DNA of 64,000 nt from Verrucomicrobium spinosum DSM 4136 = JCM 18804 (GTDB lineage: Bacteria > Verrucomicrobiota > Verrucomicrobiia > Verrucomicrobiales > Verrucomicrobiaceae). The notes under the pieces are model-generated. The model was not told the origin of the DNA. It did no database searches and saw only the letters and a program-made list of their open reading frames with translations. Position 1 is the first letter of the stretch. Each line of letters begins with the position of its first letter. The DNA lies in contig NZ_ABIZ01000001.1 in the NCBI RefSeq assembly GCF_000172155.1, positions 6,915,105-6,979,104 on the forward strand, given 5' to 3'. Made by a program: the position numbers and the translations under genes. Positions 1-64,000 of the stretch are shown here, in pieces.

Positions 1-8
1 TGCCTCCT

Positions 9-851
9 CTATCCCTGAAGCGACAGGGCCGCCAGGTTCCCCGCATTGAAGAGCGCGTGCATAAACACCGGCACCAGCAGGCAGCCCGTGGTCTCATAGG
101 CCAGGGCAAAACCAATCGCCAGCAGGAAGAGCGGCACCAGGCTGCCCACATGATGATGCACCGCCGCAAAGACAAGCGCGGAAAAGATCGCCGCGAACCA
201 CCGGTCCGTGAACCGCTTCACCACCCCGTACAGAAATCCGCGGAAGAAGATTTCCTCGCTCAGCGGGGCCACAACCATCGCCAGCACGCCCAACAACACC
301 TTCGACACCACATTCCCTGAGTTCTTGAAGATTTTCACCGTGTCTTGCGGAGAGCTGTCCACATCCTTCCATCCCAGACCCAGGGAGGTCGCGACGTACA
401 AGATGAGTCCCATGCTCAGCACCACCAGGAGCACCGCTCCGATCGACACCCCAAACGCCCGCGCCATGCTCATCTGCCGCAGGCCAAACATTTCCGCCGG
501 GTTCAGCCCCCGGTAGATGGTGAGATAGCCCACCAGCATGAGGCTCAGAAAGATCAGGATCACCGCACTGAAAAACAGCCCCGCCGCCGAGGCCGCATCA
601 GAGAGCTCCTCCACCTTTGGCGTGCCCTCCTCACCCCGCTGCATGCCCCCCCACACCATCAGAGAGAGGAGTGCCAGGGCCACACACACATCCACCGTCT
701 TGTAGGGCCGCACCAGCACATTGCCCTCCAGATTCCAGTGCAAGTCCTGGGTGACACGGAGCACGCCGTACACCGTCAGGGCGATTGCCAGGGACAGACC
801 CGCGATGGCGAACACGTCGCGCATCACAGCCAGTGTTGCCAGGTCACTCAT
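9..851 (-). CDS. CPBP (CAAX-type) intramembrane metalloprotease
   Basis: An integral-membrane protein of about 280 residues with several hydrophobic helices. The family signature is visible in the C-terminal half: EEIFFRGFLYG (motif 1, EExxxR), FAAVHHHVG (motif 2, FxxxH) and FMHALFNAGN (motif 3, HxxxN). These supply the metal and catalytic residues of the CPBP/Rce1-like family, which cleave membrane substrates; the substrate here cannot be told. An in-frame TTG at 878 would add nine residues (TPLTRRPT...). I prefer the ATG at 851 because the added segment is neither hydrophobic nor conserved-looking. The gene follows sppA on the same strand after a short gap and is probably co-transcribed with it, which gives two membrane proteases together. 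Motifs are intact, so it should be active. Confidence 0.88.
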   Translation of the reverse strand: MSDLATLAVMRDVFAIAGLSLAIALTVYGVLRVTQDLHWNLEGNVLVRPYKTVDVCVALALLSLMVWGGMQRGEEGTPKVEELSDAASAAGLFFSAVILIFLSLMLVGYLTIYRGLNPAEMFGLRQMSMARAFGVSIGAVLLVVLSMGLILYVATSLGLGWKDVDSSPQDTVKIFKNSGNVVSKVLLGVLAMVVAPLSEEIFFRGFLYGVVKRFTDRWFAAIFSALVFAAVHHHVGSLVPLFLLAIGFALAYETTGCLLVPVFMHALFNAGNLAALSLQG

Positions 852-896
852 CGTGGGTCGTCTCGTCAGAGGGGTCAAGCCAGAGGGTTGCCCCTC

Positions 897-1928
897 TTAT
901 CGCACCATGTGCGCCGGCAGCAGGTAGGGCTTGCCCGCCTCCAGGCGCGGCAGCAGACGATCGCTCACATCAAGCTCCACCTTGCCCCCAGAAGAGGCCT
1001 GTGCCTTGCCCATGATGCCCAGCAACTGCGCCAGAGAGGGCGTCAGGCTGTACTTCACCACCATGGCATCCTTCGCGCTTCCCAGTTCCTTCGCCAGGGC
1101 ATACGCATCTTCCACATAGCCCAGTTGGTCCACCAGCTTGTACTCCAGCGCCTGCTTGCCCGTCACCACACGGCCATCCGCCACACCCGTGCGCAGTTGC
1201 GCCTCATCAATGTTACGTGCCTTGGCCACGATGCCCACGAACTTGTCATACATCGCCGAGACCAGGCTCTGGATGTACTCCCGCTCGTCTTCTCGCATAG
1301 GGCGGGAGCCGCTCAACGTGTCCTTGAACTTGCCACTGGCAAAGGTCATCGTCTCCAGGCCCACTTTGCCAAAAGTCTGGCTGTAGTTCAGGCTCTGGAT
1401 GATCACGCCGATGCTTGCCGTCAGCGTGGTCTCATTGGCCACGATCTTGGACGCCCCACAGGCCAGGTAGTACCCGCCCGAGGCCGCGATCGAGTCCATA
1501 TACACCACCACCTTCTTCCTCGCCGCCGCCTTCTTCACCGCGTTGTAGAGATTGTCCGAGGCCGTCACCTCGCCCCCCGGTGAGTTCACCCGGATCACGA
1601 TCGCCTTCACAGACTTGTCCTCAGAGGCCTGCTCCAGCGCCCGCTGGATCGCCTCCACATTCATCCCACCTTCGGAAAAGAGATCCCCGGCTGGGCCGCT
1701 GGCGATGATGCCCTCGATGTCAATGCGCACGATCTTGTCCTTCGTCTCCGCCGCCCCCGCCTCCACCAGCGTCTCCCGGAACTTCTGCTTCGGCTCCACA
1801 TAGCCAATGGACGCACTGTCCAGCCCCATCCCCAGGACGGCGGCAAAAGACACAAAATTCAGCGCCAGACTGACCAGCAGCGCAACAATCACGAAAGCAA
1901 GCAAACATCCGAGGCCTTTGTTTTTCAT
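897..1928 (-). CDS. sppA: Signal peptide peptidase SppA, 36 kDa type
   Basis: A 343-residue S49-family serine protease that degrades leftover signal peptides in the membrane. An N-terminal anchor (LLAFVIVALLVSLALNFV) is followed by the ClpP-like fold. RVNSPGGEV is the substrate-binding strand, DSIAASGGYYLACGA carries the nucleophilic serine (SGGYY), and ASGKFKDTLSG carries the candidate catalytic lysine. The length fits the short single-domain SppA form rather than the roughly 600-residue E. coli type. The ATG at 1928 (KNKGLGCLL...) is chosen over one 33 bases upstream because it places the positively charged stretch directly before the membrane helix. It is the first gene of a probable two-gene unit with the CPBP protease. 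Confidence 0.92.
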   Translation of the reverse strand: MKNKGLGCLLAFVIVALLVSLALNFVSFAAVLGMGLDSASIGYVEPKQKFRETLVEAGAAETKDKIVRIDIEGIIASGPAGDLFSEGGMNVEAIQRALEQASEDKSVKAIVIRVNSPGGEVTASDNLYNAVKKAAARKKVVVYMDSIAASGGYYLACGASKIVANETTLTASIGVIIQSLNYSQTFGKVGLETMTFASGKFKDTLSGSRPMREDEREYIQSLVSAMYDKFVGIVAKARNIDEAQLRTGVADGRVVTGKQALEYKLVDQLGYVEDAYALAKELGSAKDAMVVKYSLTPSLAQLLGIMGKAQASSGGKVELDVSDRLLPRLEAGKPYLLPAHMVR

Positions 1929-2294
1929 GGTCGCCGAGCCTACGATGAGATTGTCCCGCACGCAACAAATGGCGGTTTTACGGTCTGGAGGGGAGCCGGT
2001 GCGCGGTGCGTCAGCACGTCAGTGGGCAGTGCGTCAAGGTGTTGGGGCTGAAATTGTACGGGGCACAGGCTTCACCCTGAGTGGGCTTCCGTGGGCCGAG
2101 TCCCCCCTTGCCCGTCCCGCAAGACTTGGACGGAACTCCAACCCCGAAGCGACATCGGAGAGGGTTGGAGTTCCGCGTTTACGCCAATGCCATCAGGGAA
2201 AGCTGGCGAGGCCAATGATCTCCCTTTGGCAAACGAAGCTCAGGGCCAACGGCCCGGCTTCAAGCCAGACGCCCTTTGAGCACTTTAAAGCAGG
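1929..2294. other. Gene-free stretch between sppA and the transposase remnant
   Basis: I see no convincing coding region here. It should contain the promoter of the leftward sppA unit and it holds one hairpin repeat (2131-2175), listed separately. The 170-residue frame that runs through it has no family resemblance and looks like a chance frame in GC-rich DNA. Confidence 0.5.
2131..2175. repeat. Hairpin repeat, 14-bp perfect arms
   Basis: The arms CGGAACTCCAACCC (2131-2144) and GGGTTGGAGTTCCG (2162-2175) are exact reverse complements around a 17-base loop containing CCGAAGCGA. The same loop core occurs in the hairpin at 5550-5587. This suggests a REP-like intergenic repeat family rather than a gene-specific terminator, since there is no T-run. 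Confidence 0.7.
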
Positions 2295-2605
2295 TCAAAT
2301 CCCCCACCGTCGGTGGTAGTCTTGCAAGAACTCCTCCGTCAGGAAAGCCTGTTCATCAAGCAGTGAGGTGGCCAGCACCTCCAGCTCGCCAGTGGGCAGG
2401 CGCAGGCTGATAAATCGAACCTTCCAAGCTCACTGTCAGGCTGGCCCCATGCTCATTGCGAGCGAAGAGTTTTTTTGGCCGCCGCAAAGGATCGCTGCTG
2501 ACAACGGACGACAAAGTGGGCACCACTCATCGCGACCTGCGCCAGGAAGAGATACAAGGCGTATCCCCTGTCACAAACAATGACATCCCCCGGCCGCGCC
2601 TTTGC
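2295..2605 (-). pseudogene. IS4-type transposase remnant
   Basis: Two minus-strand fragments in different frames match the central part of IS4-like DDE transposases. The first (about 2605-2455) reads ARPGDVIVCDRGYALY followed by GAHFVVRCQQRSFAAAKK, which is the block around the second catalytic aspartate (DRGYA). The second (about 2425-2298) reads ISLRLPTGELEVLATSLL and then EEFLQDYHRRWGI, the segment leading to the YREK-type region, and stops at 2295. N- and C-terminal parts, both IS ends and target duplications are missing, so the element is dead. Its 5' edge is overrun by the acetyltransferase gene on the other strand. The identification rests on recalled family patterns. Confidence 0.75.
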
Positions 2606-2640
2606 GAGGCACATCACATGAAGACAGGCTGCTACACCCC

Positions 2641-3231
2641 ATGAAACAACCCTTCCCAGGCCACCTGACCTCCGCGCGTCTCCTGCTGCGCCCACTCCAC
2701 CCCGGCGATGCGGAGGCGTTGTGCGCCTACCGCTCCCTGCCTGAGGTGGCTCGCTATCAGTCCTGGGAATCGTTCGGCCCGGACGACGCAGCCCGTTTGA
2801 TCGAGGCCCAGCGCACCGCCCAGCCAGACGTTCCCGGCACCTGGTTCCAGCTCGCCTTCGTCGAGACCGCCACAGGCCGCGTCATCGGCGATTGCGGCCT
2901 GCACTGCCTGCAGGAAGACGGGCGGCAGATGGAAATGGGCATCACCCTCTCCCCCCAGTACCAGGGCCGCGGCTATGCCACCGAGGCGGTCGAGTGCGTG
3001 CTCCACTATCTCTTCGGCACCCTGCACAAACATCGCGTCCTCGCCTCCACCGATGCCCTCAACCACCGCGCCGCCGCCCTTTTCCGACGGCTCGGCTTCC
3101 GGCAGGAGGCCCATTTGGTAGAGAGCCTGTGGTTCAAGGGTCAATGGGGCAGCGAATACCTCTTCGCACTGCTCAAGCGCGAGTGGGAAGCTAGTCACTC
3201 CCAAAAAAACCTCGACTCCCCCCGACCCTAG
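2641..3231 (+). CDS. GNAT acetyltransferase, RimJ/RimL-like
   Basis: A 196-residue single-domain acetyltransferase that moves acetyl from acetyl-CoA to an amine, possibly a protein N-terminus, a small molecule or an antibiotic; the substrate is not evident. Typical features are the opening SARLLLRPLHPGDAEALCAY, the central strand EMGITLSPQYQGRGYATEAV with the Q/RxxGxG/A acetyl-CoA loop, and NHRAAALFRRLGFRQEA near the C-terminus. Length is normal for the family. The ATG at 2641 is chosen over an in-frame start 39 bases upstream because the family N-terminus begins close to it. It is monocistronic, followed by repeat DNA. Confidence 0.9.
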   Translation: MKQPFPGHLTSARLLLRPLHPGDAEALCAYRSLPEVARYQSWESFGPDDAARLIEAQRTAQPDVPGTWFQLAFVETATGRVIGDCGLHCLQEDGRQMEMGITLSPQYQGRGYATEAVECVLHYLFGTLHKHRVLASTDALNHRAAALFRRLGFRQEAHLVESLWFKGQWGSEYLFALLKREWEASHSQKNLDSPRP

Positions 3232-3745
3232 AAGCCCGCTCCCCGACGCTCGAAGTTAGAAGTTAGAAGTTAGAAGTTAGAAGCCAGAAGCTCGTGGTTG
3301 CGTTCGTAAGAACGCGAATCCCAGCAGCCCCTCCCCGCCCCAACGCGTCCTCACCCACCCCCACGCCAACTCCCCCGGCCACACAAGCCGCACCAAGAGC
3401 CGGGACGGCTCTTCCACCTTCCCCCACCGCAGCTCACACAACGATCGAAGCCCGCTCCCCGACGCTCGAAGTTAGAAGCCAGAAGCTCGTGGTTGCGTTC
3501 GTAAGAACGCGAATCCCCAGCAGCCCCTCCCCGCCCCAACGCGTCCTCCCCCACCCCCACACCAACTCCCCTGGTCACACAAGCCGCACCAAGAGCCGGG
3601 ACGGCTCTTCCACCTTCCCCCACCGCAGCTCACACAACGCTCGCAGCTCGCTCCCCGACGCTCGAAGTTAGAAGCCAGAAGCTCGTGGTTGCGTTCGTAA
3701 GAACGCGAATCCCAGCAACCCCTCCCCGCCCCAACGCGTCCTCCC
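3231..3745 (+). repeat. Three direct repeats of about 196 bp
   Basis: Copies begin at about 3231, 3447 and 3643. The unit starts GAAGCCCGCTCCCCGACGCT and runs through GAAGCTCGTGG and a short hairpin GCGTTC-GTAA-GAACGC (3300-3315, 3495-3510, 3691-3706) into a CCCCGCCCCAACGCGTCCTC block. The first copy is longer because a 7-base unit, GAAGTTA, is repeated four times (about 3252-3279). The third copy is truncated at its 3' end. Short frames that cross the repeats are arginine- and proline-rich and do not look coding. Confidence 0.85.
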
Positions 3746-4156
3746 CAACACTCCCTCCCAGCTCCCTCCCAGCTCCAGCCCATGCCAGGCAGGCACCTGC
3801 CCCGTGAAACCCGTTTTTTGCTGCACGCCTGCAGACGCTCTGCATGTTATTCCTTGAACCTTAGCTCACCCCCCTCGACCCAAAACACCCAACCAACACA
3901 AGATAGAAAGTAGAAAGCACCTCCATCATGTCCTCCGACGGCAAGAATCCACCGGACCAGCAGAGGCAGTTCACAGGCGAACCGCCGGCGCATGCACCCT
4001 GACCCGCCCCCCGTCCCAGAGTTCCGAGATTGCATGAGCCACCGCATGAAGCAATGATCTGATTCAAGCCAGCCCGCCATCGCAGGCTGCCCCGCCTTCA
4101 CAGAATCCAACTCCAACTCCAACTCCAACCCCACCCACCACCACCACTCACTCCCC
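3746..4156. other. Gene-free stretch with simple repeats
   Basis: No coding region is supported. Near its end a pyrimidine-rich run of AACTCC hexamers followed by CACC triplets (about 4097-4150) lies directly upstream of the hypothetical gene at 4157. No Shine-Dalgarno sequence is apparent before that gene. Confidence 0.45.
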
Positions 4157-4564
4157 ATGCGCGCCGGCGACATCATGCAAGACCCCCGCTACTCCCGGAT
4201 CCTCTTCGAAGTCGAAGGCCGGATCCACGACTATGACCTGCGGCTCCAAGCCCAGGAAAGCGCCACCCTGAAAGACTCCCTCGTCAAATCCGCCCTGCGG
4301 AAAATCATGAGCCAGCTCAAAGGGGCCAGCCCTCTCCCACCGCCCAAGAATGATGAAGAACGCATCAAAGGCGCACTCACCAGTGAACTCCTGGCGCATT
4401 TCCAACACGAGCATGAAACCCACGACCTGTCGCGCGGAGAATACCTCAAGGTGCTTTACGTCATCGAGGAATCGCTCGTGACCCGTCGGGAAATGGCCGG
4501 CCACTCACGCGGCTACCTGGATTTCCTCAAAGAGTTCATCCCTGAAGCCCGGGGCAACCAGTAG
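4157..4564 (+). CDS. Hypothetical protein, 135 residues
   Basis: A soluble, charged and probably helical protein that I do not recognise. It opens MRAGDIMQDPRYSRIL and contains two helical halves joined by a loop (PLPPPKNDEERIKGAL), ending in HSRGYLDFLKEFIPEA. There is no signal peptide, membrane segment or enzyme motif. Composition and regular codon use support it being real. An in-frame ATG at 4175 (MQDPRY) is an alternative start. It stands alone between repeat regions. Confidence 0.6.
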   Translation: MRAGDIMQDPRYSRILFEVEGRIHDYDLRLQAQESATLKDSLVKSALRKIMSQLKGASPLPPPKNDEERIKGALTSELLAHFQHEHETHDLSRGEYLKVLYVIEESLVTRREMAGHSRGYLDFLKEFIPEARGNQ

Positions 4565-4706
4565 GGCGACGCCTCATAGGCTACGTCAGGCAGACAGGCC
4601 AGCCCCACGCCGCGCGTCAGTCGCGCTCCCGTGAAGACCAATCCCCATCTCGCGACGGCACATGCGCTGGCGCACCAGGTTGAGTGGCGTCACCTCTTTC
4701 ACAAGT

Positions 4707-4737
4707 GATCGATATCGATCTGACGCCAATGGCGTCA
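4707..4737. promoter_or_regulatory. Adjacent palindromes, possible operator
   Basis: GATCGATATCGATC (4707-4720) is a perfect 14-bp palindrome. It directly abuts TGACGCC-AAT-GGCGTCA (4721-4737), which has perfect 7-bp arms. Both sit about 130 bases upstream of the small gene at 4865. Two juxtaposed palindromes are typical of protein-binding sites, but the function is inferred only from symmetry. Confidence 0.35.
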
Positions 4738-4864
4738 AACATACCAGCCCGGGGCAAGGCGGGGCACGAGGCGCCACCATGGGGACACGCAAGCCCCGGC
4801 CCGCCTTCCTCAGCCAGTTCATCTCAGAAGCCCATCGCTCCCAGCCATTTTCAAGCACCACGAA

Positions 4865-5107
4865 ATGAGCAACCTTCCCGTGCAACACTTTCTAAAGCTC
4901 TACCAAATGCGCCTGAGCATGGCTGAACGCGGCGTGACATCGCCGCATCCAGACATCGTCACCGCGATGCGCCAGCTCACTACAAGTTTGTCCGCCCAGG
5001 ACCCAGACGCCAAAGTACGATTGGAGATTCACGGGAGCCGAACACGATTCATTGCCACAGCGACGGGCGAGTTGCTCGGAGAGTTTCACCACACGGATGA
5101 TGCCTGA
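4865..5107 (+). CDS. Hypothetical protein, 80 residues
   Basis: A small protein with an N-terminal helical part (MSNLPVQHFLKLYQMRL) and a strand-rich C-terminus (AKVRLEIHGSRTRFIATATG, then LLGEFHH). It has no recognised domain, signal peptide or membrane helix. It is followed closely by a frameshifted secreted-protein gene. Moderate support from composition only. Confidence 0.5.
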   Translation: MSNLPVQHFLKLYQMRLSMAERGVTSPHPDIVTAMRQLTTSLSAQDPDAKVRLEIHGSRTRFIATATGELLGEFHHTDDA

Positions 5108-5114
5108 TCACGCG

Positions 5115-5590
5115 ATGACCACAACGCCCACAAGTACTGCCAGTCCCTGCAAGGCGGCCGCCCTCGCACTCTACCTGGCCCTCGCCGCCACCCATTGTCG
5201 GGATATAGGAGCCAACCCGGCGGACCCCCGCTGACCAGCGCCGACCTGGTCGGCACCTGGCAAGGGGAGGAGGGCTGGGGCGCGCGGTTCGTCATCACTC
5301 GCAACGCGGACGGCACCTTCACAGAGAGCATTGATTCCAGCAACTCCGACGTCCCATCTCATCCTCCTCTCATCAAAGCAAAAGGCCGGTGGACGCTCGT
5401 GGGAAGCAAGTATTCCATCACCTACACGGATCGCTCCGAGGATGTCCCAAACCCGGGCACTGGACTCCGCAACCAACGTCACCCAACCACCCCTGCGTTC
5501 AAGGCAATTACCGTTCGAAGCTCAATCCTGAAAGGAATGTCTAACCCAGCCCAGGGTTGGACGAGCCCGAAGCGAGTCAACCCTGGGTAA
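5115..5590 (+). pseudogene. Frameshifted small secreted protein
   Basis: From the ATG at 5115 one frame gives a signal-like N-terminus (CKAAALALYLALAATHC, then RDIGANPADPR) and stops at about 5234. The overlapping frame carries a body reading PPLTSADLVGTWQGEEG, then GARFVITRNADGTFTESI and KAKGRWTLVGSKYSITYTDR. This resembles a lipocalin/META-like 'LVGTW' domain. Joining the two needs one frameshift near 5200-5230. The 3' end runs into a hairpin repeat (5550-5587), so the original C-terminus is probably lost. A TTG at 5195 could instead start a cytoplasmic version. Confidence 0.45.
5550..5587. repeat. Hairpin repeat, 10-bp perfect arms
   Basis: The arms CCCAGGGTTG (5550-5559) and CAACCCTGGG (5578-5587) flank a loop containing CCCGAAGCGA, the same core as in the loop of the 2131-2175 hairpin. 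It lies in the 3' end of the broken secreted-protein gene. Confidence 0.6.
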
Positions 5591-5710
5591 CTTCCGCCAT
5601 CATGATCAGGCGTGGAAACCGACAAAACCTCCTCCCACCCCAGCGCCTCCTCCGCGCCCACCAAGCACCCCACCCCACCCACGATAGTCGCCGCACCAGC
5701 TCACGAGGCG

Positions 5711-5790
5711 GTTCGTAGTTCAAACTTCAGTTTGCCTCAGTCGATCAGGAGTAACGCGCCCTGAGGCAAACTGAAGTTTGAACTACGAAC
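5711..5790. repeat. Perfect 30-bp inverted repeat, 20-bp loop
   Basis: The left arm (5711-5740) begins GTTCGTAGTTCAAACTTCAG and the right arm (5761-5790) is its exact reverse complement, ending CTACGAAC. The A/T content of the arms is clearly higher than that of the flanks. No T-run follows, and the nearest upstream gene is degraded, so a terminator role is unlikely. It may be a MITE-like or REP-like element. Confidence 0.85.
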
Positions 5791-6180
5791 AGAGCCCAGC
5801 TTCGATCACATGCGGCCCCACACGTCTTCACCTTCCTCCCGCCGTCCCCGCGACACCAAAGGGCCCAAAGCAATCAAGCCACCACACCACCCCCAACACC
5901 TGGTCCCGCTTGCGGAACTATGGAGTGCGTGCGTGAAGCGCCGCTTTCGGGGGACCTGTTGAGGTTAGAACCACCATAACGCCCGAGCGAAGCCCACCAG
6001 CCCCAAACCCGGACTCTCAACAGCCCCCACGTTCCCCCTGCTCCCACGCTCAGGTTCCAGCCCCTCACCAGCGCCGCCAAAGCGGCGGTTCCCGAACGCA
6101 CTCCAAAGATGCTTCGCATCCAGGTGCTGGGAGCGCCAGGATGACCGCCCATCCCAGAGCCTCCGACCTCGGAGGAACAT
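5791..6180. other. Gene-free stretch upstream of the Roco gene
   Basis: GC-rich intergenic DNA. Short frames here have shadow-like compositions and none is supported. It leads into the octamer repeat at 6181. Confidence 0.4.
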
Positions 6181-6240
6181 CACTCCATCACTCCATCACT
6201 CCACCACTCCATCAACCAAGCACCAAGCACCAAGCACCAA
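6181..6240 (+). repeat. Octamer tandem repeat upstream of the Roco gene
   Basis: Four copies of an 8-bp unit, CACTCCAT/CACTCCAC (6181-6212), followed by a diverged unit and three 7-bp CACCAAG units. It belongs to the same CAC-rich 8-bp class as 9438-9485, 22436-22515 and 29831-29958. Confidence 0.75.
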
Positions 6241-6261
6241 GCAGCCCACCCGCCCGCCCCC

Positions 6262-6517
6262 GGTCCCGGAGGGACCCCGGAAACATAGCCGGTGGTGAAG
6301 GCCTGTCCTCAGGCCGGGAACCACCGGACCACCACCCCAGGCCCCCTCCCGTCCCGGAGGGGACGGCGGACCCGGAAGACGCCCTTACTCCATCTCCATC
6401 CCGCTTCGATCTCACCACCCGCTGCATGAAAAGGTTGCTCCATCCCTGGACATTGGACATCATGGCCTCAAGACCCGGCTCTGCCGCATCTCACCTCCCG
6501 CCCCCGTCGCTCCCGCC
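6262..6517 (+). repeat. GTCCCGGAGGGAC repeat block, copy A
   Basis: A structured intergenic block beginning GGTCCCGGAGGGACC, then ATAGCCGGTGGT, AGGCCTGTC and ACCACCGGA, a second CCGTCCCGGAGGG and GAAGACGCCCTT, ending AAAAGGTTGCTCCATCCCTG just before the Roco start codon. A second copy at 9610-9830 leads into the decayed duplicate gene. The duplication therefore included this leader. Confidence 0.75.
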
Positions 6518-9403
6518 ATGGCCAAGAAAGCAGCACGAAAACCAGCCAAAAAGGCCCTTGCCACGACGAGCCTGCTCCCGCAGATCAACCTTCCGGTGGA
6601 GGAGCAGGGCACTCCCTATGAGATTGCTTTGCGTCGCATCACGCAAACGGAAGGATCTGGCGGCCAGCACCTTGATTTGGAGGGCCTCGGTCTGAAAGAA
6701 GTTCCGGAGGCGCTTGCCAAGTGCACCGGGTTGAAGTGGTTGACCCTCTCCCACAACCCGCTCAAACGCTTTCCTGAGAGCATCCTGAGTCTGAAGCAAT
6801 TGAAACATCTTAATCTTGACGGCACTCAGATTCAATCCCTCCCCCCGTCTTTCGGCCAGCTCCAAGCACTAAGCTTCCTCTTCCTTTCAGGCAATGCTCT
6901 CAGTTCTCTGCCAGCCTCACTTGCCCAGTGCTCTCAACTCGCTGGCCTTATACTCCGCAATAACAGGTTCACCAGCCTGCCCCCGGTTCTTGAACATCTC
7001 GACTCTCTCGAATTTCTAGACCTAGGAATCAACCTTCTCACAGGCTCCCTCGAAGGCTTGCAGCATCTGCGCAAACTGAAACAGCTTCGCTTGCACGGTT
7101 GTGGCTTGACGTCTCTCCCAGAGATCTTCTCAGCATTCCCCGAGCTCGAAGCACTGCATCTGCAGGACAACCAACTCACCCAACTGCCCGCCTCCCTCGC
7201 CTCCTGCAAAAAGCTACGGCGGCTCGTAATCTCAGACAACCGGCTCACCAGCCTTCCGAGATATCTCCAAGAGCTCCCTGACTTGTCAGAGATCTATCTT
7301 CACAACAACCCCAGACTGAACCTTCCCGCCGAGGTGCTAGGGCCGCACTTCCGCCCTGGAACTCCCGCCAAACCATCCAACACGCCTAAAGCCGCCGACA
7401 TCCTTCGCTACTACTTCCGCCTCGCCGAGGGCCAATCCCGCCCGCTCAACGAGGTCAAACTCCTCCTCGTTGGCCGCGGCAAGGCAGGCAAGAGCTCCCT
7501 GCGGGACCGCCTGGTTCACAACACCTTTGACGAGAACAAACCCGAAACACCCGGCATCGACATCCAGCCCTGGGAGCTCCACTGCCATGGCGAGGACCTC
7601 CGCCTTCACGTCTGGGACTTCGCGGGTCAGGAAATCACCCACGCCACCCACCAGTTCTTCCTCACCGAGCGCAGCGTCTATCTCCTCGTCCTGGAGGGCC
7701 GCACCGACAACCAGGATCGCGACGCAGAGTACTGGCTGCGGCTCATCTCCACCTTCGGCAAGGACTCCCCCATCATCATCGCGCTGAACCAGTGGGACGT
7801 ACGCCCCTTTGAGGTGGACCGCAACCTCCTCCAGGAGCGCTACCCCGCGATCAAGGCCTTCATCCCCACTGACTGCAAGACCCAGCACGGCATCGACGAC
7901 CTCAAAGAAACGATCTGCGACATCCTCCGCGATCTCAAAGAGGTGCACGAGCCCTTTCCCAGCTCCTGGTGGAACGTGAAGGAGTACTTCGGCGCAGCAA
8001 AGCACAACTATCTTCCCTTCACCCGCTTTCGCACGCTGTGCGAGGAGCGAGACCTGAAAGAGCCTGACCAGCAGGACAGCCTGGCCCGCATCCTCCACGC
8101 CCTGGGCATCATCCTTCACTATGGCGAGGATGCCCGCCTGAAAGACACCACCGTGCTCAATCCCCAGTGGGTCACCAACGGTGTGTACCACCTCCTCCGA
8201 CTCAAAGACGAGCAGGGTGGCAACGGCATTCTCACCTTGGAAGAGGCCGCCGCTGCCATGCCGGACGAGCCGCCGGAGATGGTGCGTTACCTCATCGAAC
8301 TCATGCGCCGGTTCGAGCTCTGCTACGCCCTGGACGAGGCCGAGACCCGCTGGCTCATCCCGCAGGTCCTCACCCGCTACCAGCCCAAGCTTGCCGCAGA
8401 CTGGACCACCGCCCCCGCCACCCGTCTCCGCTACACTTACAAGGTCATCCCTGAGGGGCTGCTCCCCCGCTTCATCGTCCGCACCCACCCGCTCAGTGAG
8501 CACACCGAACGCTGGCGCAACGGCGTCGTCCTCAGTGTCGAAGGCGCCCAGGCCCTCGTTAGGGCCGAGCACACCGAGAACCGCATCACCGTCACCGTAC
8601 AGGGCGAGCCCGAACCTCGCCTCCGCCTCGTCCAGCTCATCCGCGGCCACCTCCAGGACATCCACGCCAGCCTCCCCGGCCTCACGCCCAGAGAGGAGAT
8701 GGAAGTCACCGGCTACCGCAACATCTACAAGGACGTTGCCACCCTGGAGCGTGACGAGCGCCGCCGCCTCACCACCACCGTGGAGACCGTGGACGGCAGC
8801 ATCCCCATCGAGCAGACCCCGCAGCTCAACACCATCTCCGCCCCGCTCAAGCGCCAGCCAGACGCCCCCGTCGTCCGCGTCTTCGTCAGCTACTCCCAGC
8901 GCGACACCCGCCACCTGGATGTCTTCAAGCAGAACCTCAAAGTCATGCAGATGAACGGCCTCATCACCCTCTGGTATGACGGGCTCATCAAGACGGGCAG
9001 CGAGTGGGACCAGGACATCCGTCGGGAGCTGGAAGAGGCAGACATCATTGTCTTCATGGTCAGCACCAATTTCCTCGCCTCCGACTACATCCTCGGCGTG
9101 GAGATGGCCCGAGCCATCCAGCGCAAAGAGGCCGGCGAGGCCGAGATCGTCACCCTGCTCCTCGAACCCAACTGCGGCTGGCGCAAGCCCCACCAGCTCA
9201 AGCCCCGCGGCAGCAGTGAAACCATCACCTGCGAGCTCAAGAAATACCAGGCCATCTACCCCGCCAGCAAACAAGCCAGGCGCTGGCCCATCGCCCCTCA
9301 TGCCTTCAACCACGTGGAAGATCCTCTTGAAGACCTCCGCAACCAGATCCTCGCCAAACGCCCGGCCAGCGCAGCCTTGCCCCGCTTCCGTCATGCGAAC
9401 TGA
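6518..9403 (+). CDS. LRR-Roc-COR-TIR protein (Roco family)
   Basis: A 961-residue soluble multidomain protein. Residues 1-20 are lysine/alanine-rich. About nine or ten leucine-rich repeats follow to about 285 (LKWLTLSHNPLKRFPESI style). A Roc GTPase has G1 GRGKAGKSS (about 319-327), G3 DFAGQE (367) and G4 NQWD (424). A COR dimerisation domain runs from about 480 to 780. The C-terminal TIR domain starts near 785 (VVRVFVSYSQRD), contains WYDGLIKTGSEWD and ends its core at FLASDYILGVEM, whose glutamate is in the position of the NADase catalytic residue. By family knowledge, Roc-COR is a nucleotide-driven dimer switch and bacterial TIRs often cleave NAD+. A sensor (LRR)-switch-effector immune protein is my inference. 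All key motifs are intact. Confidence 0.93.
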   Translation: MAKKAARKPAKKALATTSLLPQINLPVEEQGTPYEIALRRITQTEGSGGQHLDLEGLGLKEVPEALAKCTGLKWLTLSHNPLKRFPESILSLKQLKHLNLDGTQIQSLPPSFGQLQALSFLFLSGNALSSLPASLAQCSQLAGLILRNNRFTSLPPVLEHLDSLEFLDLGINLLTGSLEGLQHLRKLKQLRLHGCGLTSLPEIFSAFPELEALHLQDNQLTQLPASLASCKKLRRLVISDNRLTSLPRYLQELPDLSEIYLHNNPRLNLPAEVLGPHFRPGTPAKPSNTPKAADILRYYFRLAEGQSRPLNEVKLLLVGRGKAGKSSLRDRLVHNTFDENKPETPGIDIQPWELHCHGEDLRLHVWDFAGQEITHATHQFFLTERSVYLLVLEGRTDNQDRDAEYWLRLISTFGKDSPIIIALNQWDVRPFEVDRNLLQERYPAIKAFIPTDCKTQHGIDDLKETICDILRDLKEVHEPFPSSWWNVKEYFGAAKHNYLPFTRFRTLCEERDLKEPDQQDSLARILHALGIILHYGEDARLKDTTVLNPQWVTNGVYHLLRLKDEQGGNGILTLEEAAAAMPDEPPEMVRYLIELMRRFELCYALDEAETRWLIPQVLTRYQPKLAADWTTAPATRLRYTYKVIPEGLLPRFIVRTHPLSEHTERWRNGVVLSVEGAQALVRAEHTENRITVTVQGEPEPRLRLVQLIRGHLQDIHASLPGLTPREEMEVTGYRNIYKDVATLERDERRRLTTTVETVDGSIPIEQTPQLNTISAPLKRQPDAPVVRVFVSYSQRDTRHLDVFKQNLKVMQMNGLITLWYDGLIKTGSEWDQDIRRELEEADIIVFMVSTNFLASDYILGVEMARAIQRKEAGEAEIVTLLLEPNCGWRKPHQLKPRGSSETITCELKKYQAIYPASKQARRWPIAPHAFNHVEDPLEDLRNQILAKRPASAALPRFRHAN

Positions 9404-9437
9404 GGCGTAGTCACCGACTAACGGCCGGCCCCTCGGT

Positions 9438-9485
9438 CACCACCCCACCACCCCACCACCCCACCACCTCACCACCTCACCACCT
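9438..9485 (+). repeat. Octamer tandem repeat, six copies
   Basis: Six copies of CACCACCC/CACCACCT, with exact 8-bp periodicity. It lies upstream of the repeat block and decayed Roco copy at 9610-10691, matching the layout at 6181-6517. Confidence 0.75.
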
Positions 9486-9609
9486 ACCGAGATCCGCCAT
9501 CATCCCACCTCCCCACGAGACATGACTTTTCCAGAGGTACCTCAACCACCCCATGCCACCGACTCCCCCGACACAATGCCATCCTCGCCGACCTAACGTC
9601 ATGCTCCCC

Positions 9610-9830
9610 GGTCCCGGAGGGACCTCGGAATATAGCCGGTGGTGGAGGCCTGTCACCAGGCCGGGAACCACCGGATTCAGGGTGTAACAGGCATTACCGT
9701 CCCGGAGGGACGGCGGACCGGAAAGACGCCCTTCTGACGTGTCACGCTCCAATACACGAAAAGGCTGCTCCATCCCTGCGTATTTGCCAACCTGACCTCT
9801 CTTCCCGGCTCCGCATCTTTCGTCTTGCAC
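9610..9830 (+). repeat. GTCCCGGAGGGAC repeat block, copy B
   Basis: Starts GGTCCCGGAGGGACCTCGG, continues ATAGCCGGTGGT, CCACCGGATTC, CCGTCCCGGAGGGACGGC and GAAAGACGCCC, and ends CGAAAAGGCTGCTCCATCCC. It is collinear with copy A at 6262-6517 and directly precedes a recognisable copy of the Roco start (ATGGCCAAGAAAGC at 9831). Confidence 0.75.
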
Positions 9831-10691
9831 CATGGCCAAGAAAGCCGCACCAAATCATCCCCAAAAGCCATTCCCATGATGAGCCCGCCTCAGCAGGTAG
9901 AGATCGCTGAAAAAAATTGGTGAGGGCCTCGAACATCAAGTTCACGGCATTCCGCACCTTGTGTGACGAAAAAGGTCTCACCGATCCCCTTCAACAAGAC
10001 AGCCTGGCCCGCATCCTGCACGCCTTGGGCATCATCCTCCATTACGGCGAAGACGCCAGACTGAAGGACACAACTGTACTCAAACCACAATGGGTAACGA
10101 GTGGTGTCTATCGCCTTCTTCGATTCAATGATGGCACAGACGCTAGCGGTGTCCTAACTCTCTCCGATTCCCAGCCCTGAGCCCCTGCGCCTCTTCATCA
10201 GCTACGCGCAGCGCGACATCCGTCACCTGGACGTCTTCAAGCAGAACCTGAAGGTCATGCAGATGAACGGCCTCATCAAGACCGGCAGCGAATGGGACCA
10301 GGACATCCGCCGGGAACTCGACGACGCTGACATCATCGTCTTCATGGTCAGCACGAATTTCCTCGCCTCCGACTACATCCGCGGCGTGGAGATGGCCCGC
10401 GCCATCCAGCGCAAAGAGGCCAGCGAGGCCGAGCTTGTCACCCTCCTCCTCGAACCTGACTGTGGCTGGAAAGATCCCCACCAGCTCAAGCTCCGCGGCA
10501 CCGACCAGACCATCACCTGCAACCTCAAGAAGTACCAGGCCATCCACCCCCGCAACAGGAAGGCCGCCCGCTGGCCCACCACCGCCAACGCCTTCAACCA
10601 CGTGGAGCCCGCCCTGACCAAACTCCGCGAAACCATCCTCGCCAGACGCCCCGTCGGCGAGTTCCTCCCCAGACATCGCCCGACCGGCTAG
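9831..10691 (+). pseudogene. Decayed duplicate of the Roco-TIR gene
   Basis: Collinear remains of the gene at 6518. The N-terminal codons (MAKKAA...) soon hit stops. A COR piece at about 9917-10180 (FRTLCDEKGLTDPLQQDSL, GIILHYGEDARLKDTTVL) ends at a stop. An out-of-frame TIR domain (about 10158-10691) reads PLRLFISYAQRDIRHLD and runs to the normal C-terminus. The LRRs, the Roc domain and most of COR are deleted. Within TIR, 24 bases between two near-identical GGCCTCATC/GGGCTCATC sites are missing, removing the ITLWYDGL segment, so even this domain is probably inactive. From the ATG at 10257 only a headless TIR fragment could be made. Confidence 0.85.
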
Positions 10692-10836
10692 ACACCCCGG
10701 CCCCAAGCCCCTGGCGACGCTGCGCATCTCCCCCACATGCCGGAGCCGACAGAGCGGGCTTCCAGCCCCCGCCCCTTTTTCCCACGCCACCCTTGACGCC
10801 TGTGCCATGGTCCCATGAAGCAAACTTGCCTGCTCC

Positions 10837-13800
10837 ATGCAAACCCTGCGCATCTTCATCTCCAGCCCCGGCGACGTCGCCGAGGAACGCAAAATGGCGC
10901 AGCAGGTCATCGCCGCGCTTCAGCAGAGATACCGCGGCCACCTCACCCTGGAGGCAGTCGTATGGGAGCAACTCCCCATTCCCGCCACGAGCTCATTTCA
11001 GCAAGGCATTGATGCCGTCCTCACCGGCCCGGAAAAGATCGACATCGCCGTCTTCATCCTCTGGGCCCGGCTCGGCACCCCTTTGGAGTCCGGCATCACC
11101 AAACCAGACGGCACCCCCTACCTGAGCGGCACGGAGCGCGAGTTCGATCTCATGCTCGAAGCCTTCCAGCAATCTGGCCACCAACGCCCCCTCATCCTCA
11201 CCTACACCCGTCGGGATAGCGACGGATTTGGCACCAGCCTCCTTGCCGCAAAAGACGCCAGCCCCGCCATCCTCGAGCTGGTGAAGCAACGCGATGCCGC
11301 CCGGAAATTCATCCAGGAGCGTTTCCTCTCCCCCCAGGGGCAGAACCTCCACGCCTACCACTCCTATCAGGACCCCATCGGCTTCGCCCAGCGCCTCTCC
11401 AGCCACCTGCACCACGCCATCGACACCCTGCTGGGTCAAGACGCCCCCACCATCTCCTGGACAGACCTCCCCTACCGCAGCCTCCAGTACTTTGACATCC
11501 AGCATGCCCCCATCTTCTGCGGTCGGGAGGAGGAGACCTTTCACATCCTCCAACAGCTGCGGGACCAGCGCAAGGCAGGAACCGCCTTCGTCTGCATCCT
11601 GGGTGCCAGCGGCTCCGGCAAGTCATCCCTCGCTAGGGCAGGCGTCGCCGCCGCCCTCATGCAGCAGTCCTTTGAGGACGGCGTCAAAGCCTGGCTCCCC
11701 ACCGTGCTGGTCCCCAGCCGGGCCGCCCAACCCCTGCTCACCACCCTCGCCCACAGCCTGGGCACCGCCCTGCCCGCACTTCACCACCAGCGCCCCGGCG
11801 GCATCGCAGAGCTCGCCACCTGTCTGCAAGAGGAGAACCACACAGCCGCCGGCATCCTGCTCAGCCTCGCCGTCCACACCGCCCAGACCGCTGCTGGCGG
11901 CCCCATACGCCTCGTCATGGTGCTGGACCAGATGGAGGAGCTGTGGCCCGCCCCCTCCGAGGCCGGGGAGACAGAGTTATTCCTGCGAACCCTCGCCTGG
12001 CTCTGCGGAAAGAACCATCCCGTCGACATCATCGCCACCCTGCGCAGTGACTGTTATCACCATGCCCAGGCCTCGGAGGCCTACATGCAGATGAGGGGCG
12101 GACAGGGCCAGTTCGACCTCACCGCCCCCGGCGACGCCGCGCTCCACCGCATGATCACCCAGCCCGCCCGGCTCGCTGGGTTGACCTTTGAGCGGGATGT
12201 CCAGACCAGGCTCTCGCTCGATGAAAAACTGCTGGCCGAAGTCCGGCACCAACCCGACGCCCTCCCTCTGCTCCAGTACACCTTGAGCGAGCTTCATGAG
12301 AAGGCCGCCGGCACTCGCAAACTCACCTTCGCCGCTTACAAAGACCTCGGCGGCATAGAGGGTGCCATCGGTCGTGGGGCCCAGGCAGCATTCAGGGCCA
12401 CCAGCCAGGCCGCGCAGGCCGCCCTGGACGAGATCACCCCCGCCCTCGTCACCATCAGAGGCTCCGGCGAGTCCCAGATCCTCCGCCGCCTCGCCTCGTA
12501 CGAGGAAATCACCAATACCCCGGCCAGGAAGGAGCTCGTTGACGCCCTTGTCAGGGGCCGCTTCGCCATCGTCAGCAAGGAGGGCGTCACCTTCGCCCAT
12601 GAAGCCCTCCTCCGGCGCTGGGATCGTCTTGCTGAATCCATCGACAACAACGCCGAGCTCCTCCGCCTCCGCTCCAGCGTTGAGCAGAGCCATGACCAAT
12701 GGCTGAACGCCAACCAAGACCCCAGCCGCCTCCTACAGACAGGACTCCCTCTGGAGGAAGGCCGCCGCCTCCTGGACGCTCCCCAGACCCTGCTCAGCGA
12801 GCCGGTCAAGACGTACATCAATGCCTCCCTGAAAAGGGAGCAAAGCAGGAAACGCCACCTGAGACAGTCCTTGGTGGCCGCCGCTATCGCAGGCCTCACC
12901 ATCGTCGCCATGGTCATACGGAGCATCGAGTCCCAGCACTCCCAGAAGCGCTCCGATGCCCAGATCCACGAAGCCGTCCGCAACGCCTGGGGCAGCGCCC
13001 GGGAGGCCTTTGAAGTCCGCGATGACCCGCCCACAGGATTTGCCCATCTGGCCCGGGCCGTTTGGTTCAATGAAAAACTCCCACCCCACCTCCAGCTCAA
13101 CGAGCTGCACCAGGACGTCGCCCTGCGCCTCCTGCACGCCCCCACCGCCAACCCCCTGCCCGTGGCGGGCCCCGCCCACACCGGCTCCGGGGTAAACAGC
13201 GCCGCCTTCAGCAAGGATGGACGCCTGATCCTGACAGCCAGCGGCAAGCAGGCGCAGCTCTGGGACGCCCGCACGCTCCAGCCCATCGGTGCCCCGCTGC
13301 CGCATACCTCAGATGTTGAACTGGCCGTCTTCAACCCGGCCAACCATCGCTTCATCGCCACCATCGCCGGAGAGTCCGTCTTCCACTGGGATTTGGAAAA
13401 CAGCACACAATCCCTTGAGCTGAAACACCCAGAAACCGTCCGTCATCTCAACTTCAGCCGGGATGGCTCAAAGCTCGTCTCCAGTGGTCAGGACAATCAG
13501 GCAAGAGTCTGGGACCTCGCGACAGGCAAACTCTTGCAGTCCATCCGCCATGAAATTCAGTTCGCCGCGCAATTCAGCCCTGACGGTCGCCAGTTGCTCA
13601 TCTGCCCCATCCAAGACCAGGCCCAGTTGTTCGATCTCGCAACCTCAAAACCGTCCGGTCCAGCCATGCCTCATGCGGGCACCATCACGCATGCCACCTT
13701 CAGCCCTGCCAGCAACCTTATCCTCACGGCAAGCGGAAGCTACCGCGATGACAGAAGCGACTTCGACTACGCCTACGACAATACATTGCGCCTCTGGGAC

Positions 13801-16464
13801 GGCCAAAGCGGTGACCCCATCGGCAACCCCATGCTGCACGACAACGTCACCCAGGTCAGCTTCAGCGCTGACGGCGGCTTCATCCTCTCCGCCAGCACAG
13901 ACCGCGCCCGGGTCTGGGATGTCTTCACTCAAAAGCCCGCCTCCACCGCCGTTGACCTCTCCGATACCACCTCCTTTGTGAGAGAGGGCACCAACACCGG
14001 ATTCCGTCCAGACGGGCTCGCCTACGTCACCACCGTCAGCGGCTACAAGGCGGTCCTTTGGGACACCTTGAGCGGCACTCCGCTGGGCAGTCCCCTTTAT
14101 CATCAAGACAGCGTCTATCTGGCCGTGTTCAGCCCCGATGGATCACGGCTGCTCACCTACAGCGAGAGAGACGGCCTCCTGCTCTGGGACAGCAATACCA
14201 GCGCCCCTTCCGGGGAATATCTCGCCGGAAGGGGATCCGACCACGTGCAGTTCAGCCCGGACGGGCGGCACCTCCTGGCCATCTGCAATGACATCCACTA
14301 CGGCATCGCCACCTCCCCAGGCATCGTCCAGCGCTGGGACTACGCGTCCCGCACACTCCTAGAACCGCTCATCACCCATCATGGACGTATTCTTGCCGGT
14401 GAGTTCAGCCCGGATGGCGGGCGCTTCCTGATCGTTTGCGATGACAATCATGTGCGCACCTATCACACGCTGTCTGGCGAGCCGGCCAGTCCGCCCATCT
14501 CACTTCCCCATCCCGTCTCCTGCGCCCACTTCAGTCCAGATGGCGCCCGCATCCTCACTGGCTGTGGCGTACCCATGCCCCTCATCGAGAACGATGCGAA
14601 AACCTCCGTGACATGGAACCACACCACCGGCGAGGCACAGCTCTGGGACGCCACCTCTGGCACCCCGGTGCTCGCCTCCTTCCCTCACCAGGGCAGAGTC
14701 AGCACCGCCGCCTTTTCCCCAGACGGCAAACGCATCGTCACCGCCTGTGAAGACCGGACCGCCCGCCTCTGGGATGCCTCCTCTGGCCAGCCCCTGGGCG
14801 CGGTCATGCTCCACGAAGCTCCGGTCAATCACGCCAGCTTCAGCGCGGATGGGCGGATGCTTCTCACAGGCAGCGGCATTCCCCGCAGGGACGGCGGCCG
14901 CTTTGCAGGCAGCGCCAGACTTTGGGATGCCGCCACGGGGCGATCCCTGGCTCCACCCTATGCCACAGAAAAAACCGTCCGCCAAGTCCAGTTCAGTCCT
15001 CAAGGAAACAACTTCCTCACCATAAGCTGCCAGGAGGACAGGGCGGATGACACCCACCATCACTTGTGGAGCACCTCCGCAGACAGCCCGATCGCCGGCC
15101 CCCTGCACCCTGCCAAGAGACTCCATCCCCTGCTCTGGGGTGCCCCCCACTACGGCCTCGGGGCGGAAGAGAGCTTCTACTACGGAGAGTCCCTCTTCCA
15201 AGGCGTCTGCTCCGCTGCCTATCACCCCACAGCCCTCTCCTTTGCCACCAATGTCAGTGGGGGGACCAGCATCTGGAGCCCTCTTGACGGCAAGCCCTTG
15301 GGCCCCCTGCTCCCCCAGTCCGGTGCCGCCCACGGCATCGCCTACAGCCCAGATGGCACCTCCCTCGTCACCGCCCGCTCCCCCACCGGCACTCGTATCT
15401 GGGACGTCAATACCCGGGACATCCACACCACCAACAGCGACATCGAGATGATCGGTGGCGTCAGAATCAACAAGGACGGCCTCCGGCTTGCCGTGCCCAT
15501 GGAGGAGAGGCTCCATTGGAAGAATCATCTCCTTGCCGCAGATCCCGCCAGCCTCACCCCGTGGCAATCCCTTACGCGCTGGCATCTCAGCCCCCGCAAT
15601 GAACGCCCCTTCTCCCCCCACTCCCCGACCACGCTTGCAGAACAAATCACCAGACTCACACAGAAAGGCTTCCAAAGGGAACCCGCCGGCACCTACGAGC
15701 TCCAGCCCCTCAAGGAGGCTTATTTCCTTGATTCCACCCACCCGGGAGCACAGCTCCTGGCGGCCGGCATCTGGGCCGCTCATGCAGATTTCCTCGCACC
15801 AGGCACCTCTTTCTGGTTTTACCACAGACCCCTGATCGACGCCAAAAGCCACAGCGCCATCCATCATGCCGATAGGGCCCTCGCCCTCCATCCCGGCCTG
15901 CCGCTTGCCCTCCGGGCCAAAGGCTACTCCTTGTCCTGGTTGCAAGACCACCAGGGAGCCCTGGACGTCCGCCGCCAGTTGTGCGCCAGCCCGGAGGCCA
16001 TCGCGGCAGACTTCAGCCAGGCATTCCGATCCGCCGCCCGGGCTGGCCAGGGCCAGATCTGCCAGGAACTGATGGCTGCCGGTGAGAAACGGTTCCCAGG
16101 AAACTCAGAGATGCTCATCCACAAAGGCCTCGCCTTCATCGAGCTACCATCCCCCTCCGCCTCCATCGACGCCTTCGCAGCCGCCCAAGCCCAGAATCCA
16201 GACGTCTTTGGCGAGGAATACGAAGCACGCGCCGCCCAGGCCGCCGCCCAGTGGGCTCTGGGAACCACCGCCTCCCGGCAGCAGGCCGTCACGCTCTACA
16301 AAGCCCTCATCGACGACAACGATCCCACCCGACAGTACTGGGCTTCCCAGGCCTATGTGGAAACGGTCGTCGATCTCCAGTTCATCCAGCCCACCCTCCT
16401 CCAGGTTCTCACCGCCACCCTGGCCAAACATCCCGACCTGGCTCCCAAAGCCCCACCCGAGTAA
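10837..16464 (+). CDS. DUF4062-STAND NTPase-WD40 protein, copy 1
   Basis: An 1875-residue protein. It opens with a DUF4062 domain (MQTLRIFISSPGDVAEER), a Rossmann-like domain related to TIR/SEFIR modules. A STAND NTPase follows: FCGREEE entry, Walker A GASGSGKSS (about 256-264), Walker B LVMVLDQMEELW (about 358-369) and the arginine-rich IIATLRSDCYHHA sensor. A winged-helix-like region leads to one membrane helix (about 679-694), then a long WD40 propeller array (about 785-1530, FSPDG...LWD repeats) and a C-terminal helical, TPR-like tail. By analogy with STAND proteins, WD40 would sense, the NTPase oligomerise and DUF4062 signal. The membrane helix between NTPase and WD40 suggests these lie on opposite sides of a membrane. 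The start has no Shine-Dalgarno but a CTGCTCC tract. Confidence 0.9.
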   Translation: MQTLRIFISSPGDVAEERKMAQQVIAALQQRYRGHLTLEAVVWEQLPIPATSSFQQGIDAVLTGPEKIDIAVFILWARLGTPLESGITKPDGTPYLSGTEREFDLMLEAFQQSGHQRPLILTYTRRDSDGFGTSLLAAKDASPAILELVKQRDAARKFIQERFLSPQGQNLHAYHSYQDPIGFAQRLSSHLHHAIDTLLGQDAPTISWTDLPYRSLQYFDIQHAPIFCGREEETFHILQQLRDQRKAGTAFVCILGASGSGKSSLARAGVAAALMQQSFEDGVKAWLPTVLVPSRAAQPLLTTLAHSLGTALPALHHQRPGGIAELATCLQEENHTAAGILLSLAVHTAQTAAGGPIRLVMVLDQMEELWPAPSEAGETELFLRTLAWLCGKNHPVDIIATLRSDCYHHAQASEAYMQMRGGQGQFDLTAPGDAALHRMITQPARLAGLTFERDVQTRLSLDEKLLAEVRHQPDALPLLQYTLSELHEKAAGTRKLTFAAYKDLGGIEGAIGRGAQAAFRATSQAAQAALDEITPALVTIRGSGESQILRRLASYEEITNTPARKELVDALVRGRFAIVSKEGVTFAHEALLRRWDRLAESIDNNAELLRLRSSVEQSHDQWLNANQDPSRLLQTGLPLEEGRRLLDAPQTLLSEPVKTYINASLKREQSRKRHLRQSLVAAAIAGLTIVAMVIRSIESQHSQKRSDAQIHEAVRNAWGSAREAFEVRDDPPTGFAHLARAVWFNEKLPPHLQLNELHQDVALRLLHAPTANPLPVAGPAHTGSGVNSAAFSKDGRLILTASGKQAQLWDARTLQPIGAPLPHTSDVELAVFNPANHRFIATIAGESVFHWDLENSTQSLELKHPETVRHLNFSRDGSKLVSSGQDNQARVWDLATGKLLQSIRHEIQFAAQFSPDGRQLLICPIQDQAQLFDLATSKPSGPAMPHAGTITHATFSPASNLILTASGSYRDDRSDFDYAYDNTLRLWDGQSGDPIGNPMLHDNVTQVSFSADGGFILSASTDRARVWDVFTQKPASTAVDLSDTTSFVREGTNTGFRPDGLAYVTTVSGYKAVLWDTLSGTPLGSPLYHQDSVYLAVFSPDGSRLLTYSERDGLLLWDSNTSAPSGEYLAGRGSDHVQFSPDGRHLLAICNDIHYGIATSPGIVQRWDYASRTLLEPLITHHGRILAGEFSPDGGRFLIVCDDNHVRTYHTLSGEPASPPISLPHPVSCAHFSPDGARILTGCGVPMPLIENDAKTSVTWNHTTGEAQLWDATSGTPVLASFPHQGRVSTAAFSPDGKRIVTACEDRTARLWDASSGQPLGAVMLHEAPVNHASFSADGRMLLTGSGIPRRDGGRFAGSARLWDAATGRSLAPPYATEKTVRQVQFSPQGNNFLTISCQEDRADDTHHHLWSTSADSPIAGPLHPAKRLHPLLWGAPHYGLGAEESFYYGESLFQGVCSAAYHPTALSFATNVSGGTSIWSPLDGKPLGPLLPQSGAAHGIAYSPDGTSLVTARSPTGTRIWDVNTRDIHTTNSDIEMIGGVRINKDGLRLAVPMEERLHWKNHLLAADPASLTPWQSLTRWHLSPRNERPFSPHSPTTLAEQITRLTQKGFQREPAGTYELQPLKEAYFLDSTHPGAQLLAAGIWAAHADFLAPGTSFWFYHRPLIDAKSHSAIHHADRALALHPGLPLALRAKGYSLSWLQDHQGALDVRRQLCASPEAIAADFSQAFRSAARAGQGQICQELMAAGEKRFPGNSEMLIHKGLAFIELPSPSASIDAFAAAQAQNPDVFGEEYEARAAQAAAQWALGTTASRQQAVTLYKALIDDNDPTRQYWASQAYVETVVDLQFIQPTLLQVLTATLAKHPDLAPKAPPE

Positions 16465-16557
16465 GCCGCCCCACCCACAACAAAGGACTGCGCCGCTTCC
16501 AGCCCGCGGCACTCACGAGGAAGTCACCTGCCACCTGACAAAAAAACCGGCCGCTCC

Positions 16558-19500
16558 ATGAGAACCCTGCGCATCTTCATCTCCAGCCCGGGCGATGTGG
16601 CCGAGGAGCGAAAGCTCGCGCTTCAAGTCGTCTCCGCCATTCAGCAGCGCCGTCGGAGCCAGGTGCGCCTCGACCCTCTGGTGTGGGAACACTGGCCCCT
16701 CCCAGCCTCCAGCTCCGCCCAGGCTGGAGTCGATGCCAGACTGGCCGGGACAGAGGAAATAGACATTGCCATCTTCATCCTCTGGCACAGGATGGGGACC
16801 CCTCTGGAGCCCGGCATCGTCAAGCAGGACGGCTCACCCTACCTCAGCGGTACCGAGCGCGAGCTCGACCTCATGCTGGAGGCCTTCCAGCGATCCGGCA
16901 ACCAGCGCCCCCTCACTCTCGTCTATGCCCGCAAAGATGAAGAAGGGTTCAGGAAAAAACTCACCGGCACCGAACTGGACCGGGACGCCATCCGCGAGCT
17001 GCTGGACCAGCAACAAGCGTTGGAGCAGTTCATCAAAACGCAGTTTTTCAACGGCCAGAAGCAGAATCTGCACGCACGCCACACCTACCGGGATCCAGAA
17101 GGCTTTGCCCAGCGCCTTATATTTCATCTGGATGATGCCATCAGTTCCTTGCTCGCCCACAATCCCACCGCCCCCCTCTGGCAGGGGAGCCCCTACCGCA
17201 GCCTGGAGTATTTTGACCTCGATCACGCCCTCATCTTCTGCGGTCGGGATGAGGAAACAGGTGATGTACTGGACCAGTTGAGTGAACAACGTCAGGCAGG
17301 CCGCCCCTTTGTGGTCATTCTGGGAGCCAGCGGTGCGGGCAAGTCCTCCCTGGCCCGCGCTGGCGTGGCCGCTTTCCTGATCCAACAGCCCTATCTTGCC
17401 GGCATCAAGAAATGGCTCCCCGTCATCATCATTCCGGGGCGGCAGCCCCACTCCCTGCACACCACCCTCGCCTTGGGCCTGGAATCGGCGCTGCCCGCGT
17501 TGAGCCAGCTGCCAGGCGGCATCGAGGCACTCTCCTCGAACCTGGACCAGCAGAACTTCGAAGCGGCCAGCATCCTCCTCACGCTGGCCTTTCAGTCAGC
17601 CGAAAGAGAGGCCGGTGGCCCCGTCCGCATCATCCTGGTGGTCGACCAGCTCGAAGAGCTCTGGCTCAACTCCGGCTCCACCCAGGTGGAACCTGAGACC
17701 TTCTTCCGCATCCTGGACTGGCTCTGCACCCACCATCCTGTGGACATCATCGCCACCCTGCGGAGTGATTGCTACCACCTGGCCCAGTCCTGCGAGACCT
17801 TTATGAAACTAAAGGTCGGCGCGGGCCAGTTTGACCTCACCGCGCCAGGCGACCCAGCCCTGCGGCAGATGATTACTGAACCAGCCCGGCTCGCAGGGCT
17901 CACGTTCGGGAGGGATCCCGAGAGCCAGCAGGCTCTCGATGAGCAGCTGCTGGCCGCGTCCCGTCGCCAGCCCGACGCCCTCCCGCTGCTGCAGTACACC
18001 CTGAGCGAGCTCTCTCAGCGGGTGAATGATGCTCGGGAGCTCACCTTCGCCGCCTACCAGGAGCTCGGCGAGATTGAAGGGGCCGTCGGTCGCAGAGCCC
18101 AGACCGCCTTTGACGCCATCGGCCCGGAGGCGCAAGCCACGTTCGATGAAATCACCTTTGCCCTCGTGACCGTGTCTCCCTCCGGCGAATCCCAGGCCCA
18201 CCGCCTGCTCGCCCCACACGAGGAAATCACCAATACACCGGCCAAAAAGGAACTCGTCAACGCTCTGATCCAGCATCGGCTGCTCATCTCCAGCGCAGAG
18301 GGGGTCACCCTCGCCCACGAGGCCCTGCTGCGGCGCTGGGAAAAGCTGGCAGACGCCATCGCCCGCCACACAGAAACGCTGCGGCTCCGGGCCAGCATTG
18401 AACAAAACTTCCTCCAGTGGCAAAGGGCCGCCGAGGACGCCAGCCTCCTCCTGCAGAAAGGACTCCCCCTGGAGGAAGGCCGCCGACTCCTGAAGGCCCC
18501 CCAAGGCCTCATCAGCGAGCCTGTCTTGAAGTACATTCGAGCCTCTTTGAAGGAGGCTCGAAAGAATCAGATCGTGAAATGGGGCGTAGGGACCCTGGCA
18601 TCCATTGTCATTGTGGGCCTGGTCATTGCCTATCTCCTCCTTCGGACATCCCGGGAGCTCGCGGACGAGAACCTCCAGCTCTCCAACGCGAACCTCCAGG
18701 AGGCTGTACTCAATCACTGGGGCAGCGCCCGCGAGGCCTTTGAGCTCAACGATGATCCGCCCGCAGGCTTTGCCCACCTGGCCAGCGCCGTTCGGTTCAA
18801 TGAAAAACTCCCCGGTGACCTCCAGACTGCCAATCTCCACCAGGATGCCGTCTTGCGGCTCCTCCTCGCCCCCACGGTCAATGCCCTCCCCGCCACCACA
18901 CCAGCGCTGCCGGGAAAATGGATCAGTCACGCAGAGTTCAGCAGAGATGGTAGTCAGATTCTCACCTGTGCCGGATCATCTGTGAACCTCTGGGATGGCC
19001 ATACGCTCAAGGCCCTGGTAGCTCCTCTCACGCTCCCTGCGGAGGCCACCTTCGCCGCCATCAGCCCTGCCAAGACCACGCTCATCGCCATCGTGGCAGA
19101 TCAGACCGTGTACCTGTGGGACCCCTCTGGAATCACCCCCGCGACGCCCCAGCAACTGCCCCATCCCGAAAAAGTCCGCCATCTCGCCTTCAGCCCGGAT
19201 GGTTCGAGACTCATCACCAGCAGCGTCGACGGTCTGGCGCGGATCTGGACTCTGGGAGGCGCGAACCAGGTGAACCTCACCGTCCCTCACCAGGCTGAGT
19301 TTCTGCCGCAGTTCAGCCCAGACGGCACCAAGATTCTGGCAGGCAGCTCTCCCAAATCGGCCAGCCTTTTTGACGCCGCCACTGGCAAGCCCTGCAGCCA
19401 GCCCATGTCACACCAGGGCGCGGTCACCCACGCCTACTTCAACCCGGATGGCACCCGCGTCTTGACGGCCAGCGGGTGCAACCCCTCAGAAACCAGTTCT

Positions 19501-22293
19501 GATCCCGTCTGCGACAACACCATTCGCATCTGGGACAGCCTCTCCGGCAAAGCAGAAGGATCCCCCCTGCGGCATGACAACGTCACTCAAGTCATACTCA
19601 GTACCGATGGGGACTTCATCCTCTCCGTCAGCGCCGAGAAAGTCCAGGTGTGGGATGTGGAGCGGCAGACCCTCGTGACTCCCGCCATCAATCTGCAACC
19701 CGTCTTCTCCCATACATCGTCCACTCGATTCGCCAGCTTCCATCCAGATGGTTTTTCATTCGCCACCGCCTCCGGCAACCGCCATGCCATTCTGAAAGAC
19801 ATCTTCACCGGCAAGGCCATCGGGAGCCCACTTTACCATCAGGGCAGCGTTTACCTCACCTTGTTCAGCCCGGATGGCCAGAGACTGCTGACTGGCTCCG
19901 ATGGCGGTGGCCTGCTCCTTTGGCACCCGGACACCGGCGCCCCTTCCGGCGAATGCCTGGACCCCGGCCCGGCCGATCACGTCCAGTTCAGCCCCGATGG
20001 CCGCTACCTGCTGGCCATCGACAACACGGTCGATTCAGCGCGCCCGAACACCGTGGGCACCGCGCGATGGTGGGACCTTGCCACCCGCCAGCCCGCCGCA
20101 CCTCCCCTCGTCTGCAGGGCGCCCATCCTCGGTGCCGATTTCAGTCCAGACTCCCAAAGGCTCCTCATCGTCTCTGGAGGTGGCGTGCAGGTGTACCGGA
20201 CAGCTTCTGGCGCGCCCGCCAGCCCCAGCATCTTCAGCCCTCTCCCCATCTGGTGCGCCCGCTTCAGTCCTGATGGCCATCTCATTGCCACCGGGAGCGC
20301 CCCTGTCAGACCCCGCCCGGCCAGCTACGCGGAAATAAATGTCTCCTCGAACCCACTCCGCGGTGAAGCGCGGCTCTGGCGCTCCGCCACCGGCCGTCAG
20401 ACCGGCCGCACCCTGCACCATGAAGGCCCGGTCAACTCGCTCCTCTTTTCACCGGACGGCACCCGTCTGCTTACCGCCAGCCAGGACAAAACATCGCGGA
20501 TATGGAGCGTCCCCGACGGCCATCCCGTGGGCGACATCATGCTCCATGATCATCCCGTCAACGATCTCAGCCTGGATGCCGGAGGCAAGATCCTCCTCAC
20601 CGGCTCCGGTGTTTCACAATCCGAAAAAGTACAGCAGGCTGGAGCACTCAGGCTCTGGGACCCCCTCACCGGCAAACCAGCCTCTCCAGTGATGGAGACT
20701 CACTCACTGACGCGCAAGGTCCGCCTCGCACCCGGGGGCGAGACATGGCTCACCCTTGTCGGAGGAAGCGCCAACAACGCGGAGTCGCAATACTCCTTAT
20801 GGTTCCCGCAGAAGGCCCGGAGAGGCTTCGTACCCCTGCCTCTGAAGAAAAGAATCCGTTCAGCATTATGGACGACTCCAGAGAAGGGGACGTGGCGAGG
20901 AGACTACGTCACGTCATTCGGGTATGGCGGTTGGGACAGTTGGAGCTACAGTGGCAGCGGCAGTTACTACTCGTACAGCTATGACTATTACTATCGCCTC
21001 AGCGTTGCCCCTCATAGTGAACCTTGCCCCCTCTCCTATCACCCTAAAGAATCCTCCATCGCCACCTTGCAGGAGGGAGGGTTGAGTTTCTGGAGCACGA
21101 CCGATGGCAGGGCGATCGGTCCTCGCGTCCTCATCACCAGCGCCAGCAGGGACACACCCAGCGTCTGCTACAGTCCGGATGGCAGATGGCTGGCTACCGC
21201 TGGCGGCAAATGCGGCATGCGGCTCTGGGATGTGGGTACCACCGGAGTCCTCGCCTCCGCAGAAGACCTGCAAATGATCGGCGGCGTCAGCGTCTCCCAC
21301 GAAGGACTCCTACAGCCCGTGCCGCTGGAAGATCGCCTGCAATGGCGGGCTCAACTGCTCGACTCAGCCCCTCAGGCAGACTCGCCATGGCGCAGCATCG
21401 TGCGTTGGCACCTTACTCCCAGGAACTCCCGCCCGCTCTTCCCTCACTCACCGCTCTCACTGGCCGATCAGGTGAACTGTTTGTCCCAAAGAGCGTTCGA
21501 CACCGATTCTTCAGGGGAGGGTGACCAGGACATCCTCAAAGAAGTCTATTTCCTGAATCCCAGTCATCCCCTGGCAAACCGCCTGGCCGCAGGACTCCTG
21601 GCCAACTATGCCAGCCAAATTGCCTCCCCCTCAGAGGACTCCTCGTCCACCTCCGGGGAGGAAAGAGACGCCCGCAGAAAGAGCGCCATCAAGTATGCAG
21701 ACAAGGCCCTCTCCCTAGATCCCGCCTCTCCCGGTGCCCTACGGGCCAAAGCCAACGGCTTGTGGTGGCTGAAGCAACCCCAAGAGGCCCTGGCCGTCCG
21801 CCAGCAGCTGTGCGCCACGCCTCATGCCACGGAGGTGGACTTTGGCGATGCCATGCGAGAAGCGGGTCGCGCTGGCAATCGTACCATCTTCCAGCTCTTG
21901 CTGGCGGATGGAGAGCGGCGTTTCCCCGGCTCATTCCCCCTCCTCCTGCAGAGAGCCCACGCCTGCCTGGAGTTGAAGGATCCCGCTGAAGCAGTCGAGG
22001 CCTTCGCCGCCGCCAGGACGCAAAACCCGAGGGCATTCCACGAAGACGACCTCTCGCACCCCGGCTATGCAGCCGCTCTCTGGGCAGTGGGCACCCCTGA
22101 ATCGAAGCGCCAGGCGATCTCCGACTTCAGCGCCTTGATCGGTCGCAGAAGCGACTACGGAACTGCCTGGGCCTCCCGGCAGGACATCGAATCCAACTCC
22201 GACATCGAGCACTTCCGGCCCATCCTGCTCGACCTCCTCACCGCCACCCTGGCCAAACATCCCGACCTGGCCCCCAAAGCCCCACCCAAGTAA
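16558..22293 (+). CDS. DUF4062-STAND NTPase-WD40 protein, copy 2
   Basis: A 1911-residue tandem paralogue of the preceding gene with the same order: DUF4062 (MRTLRIFISSPGDVAEER), STAND NTPase (Walker A GASGAGKSS at about 256-264, Walker B ILVVDQLEELW at about 358-368), membrane helix (about 680-697, IVIVGLVIAYLLL), WD40 array and helical tail, both ending LTATLAKHPDLAPKAPP. The two are clearly diverged along their length, so the duplication is not recent. A glycine/serine/tyrosine-rich insertion (SWSYSGSGSYYSYSYDYYY, about 1460-1480) in the last propeller region is longer than the matching spot in copy 1. Its start lies 93 bases after copy 1, so the two are likely co-transcribed. Confidence 0.9.
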   Translation: MRTLRIFISSPGDVAEERKLALQVVSAIQQRRRSQVRLDPLVWEHWPLPASSSAQAGVDARLAGTEEIDIAIFILWHRMGTPLEPGIVKQDGSPYLSGTERELDLMLEAFQRSGNQRPLTLVYARKDEEGFRKKLTGTELDRDAIRELLDQQQALEQFIKTQFFNGQKQNLHARHTYRDPEGFAQRLIFHLDDAISSLLAHNPTAPLWQGSPYRSLEYFDLDHALIFCGRDEETGDVLDQLSEQRQAGRPFVVILGASGAGKSSLARAGVAAFLIQQPYLAGIKKWLPVIIIPGRQPHSLHTTLALGLESALPALSQLPGGIEALSSNLDQQNFEAASILLTLAFQSAEREAGGPVRIILVVDQLEELWLNSGSTQVEPETFFRILDWLCTHHPVDIIATLRSDCYHLAQSCETFMKLKVGAGQFDLTAPGDPALRQMITEPARLAGLTFGRDPESQQALDEQLLAASRRQPDALPLLQYTLSELSQRVNDARELTFAAYQELGEIEGAVGRRAQTAFDAIGPEAQATFDEITFALVTVSPSGESQAHRLLAPHEEITNTPAKKELVNALIQHRLLISSAEGVTLAHEALLRRWEKLADAIARHTETLRLRASIEQNFLQWQRAAEDASLLLQKGLPLEEGRRLLKAPQGLISEPVLKYIRASLKEARKNQIVKWGVGTLASIVIVGLVIAYLLLRTSRELADENLQLSNANLQEAVLNHWGSAREAFELNDDPPAGFAHLASAVRFNEKLPGDLQTANLHQDAVLRLLLAPTVNALPATTPALPGKWISHAEFSRDGSQILTCAGSSVNLWDGHTLKALVAPLTLPAEATFAAISPAKTTLIAIVADQTVYLWDPSGITPATPQQLPHPEKVRHLAFSPDGSRLITSSVDGLARIWTLGGANQVNLTVPHQAEFLPQFSPDGTKILAGSSPKSASLFDAATGKPCSQPMSHQGAVTHAYFNPDGTRVLTASGCNPSETSSDPVCDNTIRIWDSLSGKAEGSPLRHDNVTQVILSTDGDFILSVSAEKVQVWDVERQTLVTPAINLQPVFSHTSSTRFASFHPDGFSFATASGNRHAILKDIFTGKAIGSPLYHQGSVYLTLFSPDGQRLLTGSDGGGLLLWHPDTGAPSGECLDPGPADHVQFSPDGRYLLAIDNTVDSARPNTVGTARWWDLATRQPAAPPLVCRAPILGADFSPDSQRLLIVSGGGVQVYRTASGAPASPSIFSPLPIWCARFSPDGHLIATGSAPVRPRPASYAEINVSSNPLRGEARLWRSATGRQTGRTLHHEGPVNSLLFSPDGTRLLTASQDKTSRIWSVPDGHPVGDIMLHDHPVNDLSLDAGGKILLTGSGVSQSEKVQQAGALRLWDPLTGKPASPVMETHSLTRKVRLAPGGETWLTLVGGSANNAESQYSLWFPQKARRGFVPLPLKKRIRSALWTTPEKGTWRGDYVTSFGYGGWDSWSYSGSGSYYSYSYDYYYRLSVAPHSEPCPLSYHPKESSIATLQEGGLSFWSTTDGRAIGPRVLITSASRDTPSVCYSPDGRWLATAGGKCGMRLWDVGTTGVLASAEDLQMIGGVSVSHEGLLQPVPLEDRLQWRAQLLDSAPQADSPWRSIVRWHLTPRNSRPLFPHSPLSLADQVNCLSQRAFDTDSSGEGDQDILKEVYFLNPSHPLANRLAAGLLANYASQIASPSEDSSSTSGEERDARRKSAIKYADKALSLDPASPGALRAKANGLWWLKQPQEALAVRQQLCATPHATEVDFGDAMREAGRAGNRTIFQLLLADGERRFPGSFPLLLQRAHACLELKDPAEAVEAFAAARTQNPRAFHEDDLSHPGYAAALWAVGTPESKRQAISDFSALIGRRSDYGTAWASRQDIESNSDIEHFRPILLDLLTATLAKHPDLAPKAPPK

Positions 22294-22302
22294 GCCGCCC
22301 CC

Positions 22303-22365
22303 ATCATCGTCTTCATAGTCAGCATAAGTTTCCTCGCCCCCAAGTACAAGAAGGCGGAAGGCTCG
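22303..22365 (+). pseudogene. Vestige of a TIR domain
   Basis: ATCATCGTCTTCATAGTCAG followed by TTTCCTCGCCCCCAAGTAC matches, base by base with few changes, the segment IIVFMVSTNFLASDY of the TIR domains at 6518 and 9831. Only about 50-60 bases remain, right after the stop of the second STAND gene. It is probably the trace of a third TIR copy that was lost. Confidence 0.6.
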
Positions 22366-22435
22366 GCCTCATTCAGGGAGATTCATCGCAACCCACTCGC
22401 CCCATCGCCTCCCCATTGAAGGCGGTTTGCATCAT

Positions 22436-22515
22436 CACTCCCTCACTCCCTCACTCCCTCACTCCCTCACTCCCTCACTCCCTCACTCCACCACTCCACC
22501 ACTCCACCACTCCAC
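22436..22515 (+). repeat. Octamer tandem repeat, ten copies
   Basis: Six copies of CACTCCCT (22436-22483) followed by four of CACTCCAC (22484-22515), with exact 8-bp periodicity. It lies 130 bases upstream of the NB-ARC-TPR start codon. Confidence 0.85.
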
Positions 22516-22645
22516 CCCGCCCCCTTGCGGAAAAATCGTTTCCCGCCCACGGCACCGCCATCTCCCAAACCTGGATGCGGATTCAGCACAATGTTGCTCA
22601 ATCCGCACTTTCCTTACGCATCATCCCGGGCATCCTGCCTCCTGC

Positions 22646-25252
22646 ATGGCCATCCAGATATTCATCTCCTGTGCCTCGGAGGAATTTCGCGAACTCCGCG
22701 AGAAACTTCGTCGCCACCTTGCAGCGGCCAGGTGCCACGTCCTCACCCAGGAAGACTTCCCTCAGGAACCCACGGGTCTGCTGGAAAAGCTCGACAGCTA
22801 CATCCGCGATTGCGATGTCATCATTCACATCATTGGGGCATGCTCAGGCAGTATTGCAGACCCCACCGCTGTTTTGCGCTATCTCCGCCTCAATGAGGCT
22901 TTCCTCACAGCCACCCCGGCCCTTCGCTCGCTCTTGGGTGACTTCTCCACCCTGAGCTACACCCACTGGGAGGGCTTCATGGCCCTGCACCACCAGCGTC
23001 GGATCCAGCTCTACTATTTGGAAGGCAGTCAGCCTCAGCATCTCCAGCGCATGAAGCTAGCCCTGCCCCAACGCCACGGCAGCCGCTTTGTCGATGACAC
23101 CGACCTCTTCGGCCAGTTGATTGGTGACCTCCGGGATCTCATCCCGCCGCTCCCAGCCACGCAGGTCAACAACCTGCCCGCCACCATTGGCGACTATTTT
23201 AGAGGGCGGGAGGGCACCCTCCAGGAGCTCCATCTACGCCTTGGCGGCACCTCCCGGCGCATGCCGCTCGCTATTCACGGCTTGGGCGGCATCGGCAAGA
23301 CCCGCCTCTCCATCGAGTACGGTCACCGCTACGCCAGCGCGTACTCCACCCGCATCCTCGTCACCGCAGACACCCCGCAAAATCTGGAGCGCCAGCTCGC
23401 CGCTCTCACGGCCCCTACGGCACTGGACCTGCCCGCCCATCACTCCTCGGAGGAAACCATCCGCACTGCCGCCGTCCTCCGGTGGCTGCGCGAGCACGAA
23501 GGTTGGCTCCTGATCCTGGACAACGTGGATACCGTCGCCTCCGCACGCGCCGTGGAAGCCCTCCTGCCCCACCTGGATCGCGGCCACGTGCTCATCACCT
23601 CCCGCTTGAGCGACTTTGCCAGCACCGTCGCCACCTACGATCTACAGCTCCTGCCCGCGGAGGATGCCGTGGAGTTCCTCACCCTGCGCACTGGCACCCG
23701 CAGGTTCAGGACCCCCACAGACGACGCCGATGCCGCCACCCTCGCCAGACAGCTTGATGGCCTCGCCCTCGCGCTGGAGCAGGCCGCCGCCTATATCGCA
23801 GAGAAGCGCCTCAGCTTTTCCCGGTACCTCCAGCACTACGAGTCCCGCCGCGCCGAGATGCTCCACTGGCATCATGCCCAGAAGATGCAGTACCCCGCGC
23901 CTGTGGCCATCACCTGGCTTGCCTCCTTTGAACAACTGGGGGACGCTGCCCGTCACCTGCTGGACACCCTCTCCTTCCTCGCCCCCGAGCCCATCCCCAG
24001 AGCCTTGGTGGAACAGGCCGGAGACGTACCGCTGGACGAGGCCCTTGTGGAGCTGTCAGACTTCTCCTTGGTTCGCTTTCTCGACACCCCGCCCGGCACC
24101 TTCTCCATGCACCGCCTGGTTCAGGAAATTGTGAGAGATCGCGCAGAGTGCACGTCCCCCGCCAGCCAGTTCGGCCTGCGGGCCACCTCTCTCATCGTCC
24201 AGTGGGCCCCCTCCCACAGCCACAACGCCCAGACCTGGTCCCGATGGCAGCTCATTGCCCCCCACTGCAGGCACTTGCTCGATCTGACAGAGCCTTGGGG
24301 AGACCCAGACCCCGCCCCCCGCCTTCTCGCACTCTACGCCAGCTACCTCCAGCACCGGGATGGCGACTACGCAGCCGCAGAGGGACTCTACCGGCGCGCC
24401 TTGTCAGTCCGCGAAGCCCGGCTCGGACCGGATCACCCCGACACCCTCTCCAGCGTGGCAGATCTGGCCGATCTCCTCACCAACCAGAACAACTTTGCCG
24501 AGGCAGAACCCCTTTCTCTGCGCGCCTGGTCAGCACGTCTGCAGCTCCTGGGCCCCGACCATCCCGACACGCTCACCAGCATCAACCACCACGCTCAGCT
24601 CCTCTATGGCAAAGGCGAGTTTACAGCCGCCCTGCCCCTCCTGCGCGATACGCTGGCCGCTCGTGAACGCATCCTCGGCGAGGACGCCCTGGAGACGCTG
24701 GACACGGTCAGCGACCTCGCGATGGTCCTTCGGGAGCTGGGAAACAACGACGAAGCCCTGCCCTTGCTGCGCCGCGCCCTTGCCGGGAACGAGGCATTTC
24801 TGGGGCCAGATCACCCGGCCACTCTCACCAGCCTCAGCAATCTGGCCCTCCTGCTGGAAGATGAGGGCAACTACGCTGCTGCCGAGCCGCTACGCCACCG
24901 GGATGTAGAAGCCTCAGAACGCATCCTGGGCCCAGAACACCCCGAGACACTCACCAGCCTCAACAACCTCGGTCACTTGCTTCATTGCAAAGGGGACTAT
25001 GCCAGCGCGCTCAAGTACTACCAGAAGACGCTCCGGCTTCGCGAGAAAATCCTGGGCCGCCAAAACCCCGACACCCTTATCAGTCTCAACAACCTGGCCG
25101 CCCTCTATCGCGACCAGGGAAACTACGGGGCCGCCGAACCCCTCTACCGCCGCGCCTCTGAAACCGCCGACCAAGTTTTGGGCGCTGATCACCCCAATGC
25201 CCGGCACTTCCGCAAAAACTGGGACTTCTGTAGATCGAAATTGGAGGGGTAG
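22646..25252 (+). CDS. DUF4062-like/NB-ARC/TPR protein
   Basis: An 868-residue STAND protein. The N-terminal domain (IQIFISCASEEFRELREKLR, then LLEKLDSYIRDCDVIIHIIG, residues 1-115) resembles DUF4062/TIR-like modules. An NB-ARC NTPase has Walker A GLGGIGKT (212-219), Walker B LLILDNVD (288-295) and the HVLITSR sensor (about 315-321). A winged-helix region carries MHRLVQE. The C-terminus is six or more 42-residue kinesin-light-chain-type TPRs (about 555-850; ALSVREARLGPDHPDTLSS style). The open frame extends 219 bases upstream through the octamer repeat, but the ATG at 22646 matches the first strand of the domain. By family knowledge this is an ATP-switched sensor with a TPR ligand-binding surface; the effector role of the N-terminus is inferred. 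Confidence 0.9.
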   Translation: MAIQIFISCASEEFRELREKLRRHLAAARCHVLTQEDFPQEPTGLLEKLDSYIRDCDVIIHIIGACSGSIADPTAVLRYLRLNEAFLTATPALRSLLGDFSTLSYTHWEGFMALHHQRRIQLYYLEGSQPQHLQRMKLALPQRHGSRFVDDTDLFGQLIGDLRDLIPPLPATQVNNLPATIGDYFRGREGTLQELHLRLGGTSRRMPLAIHGLGGIGKTRLSIEYGHRYASAYSTRILVTADTPQNLERQLAALTAPTALDLPAHHSSEETIRTAAVLRWLREHEGWLLILDNVDTVASARAVEALLPHLDRGHVLITSRLSDFASTVATYDLQLLPAEDAVEFLTLRTGTRRFRTPTDDADAATLARQLDGLALALEQAAAYIAEKRLSFSRYLQHYESRRAEMLHWHHAQKMQYPAPVAITWLASFEQLGDAARHLLDTLSFLAPEPIPRALVEQAGDVPLDEALVELSDFSLVRFLDTPPGTFSMHRLVQEIVRDRAECTSPASQFGLRATSLIVQWAPSHSHNAQTWSRWQLIAPHCRHLLDLTEPWGDPDPAPRLLALYASYLQHRDGDYAAAEGLYRRALSVREARLGPDHPDTLSSVADLADLLTNQNNFAEAEPLSLRAWSARLQLLGPDHPDTLTSINHHAQLLYGKGEFTAALPLLRDTLAARERILGEDALETLDTVSDLAMVLRELGNNDEALPLLRRALAGNEAFLGPDHPATLTSLSNLALLLEDEGNYAAAEPLRHRDVEASERILGPEHPETLTSLNNLGHLLHCKGDYASALKYYQKTLRLREKILGRQNPDTLISLNNLAALYRDQGNYGAAEPLYRRASETADQVLGADHPNARHFRKNWDFCRSKLEG

Positions 25253-25293
25253 GAGGGTTACCTCACCTCTCTCGCGTCACCCCGTCACCCTTC

Positions 25294-26106
25294 TCACCTC
25301 CCAGCTCCCAGCGCCCCGATTGGCGACGCTGACGCGCCCACCGCTGACGAAGAATTATCTCCTCCAGACGAGGGTGCAGCAGACAACGATACCGCCGCTC
25401 TCGCTTGATCCGGCCCGTCTAGGGGGGCCGTTGCGCCCGCCACCAGTTGTTGCAGCGCGTTACGTTCCCACGTTAACATCTGCACCTCATGCTCTAAGTT
25501 TCGTCGCCGATGCGATGGCATCCCGCCCGCTCTCGCCGCGGCCACGACACTTTCCTGGCGCACCAGATCCCGGTTCAAGGAAGCCACCACCCTATTGGCT
25601 TCAGCCACCATGGCCTCCCGTGCCTTGAGGTCGTTCTCCGCTGCGGCCAGTTGCGCCTTGAGCACCTTGTTAAACTTGACCGCCGAGACCTTCTTGGAGC
25701 GCATTTTCTGAATGCTGAACTCAAGATCCCTCTCCATCGCGGCATACTCACGACGCTTTTTTACGACACTGTCGGCATACGTCAACCCTGCCGCAGATCC
25801 TGACACGCCGCCAATCAACGCCCCTTGCGCAGCCCCGCGGCCATCTCCCCTCGCGGCCCCAATAATCGCCCCAGCCGCAGCGCCGACGACAGCTCCCAAG
25901 GCCGCACCTTGCACGTAGGTATTCTTCACCTCGATCGCCTCCAGATCCTTCCGCGCGCGCTTCACCTCCGCCACCCCAGGACGAGGAGACAGCGCACAAG
26001 AGGTCATGACCGCGAGCAACGCCACCGCGGTCACCGGCCGGAAGGGATGCCAGAACTCCCTTGCCCGAAGGCGGGCTGGAATGAGGGGGGACGTGCCGCA
26101 GGTCAT
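25294..26106 (-). CDS. Glycine-zipper lipoprotein with coiled coil
   Basis: A 270-residue envelope protein. A late hydrophobic stretch ends in AVALLAVMTSCALS, a plausible lipoprotein signal with Cys as first mature residue, although the -3 position is Met. A glycine-zipper segment follows (AALGAVVGAAAGAIIGAARG, then GALIGGVSGSAAG), as in membrane-inserting lipoproteins. After that comes a long charged helix (about 115-225). An alternative downstream start cannot be excluded because the N-terminus before the signal is long. It is the second gene of a two-gene unit, 3 bases after the lipoprotein at 26110, and it is convergent with the NB-ARC gene. Confidence 0.75.
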   Translation of the reverse strand: MTCGTSPLIPARLRAREFWHPFRPVTAVALLAVMTSCALSPRPGVAEVKRARKDLEAIEVKNTYVQGAALGAVVGAAAGAIIGAARGDGRGAAQGALIGGVSGSAAGLTYADSVVKKRREYAAMERDLEFSIQKMRSKKVSAVKFNKVLKAQLAAAENDLKAREAMVAEANRVVASLNRDLVRQESVVAAARAGGMPSHRRRNLEHEVQMLTWERNALQQLVAGATAPLDGPDQARAAVSLSAAPSSGGDNSSSAVGASASPIGALGAGR

Positions 26107-26109
26107 GGT

Positions 26110-26637
26110 CTAGAGATCGCGCCCGGCCTCCATTTTTTCACGAAGATTCTGCAAACTCGCCAGCTCCGCTCTCAACACACGCCGTTCCTCCATCAGCGCC
26201 GCCACGGATTTCTCGGGGTCGGCTTGCGCATCCAGAATCTTTGCATCCAGCGTCGCGATCGCGTTCTGCTTCTTTCGGATCTCTGTGCGCAAGGTCTCCA
26301 GTTGCGCCTCTTTCCTGGCGACTTCGCTCCCCTTTTCTGCCAGCAACTCTTGGGTGGCCTTTTGCGCTTTCACTTGGGCAGATTGCTCCGCCTCCAGGTC
26401 CTTCATCCTTTGCCTCTGCATCGCGAGGCGAACTTTGGCCTTTGATGGGGAGAAAAAGAGCGTGTCTTCATACGGGTTTCCAGTGGTGGCGCATCCCGTC
26501 ATCCCAACCGCAACGGCCATCCCCAGACAGAGGCCCGCCACCCGGGGGCACACCAGCTGTCCACCCCGCCATGCCATAAACGGCCCCGTGGCCGCAGAAG
26601 GCGACACATCAGGGCTTATTTTCGGAGGGGGGTTCAT
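26110..26637 (-). CDS. Coiled-coil lipoprotein
   Basis: A 175-residue protein with a lipobox in AVAVGMTGCATTG (about residues 41-53) after a long N-terminal extension. The rest is almost entirely a charged coiled coil (KAKVRLAMQRQRMKDLEAEQ through KMEAGRDL). An internal start, for example the Met before AWRGGQL or the one before AVAVG, would give a more normal signal length. It is the first gene of the lipoprotein pair, divergent from the SLOG-like gene. The role is unknown, perhaps envelope structural. These two genes are not obviously linked to the immune-like neighbours. Confidence 0.7.
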   Translation of the reverse strand: MNPPPKISPDVSPSAATGPFMAWRGGQLVCPRVAGLCLGMAVAVGMTGCATTGNPYEDTLFFSPSKAKVRLAMQRQRMKDLEAEQSAQVKAQKATQELLAEKGSEVARKEAQLETLRTEIRKKQNAIATLDAKILDAQADPEKSVAALMEERRVLRAELASLQNLREKMEAGRDL

Positions 26638-27050
26638 GCGAAGGAGGGTGGAAGCTTTATTTGCTCTTAAAAACAGCAGAGAAGACCACCTCCGGCAAAC
26701 AATACCTGGGTCTAAATGTCCCTACTCCACGCAGGTCAACTCTCACTCGCCCAATGGGGTCGCCTCAGCATCGCTGCTTGATCCGCTCTTCAGCTTCAGG
26801 TCCGCTGAGGCCTCAGAGACAAAGATGCCATCGGACCTCCCGATCCACACGCTCCCGGCAGCCGTCCCGATGGACGGTATCGGGCGACCGCTCACCTGTA
26901 TCAGCATCGCGACAATCCCCCCCCGATCCTGGCAGCCTCTGCCAAAAATTTGCAATTCGGAGCATTGCCAAACACCGGGCGTTTCAATCATTATCTCGTG
27001 GCAAAAAAAATCGCGCGGCATGGATTCTGCGTGGAAAAACGCCCTCCCTT
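26638..27050. other. Divergent intergenic region
   Basis: Lies between the leftward lipoprotein pair and the rightward SLOG-like gene, so promoters for both are expected here. The frame of the rightward gene stays open back to 26661, but that extension is arginine/serine-rich and shadow-like. I read it as non-coding. No specific promoter box is convincing. Confidence 0.45.
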
Positions 27051-29711
27051 ATGTCCAGCACCTCCGGTTCAGGCCTCCAAAGTTCATCCCCCGCGAACTC
27101 GTCACCAAGCCCCCCTCTCAGAATACGCTGCGGTCTGGTGCCAGCATTCATTGTGGGTGTAAGCGGAAATCGCGACCCCAAGGGCTACAATCCTGAGCAC
27201 TTTGGGGACAGGGCAGCCGAAGCAGCTGATGAGATCAAGACACTCATCTCAGAAGTCCATTCCGTATTCGACTGGCTGCTAGCCGTAGCTCCCCCAGACA
27301 CGGCAGGTCCCACATGGCGGCTCAACCCAGATACACGTCGGTATGAGCCGGGCTCAACCACACGCAAAAACACCCGCGAGACCTATGCCTCCTGCTGGGA
27401 ACCGCTGGGCCTGCGGGATACACCCGTCATCGTGCTCACGTCTCTTGCACCTGGCATCGACACCCTTGTCGCCGAAGCAGTGCTGGAATACAAAAAGTCT
27501 CACACGCATGCGAAGATCTCCGTAAGAGCGCCTCTCCCATTTGCTGAGAAGGAATACCGCAACAGCAGCACATTCGATGTGGAGCCCAAGGTTCTGGCTA
27601 ACGGCGAGCCCAATCCACTCAATGCGCCCGGTGCCAACAACTTTCAACGGATACGGTTCGACAAGCTCCTCGCCCGCCTCCGTGACGAGCAACCCGGATT
27701 TGAAGAGGAGAGGGACATTTTTTGCATCCCCCTGGATCCCAGCAAAAGCCACATGGTCGGGGCTTCCGATCAGGCATCTGCCGAGAAGACCCGCCGCATG
27801 CGCTACCGCGCTTCTGGCGAGTATGTCGCGGCTCATAGCGACCTTCTACTCGCCATTTATGACGACCAAGATCATCGCTTCAAAGCAGAAGAGAAGATCA
27901 AGAGCCAGGGAAAACAGCCCACGCCAGAGGAGCTCCTGGCACACTCGCTGAGAGAGTACGAAGATCTCACAGCAGCAGGAACGCCCGTCATTGTGGAAGT
28001 TAAACGTCGCGGTCTGACAAACCGGCTGCTCCCCATCCCTGCTCCCATCTCCTGGGCGGATGCCGGTCCAGTCCTGCACATTCCCATCTTACGCACGAGC
28101 AGAAAAGATGAAGCTCCTACAGACCATCAGAGCCTTCGTCTGCTGCAGCCGTACGAACTGCTCCCCGCAGGAGTGTCACAAGAGCAGCACACATCCCCCG
28201 CCTGGCAGGAGAATGGTGACCGGCTCCTTCGCGAAGGCATCTCCAGCCTCATTCGCCTGAATGAGGAGAGCACCCACCAAACCGATGAAGAGTCACTTCA
28301 AATCGCACTCAAACGCCACTTGGGCCTCCCAAGAAATGGAGCGCTTCCAGGAGCTCTCAGTCAGCTTTCCTTCCCCTTTGAAGGCATGGCCAGCCTGCGT
28401 CGCATCGTGGCAGACTTAAACGCCCTCTACGTCTCGCGGGTAAACCGATGGGCTGCGTTGTTTTTCTTCCTCACATTCCTTGCGGTGGTCTTCTTTATGG
28501 CCTCCGGTATTGAGTGGAAAGATGTCCATCCGTACCTGGAACGTCAGAGCTGGCAGATCCGCACCACACTTTTCATCCTGGCTTCGGCAGCCGCCCTTGG
28601 CTCGTTCCCCATCTATTGGAAGTTTCGCAAAGCCCGGCTGGATGACCGTCAGCACGACTATCGCGGCATTGCTGAAGGGCTTCGCGTTCAGTTCTACTGG
28701 TCTCTTGCCGGCGTCAACAGTTCCGTCGCCACCAGCTACATTCAACGCCTTCGCGGCGAGGTGAGCTGGATCCGCAGCGTCGTCAACAGCGTCAGCTTCC
28801 CCTATCACCGGACCACCAAAGGCTTCGCAGCAATCGAACCCCCTGCGGAAAAACTCGCCCTGCTCGAAGCTGTGCAGAAGGGGTGGGTAAAAGAACAAAG
28901 CGGCTATTTCCAGAAAAAGGTCCGCGAGTGCACGCAACGCGGGGACTCCCTGAAAGGGATCGCCACAGCTCTCCTGACTGCCGGTGCACTCATGGCCGCG
29001 ATGAGCCTCTTCGCCTCCGTGTTTCCCCAGCATCTGCCCAAGCTTCCTGCTCCCCGTAGCCTCACCGTCACAGCTACTGGAGTTTTGGGCATCCTCGCAC
29101 TTCTTTGGACGGTGGAATGGATCATGTGGGGCGGGCTCCATCCCGTCCTGTATTTCATCACCCGGGAACGATGGCCTGGACCAAAGCCTCCCTACTCCCG
29201 TAAACACATGGTGCTCCATTTCTGGAGATTCTTCTTTCCTCCGCTCTGGCATGACCGCATTTCCGTCACCCAGCAACAGTCGCAGGATCTCGCCCAGCGC
29301 ATTCGACGTTTCTGCGCGTTCCTGCTTGGGACGTCCCTCGCCCTGTTGATGCTGGGGTTGATTCTGCACACCTCCACGACAGCTACAGCACCAGGCATCC
29401 TGGCTGGCGCCGCCAAAACCATTCTCCTCACCCTCAGTGCTTTGGCGGTAGTGTGGAGGGAACGCCAGTTCATCGCGGAGGACATTCGTCGCTACACTGC
29501 TACAGGCGGACTCTTCAGTGCTGCAGCCGTCAGACTGGACAGGTATTTGGGTCAACTCCGCAGCACCCAACCCCCAACCCCGGGCCAGGATCCCATCCGC
29601 TCCATCCAGGAGCTGCTCTACACGTTGGGGACAGAGGCGTTGGCCGAGAACGCCGAGTGGATCGTCATGCGCCGCACCCGCCGCATCGAGCCCATCACCC
29701 CCGACCTCTGA
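27051..29711 (+). CDS. SLOG-like protein with six membrane helices
   Basis: An 886-residue protein. The N-terminal half has a Rossmann-like nucleotide-binding look: FIVGVSGNRDPKGY (about 33-46), TPVIVLTSLAPGIDTLVAEA, KISVRAPLPFAEKEYRN and YVAAHSDLLLAIYDD. This is the order expected of SLOG/LOG-type ligand-binding domains. The second half has membrane helices at about 467-486, 505-525, 637-660, 670-694, 754-776 and 783-803. The stretch after helix 2 (KFRKARLDDRQHDYRGIAEGLRVQF, split by my reading) resembles SLATT-type SLOG-associated membrane effectors. By knowledge of SLOG-SLATT systems, the soluble part may sense a nucleotide-derived signal and the membrane part may perforate or depolarise. 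The start chosen is the ATG at 27051 (SSTSGSG); a GTG at 27138 is possible. It is followed by the STING-like gene. Confidence 0.72.
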   Translation: MSSTSGSGLQSSSPANSSPSPPLRIRCGLVPAFIVGVSGNRDPKGYNPEHFGDRAAEAADEIKTLISEVHSVFDWLLAVAPPDTAGPTWRLNPDTRRYEPGSTTRKNTRETYASCWEPLGLRDTPVIVLTSLAPGIDTLVAEAVLEYKKSHTHAKISVRAPLPFAEKEYRNSSTFDVEPKVLANGEPNPLNAPGANNFQRIRFDKLLARLRDEQPGFEEERDIFCIPLDPSKSHMVGASDQASAEKTRRMRYRASGEYVAAHSDLLLAIYDDQDHRFKAEEKIKSQGKQPTPEELLAHSLREYEDLTAAGTPVIVEVKRRGLTNRLLPIPAPISWADAGPVLHIPILRTSRKDEAPTDHQSLRLLQPYELLPAGVSQEQHTSPAWQENGDRLLREGISSLIRLNEESTHQTDEESLQIALKRHLGLPRNGALPGALSQLSFPFEGMASLRRIVADLNALYVSRVNRWAALFFFLTFLAVVFFMASGIEWKDVHPYLERQSWQIRTTLFILASAAALGSFPIYWKFRKARLDDRQHDYRGIAEGLRVQFYWSLAGVNSSVATSYIQRLRGEVSWIRSVVNSVSFPYHRTTKGFAAIEPPAEKLALLEAVQKGWVKEQSGYFQKKVRECTQRGDSLKGIATALLTAGALMAAMSLFASVFPQHLPKLPAPRSLTVTATGVLGILALLWTVEWIMWGGLHPVLYFITRERWPGPKPPYSRKHMVLHFWRFFFPPLWHDRISVTQQQSQDLAQRIRRFCAFLLGTSLALLMLGLILHTSTTATAPGILAGAAKTILLTLSALAVVWRERQFIAEDIRRYTATGGLFSAAAVRLDRYLGQLRSTQPPTPGQDPIRSIQELLYTLGTEALAENAEWIVMRRTRRIEPITPDL

Positions 29712-29830
29712 CAACGTTATTTCCCAAACTTACGCATTCCTAACTCCTAAACACCCTCCGCAGAAGACTCTGGGAGCCCGCCGCCACCGCCTGACATCAC
29801 TCACTCCACCCCTCCACCCCTCCACCCATC

Positions 29831-29958
29831 CACCTCTCCACCTCTCCACCTCTCCACCTCTCCACCTCTCCACCTCTCCACCTCTCCACCTCTCCACCTC
29901 TCCACCTCTCCACCTCTCCACCTCTCCACCTCTCCACCTCTCCACCTCTCCACCTCTC
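29831..29958 (+). repeat. Octamer tandem repeat, sixteen copies, abutting a start codon
   Basis: Sixteen uninterrupted copies of CACCTCTC, ending six bases before the ATG of the STING-like gene. The whole ribosome-binding region of that gene is therefore repeat. Less regular CCTCCACC units extend it upstream to about 29803. The unit is a pure pyrimidine strand apart from one A. As 8 is not a multiple of 3, copy-number change would shift any upstream in-frame fusion. Confidence 0.95.
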
Positions 29959-29964
29959 CACCCC

Positions 29965-31107
29965 ATGATCCCCTCCTGGAGCTCCGACCAACGCCTCGAC
30001 ATCCTCATCCTCGGCCCCATGAGCGACGATGAAACAACTGCGGCCTCCTGCGTCCCCGTGCAAAAGGCCGTCCAGGCCCTGCTGGATGAGCCCGCCCTCG
30101 ATGAGTTTCTCTCGAAGAACCACATCGCCCCCGCAGACCGGCAGGTTCACGCCCCGGAGAGCTTCCGAGGAGCCAACATCTTTGACAGCGTTCTGTCCCG
30201 GCTCGACACCGCCGATCTCGTCATCTTCAACCTCACTCCCAAGCCTGGCAAGGCAGAGGCCAGCGCCAATGTCTTCTACGAGCTCGCGCTCGTGCATGCA
30301 CTGGGCATCCCCGCCATGTTCCTCTATCACAAGCCAGCAGAAGATCCTGTGGATCCCGCTGCAAAAGAGAACAACGAGCCCCCCAAGCAAGTCCCCTTCT
30401 ACGCCAGGGAAATGCACCAGTTGCGCGTCAAAAAGTTCGACCACGCCACGCTCGTGGAGACCCTCCGCCCCACGCTGCATGACTTCCTCATGCGGAAGAA
30501 CGCACAGAACAACTACCTCAACGACCGCGTCACCCGCTTCTACGGCCTGCCCGTCATCGACATCTCCGCCGCCACCGGTCTCGCCACCGGATACTACTTC
30601 AACTTCCTCTCCCGCCTCATCACAGAGAATAGTTTCCTCGGCTCCCATCCCCACCTCATCAAAAAAGTCGTCCTCGTCCGGCCCACCTCCGTTGACAGCA
30701 CCTACCAGGCCGACCTCGATCAGCTAAAAACCTCTCTGGCCGCCGCAGGCCACACCCTAGCCACGGAGAAGCTCTCCCCTCCCGCCCACGACAAACTCGG
30801 GCCCCTGTGGTTCGACCACGTCAGCGGCATTGTGGTGGACATTCCTCGCACCATCTACCCCCTCCAGCTCGCTCCTCGGCTTCTTTCCCTGCAGGACCGA
30901 CACCGGACGCAGGCAGATGATGCCACCGATCGCATTGTCGACCAACGGCTTCACCAGTTCGGCGACCAGTTGATGGATCGCTTCATGCACGCCATCCGCT
31001 ACCAGATCCGCCGCGCTGGCACGACCGTCCGGGGCAAACTCGTGCACTTCACCACCATGGACGAGGCAGCATCCGACATCACCCAGCTCCTTTCCTCCAC
31101 GCCGTGA
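29965..31107 (+). CDS. STING-like effector with NDT/TIR-like N-terminal domain
   Basis: A 380-residue soluble protein in two parts. Residues about 10-130 form a nucleoside-deoxyribosyltransferase/TIR-like domain: LDILILGPM, ADLVIFNLT, then NVFYELALVHALGIP with a candidate catalytic Glu106. Residues about 185-365 match the prokaryotic STING domain as I recall it. TGLATGYYFNFL (204-215) corresponds to the conserved LAxGYYxxF stem motif; VVDIPRTIYPL (290-300) corresponds to the DIPSTL ligand-lid motif; RLHQFGDQLMDRF corresponds to the late helix. Known bacterial STINGs bind cyclic dinucleotides and assemble to switch on a TIR NADase or membrane effector. Here the effector would be the NDT-like domain. 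Arg295 replaces the usual Ser/Thr in DIPxT. Its stop overlaps the GTG start of the next gene. No CD-NTase is visible nearby. Confidence 0.72.
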   Translation: MIPSWSSDQRLDILILGPMSDDETTAASCVPVQKAVQALLDEPALDEFLSKNHIAPADRQVHAPESFRGANIFDSVLSRLDTADLVIFNLTPKPGKAEASANVFYELALVHALGIPAMFLYHKPAEDPVDPAAKENNEPPKQVPFYAREMHQLRVKKFDHATLVETLRPTLHDFLMRKNAQNNYLNDRVTRFYGLPVIDISAATGLATGYYFNFLSRLITENSFLGSHPHLIKKVVLVRPTSVDSTYQADLDQLKTSLAAAGHTLATEKLSPPAHDKLGPLWFDHVSGIVVDIPRTIYPLQLAPRLLSLQDRHRTQADDATDRIVDQRLHQFGDQLMDRFMHAIRYQIRRAGTTVRGKLVHFTTMDEAASDITQLLSSTP

Positions 31108-34100
31108 AGCCCGTCATCTTCATCTCCGCCGTCTCCAAGGAGCTCGCCCCCAGCCGCCAGCTCGTGGCCAATACGCTCCTCCTCCTCGGCTACGAGCCCG
31201 TGTGGCAGGACGTCTTTGGCACGGAGGCCGGGGACCTCAAAAAAGTCCTGCGCAACAAGATCAACCGCTCCCGCGGCGTCATCCAGCTCGTGGGCAACGC
31301 CTACGGGTTCGAGCCCAAAACACCCGACCCCGAGTTCGGCCCCGTCAGCTACACCCAGTACGAGGCCCTCTACGCCCGCAAGCGCGGGCTCAAGGTCTGG
31401 TACCTGCAGATTGAAGGCAGCTTCCCCGTCACCCCCTACACCCCGGAACCGCCCGAGCACATCCAGCGCCAGGCCGAATATCGCGAGAAGATCAAGCAAT
31501 ACGCCGACCTCCGCCACAAGGCCCAGACCCCCGTGGACCTTGAGAACACCGTCCTGAAGCTGCGCAACGACCTGGAGCGCCTCCGCGGACGCTTCAGCGC
31601 CTGGATGACCACCGTCACCCTCGCCCTCGTCATCATCCTCGGCCTCAGCGGCTGGCACCTCGTCACCGCAGAGAAAGAACGTCGCGCGGCAGAAGCAGCC
31701 AGACTGGAGGACAGAAGAGAATTCCTCGAGTTTAAGAACCTCTTCGTACGCGATTACGAAAGAGGCCTGATTCCCCCCCGGGCCACCGGCCCCACCTCAC
31801 CTTCCGCCCCCAACAGCTCGCCTGCCGGTCTCAGCGACCAGCAACAACTCACCCTGGAGAGCAGGTACCCCGTTTGGGAGAAAGAACTCGGCCTGCCAGA
31901 GGGATCCCTCGCCAGCCGCATCCCCCGTTATATGAAAGAACTCACCACCTCCCCAGAGGTGGACCTCATCGTACGCGCCCAGGCCCTCATTGCCCAGGGC
32001 CAGTATGCTGAAGCAGAGAAGGTGGCCCTCCAGGCCAGGGGAGCCGCCCTCGGCGACACCAGCAAAGATCTCACCAAACTCGTGGAAGCCCTGCGCACCG
32101 CGGGCCGTGCTGCCCGGGAGCTTGCCGGAGAGTCTCATGAAAAAGACAGTGCCGCCCACTACGAGCGGGCTAAGACCTACTTCGAGACCGCCCATTCCCT
32201 CACCAGCGCCGGGAAAAACTTCGACCAGTGGGTGCTAGTAAACTGCGGCATCGCCCTCATTCACGCCATGCGGAACCAGCCCGCCGCCGCGCTTGAGGCA
32301 CTCAACGCTATTTCAGCCTCCCCAAGCAACCGCTCCACCAATGCGAGCTACTCTCTTGTAGAGGTCGCCCAGATGCTCGGCCGACACGGCAACGGCCGAC
32401 AGGCAGCCCAGGTCCTGGAGAAGGCTCGCCAGCTCCTCCCCGTGCCTCCTGAATCCCCGGTGGACCTGATCAATCACCGCTACTACATCGCACAGAACCT
32501 GCGAGCCCAGGGATTGCGGACCCAGGCCGCGCAAGAACTCCAGTACATTCTGGATGAATCCCGCGCCCTCGCCACCCCGGCAGGTGACAGCCTCGCCATC
32601 GCCGCAGCCAGCTTCCGCACCCAGATTCTGGCGGAAACGGGCAGCTACCTCGAAGTCATCCCCGTCGCCAAGCTCGCCATTCAGCTCAACAACAACGCTG
32701 ATCCCACCGGGGACCTGGCGCTGAACGCCACCCAGCATCTCGCCCTCGCCCTGCACAAGCTGGGTCGCCTCGCAGAAGCCGCCCCCCTCTTCACCCAGGT
32801 GGAGCAACGGTGCCGGGAAATGCTCACCCACCTCCAGCAGCAACTGGGTGAAGACCATCTCCAGACATACAACGCCTTGATCAATCTCGCCTCCGTCCTG
32901 GTCGCCCAGTCCAGACGGGCCGAGGCCCTGCCCCTCCTGCAGCAAGCCCACGCCAGCCGGGAAAACACGCTCGGGCCCAATCACGCCTCCACTCTCTGGG
33001 CCCTGAGCGAGCTCGCCTCCTGCCAGCTCGATCACGGTGCCTATACCGAAGCAGAAAAAAACTCCCACACCCTGCTGGAAGCCCGCCGTCACACCCTCGG
33101 CGAGCTTCACCCCACCACCCTCTATGCGGAGGCCACCCTCGCCTGCGTCCTTCACTACGCCGGCCGTCTTCGTGAGGCCGAGCAAGCCTTTTCCACCCTC
33201 CTGGACAAGAGGACACAGGTCCTCGGCACCAGTCACCCAGAGACCCTGTGGACACGCAAGGGCCTGGGTGACAGTCTCTATGCCCAGGAACGCTATGCCG
33301 AAGCAGAGATCCATTTCCGCGAGACCTTCCTGCAACGACGGGCCACCATGGGCATCCACGCCCCTGCCACCCTGGAGGCCTACAACAGCCTCGACCTCAC
33401 CCTGGGCGTTCTGGGAAAGCATACCGACGCTGCCGCCCTGGCCGAAAGCTCCCTCCCCGATCTGAAAGCCCGCCAGGGAGACACCCACCCCGACGTCATG
33501 CGTGTCACCTTCGCCTATGCGACCGCCCTAAGGAAACTGGGCCGTCATGCAGAAGCTGCCGCCAGGTTCAAGGAAACTTGGCAGGGCTGGGCGCAACAAC
33601 CCTCTCCACAGCACTACCAGTCCCTCCGATCCCTGGCAGAGTATGCTTATGCCCTGAAACTCTCCGGGAAGGTCGAAGAGGCAGCCCCCCACCTCCACGA
33701 CCTCAGCAACCAGCTCAAGAACCTGCCCCGGGATGAATCTGATGTCGCCACAGATGAGATGGGCCTGCTCGCCGGCACCCTCTTCTACGCCGGATATTTT
33801 TCCGAGGCGAAGACCGCTTTCAACATCGTCTACGAAAACCGCCTCAAATCTCTTGGCGAAACCAACGAGAACACCCTCTGGGCCCTGAAGGCCGTGGCCG
33901 ACTCCCAGCGTGAGCTCAAGCATCACGCCGAATCTGAGTCCAACTACCAAAAAGTCTTCGACATCCGCCAAAAACTACACGGACTGAACCACCCCCGCAC
34001 CCTGATTGCGCTCGTGGACCTCTCCTCCTCCATGCAATGGCAGAACGAGTTCGCCGCCATCGTGGCAAAGATCGTGCCCGAGGTAGATTCCCTCTACGCC

Positions 34101-35252
34101 GCCGGACCACCCACCAACCACTGGATCTACAACACCGTCTTCCACGTCGGCCTGGCGTATAAAAATCTCAATGAGCCCGCCAAAGCAGCCCTCCAGTTCC
34201 GGCGCGCCTGGGAAGGCTACCGGTCCCTCAGCGACAAACGGCTGAACTCCGCCTACCAAGCCCTCGCTGAGTACGCCCAATGCCTGGAGCTGGCGGGAAA
34301 CAAGCCGGATTCCCAAGCCCTCGCCAAGGAAGTGGAGGCGGTGGCCGATGAGTTCAAGCCAGGACTGAAACCCACCCCTGACGATCTCTCCATTCTCAGC
34401 AGTCTGGCCTGCGCCCTCTTCTACACCGGGCAACCCGCCCGTGCCGCAGAGCTCTTCTCAGATGTGCATCGTGCCAGAGTCCTCACTCTGGGCGCGGCTC
34501 ATCCCGATACCCTGTGGGCCTACAAAGGCGTGGGAGACTCCCTGACCAAGCAGGGCCAATACGCGGACGCAGTCCCCCTCTTTGAAGGCATCTTCGAGAT
34601 CCGCCGGCAGAACGGTGGCTGGACCAGTGAGCCCACCTTCCGCGCTCTGGATGACTACAGTAACGTTCTGGATCGGCTGCAGCGCTTCGCAGACATGGAA
34701 AGCCTGCACACCCCTCTCGTGGACGAGCTGAAAAAGACTCCCGGCATTTCCAAGACAGAACTGGCCGCCGTCATCCACCGTCTCGGCTATGCCCTGCAAC
34801 AGCAAAAGAAGTTCAAGGCAGCCGCCGTGCAGTTCCAGTCCGCCTGGGACACGCGCAAAGACCTCCTGGGCAAGGAACATGCGCTTACCTTGGACACGCT
34901 GGAGCAGCTGGCAGACTGCCAGTCCGAAGCGGAACAATACGCCCCTGCAGAGAAGAACTACCGCGAGCTCCACAGGCTGTCCGTTCTCTCCCGTGGTGCC
35001 AAGGATCCTCACACTATGTGGCTGGCAGGCAGTTGGGGCGGCATGCTCCTGCAGTTGAAACGCTACACCGAGTCCGAGGAAATACTCGAGCAGAACTATC
35101 GATCACAGGCCCGGATCCTCGGCCCCCTGGACAAAGACACCCTCTGGACCAGAGACGCCTGGATCTACGTCCTCCGCCAGCAGAACAAGGACAAAGAAGC
35201 CGATAAACTGGAAAAGACCCTGCCCAACAAATCGGACGCCACAGGGCAGTAA
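31104..35252 (+). CDS. DUF4062-TM-TPR protein coupled to the STING-like gene
   Basis: A 1382-residue protein starting with GTG inside the overlap GTGA with the preceding stop, which implies translational coupling. Residues 1-110 are a DUF4062 domain (PVIFISAVSKELAPSRQLV, VWQDVFGTEAGDLKKVL, GVIQLVGNAYGFEP). One membrane helix follows (about 163-185, VTLALVIILGLSGWHLV). The remainder is a very long array of helical repeats (about 300-1370), many of the kinesin-light-chain TPR type (LGPNHASTLWALSELA, LGTSHPETLWTRKGLG). There is no NTPase domain, unlike the other DUF4062 proteins here. Being encoded with the STING-like effector, it may sense, scaffold or restrain it. That is inference from the overlap only. 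Confidence 0.85.
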   Translation: MKPVIFISAVSKELAPSRQLVANTLLLLGYEPVWQDVFGTEAGDLKKVLRNKINRSRGVIQLVGNAYGFEPKTPDPEFGPVSYTQYEALYARKRGLKVWYLQIEGSFPVTPYTPEPPEHIQRQAEYREKIKQYADLRHKAQTPVDLENTVLKLRNDLERLRGRFSAWMTTVTLALVIILGLSGWHLVTAEKERRAAEAARLEDRREFLEFKNLFVRDYERGLIPPRATGPTSPSAPNSSPAGLSDQQQLTLESRYPVWEKELGLPEGSLASRIPRYMKELTTSPEVDLIVRAQALIAQGQYAEAEKVALQARGAALGDTSKDLTKLVEALRTAGRAARELAGESHEKDSAAHYERAKTYFETAHSLTSAGKNFDQWVLVNCGIALIHAMRNQPAAALEALNAISASPSNRSTNASYSLVEVAQMLGRHGNGRQAAQVLEKARQLLPVPPESPVDLINHRYYIAQNLRAQGLRTQAAQELQYILDESRALATPAGDSLAIAAASFRTQILAETGSYLEVIPVAKLAIQLNNNADPTGDLALNATQHLALALHKLGRLAEAAPLFTQVEQRCREMLTHLQQQLGEDHLQTYNALINLASVLVAQSRRAEALPLLQQAHASRENTLGPNHASTLWALSELASCQLDHGAYTEAEKNSHTLLEARRHTLGELHPTTLYAEATLACVLHYAGRLREAEQAFSTLLDKRTQVLGTSHPETLWTRKGLGDSLYAQERYAEAEIHFRETFLQRRATMGIHAPATLEAYNSLDLTLGVLGKHTDAAALAESSLPDLKARQGDTHPDVMRVTFAYATALRKLGRHAEAAARFKETWQGWAQQPSPQHYQSLRSLAEYAYALKLSGKVEEAAPHLHDLSNQLKNLPRDESDVATDEMGLLAGTLFYAGYFSEAKTAFNIVYENRLKSLGETNENTLWALKAVADSQRELKHHAESESNYQKVFDIRQKLHGLNHPRTLIALVDLSSSMQWQNEFAAIVAKIVPEVDSLYAAGPPTNHWIYNTVFHVGLAYKNLNEPAKAALQFRRAWEGYRSLSDKRLNSAYQALAEYAQCLELAGNKPDSQALAKEVEAVADEFKPGLKPTPDDLSILSSLACALFYTGQPARAAELFSDVHRARVLTLGAAHPDTLWAYKGVGDSLTKQGQYADAVPLFEGIFEIRRQNGGWTSEPTFRALDDYSNVLDRLQRFADMESLHTPLVDELKKTPGISKTELAAVIHRLGYALQQQKKFKAAAVQFQSAWDTRKDLLGKEHALTLDTLEQLADCQSEAEQYAPAEKNYRELHRLSVLSRGAKDPHTMWLAGSWGGMLLQLKRYTESEEILEQNYRSQARILGPLDKDTLWTRDAWIYVLRQQNKDKEADKLEKTLPNKSDATGQ

Positions 35253-35296
35253 CCCTCCTGTCATCCCACCATTCATCCCCTTGACCCCACCCCGCC

Positions 35297-35761
35297 ATGC
35301 CTGACCCCGCCATGCCTGACCCCGCCAACTTCTACACCTTCTGGACCGGAGCCCTCAACTTGGGCGACACCCCCGGTGTCTTCACCGACGCTACCTTCAC
35401 CGGACTGATCCTGCAGCTTCCCGTCACCATCACCTACCTGGCAGGGGATGCCAAAGAGCCCATCCGCGTCCTCCTGGAAACGACGGAAGTGGAAATCTTC
35501 GACGGTAAAAAGCACCCCGTCCTCTGGGACTGGACTCCGGGTGAGCCTCTCTCCAGGCCGGTGGGTTACATCAATGACGAGCAACTTGCCCCAGGCCAGC
35601 CGGAATTTCATTACCTCGAACTCACCACAAATGAGGCCAAACCCGGCAAACACACCCTCACCATCCTGGTCAATCCCGAGGTGGCCGCAGGATTGAAGGA
35701 TGACTTCATCCTCAAGCGCATCGGAGCGGACAACCAGATCGGCGCCAAGATCGGCTGGTAG
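35297..35761 (+). CDS. Hypothetical beta-rich protein
   Basis: A 154-residue soluble protein that I do not recognise. Alternating hydrophobic strands (TGLILQLPVTITYLAG, IRVLLETTEVEIFDG, FHYLELTTNEAKPGKHTLTI) suggest an immunoglobulin-like beta sandwich. Two start codons lie in a 15-base direct repeat (ATGCCTGACCCCGCC twice, 35297 and 35312), giving MPDPAMPDPAN, so the true start is ambiguous. It lies 44 bases after the DUF4062-TPR gene on the same strand and may belong to that operon. Confidence 0.6.
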   Translation: MPDPAMPDPANFYTFWTGALNLGDTPGVFTDATFTGLILQLPVTITYLAGDAKEPIRVLLETTEVEIFDGKKHPVLWDWTPGEPLSRPVGYINDEQLAPGQPEFHYLELTTNEAKPGKHTLTILVNPEVAAGLKDDFILKRIGADNQIGAKIGW

Positions 35762-35827
35762 GCACAGCACCGCCCAAGTCAGAGCCTGCGCCCCCCTTCC
35801 ACAACGTCGTCGGCAACGACGTTCCCA

Positions 35828-36515
35828 ATGGTACCATCTGCATTCACGTCTGCTTCCACCAGTTCTCCAACAAGAAGGAGCTGGTTGCAGACCCTAACGG
35901 CACGCCACAAGCAGCGCCTCCACCAGGGCAATGAGCGCGCCATCGAAGTCCCAGACATCACCCTTCTGGGCATGAGCATGGTGGGCCTGGTAGCCAGCAC
36001 AGATGGCATCCTCGCCGTCTGGCTCAAAGGCCTGGCCAGAACAGCAGGTGGCAGACCTGAAAGGCCTCCTTTTTAGCCCGGCCTTCGTCGTTCCCACCGC
36101 CATCCGCATTCTTGGGGACCTCGACCACCCCATTCCCCCTACGCAAGAAGCCCACTTTCATCTGTTCGCAGAGCTGGCATCACGCCCAAAGTGGCAGGAT
36201 CTGGCCACACTGGCACTCCTCGCAAAGAAACGAGCCCAGCTCAGCGACCAGCCCGCTCTCGCCACCGCCCTCTCCCATTGGCTCGATACCGCGCTCGCAA
36301 CGCGCCAGTGGACCGCCGCGCAACTGGAAGGCCACGCCATGGAGCATCTTCAGCATCTGCGTGCAGACGGCCTGCCTCATGTCGTGCTGGAAGTTTCCTG
36401 GGAACGCGACCCCAACGTAGATCCCAGACTCGTCACCCCCGGGATCTTACCTCCGGGTCGGAGGCCAGCCATGGTCCCTCGGTTAAGAAGCTGGCCAGGT
36501 GCTCAAGCTCTGTGA
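35828..36515 (+). pseudogene. Broken gene fragment, unidentified
   Basis: Two overlapping plus-strand frames look protein-like. One gives LGMSMVGLVASTDGILAVWL and stops at 36076. The other continues with DLKGLLFSPAFVVPTAIRIL, LASRPKWQDLATLALLA and AEL-type helices to LRADGLPHVVLEVSWERDP. A single frameshift near 36050 would join them. The final strand followed by charged residues faintly recalls C-terminal domains of vWA-MoxR-associated proteins, but I cannot name the family. It is followed by about 450 gene-free bases. Confidence 0.4.
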
Positions 36516-36972
36516 ACGAGTTCTTCCAGTGCAGACAACGGCTCCATACCTGCCGCCGGAGAGATGTCTGAAGTTTCCATGCTTTCTCATTTAGCACACC
36601 CAAGGAATAAAGTTTTCTTGGAAACTGCAAAAAACTCTCCTGGCATCCTAAAGCACTCAGCGTTCCACACACCGCCCTTCTACTCCACGCGATCACCTGA
36701 CACGCTGCCAACATATTCAACACGAACGACATCCGCTGCCTTTCTGCCCGAACATCATCAAAAACATCTACCGGAAAAGGATGCACGCTTGCTTGCAATC
36801 AAAAATTACTCCTTGCAAGCGCCGACTTTCTCCATCATTTGCGCGACACACAAGCTGGTACATCACCTGACGTCTGCGCACGGTCACGGCCTGAGCACTG
36901 TAGTGGCAATGGCCGTGTCGTCGTCCGGCGGCAGGCTGTCCCAGCGATCTCATTTGCCTTTTCAGTCGTGTC
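36516..36972. other. AT-richer leader of the TIR-vWA-PP2C-kinase operon
   Basis: From about 36560 to 36870 the base composition is visibly richer in A/T than the surroundings (AAGGAATAAAGTTTTCTTGG and similar). It directly precedes the six-gene rightward operon. It is the most likely place for that operon's promoter. No exact -35/-10 pair is claimed, and no coding region is supported. Confidence 0.4.
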
Positions 36973-38037
36973 ATGACCTCGTCGCCATTCGACTTGTTTA
37001 TCTCTTATCAGAAGGCGCAGGCGGCGTGGGTGGAAGTCTTTGCCAGGGATCTGGAGAGCCGTCTGGTCGTGGAGGAGCGCGGGGGCCGTCGTCCCTTCAA
37101 GTGCTTCTACTACACAGACTCCATCCTCCCCGGTGACCACTGGCACCGGGTGATGATCCAGCACGCCGAGACCGCACAGCGTTTCATCTTCATCTTCACG
37201 GAGGAGTCCTACCTCTCCAACTACTGCATCCTGGAGCTCGATGCCAGGCTTCACCGGGATATCTATGAAACTACCCTCTTTGTCCTGAGGGACGGCACCC
37301 GGCTGAGCCAGACGCCCATGCGCTTTCGCAAGCACCTGGATCTCACACAACCCGATCAGTATCATTGCGGTGTGGAGAAAATCATCAGCTGGCTCTGCCA
37401 CAGGAAGCCCAGTGACAAATTCACCATCCGCCCGCTGCATGGGACGGCACCAGCCCAACCGGCCCACCTGCCCCACCCCACACTGGACCTGCACACCGCC
37501 ACCCGCAAGATCGTGCAGAAGATTGGCACCCTGGTCGATCGCAACTCCCAGGAGCCGCTCGGCCCAGCCTGGCGCTCCGCCCACAATGAGTTTTTGTGTG
37601 ACCCGGACATTTTACAGAAAGCCGCCATCCTGTCGCGTCCCTCCCTGGCGTTTCAGTGGCTGGATGAGACTCAGGCACAACACACCCTGAGGGTCATCGA
37701 GACGTCAAGGGGGACGCTACGGCGTGACGGGCTGGCCACCTTCCGCGTCCTGCTGAGCGGCCGTCTGCCCGCGTGCACTCAACCGGCACCCCAGGACGAG
37801 GAGACCTTCTTCGATGACGGAACCCTCGCCACCCTGGTGCCGCAGGACCCGCACAGCCTCCACGCTGTCGGCACCCCCGTCATCGTAGGCGGCTGGAATC
37901 AGCCGGGCCCCCTCCATTTCCCGAGCGTCCCTCCAGAACGGGTGCCCAACGGCTCACCCATTTTTGACGCCCGGGCCCAGCTCGTTGGCTACTTGGCACA
38001 CACACCGGATGGCCAGCCGCTCGCCCGCCCCCTTTAG
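36973..38037 (+). CDS. TIR-domain protein with trypsin-like C-terminus
   Basis: A 354-residue protein. The TIR domain occupies residues 5-140: FDLFISYQKAQ, FYYTDSILPGDHW (45-57) and SNYCILELD with Glu88 in the NADase catalytic position. The C-terminal part (about 170-354) ends PNGSPIFDARAQLVGYLAHT. This resembles the GDSGSP...G.LVG end of chymotrypsin-fold domains, but the serine position is Asn and no catalytic His is evident, so any protease would be inactive. TIRs of this form commonly degrade NAD+; that activity is inferred. It is the first gene of a tight operon, with the next gene 12 bases downstream, and is the probable effector of that set. Confidence 0.85.
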   Translation: MTSSPFDLFISYQKAQAAWVEVFARDLESRLVVEERGGRRPFKCFYYTDSILPGDHWHRVMIQHAETAQRFIFIFTEESYLSNYCILELDARLHRDIYETTLFVLRDGTRLSQTPMRFRKHLDLTQPDQYHCGVEKIISWLCHRKPSDKFTIRPLHGTAPAQPAHLPHPTLDLHTATRKIVQKIGTLVDRNSQEPLGPAWRSAHNEFLCDPDILQKAAILSRPSLAFQWLDETQAQHTLRVIETSRGTLRRDGLATFRVLLSGRLPACTQPAPQDEETFFDDGTLATLVPQDPHSLHAVGTPVIVGGWNQPGPLHFPSVPPERVPNGSPIFDARAQLVGYLAHTPDGQPLARPL

Positions 38038-38049
38038 CCGACTGCTCTC

Positions 38050-40668
38050 ATGTCCACCCTGCCTCCCGTGCCCCCTGTCCCCGGCTCTCAACCACCCAAC
38101 GGGGTGCCACCCGCCGCCGGTGCGGCATCCCCCCCTCCAGCACCCTCCAGCCCTCCGCCGCAGCCAACCGCGCCTCCGCAACCTTCTGCGGCCAGCCCAA
38201 GTTCAGCCCCCCCTCAGGTTTCCCCTCCCAGCCCGGCCCCGGTGGCTCCTGCGTCCCCTGGCCCTGTTGGAGCCGCCGTTCCAGCAGTAGGGGCATCCCC
38301 GGCGGGTACCACCGGTGGCGCGCAGCTTCCGGATGTCACCTCCAATGCACCCGCCGCCAGCGGTGCCGCCCCCACTCCGCAGCAATCTGCCGCCCGCCCC
38401 AAGGATGAGAACTTCTTTACCGACACTCCAGAGCCCGACTCCGCCGCCCCCCCTGGTGCGCCGTCGGCCGCCTCCCTGGATGATCCCTCTGAAGAGCTCA
38501 CCAACCAGAACCGGGCGGTGTACGAATCGTTGCTCGAAGAGTTCGCCCCCTATGCCGCCCGGCTGCGTGACTCCAGCATCCTGGTGATTGTATCCCCGCA
38601 TGAGGACCTCACCTCCAGCGCCGCCATCTTTGTTTCCTCGCACTCCTCGCTCGGCAACGCCCGCCCCAGGGTCTTGATTGAATGCACCGGGCCCTTGACG
38701 GACATCCTCGCCTCACGGAACCGCTGGCGCATCGGTCATACCGAGCAGACTCAAGGCGGGAGGGAGGTCGTGCTGCTCATTCACGCCCACTCCACCCAGC
38801 ACCTCGCCCATGTGCGGGACCTGCTGAAGAGCAGGCGGGGGCAGGGTTTCCCGGTCGATCAAAAGTTCTTTGTCATCATCGAGCTCAGCGATGAAGCCGG
38901 GCGTGGGTTCAATCCCCTTATGGACTCTGCAGGCTTCCCCGTGTGGGAGATCGATGCTGTGCCCCACCTGCTGCGACAGCACCACACGCCGCAGGATGCT
39001 GACGACTGGCTGGCCAGAGTCCAGGCAGCACGCGCACGCGGTGCAGGACCGGCTGATGCGCGCGACTTTGCCTACTGGCTGGACGCACACCTGCGGCATG
39101 GCACATTGTCCGGTGCCCTGGATGCCACCACCCGGCCAGAACACATCCCCACCGGCAGGGAAATACTCTCCCAGGCCAACCGGGTGGAGAAGTGTGCCCT
39201 CTTTGCCGCCGCCATGTTTCCTGGGGCAAAGATGGGTGAGTTCGAGACGCTCGTCCAGGCCCTCGTCAAAGAAGAGACCTGCCAGCCTCCCGCCGCCTCA
39301 CGATCAGGCGGAGATGCCCCCGCCCCCATCCCCGGCCCGGTGTACTGGGAGCGTCATCAGGAGGAGCTTTACCAGAAGCTACAGCTTGAGCACCGCCAGG
39401 AATCCGGCTCCATGGTGGTGGACTTCCGCCTTCCGAGCCTGCGCGATGGCGTGCGGTCCGCCCTCTTCCCCCCGGACGTCACTCGCTGGCTCAACCGGCT
39501 CCACCAGGACGGCATGCTCCTGGACCCCGCCCTCTCCCGGGCCCTGATCAACCGCCTCGTGGAAATAACTGCCGAGGCCGCCCGCGACCGGGATGACATT
39601 TTCAACCGCCACTGGCTCCTGGCACGCCTGCGGGACATCCAGCACCAGCGGGCCAGGTTCAGCGGCCTCCAATCGCAGCTGGACCAGGCCAGCCAGGCCC
39701 CGGAGTTGCGCAGCCTTCTCTCCACACTGCGCAAGACGCACCGCGCCCAGCACCGCCAGCTCATGGCTGCGCTCACCGCCATCTGCCGTAGTTTCCTCGG
39801 CTCCCCCACCACCCAGCCCGCCGCCACCGGCTTTCTGGATGACCTCATTCAGGAGACCCAGCCCGAGTGTGAGGATGCGCTGGACATCATCTTCCGCCTC
39901 GACGGCACCAGCGGCTTTGAGCCCGGCAGGTACTACTTCAGACTTCTAAACTCCACCAACACCCGCCTGCGCACCCGCATCCACCGGCATCTGCTCTCCC
40001 GGGCGAAGGAGCGGCAGGGCCACCACGGCCCCCAGCAGGCTTGGGACACCATCTCTGAGGTGTACCGGTGGCTGCCCGCTCCCGACCCCCAGCTCAGTTT
40101 TGGCGCAGGTCACCGCTGGACGCTGGCCTTTCTCTACTCCCTGTGGGAAGACTATCGCGATGCCTGTTCCAAGGTCGGGTGCGCCGAGCAGGACATCCCC
40201 ATTCCCTGGCTTGCCGAATGCCCAGACCTCCCCACTCCGGAGACCCGGCTCCAGACCATCCTCCAGTGGCTCTCCCACACCCAACTCCCCAATTGTGTGG
40301 AGGAGGTCATTCGCTCCATCACCAAGGAACTCCGGTCTGGGACTGGAGGATCTCTCCAGTGGACCATGATGGAGTACTACTACCACCCTCGCACCGTGGG
40401 AGAGGGCCTCGTCGCGGAGGTCCTTGCAGGCTTCTACCTCCTCTCTGGGGACGAGCGCTGGCATCAAATCGCCGACCACCTCCGCCAGACCCTCCCGCTT
40501 AAAACAAGGGAGGCACTCAATGCCATCATTCGCCAGATCGGGGATGCCCCTCTGGATGCCACCCCCTCCGCCACCGTGCCCACCCGGGCAGCCCTGGAAA
40601 AACACCGCATTCGTGTGAGGCGCGCCTACAGCCTTGCCCGTCGCCTGCTTGTAGCCACCACCTCCTAG
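38050..40668 (+). CDS. Large protein with proline-rich N-terminus, unknown fold
   Basis: An 872-residue protein that I do not recognise. Residues 1-145 are proline/alanine-rich and disordered. From about 150 there is an alpha/beta segment (SSILVIVSPHEDLTSSAAIF, VVLLIHAHSTQHLAHV, FFVIIELSDEAG) whose strand order recalls a P-loop NTPase, but no Walker A is present. The rest (about 330-870) is mostly helical, with NRHWLLARLRDIQHQRARF and WTMMEYYYHP among distinctive stretches. There is no signal or membrane helix. It could be a degenerate NTPase scaffold for the TIR protein upstream. Tight spacing (12 and 14 bases) places it in the operon. Confidence 0.8.
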   Translation: MSTLPPVPPVPGSQPPNGVPPAAGAASPPPAPSSPPPQPTAPPQPSAASPSSAPPQVSPPSPAPVAPASPGPVGAAVPAVGASPAGTTGGAQLPDVTSNAPAASGAAPTPQQSAARPKDENFFTDTPEPDSAAPPGAPSAASLDDPSEELTNQNRAVYESLLEEFAPYAARLRDSSILVIVSPHEDLTSSAAIFVSSHSSLGNARPRVLIECTGPLTDILASRNRWRIGHTEQTQGGREVVLLIHAHSTQHLAHVRDLLKSRRGQGFPVDQKFFVIIELSDEAGRGFNPLMDSAGFPVWEIDAVPHLLRQHHTPQDADDWLARVQAARARGAGPADARDFAYWLDAHLRHGTLSGALDATTRPEHIPTGREILSQANRVEKCALFAAAMFPGAKMGEFETLVQALVKEETCQPPAASRSGGDAPAPIPGPVYWERHQEELYQKLQLEHRQESGSMVVDFRLPSLRDGVRSALFPPDVTRWLNRLHQDGMLLDPALSRALINRLVEITAEAARDRDDIFNRHWLLARLRDIQHQRARFSGLQSQLDQASQAPELRSLLSTLRKTHRAQHRQLMAALTAICRSFLGSPTTQPAATGFLDDLIQETQPECEDALDIIFRLDGTSGFEPGRYYFRLLNSTNTRLRTRIHRHLLSRAKERQGHHGPQQAWDTISEVYRWLPAPDPQLSFGAGHRWTLAFLYSLWEDYRDACSKVGCAEQDIPIPWLAECPDLPTPETRLQTILQWLSHTQLPNCVEEVIRSITKELRSGTGGSLQWTMMEYYYHPRTVGEGLVAEVLAGFYLLSGDERWHQIADHLRQTLPLKTREALNAIIRQIGDAPLDATPSATVPTRAALEKHRIRVRRAYSLARRLLVATTS

Positions 40669-40682
40669 CCCGCCTCGCCGTC

Positions 40683-43526
40683 ATGAGCACCAACAACAAC
40701 TTTGACCAGTTCCTGAACGCCGCGGCAAATCCACCGCCGTCTCCCCAAGGCACCCCGCCGCCCCCCACCCAGGCCAACACTGCCGCAAATTCAGGCGGAG
40801 CGGCCCCCCAGGCATTTGGCACATTCATTCAACAGGCGATCACCGCACCAGCCCCGGCACCTTTCCCACCCGCGGCTTCCTATCGGCCAGCACAGCCAGG
40901 CCCAGGTGTGGGCACCAGCCCAGGTTCAGCAGGGAGTGCCAACACCCACTTCGACACCTTCACTCAGAATCAGTCCGCCGCTCCCCACCCTGCCCCATAC
41001 CCGCCAGCCCCCAGCCCTCCGGTCGGGTCTGCCCCCTTCCCCCCGTCCCCCTCCGCCCCGCCGTCGCCAGGCGCTGGCCATGCCGCCACACACTTTTCCG
41101 GCAGTACTCTGGACACCATCATCCAATACCTCGGCCAGGCAAGCTCCCCTCCCACCGCCACCGCGGGAGTCGAGGTGTACTCCTATGACCCGCAGGAAAA
41201 CGGCGTCATGCTCCACTCCAGCCGGGGCATGCTGCGGAGGTGGTTTAGCAACCGCACCTACGAGTATCTCACGGTACGTCCCAATGCCTCCGCCGCCCTC
41301 GCCCCCTTTGATGTCAGCGTCATGGATGCCTCTCATCAGCCCAAGGCCATGGAGTGCAGCTTCGCCATCACCGGCCTGATGAAGAGTGATGCCTCGAACC
41401 TTGTTGCCGGGCTCCTCATCCCTGCGGCAGGCCAGAAGGCGCGAAGCAACCACGAGCTCCACGACCATCTGCGCCGTCACGTCTCCCAGTGGGTCAATGA
41501 GTATGCCGTGCTGGAACGCAACACCAACGGCTCCGACATCTGCCGAGGCATGACGGGTGCGCAGCGCACCGCCTGCTCCCAGTACCTCGCCCGCCGCGCC
41601 AGCGAGGTCCTGGGAATCACCGCCACCGGCGGCATCTTCCTGCCGGAGCAAGACCTCCAGCTGCCCCCTCTCAGACTGCATCTCGAACCCATACGCCTCC
41701 TTGACGATGTGCCCGACCGGCTTGCTCTGGACATGGAGATCATCCTCCAGCCATCAGACCCCCGCCTCGCCGCCCGCGTCCGCCAGCCCCTGGCCACCTT
41801 CACCCAGCAGCTCCAGCAGGCGGTAGAGCATTGGCTCATGCGCAGCTGCCGCCTCTCCACCTTCTGCTTCGACAAGGCCAACCTGCAGCGGGATCTCACC
41901 CAGTATCTGGATCAGCACCTCCGCTCCCAGTTCGGCCAGTCCGTCATCAAGCTCACCCTCACCCCGGAGTACTTCTTCCCGCGCCAGTACGACATCCGCA
42001 ACACCTACGACTCAACAGGCCACGTCAATCCGCGCAACCACCCCCTGCTGGTGCACCACACTCTGGTGATTGATCTGGCGGACATCGCCCAGCTCCTCTC
42101 CAGCGGTCCCCGCCCCTCCCCCGCAGTTCTCGCCTCCCGGGATCTGCCCACCATCTCCAGCGCATGGAACCATGAACTTGAGAAATGGACCCAGGACCTG
42201 CTGGACCGCACGACGCGCAAACACCTCGCCGGCAAAGAATATACGGATGTGGGGCTCAACTTCCCGGTCGTGGCCGATCAGATCCGCACGGCCGTCGAGC
42301 AGGAGTTTCTCGCCATCGGCATCAAGGCCAAGCAATTCATCACCCTCCCCGGAGACAAGCAGATCGAGCAGTGCCTCTCCCGCAACTTCACATTCGCCAC
42401 CCAGGAGATCCTCTGCCAGACCAGTGAGAGCCGGGTGAACTACTCCCTGAGTGCCCAGGTACGGTTTTCGGTGAAAAACCTCGCCACCATCCAAAACCAC
42501 CTCCTCCCCGGCAAGTCTCTTGAGGACGAGTTCGTGCGGGCAACCACCCAGGCCATCACCGCAAAGGTGCGGGAGCTTTCTCCCGAGGCGCTCTATCTTG
42601 GATTCGACCGCCCCATCCAGGGCAGCACCACCGCCACGTCCAGCAGCTTCGTTCCAGAATCTCGCCCCAGCCCGGAACAGCAGATCTCCATGGAGATTGA
42701 GAAGCGTCTCGTTCAGATGTTCGGCGCCTCCGACCTCCAGATCAGCCTCCGGCCGGAGGAATCCGTCGTCACCCAGCTGGACCGCACCTTGCGACCGCCC
42801 CGTGACCGCTGCTGCACCATCAAGGTGCAGACCGTGGGCACCGGAACGGAGGAAATCACCTTCCACATCTACTACCGCGTCATGGCCATCGCACCGGGCG
42901 GCTGGCCCCTCTTTCAAGGGCTCTGCCGCAATGTGCAGAACAACGACATCGATGCCACCGCCCGGGAGATCGGAGTGGCCATGGATGACAAGATCGGCGC
43001 CGAGTGCCGCATCCGCTTCCGCGGCCTTCCCTCCCACCTCGCCCTCGGCACCGCCCCTGAGATGCAGGCCATCCTCCTGCAATACGGTCCCCACAACGCC
43101 CTCCAGGAAATCAGCACCCAGTTCGGCCTCACCGTCCAGGTCACCCGCATTGATCGCGACCCCGTCGAATCTGAAACCATCCTCGGCGAGTTCGGGAAGG
43201 AGAAGATCCAGGCCCTCCTCACAGACTACCGCAACTGCACCGAGGAAATTACCCGCCTCATACAACAACACGGTGGCGACCATCCGCTCATCGACGACAT
43301 GCGCGCCCGGCAGAGCCAGCTCGACCTGCAGATCACCCAGCAGCTCAATCCCCACCAGGACTATCACAAGGACGCCCCCCTCAGCCTCCACCACCAGTCC
43401 TGGCACCAGCGGCTGGGCATTCCGCCCCCCGCTCCACAGCTCCCACCCAGCGCCCCACCGCCTCTGCCACCTGTGCCTCCCCACGCTCCGCAAGCCGCCC
43501 CCCCACCGGGGCCCTCATCACCCTGA
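40683..43526 (+). CDS. Large protein with possible SPFH-like repeats
   Basis: A 947-residue soluble protein with proline-rich ends (about 15-150 and 910-947). The middle opens VEVYSYDPQENGVMLHSSRG. It then has several helix-strand modules in which an amphipathic helix leads into a strand ending in an aromatic or proline, for example LTQYLDQHLRSQFGQSVIKL and IRTAVEQEFLAIGIKAKQFI. This rhythm is like the C-terminal half of SPFH/band-7 domains, which build membrane-associated rings. I give this as a weak structural guess. A final helical region follows. There is no membrane helix and no catalytic motif. Third gene of the operon. Confidence 0.78.
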   Translation: MSTNNNFDQFLNAAANPPPSPQGTPPPPTQANTAANSGGAAPQAFGTFIQQAITAPAPAPFPPAASYRPAQPGPGVGTSPGSAGSANTHFDTFTQNQSAAPHPAPYPPAPSPPVGSAPFPPSPSAPPSPGAGHAATHFSGSTLDTIIQYLGQASSPPTATAGVEVYSYDPQENGVMLHSSRGMLRRWFSNRTYEYLTVRPNASAALAPFDVSVMDASHQPKAMECSFAITGLMKSDASNLVAGLLIPAAGQKARSNHELHDHLRRHVSQWVNEYAVLERNTNGSDICRGMTGAQRTACSQYLARRASEVLGITATGGIFLPEQDLQLPPLRLHLEPIRLLDDVPDRLALDMEIILQPSDPRLAARVRQPLATFTQQLQQAVEHWLMRSCRLSTFCFDKANLQRDLTQYLDQHLRSQFGQSVIKLTLTPEYFFPRQYDIRNTYDSTGHVNPRNHPLLVHHTLVIDLADIAQLLSSGPRPSPAVLASRDLPTISSAWNHELEKWTQDLLDRTTRKHLAGKEYTDVGLNFPVVADQIRTAVEQEFLAIGIKAKQFITLPGDKQIEQCLSRNFTFATQEILCQTSESRVNYSLSAQVRFSVKNLATIQNHLLPGKSLEDEFVRATTQAITAKVRELSPEALYLGFDRPIQGSTTATSSSFVPESRPSPEQQISMEIEKRLVQMFGASDLQISLRPEESVVTQLDRTLRPPRDRCCTIKVQTVGTGTEEITFHIYYRVMAIAPGGWPLFQGLCRNVQNNDIDATAREIGVAMDDKIGAECRIRFRGLPSHLALGTAPEMQAILLQYGPHNALQEISTQFGLTVQVTRIDRDPVESETILGEFGKEKIQALLTDYRNCTEEITRLIQQHGGDHPLIDDMRARQSQLDLQITQQLNPHQDYHKDAPLSLHHQSWHQRLGIPPPAPQLPPSAPPPLPPVPPHAPQAAPPPGPSSP

Positions 43527-43582
43527 CATCCGACCGGTTCCGCGGGTCGTTTCCCACAACCTTCTTTTCCCCACACCCCAAC

Positions 43583-44392
43583 ATGCCCTACTCCAACCTT
43601 CCCATCGGCGTCGCCAACCCCGGCCTCGTCGTCATCCTTGTGGACCAGTCTAGTTCCATGAGCGAGACATATGCACCTCCGCACAATCGTGCTGAGTTCG
43701 CCGCCATCGCCGTCAACCGCTGCATCTATGAAATCCTCGCCAAGTGCCGGGACGGCCAGAACGTGCGCGACCGGTGCCACATTGCCGTGCTGGGCTATGG
43801 TCTTCAGGCCCGCAATCTCATCGTCGTCGGCCGCCCCTCAGATCTCGAGGCCAGAATCCTCCGGTTCGAGGATCTAAAACAGCGTGTTCCAGACGGGGCC
43901 GGTGGCCTGGTGGACATTGATTTCAAGCTCCCTGTCTGGATTGATGCCACCGCATCCGGCTCCACCCCCATGGCCGAGGCCTTCAACTTCGCCTCAGAAA
44001 TGATCCAGGCCTGGACCCGGGACAACCCCGGCAACTTCCCGCCCGTCTGCATCAACATCACCGATGGAGAACCCAATGACGAGACCGCAGCAGAGAATGC
44101 CGCCCGCGCCCTCATGCAGACCGGCACCACAGACGGCACCACCCTCCTCTTCAATGCGCATATCGGCAATCCCGCCGATGGCGAGGTAAAGATGCCCGCC
44201 TCCGAGGGCCACCTCAGCAATCAGTACGCCCGGTTCCTTTACCGCATCTCCAGTGGCGTGCCCCAGCCCCTGGAGGCGGCAGCTCGCAATGTCGGTTTCA
44301 ACGTCCAGTCCGGGTCCCGGGGCATGCTCATGAACGCCGGCCCTGAAGCCCTCACCGCGCTCATCCAGTTTGGCTCCCAGCACGCCCGGTAA
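43583..44392 (+). CDS. TerY-like vWA domain protein
   Basis: A 269-residue single vWA domain. The metal-ion-dependent adhesion site is complete: DxSxS as D21-Q-S23-S-S25 in VVILVDQSSSMSE, the threonine in TASGSTPMAEAF, and the aspartate in INITDGEPND. Length and lack of extra domains match TerY-type proteins, which act with a PP2C phosphatase and a protein kinase in the TerY-P triad of Ter-linked stress systems (Anantharaman and colleagues). The next two genes are exactly such a phosphatase and kinase, so the assignment is strengthened by context. It probably binds a phosphorylated or metal-dependent partner. Confidence 0.9.
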   Translation: MPYSNLPIGVANPGLVVILVDQSSSMSETYAPPHNRAEFAAIAVNRCIYEILAKCRDGQNVRDRCHIAVLGYGLQARNLIVVGRPSDLEARILRFEDLKQRVPDGAGGLVDIDFKLPVWIDATASGSTPMAEAFNFASEMIQAWTRDNPGNFPPVCINITDGEPNDETAAENAARALMQTGTTDGTTLLFNAHIGNPADGEVKMPASEGHLSNQYARFLYRISSGVPQPLEAAARNVGFNVQSGSRGMLMNAGPEALTALIQFGSQHAR

Positions 44393-44435
44393 GGCACCAA
44401 CTCATCACACTATCCCGGCCGCCGCCCGTAGAACC

Positions 44436-46133
44436 ATGCCACCTTCCTCGAACCCGATCCACGTTCGAAGCTATGCCTGCAGCAAATCGGGACAGCGTCC
44501 TGAGGAGAGTCAGGATGGCATCTCTCCGCTTCCCGGCTCACCCCCGGTCTGCACGCGCGAAGATGACGGGACAACCCTTACATTCCTGGCCGTCGCCGAC
44601 GGGGCCACCGAGTCCTATTTGCCCCAAATTTGGGCAATGATCCTGGCCCAGAAATTTCCCGAACTGAAACGCGACGGCTGCCACCATTCCGGGTGGACCG
44701 AATGGATCTCAGATTGCCGCAAAGAATGGCTGGAGAGAGCCAACCTCCGGCGCAACAACCTCCCCAAACAGAACCTGTCCTTCGCAGACATTGTAAACTT
44801 GAACTCGACGGAAGCCCGCCTGCCCGCAGCAGCAACCTTCGCAGGGCTTCGACTCCGGCAAAGCCCTCAGGGCGAAACTGCCTGGGATGCACTGGTGCTT
44901 GGGGATTCATGCTTGTTCCACCTCCGGCACGACAGGAGAACTCTGACCGCCCCCTACTCCCGGAGCGAAGAGTTCACCTACACTCCAAACGCCACCCTCA
45001 GCTACCCCAGCGACAGTTCCAAAGACGCCAGTCCCGTCAAGATGGGGGACGGTCAAGGTCACTACAACTCCGCCATGCCCGGTGACGTGTTTGTACTTGC
45101 CACTGACGCCATGGCCAAATGGATCATCACATCTCTTGAAAAAAACACCCCCGTTTGGGGCACACTGCTTCGCCAAGATCTGGATTTCAACTCACTCGTG
45201 GAACAAGCCAGAAAGGATGCCGTCCTCAGCATGGAGAACGACGATGTCTCCCTGGTGATCGCAATGGTCGGCCTCCCCCACCCGTGGTGCCTTGAGGGTA
45301 CCTTCACCCCCCAGCCCAAAGCTTCCAGGCCAGTGCTCCCGGCACCGGTGGCAGAGCCTGTAAATTCCTTCCCGCCCGCCTCTGCTGACTCCCGATCTCC
45401 CATCTCACCCCCGCTCCCCCCGCACACAGGTTCTGTAATCGTACCGCGCAACCCGCCCGCGCCAGCGCCCGCTCTCTCAAGGAATCCCCCCGACGGTCCA
45501 TCCCCACCCCCAACGCCTGCGCCCCCCTCCTCCCCGCCCCTCGGCGCAACAAGAGGCACAAACCTCACCCAAGCTTCCACCCCCGCACAACGCCCGTGGT
45601 ACGGTTCCACCACCACCCTTGTCCTGATCGTCGGCTCAGTGTGCAGCATTGTTTGCTTTGTTATTTCCGCGATGATCACCAGTTACTTTGGCAAGGAAAG
45701 GGAGACAAATCTGCAAGCGGAGCTTGATGCAGCCCAACGCGAGACCGTCAAACTACAGTCGGACCTGAAACATCTGGTCCAACAACACGACGCAGAAATC
45801 GCCAGCCTCATCAAAAAACAGGGCATGCCATCGGCCCCCCCGGAATCCGATGCCGGGGCCGGACACGAACCCCGGAAATCCGGCGGCGAGGCCCCCGTCA
45901 TGGACAAAGGACATTTCATTCGTGAGACAAACACCCTGCCGGCCCACTCCCTCCATCCCACAATCGGAGTCGACTCCCCCGTCATGCCGGGACTCGGCGC
46001 GAGTATCAACAACCTCATCCCAGCCGGACCGATCCCGGACATCACCCGGACCACGAGCCCCCAGCCCCAGCCTGCACCAGATGGATCCACCAAACAGGAT
46101 GACCTAGCACCGTCGGATGCTAAAAGCGAGTAG
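44436..46133 (+). CDS. PP2C-type phosphatase with membrane anchor
   Basis: A 565-residue protein. The PP2C domain (about 10-285) shows AVADGATES (D55, G56), LVLGDSCLF, VFVLATDAMAKW and ENDDVSLVIA, which cover the metal-binding aspartates; the usual TDG is TDA here. A proline-rich linker follows (about 310-385), then a membrane helix at about 392-418 (LVLIVGSVCSIVCFVISAMI), a short coiled coil and a tail. By family knowledge it removes phosphate from Ser/Thr and opposes the kinase encoded next. The start at 44436 is used because an in-frame ATG at 44370 lies inside the vWA gene. Confidence 0.88.
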   Translation: MPPSSNPIHVRSYACSKSGQRPEESQDGISPLPGSPPVCTREDDGTTLTFLAVADGATESYLPQIWAMILAQKFPELKRDGCHHSGWTEWISDCRKEWLERANLRRNNLPKQNLSFADIVNLNSTEARLPAAATFAGLRLRQSPQGETAWDALVLGDSCLFHLRHDRRTLTAPYSRSEEFTYTPNATLSYPSDSSKDASPVKMGDGQGHYNSAMPGDVFVLATDAMAKWIITSLEKNTPVWGTLLRQDLDFNSLVEQARKDAVLSMENDDVSLVIAMVGLPHPWCLEGTFTPQPKASRPVLPAPVAEPVNSFPPASADSRSPISPPLPPHTGSVIVPRNPPAPAPALSRNPPDGPSPPPTPAPPSSPPLGATRGTNLTQASTPAQRPWYGSTTTLVLIVGSVCSIVCFVISAMITSYFGKERETNLQAELDAAQRETVKLQSDLKHLVQQHDAEIASLIKKQGMPSAPPESDAGAGHEPRKSGGEAPVMDKGHFIRETNTLPAHSLHPTIGVDSPVMPGLGASINNLIPAGPIPDITRTTSPQPQPAPDGSTKQDDLAPSDAKSE

Positions 46134-46167
46134 CGGAGGCAACCAGAACGATCACAGCCCCATTGCC

Positions 46168-47754
46168 ATGTCCCACTCCGGACTCCCCACGATCTTCCCC
46201 GCCATAGTGGACTATGACATGGCCGTCGGGAACCTGGATAAATTTGCCTCCAGCAAGTTGCTCAAGAGCGGCATCCCGGAGAAAAAGAAATCTTCTCACG
46301 GTGGCAGCAGCGACATCGTGTGTTATGCCGGAGGAGTCGCCGTTGCCTACCCCATCAAATGCGGAAGCTACAAGTACGCGCTCAAACTGTGGACCGCCCA
46401 CCCGGGCGATGGCGCGTCCCATTACGACCTGCTCATTGCGCACCTCAATCAATGGGCCCCCGCCTCTGGGTCAGTGGTCGTCCCTCTGTTCGAATCCAAA
46501 GGACTCCTGGTGCGCGGCCAATGGTATCCCACCCTCCTGCTGGAGTGGATGGAGGGAGATTCAGCCCAGAAGTTCATCGAAAAACACCTGAGCGATCCAC
46601 CCACCATCCTCGCCGCTGCTGAGGCATTCCTGGGAGTCTCCCATGAGCTCAAAACCGCCCAGATCGCCCATGGCGACCTCCAAGGGGAGAACATCAAGTT
46701 TGTCATGCAGTTCGCCCGCCCCCGGGTCCGCCTCATCGACTATGACACCATGCTCGTTCCTGGACAGGAGGGCAGGCCCATCCCCAACGACGGCATCCCG
46801 CACTACCAGCACCCCAGGCGCCGGGGCGCACTGGGAGCCGGGCAGTATGAATGCGACGATCACTTCGCCTCCCTGGTCATTTACCTCTCACTGCTCGCGG
46901 TGGCAGAGGACCCCAGCCTCTGGTCTCAGTTCCCACCACAAGGCCGGGACAAGGAACTGCTCTTCACAGACCAGGACTTCGCCGCCCAGAAGCCGACCGC
47001 CATTTTCCGCAGGCTGTATCGCATGTCGTCGGTTGTTTCCTCGCTCAGCGTCATCCTTTGGAACTTCAGCAGGAGACCCACCCATCAGGGACTGCCTTCG
47101 CTCACGGAGTGCCTGTTGTTGATCTCCCCGCAGCCCCCGACGCAATCCCCCCCTGCCGCAGGTCCAGGCTCCAGCTTTGAGGCCTGGCTCGCCGCCCAGA
47201 AACCTGCACCTTCCTCCCGCCCTTCCCAGTCAAGCTCCCTCTGGCTGGATGACACAGCCTTCCGCAGTGCTGGCCCCATTCACACTGCCAGCGTTCCACC
47301 TGTCTCACCGCCGGCACCCCCAGGCCGCGCCACCGACACGTTCTGGTCGCGCTATCAGTCCCCCGGCCACAAGAGCCCACCACAACCACCACCCCCCTCA
47401 CCGAGCTCCGTAAACCGCCCTGCCAACGCGCCAGCGCCCGTTACTTCCCCTTCATTTGCCACTTTCCTGAACCAAAACGGCATCCCATACACTCCCACCA
47501 GCCCTAAGCCCACCCCTCAGCCAACTCAGCCAACTCAGCCACCTCAGCCACCTCAGCCACCTCAGCCACCTCAGCCACCTCAGCCACCTCAGCCACCTCA
47601 GCCGCCAATCACCCAACCCCCACCCCCTGTCAATACGCAGACGACCTCGTCTGGCACGGCCACTGAAAACGCACTCTCAGCAGGTTGCTGGTTTGGTGTG
47701 CTCGCGTTGGTTGTCTTGGCATTAATCATGTTGATCAGAAGTTGCAGCGGGTAG
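46168..47754 (+). CDS. Tail-anchored protein kinase-like protein
   Basis: A 528-residue protein. The kinase domain spans about 25-320: ALKLW carries the beta-3 lysine, HGDLQGENI (168-176) is the catalytic loop with D170, and LIDYD (189-193) stands in for DFG. The glycine-rich loop is not canonical (SSHGGSSDIVCYAGG). A proline-rich region (about 330-490) includes a tandem QPP/QPT tract, and the C-terminus is a single hydrophobic helix (FGVLALVVLALIMLI) ending in RSCSG, a tail anchor. With the PP2C membrane helix this puts the phosphorylation pair at the membrane. The in-frame ATG at 46117 overlaps the previous gene. Last gene of the operon. Confidence 0.88.
   Translation: MSHSGLPTIFPAIVDYDMAVGNLDKFASSKLLKSGIPEKKKSSHGGSSDIVCYAGGVAVAYPIKCGSYKYALKLWTAHPGDGASHYDLLIAHLNQWAPASGSVVVPLFESKGLLVRGQWYPTLLLEWMEGDSAQKFIEKHLSDPPTILAAAEAFLGVSHELKTAQIAHGDLQGENIKFVMQFARPRVRLIDYDTMLVPGQEGRPIPNDGIPHYQHPRRRGALGAGQYECDDHFASLVIYLSLLAVAEDPSLWSQFPPQGRDKELLFTDQDFAAQKPTAIFRRLYRMSSVVSSLSVILWNFSRRPTHQGLPSLTECLLLISPQPPTQSPPAAGPGSSFEAWLAAQKPAPSSRPSQSSSLWLDDTAFRSAGPIHTASVPPVSPPAPPGRATDTFWSRYQSPGHKSPPQPPPPSPSSVNRPANAPAPVTSPSFATFLNQNGIPYTPTSPKPTPQPTQPTQPPQPPQPPQPPQPPQPPQPPQPPITQPPPPVNTQTTSSGTATENALSAGCWFGVLALVVLALIMLIRSCSG
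47521..47601 (+). repeat. 9-bp tandem repeat inside the kinase gene
   Basis: Nine copies of CCA(A/C)CTCAG, in frame, encoding repeated Gln-Pro-Pro/Thr in the linker between the kinase domain and tail anchor. Being a multiple of three, copy-number change would alter linker length without breaking the frame. Confidence 0.9.
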
Positions 47755-48275
47755 CAGGTGCCACGCTGGCACAGAGCCGGCGCTCACCGTGCTGGCTGCC
47801 ATCGAGGGCTTTCGGTGCGGCAACTCCATCGGCACATTTTATCTCAGGCCACTCGCTTCAGCCGTTGCTGACTGCATACTGCCCTTCGAAACAGTCCTCC
47901 ATGCCTACGAGCAATGGTGGCGCACCCGCACACCCTGGCCCGTGAATGCCAATGGCAAGAACAGCCCCCGCGCTCATGGCAGGGTCTTCTCCATGATCCT
48001 GCCCGCCCTCCCGCGGGCAAACTCTCGCTCACCCCCACCTCCCGCGGTTTCATTCCCCACCGCCTCACTGGTCCTCTGAGTCACAGATTTACCGGGTTAT
48101 CGGGTTACCGCCTCTCCCCGCACGACACCATCCGTACACCCTCGGCCACTTGTTCCAGGTTCTCACGAACGCAGCCCTTTCGAAACGTCCATGCGTCAGC
48201 ATTCCAGTGTCTTCCAATTGAATCCGGTTCGGCAGGTTGGGAAAAACAGGCATTTCCTTCCCCTAACTCCTACTC
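47755..48275. other. Intergenic region between convergent genes
   Basis: Contains a small hairpin GTGCCA-CGC-TGGCAC (47758-47772) just after the kinase stop, a possible weak terminator without a T-run. A 96-codon plus-strand frame from a GTG at 47789 (LAAIEGFRCGNSIGTFYLRP) is possibly a gene fragment but unrecognised. At about 48165-48255 the sequence repeats that of 51350-51470, including the first few codons of the gene at 50713-51372 on the minus strand (ATG at 48192). That leaves a truncated copy of its start. Confidence 0.5.
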
Positions 48276-48725
48276 CTACTCCTCCCAAAACTCTGTGATG
48301 CGCGCAGACTTCCTCGGGACCACAAGGTTCTCACACCAGGTCTCATAGTTGTGCGGATTGAAGTCCGGGCATTGAGACACATCGCTCCGCTTGAAGGCGT
48401 GGTAGGCCACCTCCTTCGATCCCTCGAAGTGGTAGTAGCAGTCCGCGTCCTCACCATAGAGCCACCAGTCTCCCGATCCCGTGTTCATCACCGTCGGTCT
48501 GAATCTCCACAAGCTCGACTCTTCAGGGATGATGTAAACTTTCTCGGCTGCCAGCCCCATTGCATTGGCCATCACTGGCGTGGCCACCGACAGCCAGCTG
48601 AGCACCGTGATGGCACCGATCGCGGTCGCCATCACAACCGCCACCGCCAAGATCGTCTTTCGTTTCCCTGTGCCTCTCATCGCTGCATTTGAACCCCTTC
48701 TCCATGAGATGGGGCGATTCTTCAA
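48276..48725 (-). CDS. Small membrane protein, candidate immunity-cassette gene E
   Basis: A 149-residue protein with one N-terminal membrane helix (ILAVAVVMATAIGAITVLSWL) and a compact Trp/Tyr/Cys-rich domain (DWWLYGEDADCYYHFEGSKE, then NPHNYETWCENLVV). The family is unknown. An internal ATG at 48680 (RGTGKRK) would place the positive charges directly before the helix. It lies at the far end of the minus-strand cassette downstream of the Rhs toxin. A deletion-bearing copy of its C-terminus is at 51487-51593. Location and duplication suggest immunity or toxin-associated function, unproven. Confidence 0.65.
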   Translation of the reverse strand: MKNRPISWRRGSNAAMRGTGKRKTILAVAVVMATAIGAITVLSWLSVATPVMANAMGLAAEKVYIIPEESSLWRFRPTVMNTGSGDWWLYGEDADCYYHFEGSKEVAYHAFKRSDVSQCPDFNPHNYETWCENLVVPRKSARITEFWEE

Positions 48726-48815
48726 CTGCTTTCAGGATTGTGATGAGGTGGATCTCGCCACCTGTCTTTCTCTTAGGCCTGTCACCGGCAGCGCAAGGGT
48801 GTCCCCTTGCAGAGA

Positions 48816-49307
48816 TCACGCACCAACCCCCTGTTGCAGCCTGAAAGCGCGGAGCCCCCCTTCGCGATCCTCCGTCTTAAAATCACGCAACAGATGGTGC
48901 AGCAGTTCCCTGGTTCCAGCCCACTTTGTGTCCGCCACCCTCATGGTCATCTGGTAGTGAGTCCTTGAACCAAAGTGCTCCGTGTCCACCCCATGACCTG
49001 GATCATGGGCCCTCAACCAGATTTCGACGCTGGCGGGCCCGGTGTTTACGGAATCAATCACATCATACCCGGACTGCCCTTGGGAGTCGCACTCGAAGTA
49101 GAGATCCCCGTGAGGCCCCGGCGTGAGCTCCTCATGCCGGCCCAGGACGAGGTAATGGTTCTTGCCGTAAAACTTGAGGATGCGGACTCCCGGGAACCCT
49201 TCCTTCAGTTCAATCTGCCAGACATCAAAGCATGTTAAATGGGGCGAGAGCACGAGCTGGTCATTCGTACGATTGCTTAAACCTTGCGGTTTCACCATCC
49301 CGCTCAC
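48816..49307 (-). CDS. Candidate immunity protein B, copy 1
   Basis: A 163-residue soluble protein of unknown family with strand-rich character (VRILKFYGKNHYLVLGRHEE, DLYFECDSQGQSGYDVID). It follows gene A copy 1 after 15 bases. A second copy at 51562-52140 is nearly identical except near the C-terminus, where a run of six C's here is seven there and the frames part. This copy ends FRLQQGVGA. The association with the Rhs toxin makes an immunity or chaperone role likely but unproven. Confidence 0.7.
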   Translation of the reverse strand: MSGMVKPQGLSNRTNDQLVLSPHLTCFDVWQIELKEGFPGVRILKFYGKNHYLVLGRHEELTPGPHGDLYFECDSQGQSGYDVIDSVNTGPASVEIWLRAHDPGHGVDTEHFGSRTHYQMTMRVADTKWAGTRELLHHLLRDFKTEDREGGLRAFRLQQGVGA

Positions 49308-49322
49308 CCAACCCTTTCCCAG

Positions 49323-49805
49323 TCAGCCAGCCTGGGAGCCCTCCAGCCAGGGCCATTCAACCTTCTTTTTTGCCAGATAGGGACCGAGATCCCCCGGTTG
49401 CAGCTTGATATACTCTTCCATGCCTTTCACATCCTCGGGATTGCTCGTCCGCTTGATATAGGTGGCTGCATTCTTGAAGCCGCGGATCCGGTAGTCCTGG
49501 TCGAAATCGTCAGGGGGATGGTATTGCGCCGGAGGAAAGGACGCTTCCTCACTCTCAAACGGCCGATGTCCTACGATATATGCCTGAGTAGGATCATCAT
49601 CATACACCCAGAGCCTGGCAAAAAACGCAGGTTCAGAGCCACTCACTTTCTCCAAAGGGACAAGGCCCCGCGACCGCACCGGCAGCACGCCAATGGCCCT
49701 GTCACGATAGCAGCGCGCATAGCAGTACTCATTGGCCCCTGTCGCGATGGCGACATAGTCCCCAGGTTTGGTTTTCCGCAATATCGCTTTGGGTTTGCCT
49801 GCCAT
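49323..49805 (-). CDS. Candidate immunity protein A, copy 1
   Basis: A 160-residue soluble protein (AGKPKAILRKTKPGDYVAIA, then GANEYCYARCYRD). The GDYVAI opening followed by a beta-rich body faintly recalls Imm26-like immunity domains; I do not claim the family. The ATG at 49805 is chosen because the second copy (52156-52638) starts at exactly this residue; upstream in-frame codons would add 18 residues. The two copies differ mainly in the middle (AYIVGHRPFES against AFILGHCAFES) and are near identical at both ends. Confidence 0.7.
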   Translation of the reverse strand: MAGKPKAILRKTKPGDYVAIATGANEYCYARCYRDRAIGVLPVRSRGLVPLEKVSGSEPAFFARLWVYDDDPTQAYIVGHRPFESEEASFPPAQYHPPDDFDQDYRIRGFKNAATYIKRTSNPEDVKGMEEYIKLQPGDLGPYLAKKKVEWPWLEGSQAG

Positions 49806-49886
49806 GGTATCGCCGTTCAACACCTTGAACATCTCCACGATCGAAAGCAAGGTGTCCACCTTGTTTCTCGGGCCAGACCACCTTCC

Positions 49887-50585
49887 TTAAGACCACACAA
49901 ACCTCAGTTCCCACCGGTCATTGCACGGCCTGGCAAACACATGAAAAACGTATTCCCCAAAGGGCCAGTTGCAATCGACGTCCGCATCATTTGGCCCGGG
50001 GAACGCCAGTTGAAAGTGATGATGGAAACCGTCTTTGCATAGCGCGTGCGCCAGCTCGACTACCGCGTCACCAGCCTGGTAAAAATACGCCCCCCCACCC
50101 AGCTTGTGATGGTCATAGAAGTTCTCATTGTCGATCACTAGCTCAGAATCGTTTTCCACGTCCACCTCCACACCTTCATCAAGCCCCAGCCCCTCCACCT
50201 CGAAGGCAAGCCGCGGCAATCGGCACGGCAACGGCACTGTTCCGACCTCTGAAATAGGTGCATGCCACACCGCCTCCACCAGGGATGACGTCTCATCATG
50301 AGCCACGCCAGCTGCGGAAAACACAAAGAAGGGACTCGAAGGATGCACGCTGGTCAGGTTGATGAATACGCTACAACAGAGATGAGAGTCGAAAGGAATC
50401 GTCGTCAGATACGTCGTAAAATCGGTCGCGCAGTTCGGGTGAATCCCCTCGGGCGGGTTTCCCCCAAAGGGGAAGTTCTCCCGAGCACGGGGCTCTGCCA
50501 GGCGAAGTTTCACAAATCGCCCAGGATGGGATCGGATCTCTTCGGCGGTCATCATGGGCATGGGAGAGACGCTTCCAAGAGACAT
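49887..50585 (-). CDS. Hypothetical protein D in the immunity cassette
   Basis: A 232-residue soluble protein, family unknown (EEIRSHPGRFVKLRLAEPRA, ELVIDNENFYDHHKLGGGAY, GEYVFHVFARPCNDRWELRF). It lies between gene C and the first A-B pair on the same strand and is present only once. Its strand-rich composition resembles other small immunity proteins, but that is only context. Confidence 0.65.
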   Translation of the reverse strand: MSLGSVSPMPMMTAEEIRSHPGRFVKLRLAEPRARENFPFGGNPPEGIHPNCATDFTTYLTTIPFDSHLCCSVFINLTSVHPSSPFFVFSAAGVAHDETSSLVEAVWHAPISEVGTVPLPCRLPRLAFEVEGLGLDEGVEVDVENDSELVIDNENFYDHHKLGGGAYFYQAGDAVVELAHALCKDGFHHHFQLAFPGPNDADVDCNWPFGEYVFHVFARPCNDRWELRFVWS

Positions 50586-50712
50586 GTTATTTGACCCACG
50601 ACCATGGTGTCCAATCTCCGTTTCCTAAACAGACTCCTGCTCTGTCACCGCCCATGGTACCCCACCACGCTCCCGACGCCTCCCGCAACCCATAGCACCT
50701 CAAACCGCACCT

Positions 50713-51372
50713 TCAAGCGCCTCTCTCTTTTCTCATCACCTCGACGATCCGGTCAAAACTGGCCAACTCCCCTGCCCCCATCTGCGCAGTCTTCTTCCGA
50801 TGGAACTCGATGACGGCATCAAGCCCAGGTCTCCCATCCAGAAACCTTGAAATGACTCCCACCTGCGCTGCCAGGTATGGCCCCATCCGATAAGGATCAT
50901 TGGATGCATTGAAATAGTCATCCAGCTTCTCGACCGTCGACAAGCTTTCAAAAAAGGGATTGGCAAGCTTCGCAATCCCCTCTGCGATCTGGTCCAGGAC
51001 AGCGTCAAAGCCCTTGGGCCCTGGCAGGGGAATGTTCCATTTCTTAAGGTATTTTTGCTCCTTGTTCAGCTCCCACCAGCGGCCCTCCAGGACCGCCAGT
51101 CTGTAGAAGGCCACATTGGCAGTGTGCTCTGCCAGGGGTTGCACGGGCAACCCCTTCGCCCGCCGCCTCACATCTTCGATCTTGTCGAACCAAAGACTCG
51201 CCAGGGGTTCGATGACGGGTGAATATTTGTCGAGGAGGCACAAGTGCACGCGGAATCTGGGAGACCCATCTCCTTTCTCCAGCACCACCTGCTTCTTCTG
51301 GGCAGCGACTGCAAACCCCTGGCCCACAAAACGTTCACGACACGCCTCTTCGAAGCCCTTCGAAATGTCCAT
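50713..51372 (-). CDS. Hypothetical protein C in the immunity cassette
   Basis: A 219-residue helical protein (MDISKGFEEACRERFVGQGF, then LEGRWWELNKEQKYLKKW and PYLAAQVGVISRFLDGRPGL). The family is unknown. The first codons and upstream sequence are repeated at about 48165-48255, where only a truncated start remains. The full unit that was duplicated was therefore A-B-E-C. It lies downstream of the Rhs toxin and is probably part of its immunity or accessory set. Confidence 0.65.
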   Translation of the reverse strand: MDISKGFEEACRERFVGQGFAVAAQKKQVVLEKGDGSPRFRVHLCLLDKYSPVIEPLASLWFDKIEDVRRRAKGLPVQPLAEHTANVAFYRLAVLEGRWWELNKEQKYLKKWNIPLPGPKGFDAVLDQIAEGIAKLANPFFESLSTVEKLDDYFNASNDPYRMGPYLAAQVGVISRFLDGRPGLDAVIEFHRKKTAQMGAGELASFDRIVEVMRKERGA

Positions 51373-51486
51373 GCGTCAGTATTTCCAGTGTTTTCCAGTG
51401 TTTTCCAATTGAGTCTGGCGTAGCGGGTGAAAAAACACGTCAGCTCAAACAGGCATTTCCCTGCCCCCCCAACACTTCCCAACTCT

Positions 51487-51593
51487 TCCCAAAACTCTGT
51501 GATGCGCGCAGACTTCCTCTGGACCACAAGGTTCTCACACCAGGTCTCATAGTTGTGCGGTTCAAAGTCCGGGCATTGAGGCACATCGCTCAC
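51487..51593 (-). pseudogene. Deleted copy of gene E
   Basis: Only the C-terminal part of the gene at 48276 survives here (DVPQCPDFEPHNYETWCENL, then KSARITEFWEE). Its stop codon is also lost by base changes, and the membrane helix and N-terminal domain are missing. The deletion joins the sequence just downstream of gene B copy 2 to the E C-terminus. Confidence 0.8.
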
Positions 51594-52140
51594 CTGTCTT
51601 TTGCGTCCACCTGTCACCGGCAGCGCAAGGGTGTCCCCTTGCAGAGATCACGCACCAGCCCCCTGCTGTAGCTTGAAAGCGCGGAGCCCCCCCTTCGCGA
51701 TCCTCCGTCTTAAAATCACGCAACAGATGGTGCAGCAGTTCCCTGGTTCCAGCCCACTTTGTGTCCGCCACCCTCATGGTCATCTGGTAGTGATTCCTTG
51801 AACCAAAGTGCTCCGTGTCCACCCCATGACCTGGATCGTGGGCCCTCAACCAGATTTCGACGCTGGCGGGCCCGGTGATCACGGAATCAATCACATCATA
51901 CCCAGACTGCCCCTGGGAATCACACTCGAAGTAGAGATCCCCGTGAGGCCCAGGCTTGAGCTCCTCATGCCGACCCAGGACGAGGTAATGGTTCTTGCCG
52001 TAAAACTTGAGGATGCGGACTCCCGGGAACCCTTCCTTCAGTTCAATCTGCCAGACATCAAAGGATGTTAAATGGGGCGAGAGCACGAGCTGGTCATTCG
52101 TACGATTGCTTAAACCTTGCGCTTTCACCATCCCGCTCAC
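51562..52140 (-). CDS. Candidate immunity protein B, copy 2, altered C-terminus
   Basis: A 192-residue version of the gene at 48816. The first 150 or so residues are almost identical (KAQGLSNRTNDQLVLSPHLT against KPQGLSNRTNDQLVLSPHLT). After EDREGG a seventh C in a homopolymer shifts the frame, giving a different, longer tail (APRFQATAGGWCVISARGHP). The body of the domain is probably unaffected. It follows gene A copy 2 after 15 bases, as in copy 1. Confidence 0.72.
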   Translation of the reverse strand: MSGMVKAQGLSNRTNDQLVLSPHLTSFDVWQIELKEGFPGVRILKFYGKNHYLVLGRHEELKPGPHGDLYFECDSQGQSGYDVIDSVITGPASVEIWLRAHDPGHGVDTEHFGSRNHYQMTMRVADTKWAGTRELLHHLLRDFKTEDREGGAPRFQATAGGWCVISARGHPCAAGDRWTQKTGERCASMPGL

Positions 52141-52155
52141 CCAACCCTTTCCCAG

Positions 52156-52638
52156 TCAGCCAGCCTGGGAGCCCTCCAGCCAGGGCCATTCAACCTTCTT
52201 TTTTGCCAGGTAGGAACCGAGGTCGCCCGGCTGTAGTTTGAGGTACTCCTCCATGCCTTTCACATCCTCAGGATTGCTCGTCCGCTTGATGTAGTAAAGG
52301 GTATGGTTGAACCCGTGGATCCGGTAGTCCGGATCAAACTTGTCAGGAGGGTAGTACTGCGGCGGCGGGCAGGACGCCTCCTCGCTCTCAAAGGCACAGT
52401 GGCCCAGGATGAATGCCGGCGTTGGATCATCATCATACACCCAGAGCCTGGCAAAAAACGCAGGTTCAGAGCCACTCACTTTCTCCAAAGGGACAAGGCC
52501 CCGCGACCGCACCGGCAGCACGCCAATGGCCCTGTCACGATAGCAGCGCGCATAGCAGTACTCATTGGCCCCTGTCGCGATGGCGACATAGTCCCCAGGT
52601 TTGGTTTTCCGCAATATCGCTTTGGGTTTGCCTGCCAT
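52156..52638 (-). CDS. Candidate immunity protein A, copy 2
   Basis: A 160-residue paralogue of the gene at 49323, identical over the first roughly 70 residues and the last roughly 35, and diverged in between (FDPDYRIHGFNHTLYYIKRT). It is the first gene downstream of the Rhs toxin on the same strand, about 200 bases after it. This is the usual position of the cognate immunity gene of a polymorphic toxin. Diversification confined to the centre would fit a changed toxin-contacting surface. Confidence 0.75.
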   Translation of the reverse strand: MAGKPKAILRKTKPGDYVAIATGANEYCYARCYRDRAIGVLPVRSRGLVPLEKVSGSEPAFFARLWVYDDDPTPAFILGHCAFESEEASCPPPQYYPPDKFDPDYRIHGFNHTLYYIKRTSNPEDVKGMEEYLKLQPGDLGSYLAKKKVEWPWLEGSQAG

Positions 52639-52836
52639 GGTGTCCGATTCCTATTTCCTGACATCTCTGCCTGCAACTCATTTCGCAGTCTGTCGCTCGT
52701 AAGATCCTGCGTAGTGCACGCAACAGGCCGACTCGATCCCGTGAGACGACTGGACGGGAGAAACTTGGTCTGAGCCGCACCCAAACTTCATTTCTCCCGC
52801 CAGACAATCGATCATGCTCACAAGCCGTAGCGTGTC
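52639..52836. other. Gap between Rhs toxin and cassette
   Basis: About 200 bases with no supported gene. A short minus-strand frame here overlaps the start of gene A copy 2 and looks like a shadow. It may hold a separate promoter for the immunity genes. Confidence 0.4.
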
Positions 52837-55800
52837 CTATCTGCGAGGGCAGGGTAGATCCAGCGACCCGCTCTGGTTGAGTGTCTGTGCTGCCCGCAGG
52901 TAGTCATCCCGCATCACATTGGACGCACTGATCGGCGCGATTTGACGGGCTGCATGCTCGTTCAAGACCGCCCGGTCGTACCAGATTTGCTCCGCACCGC
53001 GAATCGCCTGATACTCCACTGAGCCTGTGCCCTGCAGACTCTGGACATGGGACACCACAGTCGCGCTGCTGAAGTCGATGCCCCGGTGATGTCCACCAGC
53101 GAACCGATAGTCGAGCACATCTGTACCGCTAACCAGCCCGGGCATGCTGGCCCGGCCCGTGTAGATCTGGTTGGTCCCCTGGATGGGTGCCTGATAGATG
53201 ATGTAGGTGCGCGGCCCGGGATTGGTGTTGTGCACCAGCACGGGCACCTTGCCCGCCATGACGAAGAAGGTGTGTATGTTGGCCACACTCAGGTTGTACG
53301 TGGCGGATATTCTTTCCTCGACCTTCGTGTCCAGCACCCGGGAATCGCCCCCGCTGGCATCCGCCAGGATGTCATTGGGCTGAAGGTTGCAGACCTTGAT
53401 CCAGCCGCGGTTTTTCGTCCAGAAGGGATGCCCCCCCGTCGCCTTGAGCGCGCCATCGGGCAGCCCATCCCGGTCATTGTCCACCCGCACCTCGTACAGA
53501 TGGTCTGACCAGTTTTTGTGCAATGCGAGCACCCTCTGGGGAGCGGCAGCCCGTTCGTCTTCCGGATCATCGGCCATGATCCAGTCTCCCTCCCGGATGG
53601 TTTCCACGGGGCGGGTTGAGCCATCCCCCATCAGCACCGGCGTGCCCGGGGCAAAGCAGTAGCCTGGCAGGCCACCACCCGTGCTCATCTTCCGCTCCAC
53701 GATGGCACTGACGATGGCCGGTATCACGTATCCGGCGCGATAGTCCCAGCTCGCATCCTGGCCCCCAGACGCCTCTTTCAAGATAAACTGGAGATCAGAG
53801 CCCACGTTGCGATTGCCCTCATAGAGGTCGAGCCCGTAGTTGGCGATCGTGTCGGCAAAGCCGTTGCGTGTGGAGCCGTAGATGTCATTTGCCAGATCAT
53901 TGTCATAGATGGATGTGAGCTGGTATCCCACCTCAGAGGTGAACCCTGCCATGCGGTGATATCCCGTACCGTACAGTTCCTCCGCCAGATCATTGTCAAA
54001 GATGTTCACTGCGGCATAGCCAAGGGTGTGACCGATGTTCTCTGCGCCTTCCCAGAATCCAACGGCAAGATCCTTCGTCCCCCCCCACAGGCCGCTTAAG
54101 AAGCCCGTCTTGGGCTGCACCGCGGGCGGTACTGCCGACTGCCCACTGCCGAAGCTGCTGCTGCCACTGTTCCAGGACTCGCTGTAGATGCCATAGGACG
54201 TGCCCAGAACGGGAGAGCTCCAGATGTTGATGGCGCTTCTGCCTTCTGGATCCACGAAGTTGATGGGGTCGCCACCCGCATAGTCATAGAGCGACATGCT
54301 CGCCTCATGCCCCATGGGATCGGTGGAGAGGAAGCGCCCGCTTGCAGGCTCATAGTACCGCGCCCCCATATGGTAGAAGCCCGTCACATCCTGCCTCTTC
54401 CCGCGCCAGCCAAACGCGCGCCACACGCTCAACCCATCTGGCAGGGATGGACTCCATGAACCCGAGAGCGGTCCGTACCCGCCAAAGCGCGCATCATTCC
54501 ACTCGAACGCCAGAGTCCCACCAGCGGCCGCACTCAGCGTGGTCGCCCTGGCAAAGCCCACGATGTGGCCGTAGGCATCATCCACCGTCCCTACCGCCTG
54601 GGCATTGGCCTCATTGACCAGGGCCTCCAGGCCGCCCATGCCCACGAGCCCGCCGTAGCCGCCGCTCAGGTCCGGCCCATGCACCTTCCACCAGCGCTCC
54701 GTCACCGCCGCGCCCCCAGAGCCACGTGTTATCTCGATCCCCACTTCCAGGAACTCAACCAGCGGATCATACCAGGAGCGCTCGATCACCTGCTCCGCTG
54801 TCTGGTAGAGGTTGCCGCGCTTCGGCACGTACTTGGTCTGCAGCCTGCGTCCGAAGCCGTCATACACGGCCGTCCATTCGTAGCCAAAGCCACCGTACTC
54901 CTCCTGCACCACCTTCACCAGACGGCCAAACCCGTCCCAGGTCAGGCTCTGAGAACGGCCGTTCTGGGCAAATCCTCCCGCGATGTGTCGATGCGTCACA
55001 TTGCCATCGTCATCAAAGAGGTTCTCCACGCCAAAATGCCGCACCCCCAGGTTAAACGTCGCATTCGCCTGGGCGCTAAACTGCCCGCTGGGGTGGTTCC
55101 CCTTGGCCAGCAGATTGTACCCGCCCGCCGGCATCCACAGCTGCCGGCTCCACGCTCCGCTGGTGAACCGGGTGGCCGCCGGATGCTGCACTTCGCTCAA
55201 TTCACTCTTGGTGTTCACCACCAGTTCCACATTCTTCGCCCCCTTGGCCGTTCCCTGCGCGGTCAGCCCCAGGGTTTCGAAGCCGCTCACCTCACGCGTC
55301 ACCCGCCCCAGGGCATTGATGCCCGCCCCGCCTTCCATGGCCGCATCATTGACCAGGAACAACTGGCTGCCCGTGCTGCCAGACGGAGCCGGCGTCTCAC
55401 GCCCGGTGTAGATCCCCAGACCACCCGGCTGGCCGTAGTCATGCTCGTGCAGTTGCGTCCTCGCACTCTGGCCGTCACCAGGCACCCAGCTCTCGCTGAT
55501 CAACTGGCGCCTCTGGGCACTGTATTGGTAGTTTCTCGCATCCTGCCAGGTGGCCGTGCCCGTGCCGTCGTTCGCTGTCAGACGCGTGGCGGCGTAGCTG
55601 GCCTGGCGGCTGTCAGAGGTCCACGAGATGGCCTCTGCCACCACGTCCACGCTGCGCCCCGTCAGTCGCGTCTGCGCCGCCAGCACCCGGCCGCGGTTGT
55701 CCCGACCGCCGCTGCCCGGCACTGTGTAGGTGCGGAAGGGGTTGCTGCGAGTCTTGAGCAGACCGCTGTCGCCATAGGTGTAGTTGAAGGTGCCTCCCCC

Positions 55801-58800
55801 CAGGCTCACCTGCGCCAGCAGGCCATCCGCACGGTAGCCAAAGCCCCAGCTGCCCCCGGCACCACTCCCCAGAGGCGAGACATCCCCTCCCCGTGCCAGA
55901 CCGTTGCGACGTCCAGAGCCGTCATAAGTGTTGGCGAGGTGGGAGATCACCACTCCATCCAGCTTGGTCTTCTCGTACTCCAGGTGCCCCTGCCCGTCAT
56001 AGGCGCGCAGGATCTCCGTGACCCCGGCCGCTGTTGTTTCCTTGACATGGGTCACCTGCCCCCGCACATCATAGGCCAGCATCTCCCGCTTCACATAGGC
56101 CGGGCTCCCCACCGTGCCCACCGTCGTGGCCAGGATCCTCTGCCAGTCATCATACGTGCTGGTGTGTACCAGGCCACGAGGATCGGTGAACAGCTGGAGC
56201 ATCCCCTTCTCCTTGCCCGCCGTGTAGAACTGGTAGGTGTGGTAGCGTCGGCTCTGCACGCCCCCGCTGCCCTCCAGGTAGCTTTCCGTGGGGCGCCCTG
56301 CCGCATCCAGCGTCGCCACTTCCTTCAGCCCTTGAGGCATGAGCCGCTCCACCTTCTGCCCGCCCCCGCCCAGGTTCGTGTAAATATACTGCGTGGCAGC
56401 CCCGTCCGGCAGCAGCGTCAGAGCCACCCGGTTCATCCCGTCGTAGCTGGTCTTCGTGGTCTGGCCGGACTCGTCCGTGACCGCGGCGGCATTCCCCGCT
56501 GCATCATACTCCGTGCGGGCGTAGGTTCCGTCCGCATGCTTGACGAGGACCGTCCTTCCCGCCGTGTCTGTCCAGGTTGACTGGGTCAGCTGCTCCCCTC
56601 CTGAGCCCGTGGTGGCGGTCACCTGGTGGGAGTCCAGGCTGTAGGTCGAGGCAGACTGGGTGATGATCGCATTTGCCGCATTCCTCACGGTCACGCTCAC
56701 CTTCCTCCCCAGAGCATCGCAGACCGTTTCCGTGCTCTCTCCCAGGCTGCTCACCGCCTTGTTCTTCAGACCGGCGGCATCATAGGACACGGTGGTGGAT
56801 TGAGCGGCACTCGTGGCTCCAGAGGCTGGCAGCACGGTCGTCATGGCGCGATCCAGATTGTCGAACGTGCTCGTGGTCACATGTCCCACGAAGTTCGTCG
56901 AGCTTACTACATTTCCCCTGCGATCCGCCGTGGTCACCTCACTGCCCTGCGTTTGTCCGCTGGCATTTTTGAGCGTCTTCGTCGTGGTGCGGGTCGTGTC
57001 GTTGTAGGCATACTCGTGGTACTGGTGCTCACTCACGGGTTCCCGCTTGATCCTCCCGTCCAGGTAGTAGCGCCACTCCAGCACCGTCCCGTCCGGATTG
57101 ATCTGCCGCCTCGGCTTCGCATCAGAAGTGAAAAATTTCTGCGTGACCCCTCCGCGGGAATCCGTCTGCGTCACCTTCAGCAAGGCATCATCATAGGCCG
57201 TCGTCTCCCTGGCCAGCAAGGTGCCGCCATTCTGCCAGTCACCCTGGTAAGCCTCCGTGAGCGTCTTGCGACCAATGCCGTCGTAGCCTGCCTTCCCCGT
57301 ATGACCGCGGGGGTCCATGATCTTGATGAGATCGCCGAAGAGGTTGTAGAAGTACTTCGTGGTGGCGTACTGCTCCACACCTGGCACAGCCTCCACGCCC
57401 GTGCCGTCCGCCTTGGCCCGTGAGCGCCAGGCCACATGCTCCACCTTGCGCCCCGCGCCATCGTACCGGGTGTAGGTGTAGTCCTCCGGGTTGGTTCTTG
57501 AACCGTCCGTCCACTCCACCTCACCCGTCAGGTTGTAGTAGGTGTAGTTCCAGCCCAGCTGCGTGCCGGACTCGTTCAAATTCTCGATCCACAGGCGGCG
57601 GCCCATGTCATCATAGGCATAGCGGTTCACCTTCCTGGCCACCACACCCTCCATCACCCGCTCCTCCACCAGCTCGCCCCGGAGATTGTGGGAGTACTCG
57701 ATGACCACATCAGGGTAGTTTGTCTGATCCACCTGGCCGCTGTAGCCCGTTCTCCTGGTGATGAACCCGCGCGCATCCTGCTGATAGACCGTCACCGCCT
57801 CCTCTGCCGTGCCCTCCGCCATCTTCGTGGTGGACACCATGCCCTTGCAGAACGGCACCTGGGCTTGATTGGAGGGGTTGCTGAAGGCATCCTGATAGCT
57901 CGTGGTGGATGCGTTCAACACCGTGCCAGAGGCATCCTGGTTCTCCACCCGGGTCACTGCATAGGGCCGCGCCGCATCCTGGTAGTAGTAGCGGGTGCGC
58001 CTGCCCGTGGCCAGCCCCGTGGTGGGATGCGGATGGGTGATCAGCTCCGGCAGGTGCAGGCTGTTATAGGTGGCAGTCGTCACTGCCACATCCGTAAAGA
58101 CGCCATCACCGTCCAGGTCCCCTTTCACGCGGATCTCCGTCGCATCCCCGCCGCTGTTGTAGCTGAACTCCGTGCGCACCCCACCACGGTGTTGCAGCGA
58201 TTTCAAGCCCCCCGCAAACGCCCCCGGCACCCCGTTGGTCACATCCAGCGCCGTGTACCACTCCTGCTCCATCTTCGGATTGGTGCCCGCGCCCGTCGCG
58301 GCATTCGTCACCGTGCTCACCGGGTCAAAGACCTTGGTCAGCCGGTTGTTGGTGTAATAGTAGATCGTCTTGCGGTTGTACGCGTCCAGGATCTCCGTCC
58401 GGCCGGTGGTCATCCCGTTCGCATCCTCGCTGTTGAAGTAACTGTAGGTGGCATTGCGCACCGGCTCATAGGACTCGGCCGCAGGCAGGGCCTCGTTGTT
58501 TCCTCCGCTGTGCTTGCCCACCGTGGCCCTCTGCTGCACCACACGCCGCAGGTGTGAGGTCTTGCCGATCTTGTCGCTTCCGGCACCGATGACGTTCCCC
58601 TCCAGGTCCAGGTCACCCTGCACATAGAGCTGGTAGTCGCTCTCCACCGTCCGCCCCCCGGGGCGGATCTCCTTCTTGATCAGGTGGGTGGATGACCACG
58701 CCGTGTTGCTGGTGCTCCCCACCTTGCCCTGCTCATGGAGGTAGTCGTATCGAACCCACGAGTTGTCCGGCAGCGTCACCTCCACCAGGTCGCCGGAGCC

Positions 58801-61800
58801 GTCATACCGGTAGGAGATGCGCCGCCCGTCTCCCGTATAGATCTCCACGATGTGACCATACACATCGTACTTGAACCCGTAGTAGTTGCCATTGCTCGCC
58901 TGCACCCGCGCCAGCTCGCCGTAGGACGAATTCGACGTCGCCACATACCACGGATCCCCCGAAACCCCGTCGCCAAAAAACTTGAAATCGAGGTAGTTCC
59001 CCGCCGAGTCCGTCCACCGCTTCAGATACGGCCGTTCGCGGCTGATGGCAGGGCTGGCACCAAAGACGGGATAGCTCCGTTTCTCATAGACCCGCGTGCT
59101 CCCATCTGCCCCGTACAACGTGTACGTGACCACACCACCCGGGCTGGTGCGCAGGATCCGGTTCCGGAAGAGATTGCGTACAGATCCCAGCTCCAGCCCG
59201 TCACCGTTGGTGAGATGGGGGTTGTCCTGGGCGCGCACCGTCCATTCCTCCTGCGCCAGGTTCGCCGTGTTTCTGGCATACACGATCACCGAGCCATCCA
59301 GCTCGGCCACCTGCAGCTTGTCCGTACCATCCACCGGCACCATGTAGGGGAAGTAGGACATCTTCCATCCGTAGCCAAAGTGACCGTACGCGCGGGACTG
59401 GCTGCTGTAGTTGCGCCGGATCTGGAGCGGGATCGGGCCCGGCAGCGTCAGATCCAGCTCATCCGCATACAGCTCCCCGGTGATGGAGTTTACCGGATCC
59501 CCCACAAAGCCCCCGTACCCAGACGAGCCGTAGTAGTCACCAAAGGTGAGCGTGCTGCTCGTGTTGCCCAGCAGCATGCCGGTGCTCACGTTGCTCAGAA
59601 ACTGGCTGCCGAGCGAGCCCGATGGCGTGCTGTACACATCGTAATACCACGAACTGCTGCTGGAGAGGAAACCACCCGCCGAGCCCAGCAGGCTGGCCAC
59701 ACTGGATGTGGAGCTCATCGACCAGCTGTCTGAGAGAAACCCATAGCTCGGCGTGTAGGCAGGCTGTGGGGAAAAACTCAACGTGCCGCTGCTGGAGATG
59801 CTGATCGTGGAGCTGCCGAAACTCAGGCTGGACGATGAGTACGTGTTGGAGCCGCCGAACAGCCAGTTCGAAGCACCACCATTGATGCGCCCAATCAAGG
59901 CCCCCGCCTGGCTCTTGCCAATGATGAGTGCCCCCATGCCCTTCCACTGCCCGGCCGCTCCCGCCACCGGTCCGGGCGTGATGAAGACACGCGCCAGGTT
60001 CTTGTCCCAACCTGAAAAGGCCGCCTCCACGCTGGTCCACAGGCTGGGTGCCCAGTTCTGCAACGTCTTTGTCTGCGACTCGAAGGAGTAGGTCTTCGTC
60101 TTCTCCGTCACATAGTTGTCTGCTGTGAGCTCAACCACGTTGGTGTTCGCGTTCCCATCCTGCTGCACCCGGTGAATCAGATCCACCGTGGAGACAGCAT
60201 CACTGTCCTCCACCTTGATGTATTCTTTGATCGTGTGGTGCTCCAGGGCAGAGATCTCTGCGATGAACAGGTTCGTCATGAAGTCCGCCCCCGTGATCAT
60301 TCCTTGTCCGCCCGCATCTGGTCGCAGGTCCCCGTAGCCGGCCCATGCCGTGCGGCTGAAGTTCATATCCACCACCGGGTACACCAGATTGGGCCGCTTG
60401 GCCGCCTGGTTGGGCACTGTCACCATGATCGGGTCCCGTGTACCATTCAGCTCCGCCCCCAGCTGGGCAAACCCATGGGCGCGCATGGACACCGCATGCA
60501 CCTTGAACGTGTCCTTCAGCGTTTCAAACGAGCGTGACACCCGTTGGTAGTAGGACATGCCCATCAAGTAGGCCATCGTGCCCTGGATCAGGTCATAGTC
60601 CGGATTGATGCTGGAGTTCGCAGCCCGTTCCTGCTCATGCTTCCAGAACGGCTCCAGATGCACCTTCAGCATCCGGTCCGTCACCCTGCCCGTGTTCAGG
60701 CAGAAGGCATTCAGATCGCCCAGATTGAAATAAGAGGTCGTCGCGCTGCCAGCTTGCGCTGCCTGGTTGGGGCCGAAATCCAGGTTCGTGATGCCCGCGA
60801 AGTGGCTCCACCCGCCCAGCAGATTCTGATCCGCCACACCCACCGGACCCCCATAGTTGCGCTGGCGGTGGTAGGTGACCTTGAAGCTGAACTGGTCATC
60901 CACCGTGCTGACATGCTGCGTCGTCACCTGTTTCTTGCGCAGGTGCGCATCTGCCCCGTAGGTGTAGTTGCCCGTGCCGGAGTCCGGATTCTCCAGGTCG
61001 AAGGGCTGCATGGTGAAGGTCATGTCGTAGTGCCCGGCCTCGGCCCGGGGAGCAATGCTCACCACCGCCCGGCGGTTGTGCATGTCCATGATCCGGACCC
61101 CATTGATGACCGCCTTGTTCGTGGGGAACTGCACGCTGGCGATCTCAATATCCACCGTGTCAAACCTCGAACCGTCCGCACTCACGCGGTCGCTCTGCGT
61201 GTACGTCCCCGTCGTCGTGTTGAACTGCGTCGGCTGGGGGAACTCCTTCCACTGCACACGGTTGAACTTCCGGTTGCGGAAGCGCACGCCCAGGCTGTCC
61301 TTCGCCAGCCCCGGCCAGTTCTGTTGCAGGGACTTGTCCAGATCCTTCAGAAAGATGTTCCCCGGCGTGCGGTCCTCTGCATCCAGCGTCCAGAGCGCAT
61401 CACCGGCCCCCGCCTTCAGGTACTTGCGCACCCATTCACGGATGCTCTTCGTCCCGCTGGGCAGATACCCTTCCACAGCCAGGCCTTCCACCACCTCCGT
61501 GTCCTTCAGCCAGGGGAAGAGGTGCACCCACTTGTTCACCCCGTCCACATTCACATAGGCCGCCACCCACGGGTAGTTCACCCCGATGAGCTGCGGCACC
61601 GGCTGCGTCCCATCCGGCGTCTGCATGCCTTTGAGCCGCATGCGCAGCAGGTTGCTCAGGCGCTGGTCCAGCATCTTCACCGCATTGGGCGAGGAGCGCA
61701 CATAAGACGCGTGCACCCCCGCCTTGCGCAGCAGATACACCAGCAGCGCACACTGCTCATCCGGCGAGCCCTGCCCCTCCTGGAAGGTGGCCAGCGCACT

Positions 61801-63024
61801 GCGGTTGATCCCCCCCGCATTCACCGCCGCCTCATCGATGTCCCCGTTCTCATTGTAGCCCAGCGCATCCGTCAGGCCGATCTCATTGTGCACATAGTTC
61901 ACCAGCGCCATGGGGTTGTTTCCCATCTCCGTGACGAAGCGGTCCAGGATGGTGTGCCCCTGCAGCTCCGGCGCCTGGCTGAGCTGCGTGTACGTGCTGC
62001 CCGCGGGCGCGGCGAACTGGTGCTCGAACCGCGGCGTCAGCGCCTGGATCTCCTCCGCCGTCTTCCCGTGGTACGTGGGCGGCGCAGGCTCCCCCTGGAA
62101 GTGGGGCGTCTTCACCAGCGTGGTGCCCCAGGGCGGGGCGGACTCGAAGTTCAAGGCATAACCCACCACGAACGTCCCGCTCGTGCCCGGCTGGGCCGGA
62201 TCACTCACCGCCAGCCAGTGGGCGTTGCTGCCCACCATCGTGTTCCCCACCGCCGCCACAGAGAAGTAGTACTCCTCCGCACCCGGCAGCGCCCGGTGCG
62301 TGATGATGAACGGCGCGGAGTAGCCCGCGCCAAACATGCCGTCCGGCCCCGCCTCCAGCGCCAGCTGCACCGTTGTTTCCAGAACCTGCACCCCGCCCAC
62401 CGTGGTCACAAAGGTCTTCTGAAATCCGTTGTCACCAAACTGCTTCCACTCCGCCGCCGAGTTCGTGGCCGAGGCCCCCTTCCAGTGCGGGATGTCCAGC
62501 GCCTGCACCTGCACCGGCACCACGTTCCCCTGCTGGGCAAAGTCCGACCTCCGGTACACGCGGATGCTCATCTCATCCGGCACATCTGTCGCCGCAGACT
62601 GCCCCCCCGTGTGCAGGGCAAAGCGGCTGCTCTGGCCAATGTACAGCGGCGTCCCGCCCGACTCACTGCCGAAGCCCGCGATCGGGTTCTGCACCTCCAG
62701 CGGGTAGGTCACCGTGCCGCTGTTGTTCTGGATGAGGAAGCTGGACTGCCCCGCGATCTTGAAGAACCACGGGTAGGCACCGTAGTCCAGCCCGGAGGCC
62801 CACGGCGCAATGCCCGTGGGGGAGAGCTGCACCCCCTTCTGGAAATCCAGCGGAATCACAAACGCCTGGTACGTGGGGTCATCCCCCGCCCCGTAGGAAA
62901 ACCTGCCCGTGCGCGGCTGGGGGCCGGACGGGGCCTGGGCGGAGGCCGGAGTCAACCATGAGCTCACAGCCATCACGGCCGTGGCCAGGCACAAAAAGAC
63001 CCGGGGAGTGCTCTTCGTCATCAT
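52837..63024 (-). CDS. Giant secreted Rhs/YD polymorphic toxin, Hint plus GIY-YIG-like tip
   Basis: A 3395-residue protein. An N-terminal Sec signal peptide (VFLCLATAVMAVSSWLTPASA) is followed by a transglutaminase-like domain (about 385-520; DEQCALLVYLLRKAGVHASY, VHLFPW). An Rhs entry domain (about 1170-1240, GDPVNSITGELYADELDL) leads to a long YD-repeat shell, and the Rhs core closes it (about 2881-2928, GARYYEPASGRFLSTDPMG...LYDYAGGDPINFVDPEG). A Hint pretoxin-processing domain (about 3120-3265) begins CFAPGTPVLMGDGS and ends VPVLVHNT. The last roughly 130 residues (YIIYQAPI, IYTGRA, DYRFAGGHHRG, RGAEQIWYD) resemble a GIY-YIG-like nuclease. By family knowledge the YD shell encloses the toxin and Hint releases it. 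Export by Sec makes it WapA-like rather than T6SS-delivered. Confidence 0.9.
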   Translation of the reverse strand: MMTKSTPRVFLCLATAVMAVSSWLTPASAQAPSGPQPRTGRFSYGAGDDPTYQAFVIPLDFQKGVQLSPTGIAPWASGLDYGAYPWFFKIAGQSSFLIQNNSGTVTYPLEVQNPIAGFGSESGGTPLYIGQSSRFALHTGGQSAATDVPDEMSIRVYRRSDFAQQGNVVPVQVQALDIPHWKGASATNSAAEWKQFGDNGFQKTFVTTVGGVQVLETTVQLALEAGPDGMFGAGYSAPFIITHRALPGAEEYYFSVAAVGNTMVGSNAHWLAVSDPAQPGTSGTFVVGYALNFESAPPWGTTLVKTPHFQGEPAPPTYHGKTAEEIQALTPRFEHQFAAPAGSTYTQLSQAPELQGHTILDRFVTEMGNNPMALVNYVHNEIGLTDALGYNENGDIDEAAVNAGGINRSALATFQEGQGSPDEQCALLVYLLRKAGVHASYVRSSPNAVKMLDQRLSNLLRMRLKGMQTPDGTQPVPQLIGVNYPWVAAYVNVDGVNKWVHLFPWLKDTEVVEGLAVEGYLPSGTKSIREWVRKYLKAGAGDALWTLDAEDRTPGNIFLKDLDKSLQQNWPGLAKDSLGVRFRNRKFNRVQWKEFPQPTQFNTTTGTYTQSDRVSADGSRFDTVDIEIASVQFPTNKAVINGVRIMDMHNRRAVVSIAPRAEAGHYDMTFTMQPFDLENPDSGTGNYTYGADAHLRKKQVTTQHVSTVDDQFSFKVTYHRQRNYGGPVGVADQNLLGGWSHFAGITNLDFGPNQAAQAGSATTSYFNLGDLNAFCLNTGRVTDRMLKVHLEPFWKHEQERAANSSINPDYDLIQGTMAYLMGMSYYQRVSRSFETLKDTFKVHAVSMRAHGFAQLGAELNGTRDPIMVTVPNQAAKRPNLVYPVVDMNFSRTAWAGYGDLRPDAGGQGMITGADFMTNLFIAEISALEHHTIKEYIKVEDSDAVSTVDLIHRVQQDGNANTNVVELTADNYVTEKTKTYSFESQTKTLQNWAPSLWTSVEAAFSGWDKNLARVFITPGPVAGAAGQWKGMGALIIGKSQAGALIGRINGGASNWLFGGSNTYSSSSLSFGSSTISISSSGTLSFSPQPAYTPSYGFLSDSWSMSSTSSVASLLGSAGGFLSSSSSWYYDVYSTPSGSLGSQFLSNVSTGMLLGNTSSTLTFGDYYGSSGYGGFVGDPVNSITGELYADELDLTLPGPIPLQIRRNYSSQSRAYGHFGYGWKMSYFPYMVPVDGTDKLQVAELDGSVIVYARNTANLAQEEWTVRAQDNPHLTNGDGLELGSVRNLFRNRILRTSPGGVVTYTLYGADGSTRVYEKRSYPVFGASPAISRERPYLKRWTDSAGNYLDFKFFGDGVSGDPWYVATSNSSYGELARVQASNGNYYGFKYDVYGHIVEIYTGDGRRISYRYDGSGDLVEVTLPDNSWVRYDYLHEQGKVGSTSNTAWSSTHLIKKEIRPGGRTVESDYQLYVQGDLDLEGNVIGAGSDKIGKTSHLRRVVQQRATVGKHSGGNNEALPAAESYEPVRNATYSYFNSEDANGMTTGRTEILDAYNRKTIYYYTNNRLTKVFDPVSTVTNAATGAGTNPKMEQEWYTALDVTNGVPGAFAGGLKSLQHRGGVRTEFSYNSGGDATEIRVKGDLDGDGVFTDVAVTTATYNSLHLPELITHPHPTTGLATGRRTRYYYQDAARPYAVTRVENQDASGTVLNASTTSYQDAFSNPSNQAQVPFCKGMVSTTKMAEGTAEEAVTVYQQDARGFITRRTGYSGQVDQTNYPDVVIEYSHNLRGELVEERVMEGVVARKVNRYAYDDMGRRLWIENLNESGTQLGWNYTYYNLTGEVEWTDGSRTNPEDYTYTRYDGAGRKVEHVAWRSRAKADGTGVEAVPGVEQYATTKYFYNLFGDLIKIMDPRGHTGKAGYDGIGRKTLTEAYQGDWQNGGTLLARETTAYDDALLKVTQTDSRGGVTQKFFTSDAKPRRQINPDGTVLEWRYYLDGRIKREPVSEHQYHEYAYNDTTRTTTKTLKNASGQTQGSEVTTADRRGNVVSSTNFVGHVTTSTFDNLDRAMTTVLPASGATSAAQSTTVSYDAAGLKNKAVSSLGESTETVCDALGRKVSVTVRNAANAIITQSASTYSLDSHQVTATTGSGGEQLTQSTWTDTAGRTVLVKHADGTYARTEYDAAGNAAAVTDESGQTTKTSYDGMNRVALTLLPDGAATQYIYTNLGGGGQKVERLMPQGLKEVATLDAAGRPTESYLEGSGGVQSRRYHTYQFYTAGKEKGMLQLFTDPRGLVHTSTYDDWQRILATTVGTVGSPAYVKREMLAYDVRGQVTHVKETTAAGVTEILRAYDGQGHLEYEKTKLDGVVISHLANTYDGSGRRNGLARGGDVSPLGSGAGGSWGFGYRADGLLAQVSLGGGTFNYTYGDSGLLKTRSNPFRTYTVPGSGGRDNRGRVLAAQTRLTGRSVDVVAEAISWTSDSRQASYAATRLTANDGTGTATWQDARNYQYSAQRRQLISESWVPGDGQSARTQLHEHDYGQPGGLGIYTGRETPAPSGSTGSQLFLVNDAAMEGGAGINALGRVTREVSGFETLGLTAQGTAKGAKNVELVVNTKSELSEVQHPAATRFTSGAWSRQLWMPAGGYNLLAKGNHPSGQFSAQANATFNLGVRHFGVENLFDDDGNVTHRHIAGGFAQNGRSQSLTWDGFGRLVKVVQEEYGGFGYEWTAVYDGFGRRLQTKYVPKRGNLYQTAEQVIERSWYDPLVEFLEVGIEITRGSGGAAVTERWWKVHGPDLSGGYGGLVGMGGLEALVNEANAQAVGTVDDAYGHIVGFARATTLSAAAGGTLAFEWNDARFGGYGPLSGSWSPSLPDGLSVWRAFGWRGKRQDVTGFYHMGARYYEPASGRFLSTDPMGHEASMSLYDYAGGDPINFVDPEGRSAINIWSSPVLGTSYGIYSESWNSGSSSFGSGQSAVPPAVQPKTGFLSGLWGGTKDLAVGFWEGAENIGHTLGYAAVNIFDNDLAEELYGTGYHRMAGFTSEVGYQLTSIYDNDLANDIYGSTRNGFADTIANYGLDLYEGNRNVGSDLQFILKEASGGQDASWDYRAGYVIPAIVSAIVERKMSTGGGLPGYCFAPGTPVLMGDGSTRPVETIREGDWIMADDPEDERAAAPQRVLALHKNWSDHLYEVRVDNDRDGLPDGALKATGGHPFWTKNRGWIKVCNLQPNDILADASGGDSRVLDTKVEERISATYNLSVANIHTFFVMAGKVPVLVHNTNPGPRTYIIYQAPIQGTNQIYTGRASMPGLVSGTDVLDYRFAGGHHRGIDFSSATVVSHVQSLQGTGSVEYQAIRGAEQIWYDRAVLNEHAARQIAPISASNVMRDDYLRAAQTLNQSGSLDLPCPRR

Positions 63025-63086
63025 TGCAGCAGAGGGGTGAAGAAAGGTTCTATGAAACCTGAGTGAAAGGGTGTGTCAGCCTCGTC

Positions 63087-63605
63087 TTACCGGGCCGGGA
63101 CGGGGTTGGCGGTTTCCGCGGCCTTGCGCACGCGCAGCATCTCCGCCATGGCCTGGTGCCGGGCCTCCAGCCGCATCGGCGCCGTCTGGGGCCCCTCCGC
63201 AGGCTGCGGCTGCCTCTGCAGCTTCTGGTCCGTGGCAGACTCCACCGTCAGCAGGCTGCCGTTTTCCCCCGGCGCCTTGGAGAGCGTCAGCCCGCCCTCC
63301 CCCGACACCGTAAGTGGCTGCGCTGGAGCCGGCATCGCTGCCGCAGCCGCAGCAGGATTGGCCGCAGGCTCCGGTGCCACCGCCAGCGGGCGCAGATCCT
63401 TCGTCTCCGGCAGGGCAGGGTGCTCGATGATCTCGATCCCGTCGGCGGACACCTTCTTCTTCACCGGCGCAGGCGCAGACACCTCGCTCGTGGCCGGCGG
63501 CGGCGCCCCCTCCCTGGAGCAGGAGCCCAGCCCCCAGACCGCGGCGCAGAGGAGGCTGAGGGTGAGGAGCGCGCCGGGAGTTCTAGTTGTGCACAACAGT
63601 TTCAT
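63087..63605 (-). CDS. Small lipoprotein upstream of the Rhs toxin
   Basis: A 172-residue protein with a clear lipoprotein signal (LLTLSLLCAAVWGLGSCSRE, Cys about residue 29). The rest is proline/alanine-rich (PEPAANPAAAAAAMPAPAQP) with an arginine/glutamate-rich C-terminus (LRVRKAAETANPVPAR). The fold is unknown. It lies 62 bases upstream of the Rhs gene on the same strand, so it may assist its export or surface attachment, as an inference from position. Confidence 0.75.
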   Translation of the reverse strand: MKLLCTTRTPGALLTLSLLCAAVWGLGSCSREGAPPPATSEVSAPAPVKKKVSADGIEIIEHPALPETKDLRPLAVAPEPAANPAAAAAAMPAPAQPLTVSGEGGLTLSKAPGENGSLLTVESATDQKLQRQPQPAEGPQTAPMRLEARHQAMAEMLRVRKAAETANPVPAR

Positions 63606-63672
63606 AAAGGAGGTCCGGTTGGGAGAGTTTCAGGAAAGAATAGAAGCAAAGGTTCGCCACGGAAGGCGGCGG

Positions 63673-64000
63673 TCAGAGCGTCACCCCGCTGCCGGGAGAG
63701 GTGATCTGCACATTCATCTGGCCCACGCTGGGATCATGCGGGTTGCCGTCCAGCTTGTTGGCGATCGAGTCCCCGTCGATGTCGCCGTTCGGATCCAGGT
63801 CCCAGGATCCGGGGTTGATCGCGTAGCTCTGGCCGGAGAGCGCCCGTTGGTACTCCTCCAGTGCTGTGTAGCCGTCGCCATCCAGGTCAGAGAGTGAATC
63901 CAGCCCGTCCGCAGGGTTCAGCCCATGGGCCAGCTCCCACGTGTCATCGATGCCGTCCTGGTCCGCGTCATTGGAGGCCGTGGCCCCCGTCACATCCACC
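63673..64000 (-). CDS. Calcium-binding repeat protein, C-terminal part
   Basis: The 3' end of a gene whose start lies beyond the window edge. The visible residues hold thrombospondin-type-3/dockerin-like calcium loops (DADQDGIDDTWELAHGLNP, LSDLDGDGYTALEEY, DPNGDIDGDSIANKLDGNP) and end in QMNVQITSPGSGVTL. Such repeats are typical of exported proteins. It is upstream of the lipoprotein and Rhs genes, on the same strand, and might form an export or surface locus with them. Confidence 0.8.
   Translation of the reverse strand, partial: VDVTGATASNDADQDGIDDTWELAHGLNPADGLDSLSDLDGDGYTALEEYQRALSGQSYAINPGSWDLDPNGDIDGDSIANKLDGNPHDPSVGQMNVQITSPGSGVTL

What the first reader, a model, noticed from the sequence alone, without database searches (positions are those of the whole stretch)
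10837..22293. Tandem DUF4062-STAND-TM-WD40 giants with a membrane helix between switch and sensor
Two 1.9k-residue paralogues share every domain. The hydrophobic helix at about residue 680-697 separates NTPase and WD40, so sensing could occur on the other side of the membrane. Divergence through the whole length and a Tyr/Ser/Gly-rich insertion in copy 2 suggest different ligands.
Basis: partly seen in the sequence, partly recalled or inferred. Interest (0 to 1): 0.55.

Follow-up and report, generated by a model that had tools for sequence, protein, structure and literature searches.

The report
Predicted membrane-spanning suicide-receptor gene pair
Two neighbouring giant bacterial genes look like relatives of animal cell-death sensors in which a membrane helix is predicted to put a NAD-destroying half inside the cell and the sensing half outside, so the cell could answer trouble at its surface by self-poisoning.

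Summary
Two tandem genes (1875 and 1911 aa) share DUF4062, nSTAND1 NTPase, one hydrophobic helix, two WD40 propellers and a C-terminal helical-repeat region. The helix follows the NTPase, inside one long continuous helix in a confident model (burial not measured). It is a family trait: 62 of 73 analysable nSTAND1 ORFs, from eight phyla by record title, have it about 46 residues past the NTPase, and 61 of those 62 carry more Lys/Arg on the NTPase side; two control segments show no bias. Copy 1's own helix is weaker (Arg695; marginal insertion score). The refuting condition (a buried NTPase core helix) is not supported. Best reading: single-pass receptors with a cytosolic TIR-like NADase and switch and a periplasmic sensor. 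DUF4062 was reported in 2026 as an antiphage NADase; its conserved Glu is E102 here. Trigger, NADase activity and antiphage role are inferred. The copies differ most in helix and propellers, so different ligands are possible, not shown. Architecture parallels TEP1/NWD1/APAF-1; the membrane crossing between switch and propellers is what differs. New variant of a known kind. Topology reporter fusions would settle it.

The parts
10837..16464 (+). copy 1, 1875 aa: DUF4062 - nSTAND1 - TM helix - two WD40 propellers - helical repeats
10849..11148 (+). copy 1 DUF4062 (TIR-like) domain, residues 5-104
   Evidence: 23.5 bits, under cut-off 24.7; profile hit to TEP1 TIR-like domain; model
11140..11142 (+). 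copy 1 codon E102, proposed catalytic Glu of the NADase domain
   Evidence: 55 Glu and one gap in 56 rows; 22 of 22 DUF4062 rows; aligned with the second Glu of TEP1 TEME
11470..12723 (+). copy 1 nSTAND1 NTPase, residues 212-629 (Walker A 256-263, Walker B D364/E367/E368; motif names recalled)
   Evidence: fold like Orc/Cdc6 AAA+, Z 19
12868..12927 (+). copy 1 predicted transmembrane helix, residues 678-697 (uncharged core about 678-694, then Arg695)
13159..15420 (+). copy 1 two WD40 propellers, residues about 775-1118 and 1124-1528
15499..16428 (+). copy 1 C-terminal helical-repeat (TPR-like) region, residues about 1555-1864
   Evidence: (TPR_16 E 0.0084, below cut-off)
16558..22293 (+). copy 2, 1911 aa, same architecture
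16570..16866 (+). copy 2 DUF4062 domain, residues 5-103
   Evidence: (21.0 bits, under cut-off)
17191..18438 (+). copy 2 nSTAND1 NTPase, residues 212-627
18580..18642 (+). copy 2 predicted transmembrane helix, residues 675-695
20917..21006 (+). copy 2 Tyr/Ser/Gly-rich insertion, residues about 1454-1483, in the second propeller region
21940..22032 (+). copy 2 TPR unit in the C-terminal helical region
   Evidence: TPR_14 31.7 bits, over cut-off 23.5

Best explanation
Each gene encodes a single-pass inner-membrane receptor of the STAND class. The N-terminal DUF4062 (TIR-like NADase) and nSTAND1 switch lie in the cytosol, one helix crosses the membrane, and the tandem WD40 propellers and helical repeats lie on the other side, in the periplasm. 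A ligand on the propellers would change how the subunits assemble, load ATP onto the NTPase and cluster the DUF4062 domains, which would then destroy NAD+ and stop the cell (abortive infection or another suicide response). Shown here by computation: domain order, helix, its conservation, charge bias and place after the NTPase, and conservation of nucleotide-binding residues and E102. Inferred from published work on other proteins: NADase activity, activation by oligomerisation, antiphage role. Unknown: the ligand, and whether the two copies see different ones.
For: Helix KD 2.25 and 2.59. Of 81 nSTAND1 ORFs in 79 loci, 8 were cut too early; 62 of the other 73 have a segment with KD 1.6 or more, median 46 residues past the NTPase; K+R higher on the NTPase side in 61 of 62, mean 6.1 v 2.5; 54 of those 62 carry the DUF4062 motif SSPGD in their first 250 residues. 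Controls in the same proteins: strongest segment inside the NTPase 22 higher, 27 lower, 13 equal (n 62); strongest segment after the helix 22, 21, 16 (n 59); the helix is the global maximum in 60 of 62. In an overlapping set from relatives' genomes, window copies included, 25 of 26 have it: 23 biased the same way, 2 equal, 0 reversed (one of the 23, L056, ends at the helix). K/R and D/E frequencies round to zero in columns 680-695 of 56 sequences. AF2 model, mean pLDDT 90.6: one helix 655-726 after the NTPase. Cytosolic-side swaps to TIR, protein kinase, Trans_reg_C; a PEGA domain follows the helix in L087. DUF4062 as antiphage NADase: PMC13174449 (text parts 1-2 of 6 and passages). Conflict-gene neighbourhood.
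Against: No experiment. Copy 1's helix carries Arg695, and a rough insertion score with recalled scale values is marginal for it (+0.7) against -2.05 for copy 2. WD40 and TPR modules are mostly cytosolic in known proteins (recalled). Cysteine content does not differ before and after the helix (0.79% v 0.72%). Of the 11 ORFs scored negative, 3 (L081, L135, L137) have no such segment at this place, 6 have weak ones of KD 1.26-1.59, 2 end before it; a Chlorohelix DUF4062-nSTAND1-FGE protein has none, so the helix is not required for the switch. One homologue (L150) has the reverse charge bias. Model confidence falls from 97 to 77 along the membrane segment and under 60 after residue 700. DUF4062 scores just under Pfam's cut-off in both copies. 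Three of four human DUF4062 proteins tested by others were inactive.
Confidence: 0.57

Rival explanations
1. Membrane-tethered but all-cytosolic receptor: the helix dips into or lies in the inner leaflet, merely tethering the receptor, and the propellers sense a cytosolic phage protein.
For: WD40/TPR sensors of known STAND proteins are cytosolic (recalled; the APAF-1 mechanism is described). Some relatives lack the helix yet keep a repeat C-terminus (L135, L137), so the sensor can work without it. Copy 1's insertion score is marginal.
Against: A mostly uncharged helix of about 19 or more residues with the same charge asymmetry in 61 of 62 is the signature of a full single crossing. In 59 of 62 no further segment of KD 1.8 or more follows that could bring the chain back.
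Confidence: 0.21
2. Conditional membrane effector: the helix is hidden in the resting complex and inserts on activation, so membrane damage is (part of) the output.
For: Hydrophobic helices act as outputs in several defence systems (recalled). The helix is the fastest-diverging part between the copies.
Against: Consistent positive flanks and a median KD of 2.23 suggest ordinary insertion during synthesis; the protein already has a separate effector domain, and the effector type varies while the helix stays.
Confidence: 0.1
3. Not immune: an envelope-stress or developmental signalling receptor, with DUF4062 as a non-catalytic scaffold.
For: A Mesorhizobium relative carries a transcription-factor domain in place of the effector (CadC/ToxR-like layout) and another a kinase: the chassis is a general transmembrane switch. 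NWD1, NWD2 and NPHP3 were inactive in vitro.
Against: E102, which was not a selection criterion, is Glu in all 55 rows that have the column and in 22 of 22; neighbours include TIR, STING-like and ternary-conflict-like genes; patchy distribution within the genus.
Confidence: 0.2
4. The hydrophobic stretch is a buried core helix of the NTPase winged-helix region (the finder's own refutation).
For: It lies close to the NTPase, NTPase cores contain hydrophobic helices, and I could not measure burial.
Against: It lies after the NTPase in a 72-residue continuous helix, outside the nSTAND1 profile match, is missing in some relatives, and is far more hydrophobic than the strongest NTPase segment (median 2.23 v 1.27).
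Confidence: 0.03

Closest known systems
TEP1 / NWD1 / NWD2 (animal DUF4062-NACHT-WD40 proteins; PMC13174449)
   Same: DUF4062, then a STAND NTPase, then WD40 repeats; the TEP1 TIR-like domain is the only PDB sequence that the DUF4062 profile finds up to E 10 (E 0.00095), with the second Glu of TEP1 TEME on E102.
   Different: The main text of that paper has no word beginning with 'membrane' or 'transmembrane'; the NTPase family is NACHT there, nSTAND1 here.
Swarozyc (KpSwz; bacterial DUF4062 antiphage NADase, PMC13174449)
   Same: Same effector domain family, bacterial.
   Different: KpSwz is DUF4062 plus an HTH/winged auxiliary domain that binds the phage portal; no STAND, propeller or membrane helix is described for it in the parts read.
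APAF-1
   Same: Adaptor - STAND - two WD40 propellers; the propeller model matches murine Apaf-1 (3sfz, Z 26.2 over 595 residues, rmsd 13.9).
   Different: CARD instead of DUF4062 and NB-ARC instead of nSTAND1; soluble (recalled).
nSTAND1 conflict systems (PMC8195603) and DGR-diversified STAND sensors (PMC10907252)
   Same: Same NTPase clade. The DGR paper predicts cytoplasmic NACHT and C-type-lectin domains in one target and periplasmic ones in another, so membrane-related STAND sensors have been suggested.
   Different: Sensors of the DGR targets are C-type-lectin/FGE folds; the passages seen describe no DUF4062-nSTAND1-TM-WD40 protein.
CadC/ToxR-type one-component membrane receptors (recalled)
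   Same: Cytosolic output, one helix, periplasmic sensor; one relative carries a Trans_reg_C output domain.
   Different: No ATP-driven switch in CadC/ToxR (recalled).

Membership tests
STAND NTPases, nSTAND1 clade (PF20703) | Profile match over the whole domain with Walker A and B | tested here: met
   276.4 and 270.1 bits v cut-off 27.1; Walker residues present in both copies; AAA+ fold of the copy 1 model
DUF4062 TIR-like NADases | Profile match to PF13271 | tested here: inconclusive
   23.5 and 21.0 bits v cut-off 24.7; homology supported by the profile hit to the TEP1 TIR-like domain and by L050 and L161 over the cut-off
DUF4062 TIR-like NADases | Conserved catalytic Glu | tested here: met
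   E102: 55 Glu and one gap of 56; 22 of 22; equivalence to TEP1 E1008 assumes that the 220-residue chain ends at residue 1113
DUF4062 TIR-like NADases | NAD+ hydrolysis | not testable with these tools
   needs biochemistry
Swarozyc antiphage system | DUF4062 plus HTH/winged portal-binding auxiliary domain | tested here: not met
   C-terminus here is nSTAND1-TM-WD40
APAF-1/TEP1-like STAND with tandem WD40 propellers | Two WD40 propellers C-terminal to the STAND NTPase | tested here: met
   propellers at model residues 78-421 and 427-831, best Z 37.1 and 38.6; model pTM only 0.45
APAF-1/TEP1-like STAND with tandem WD40 propellers | Soluble, propellers able to fold back on the NTPase | tested here: not met
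   predicted membrane crossing between them; a prediction, not a measurement
Single-pass membrane receptor, N-in/C-out | One hydrophobic helix with positive-inside flanks | tested here: met
   K+R 6 v 2 (copy 1) and 5 v 2 (copy 2) in 15 flanking residues; family
Single-pass membrane receptor, N-in/C-out | Measured topology | not testable with these tools
   needs reporter fusions
Known antiphage systems (PADLOC-DB 2.0.0) | Match over the whole of a listed protein | tested here: not met
   only PDC-S60 over about 105 positions of a 906-position model (31.3 and 30.6 bits), plus short mad3/mad8 stretches

The most novel reading that the evidence does not exclude
A widespread class of transmembrane bacterial NLR-like receptors: TEP1/APAF-1-like proteins whose switch and suicide enzyme are inside and whose interchangeable sensor (WD40, TPR, FGE, PEGA and others) is outside, letting a cell commit suicide on signals at its envelope before or without anything entering the cytosol.
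Probability: 0.5. Interest if true: 0.78.

Novelty: new variant of a known kind. Interest (0 to 1): 0.55.

Why it matters
The bacterial NLR-type immune receptors whose mechanism is worked out watch the cytosol (recalled). If the sensors here are periplasmic, STAND suicide receptors also watch the envelope, and the ATP-driven assembly step must pass a signal through a single helix. The same chassis carries DUF4062, TIR, kinase or transcription-factor outputs, so it would be a modular transmembrane switch shared by immunity and signalling. It also gives a bacterial counterpart of TEP1, whose WD40 signal is stated to be unknown.

Tried and rejected
Buried NTPase helix: not supported. Other membrane segments in the two copies: none with KD over 1.4. 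Cysteine content as a mark of the far side: uninformative. Phylum search with residues 1-769 at E 1e-20: 8 of 387 genomes, the window's own included. Plasmid search: 5 records, none covering 80% of the query. Loop against strand divergence of the propellers: small difference, no claim on ligands. The fold search of the 748-residue model was filled by its NTPase, so the TIR-like fold of DUF4062 was not tested by fold. The last part of L087 looked FecR-like to my eye, but Pfam matched only PEGA.

Literature: searches (PubMed Central, open licences only) listed no paper that I could see describing DUF4062-nSTAND1-TM-WD40 proteins; most listed papers were seen as listings only. Read: PMC13174449, text parts 1-2 of 6 plus passages; PMC7159879, PMC10907252, PMC8195603, PMC4452313, PMC2853523, passages only.

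Rows and selection: of 81 nSTAND1 ORFs, 8 cut by contig ends were left out; of the other 73, 11 did not reach KD 1.6 (2 end early, 6 weak, 3 without; L081 has membrane-like stretches further on, by eye). Three of the 62 rows with under 150 residues after the helix were left out of the domain tally. For the 56-row alignment I took the 54 of 62 rows with an SSPGD motif and the two copies, so the invariance of that motif is by construction, and rows without a helix are absent from it; the scan also used a Walker A pattern, so Walker A invariance is partly by construction. No locus was chosen by the helix or by E102. In one search, 25 of 26 have the helix (L054 not, 1.49); the set includes the two window copies, and L073 and L049 are the same contigs as L091 and L097. 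Related sequences are not independent, so the binomial p-values overstate the case.

Full report
OBSERVATION. Two same-strand ORFs, 10837-16464 and 16558-22293, encode 1875 and 1911 residues, with 93 bases between stop and start. Pfam gives nSTAND1 at 212-629 and 212-627 (E 7.4e-82, 6e-80) and a large set of WD40 families. DUF4062 scores 23.5 and 21.0 bits when the N-termini are scanned alone, just under its cut-off of 24.7. The C-terminus is weakly TPR-like. The hydrophobic helix is the one outstanding segment in both proteins: KD 2.25 at 679 and 2.59 at 677, next best 1.21 and 1.34. Copy 1's segment contains Arg695, and a rough insertion score with recalled values is +0.7 for copy 1 and -2.05 for copy 2: copy 1 is the weaker case. 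The Tyr/Ser/Gly-rich insertion of copy 2 is real.

PLACE IN THE GENOME. The window is one stretch of an 8.22-Mb single-contig genome; its seven other PF20703 matches are partial and weak, the best 27.3 bits. Relatives placed as same order and same class include contigs that equal in length named Verrucomicrobia and Opitutales contigs (128,401 and 21,761 bases), so the host is most likely a verrucomicrobial bacterium (inference). Of three other genomes of the genus, G003 has five long nSTAND1 matches on one contig; the other two have only partial ones (best 37.1 and 26.1 bits): a patchy distribution.

THE HELIX IS A FAMILY TRAIT. From 79 named loci I took 81 ORFs with nSTAND1; 8 were cut off too early. 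Of the other 73, 62 have a segment with KD of at least 1.6 just past the NTPase, at a median of 46 residues (5th-95th percentile 42-57), with median KD 2.23 against 1.27 for the strongest segment of the NTPase. Of the 11 that do not, 2 end early, 6 have segments of 1.26-1.59, and 3 (L081, L135, L137) have none there; L135 and L137 have a charged stretch instead. 54 of the 62 carry the SSPGD motif of DUF4062 near the start. In a set from relatives' genomes with the two window copies 25 of 26 have the helix. In the alignment of 56 rows the K/R and D/E frequencies round to zero in columns 680-695. Between the two copies the helix is 25% identical against 65% before and 64% after: hydrophobicity is kept, sequence is not, as expected for a membrane anchor.

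TOPOLOGY. K+R in the 15 residues before and after the helix: higher before in 61 of 62 (mean 6.1 v 2.5). The same measure on the strongest hydrophobic segment of the NTPase gives 22 higher, 27 lower, 13 equal (n 62), and on the strongest segment after the helix 22, 21 and 16 (n 59). The two copies have 6 v 2 and 5 v 2. By the positive-inside rule (established knowledge) the NTPase side is cytosolic, which ATP use also demands, so the propeller side is outside. The exception, L150, has the opposite bias and a further hydrophobic segment. Eight phyla by record title share the pattern (Verrucomicrobia, Planctomycetes, Pseudomonadota, Bacteroidetes, Desulfobacterota, Armatimonadetes, Wallbacteria, Bacillota).

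STRUCTURE. An AlphaFold2 model of residues 1-748 (56 rows, mean pLDDT 90.6, pTM 0.83) shows DUF4062, the NTPase and then one continuous helix 655-726 that carries the membrane segment. Confidence falls from 97 at 661-670 to 77 at 691-700 and below 60 after that. The NTPase part matches Orc/Cdc6-type AAA+ (Z 19.0, 263 aligned). I had no coordinates to measure burial. The model of residues 698-1875 (pLDDT 74.5, pTM 0.45) has two propellers at about 775-1118 and 1124-1528, best Z 37.1 and 38.6 to WD40 proteins, and Apaf-1 at Z 26.2 over 595 residues (rmsd 13.9), followed by helical repeats.

EFFECTOR. The DUF4062 profile finds one PDB sequence, the TEP1 TIR-like domain (11gz_A, E 0.00095). A 2026 preprint reports DUF4062 as a TIR-like NADase: antiphage in the Swarozyc system (catalytic E97) and active in human TEP1 (E1008), but not in NWD1, NWD2 or NPHP3. 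E102 here is Glu in all 55 rows that have that column, in 22 of 22 DUF4062 rows including the two other DUF4062 genes of the window, and falls on the second Glu of TEP1 TEME. That this is E1008 assumes that the 220-residue chain ends at residue 1113.

MODULARITY. On the cytosolic side the same NTPase-helix chassis carries TIR (L045, L046, L048), a protein kinase (L077) or a Trans_reg_C DNA-binding domain (L160). On the far side, of 61 members scanned (the two copies and 59 of the 62), 26 match WD40-type families and 22 match TPR_12 (the two may overlap). Of ten scanned singly, one each has FGE-sulfatase, Sel1, RHS repeats (with PDZ below cut-off) or PEGA, two have only matches below cut-off (TPR, squalene-hopene cyclase), and four have no match at E 0.01. 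That PEGA domains are extracytoplasmic is recalled. A Chlorohelix DUF4062-nSTAND1-FGE protein has no helix, so the family also has soluble members.

NEIGHBOURHOOD. The window also holds an LRR-Roc-COR-TIR protein (6518-9403), a DUF4062-NB-ARC-TPR protein (ORF 22427-25252), a prokaryotic-STING protein with a weak NDT-like match (29518-31107), a DUF4062-TPR protein (31104-35252), a TIR protein (36973-38037) and TerY-like, PP2C-like and (below cut-off) TCAD9-like genes (43583-47754). This is a dense conflict-gene region.

MECHANISM, STEP BY STEP. Anchoring and orientation: predicted, strong for the family, weaker for copy 1. Ligand binding by propellers outside: inferred. ATP-dependent assembly through the membrane-tethered NTPase: inferred from the STAND class. 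NAD+ loss by clustered DUF4062: inferred from Swarozyc and TEP1. Cell arrest protecting neighbours: inferred. Different ligands for the two copies: compatible with faster propeller divergence (42% v 61%), not shown.

NOVELTY. The parts are all known. What I did not find in the held library is the DUF4062-nSTAND1-TM-WD40 arrangement and its breadth. One paper predicts periplasmic NACHT and C-type-lectin domains for one target protein of a bacterium, so membrane-related STAND sensors have a precedent. Hence a new variant of a known kind.

Noticed in passing
6178-6214, 9438-9484, 22435-22513, 29804-29962: C-rich 8-base tandem arrays lie near the edges of several conflict genes; possible recombination or slippage sites.
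   Followed up: no
22427-25252 and 31104-35252: Two more DUF4062 genes: one DUF4062-NB-ARC-TPR (highest KD 1.44) directly after copy 2, and one DUF4062-TPR, which has a hydrophobic segment of KD 1.95 near residue 171. Four DUF4062 genes within 25 kb.
   Followed up: partly
29518-31107: Prokaryotic STING domain (44.8 bits) behind a weak nucleoside-deoxyribosyltransferase-like match (below cut-off); the DUF4062-TPR ORF overlaps its end by 4 bases. The listed start runs through a tandem repeat, so the true start is probably later.
   Followed up: partly
43583-47754: TerY-like vWA, PP2C-like and weakly TCAD9-like genes, as in ternary conflict systems; the last two each carry a strong hydrophobic segment, KD 2.71.
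   Followed up: no
26661-29711: 1016-aa ORF without a Pfam family at E 0.001 and with six membrane-like segments of KD 1.6 or more.
   Followed up: no
L045-L048 (G003 contig 135): A same-genus genome has five nSTAND1 proteins within about 83 kb, three with TIR N-termini and all five with the helix.
   Followed up: partly
L160:3152-7117: Mesorhizobium plasmid protein with Trans_reg_C - nSTAND1 - membrane helix, a CadC/ToxR-like layout with an ATP switch.
   Followed up: partly
52837-63024 (-): 3395-aa ORF, not examined beyond a hydropathy scan with one segment of KD 1.73 at residue 9.
   Followed up: no
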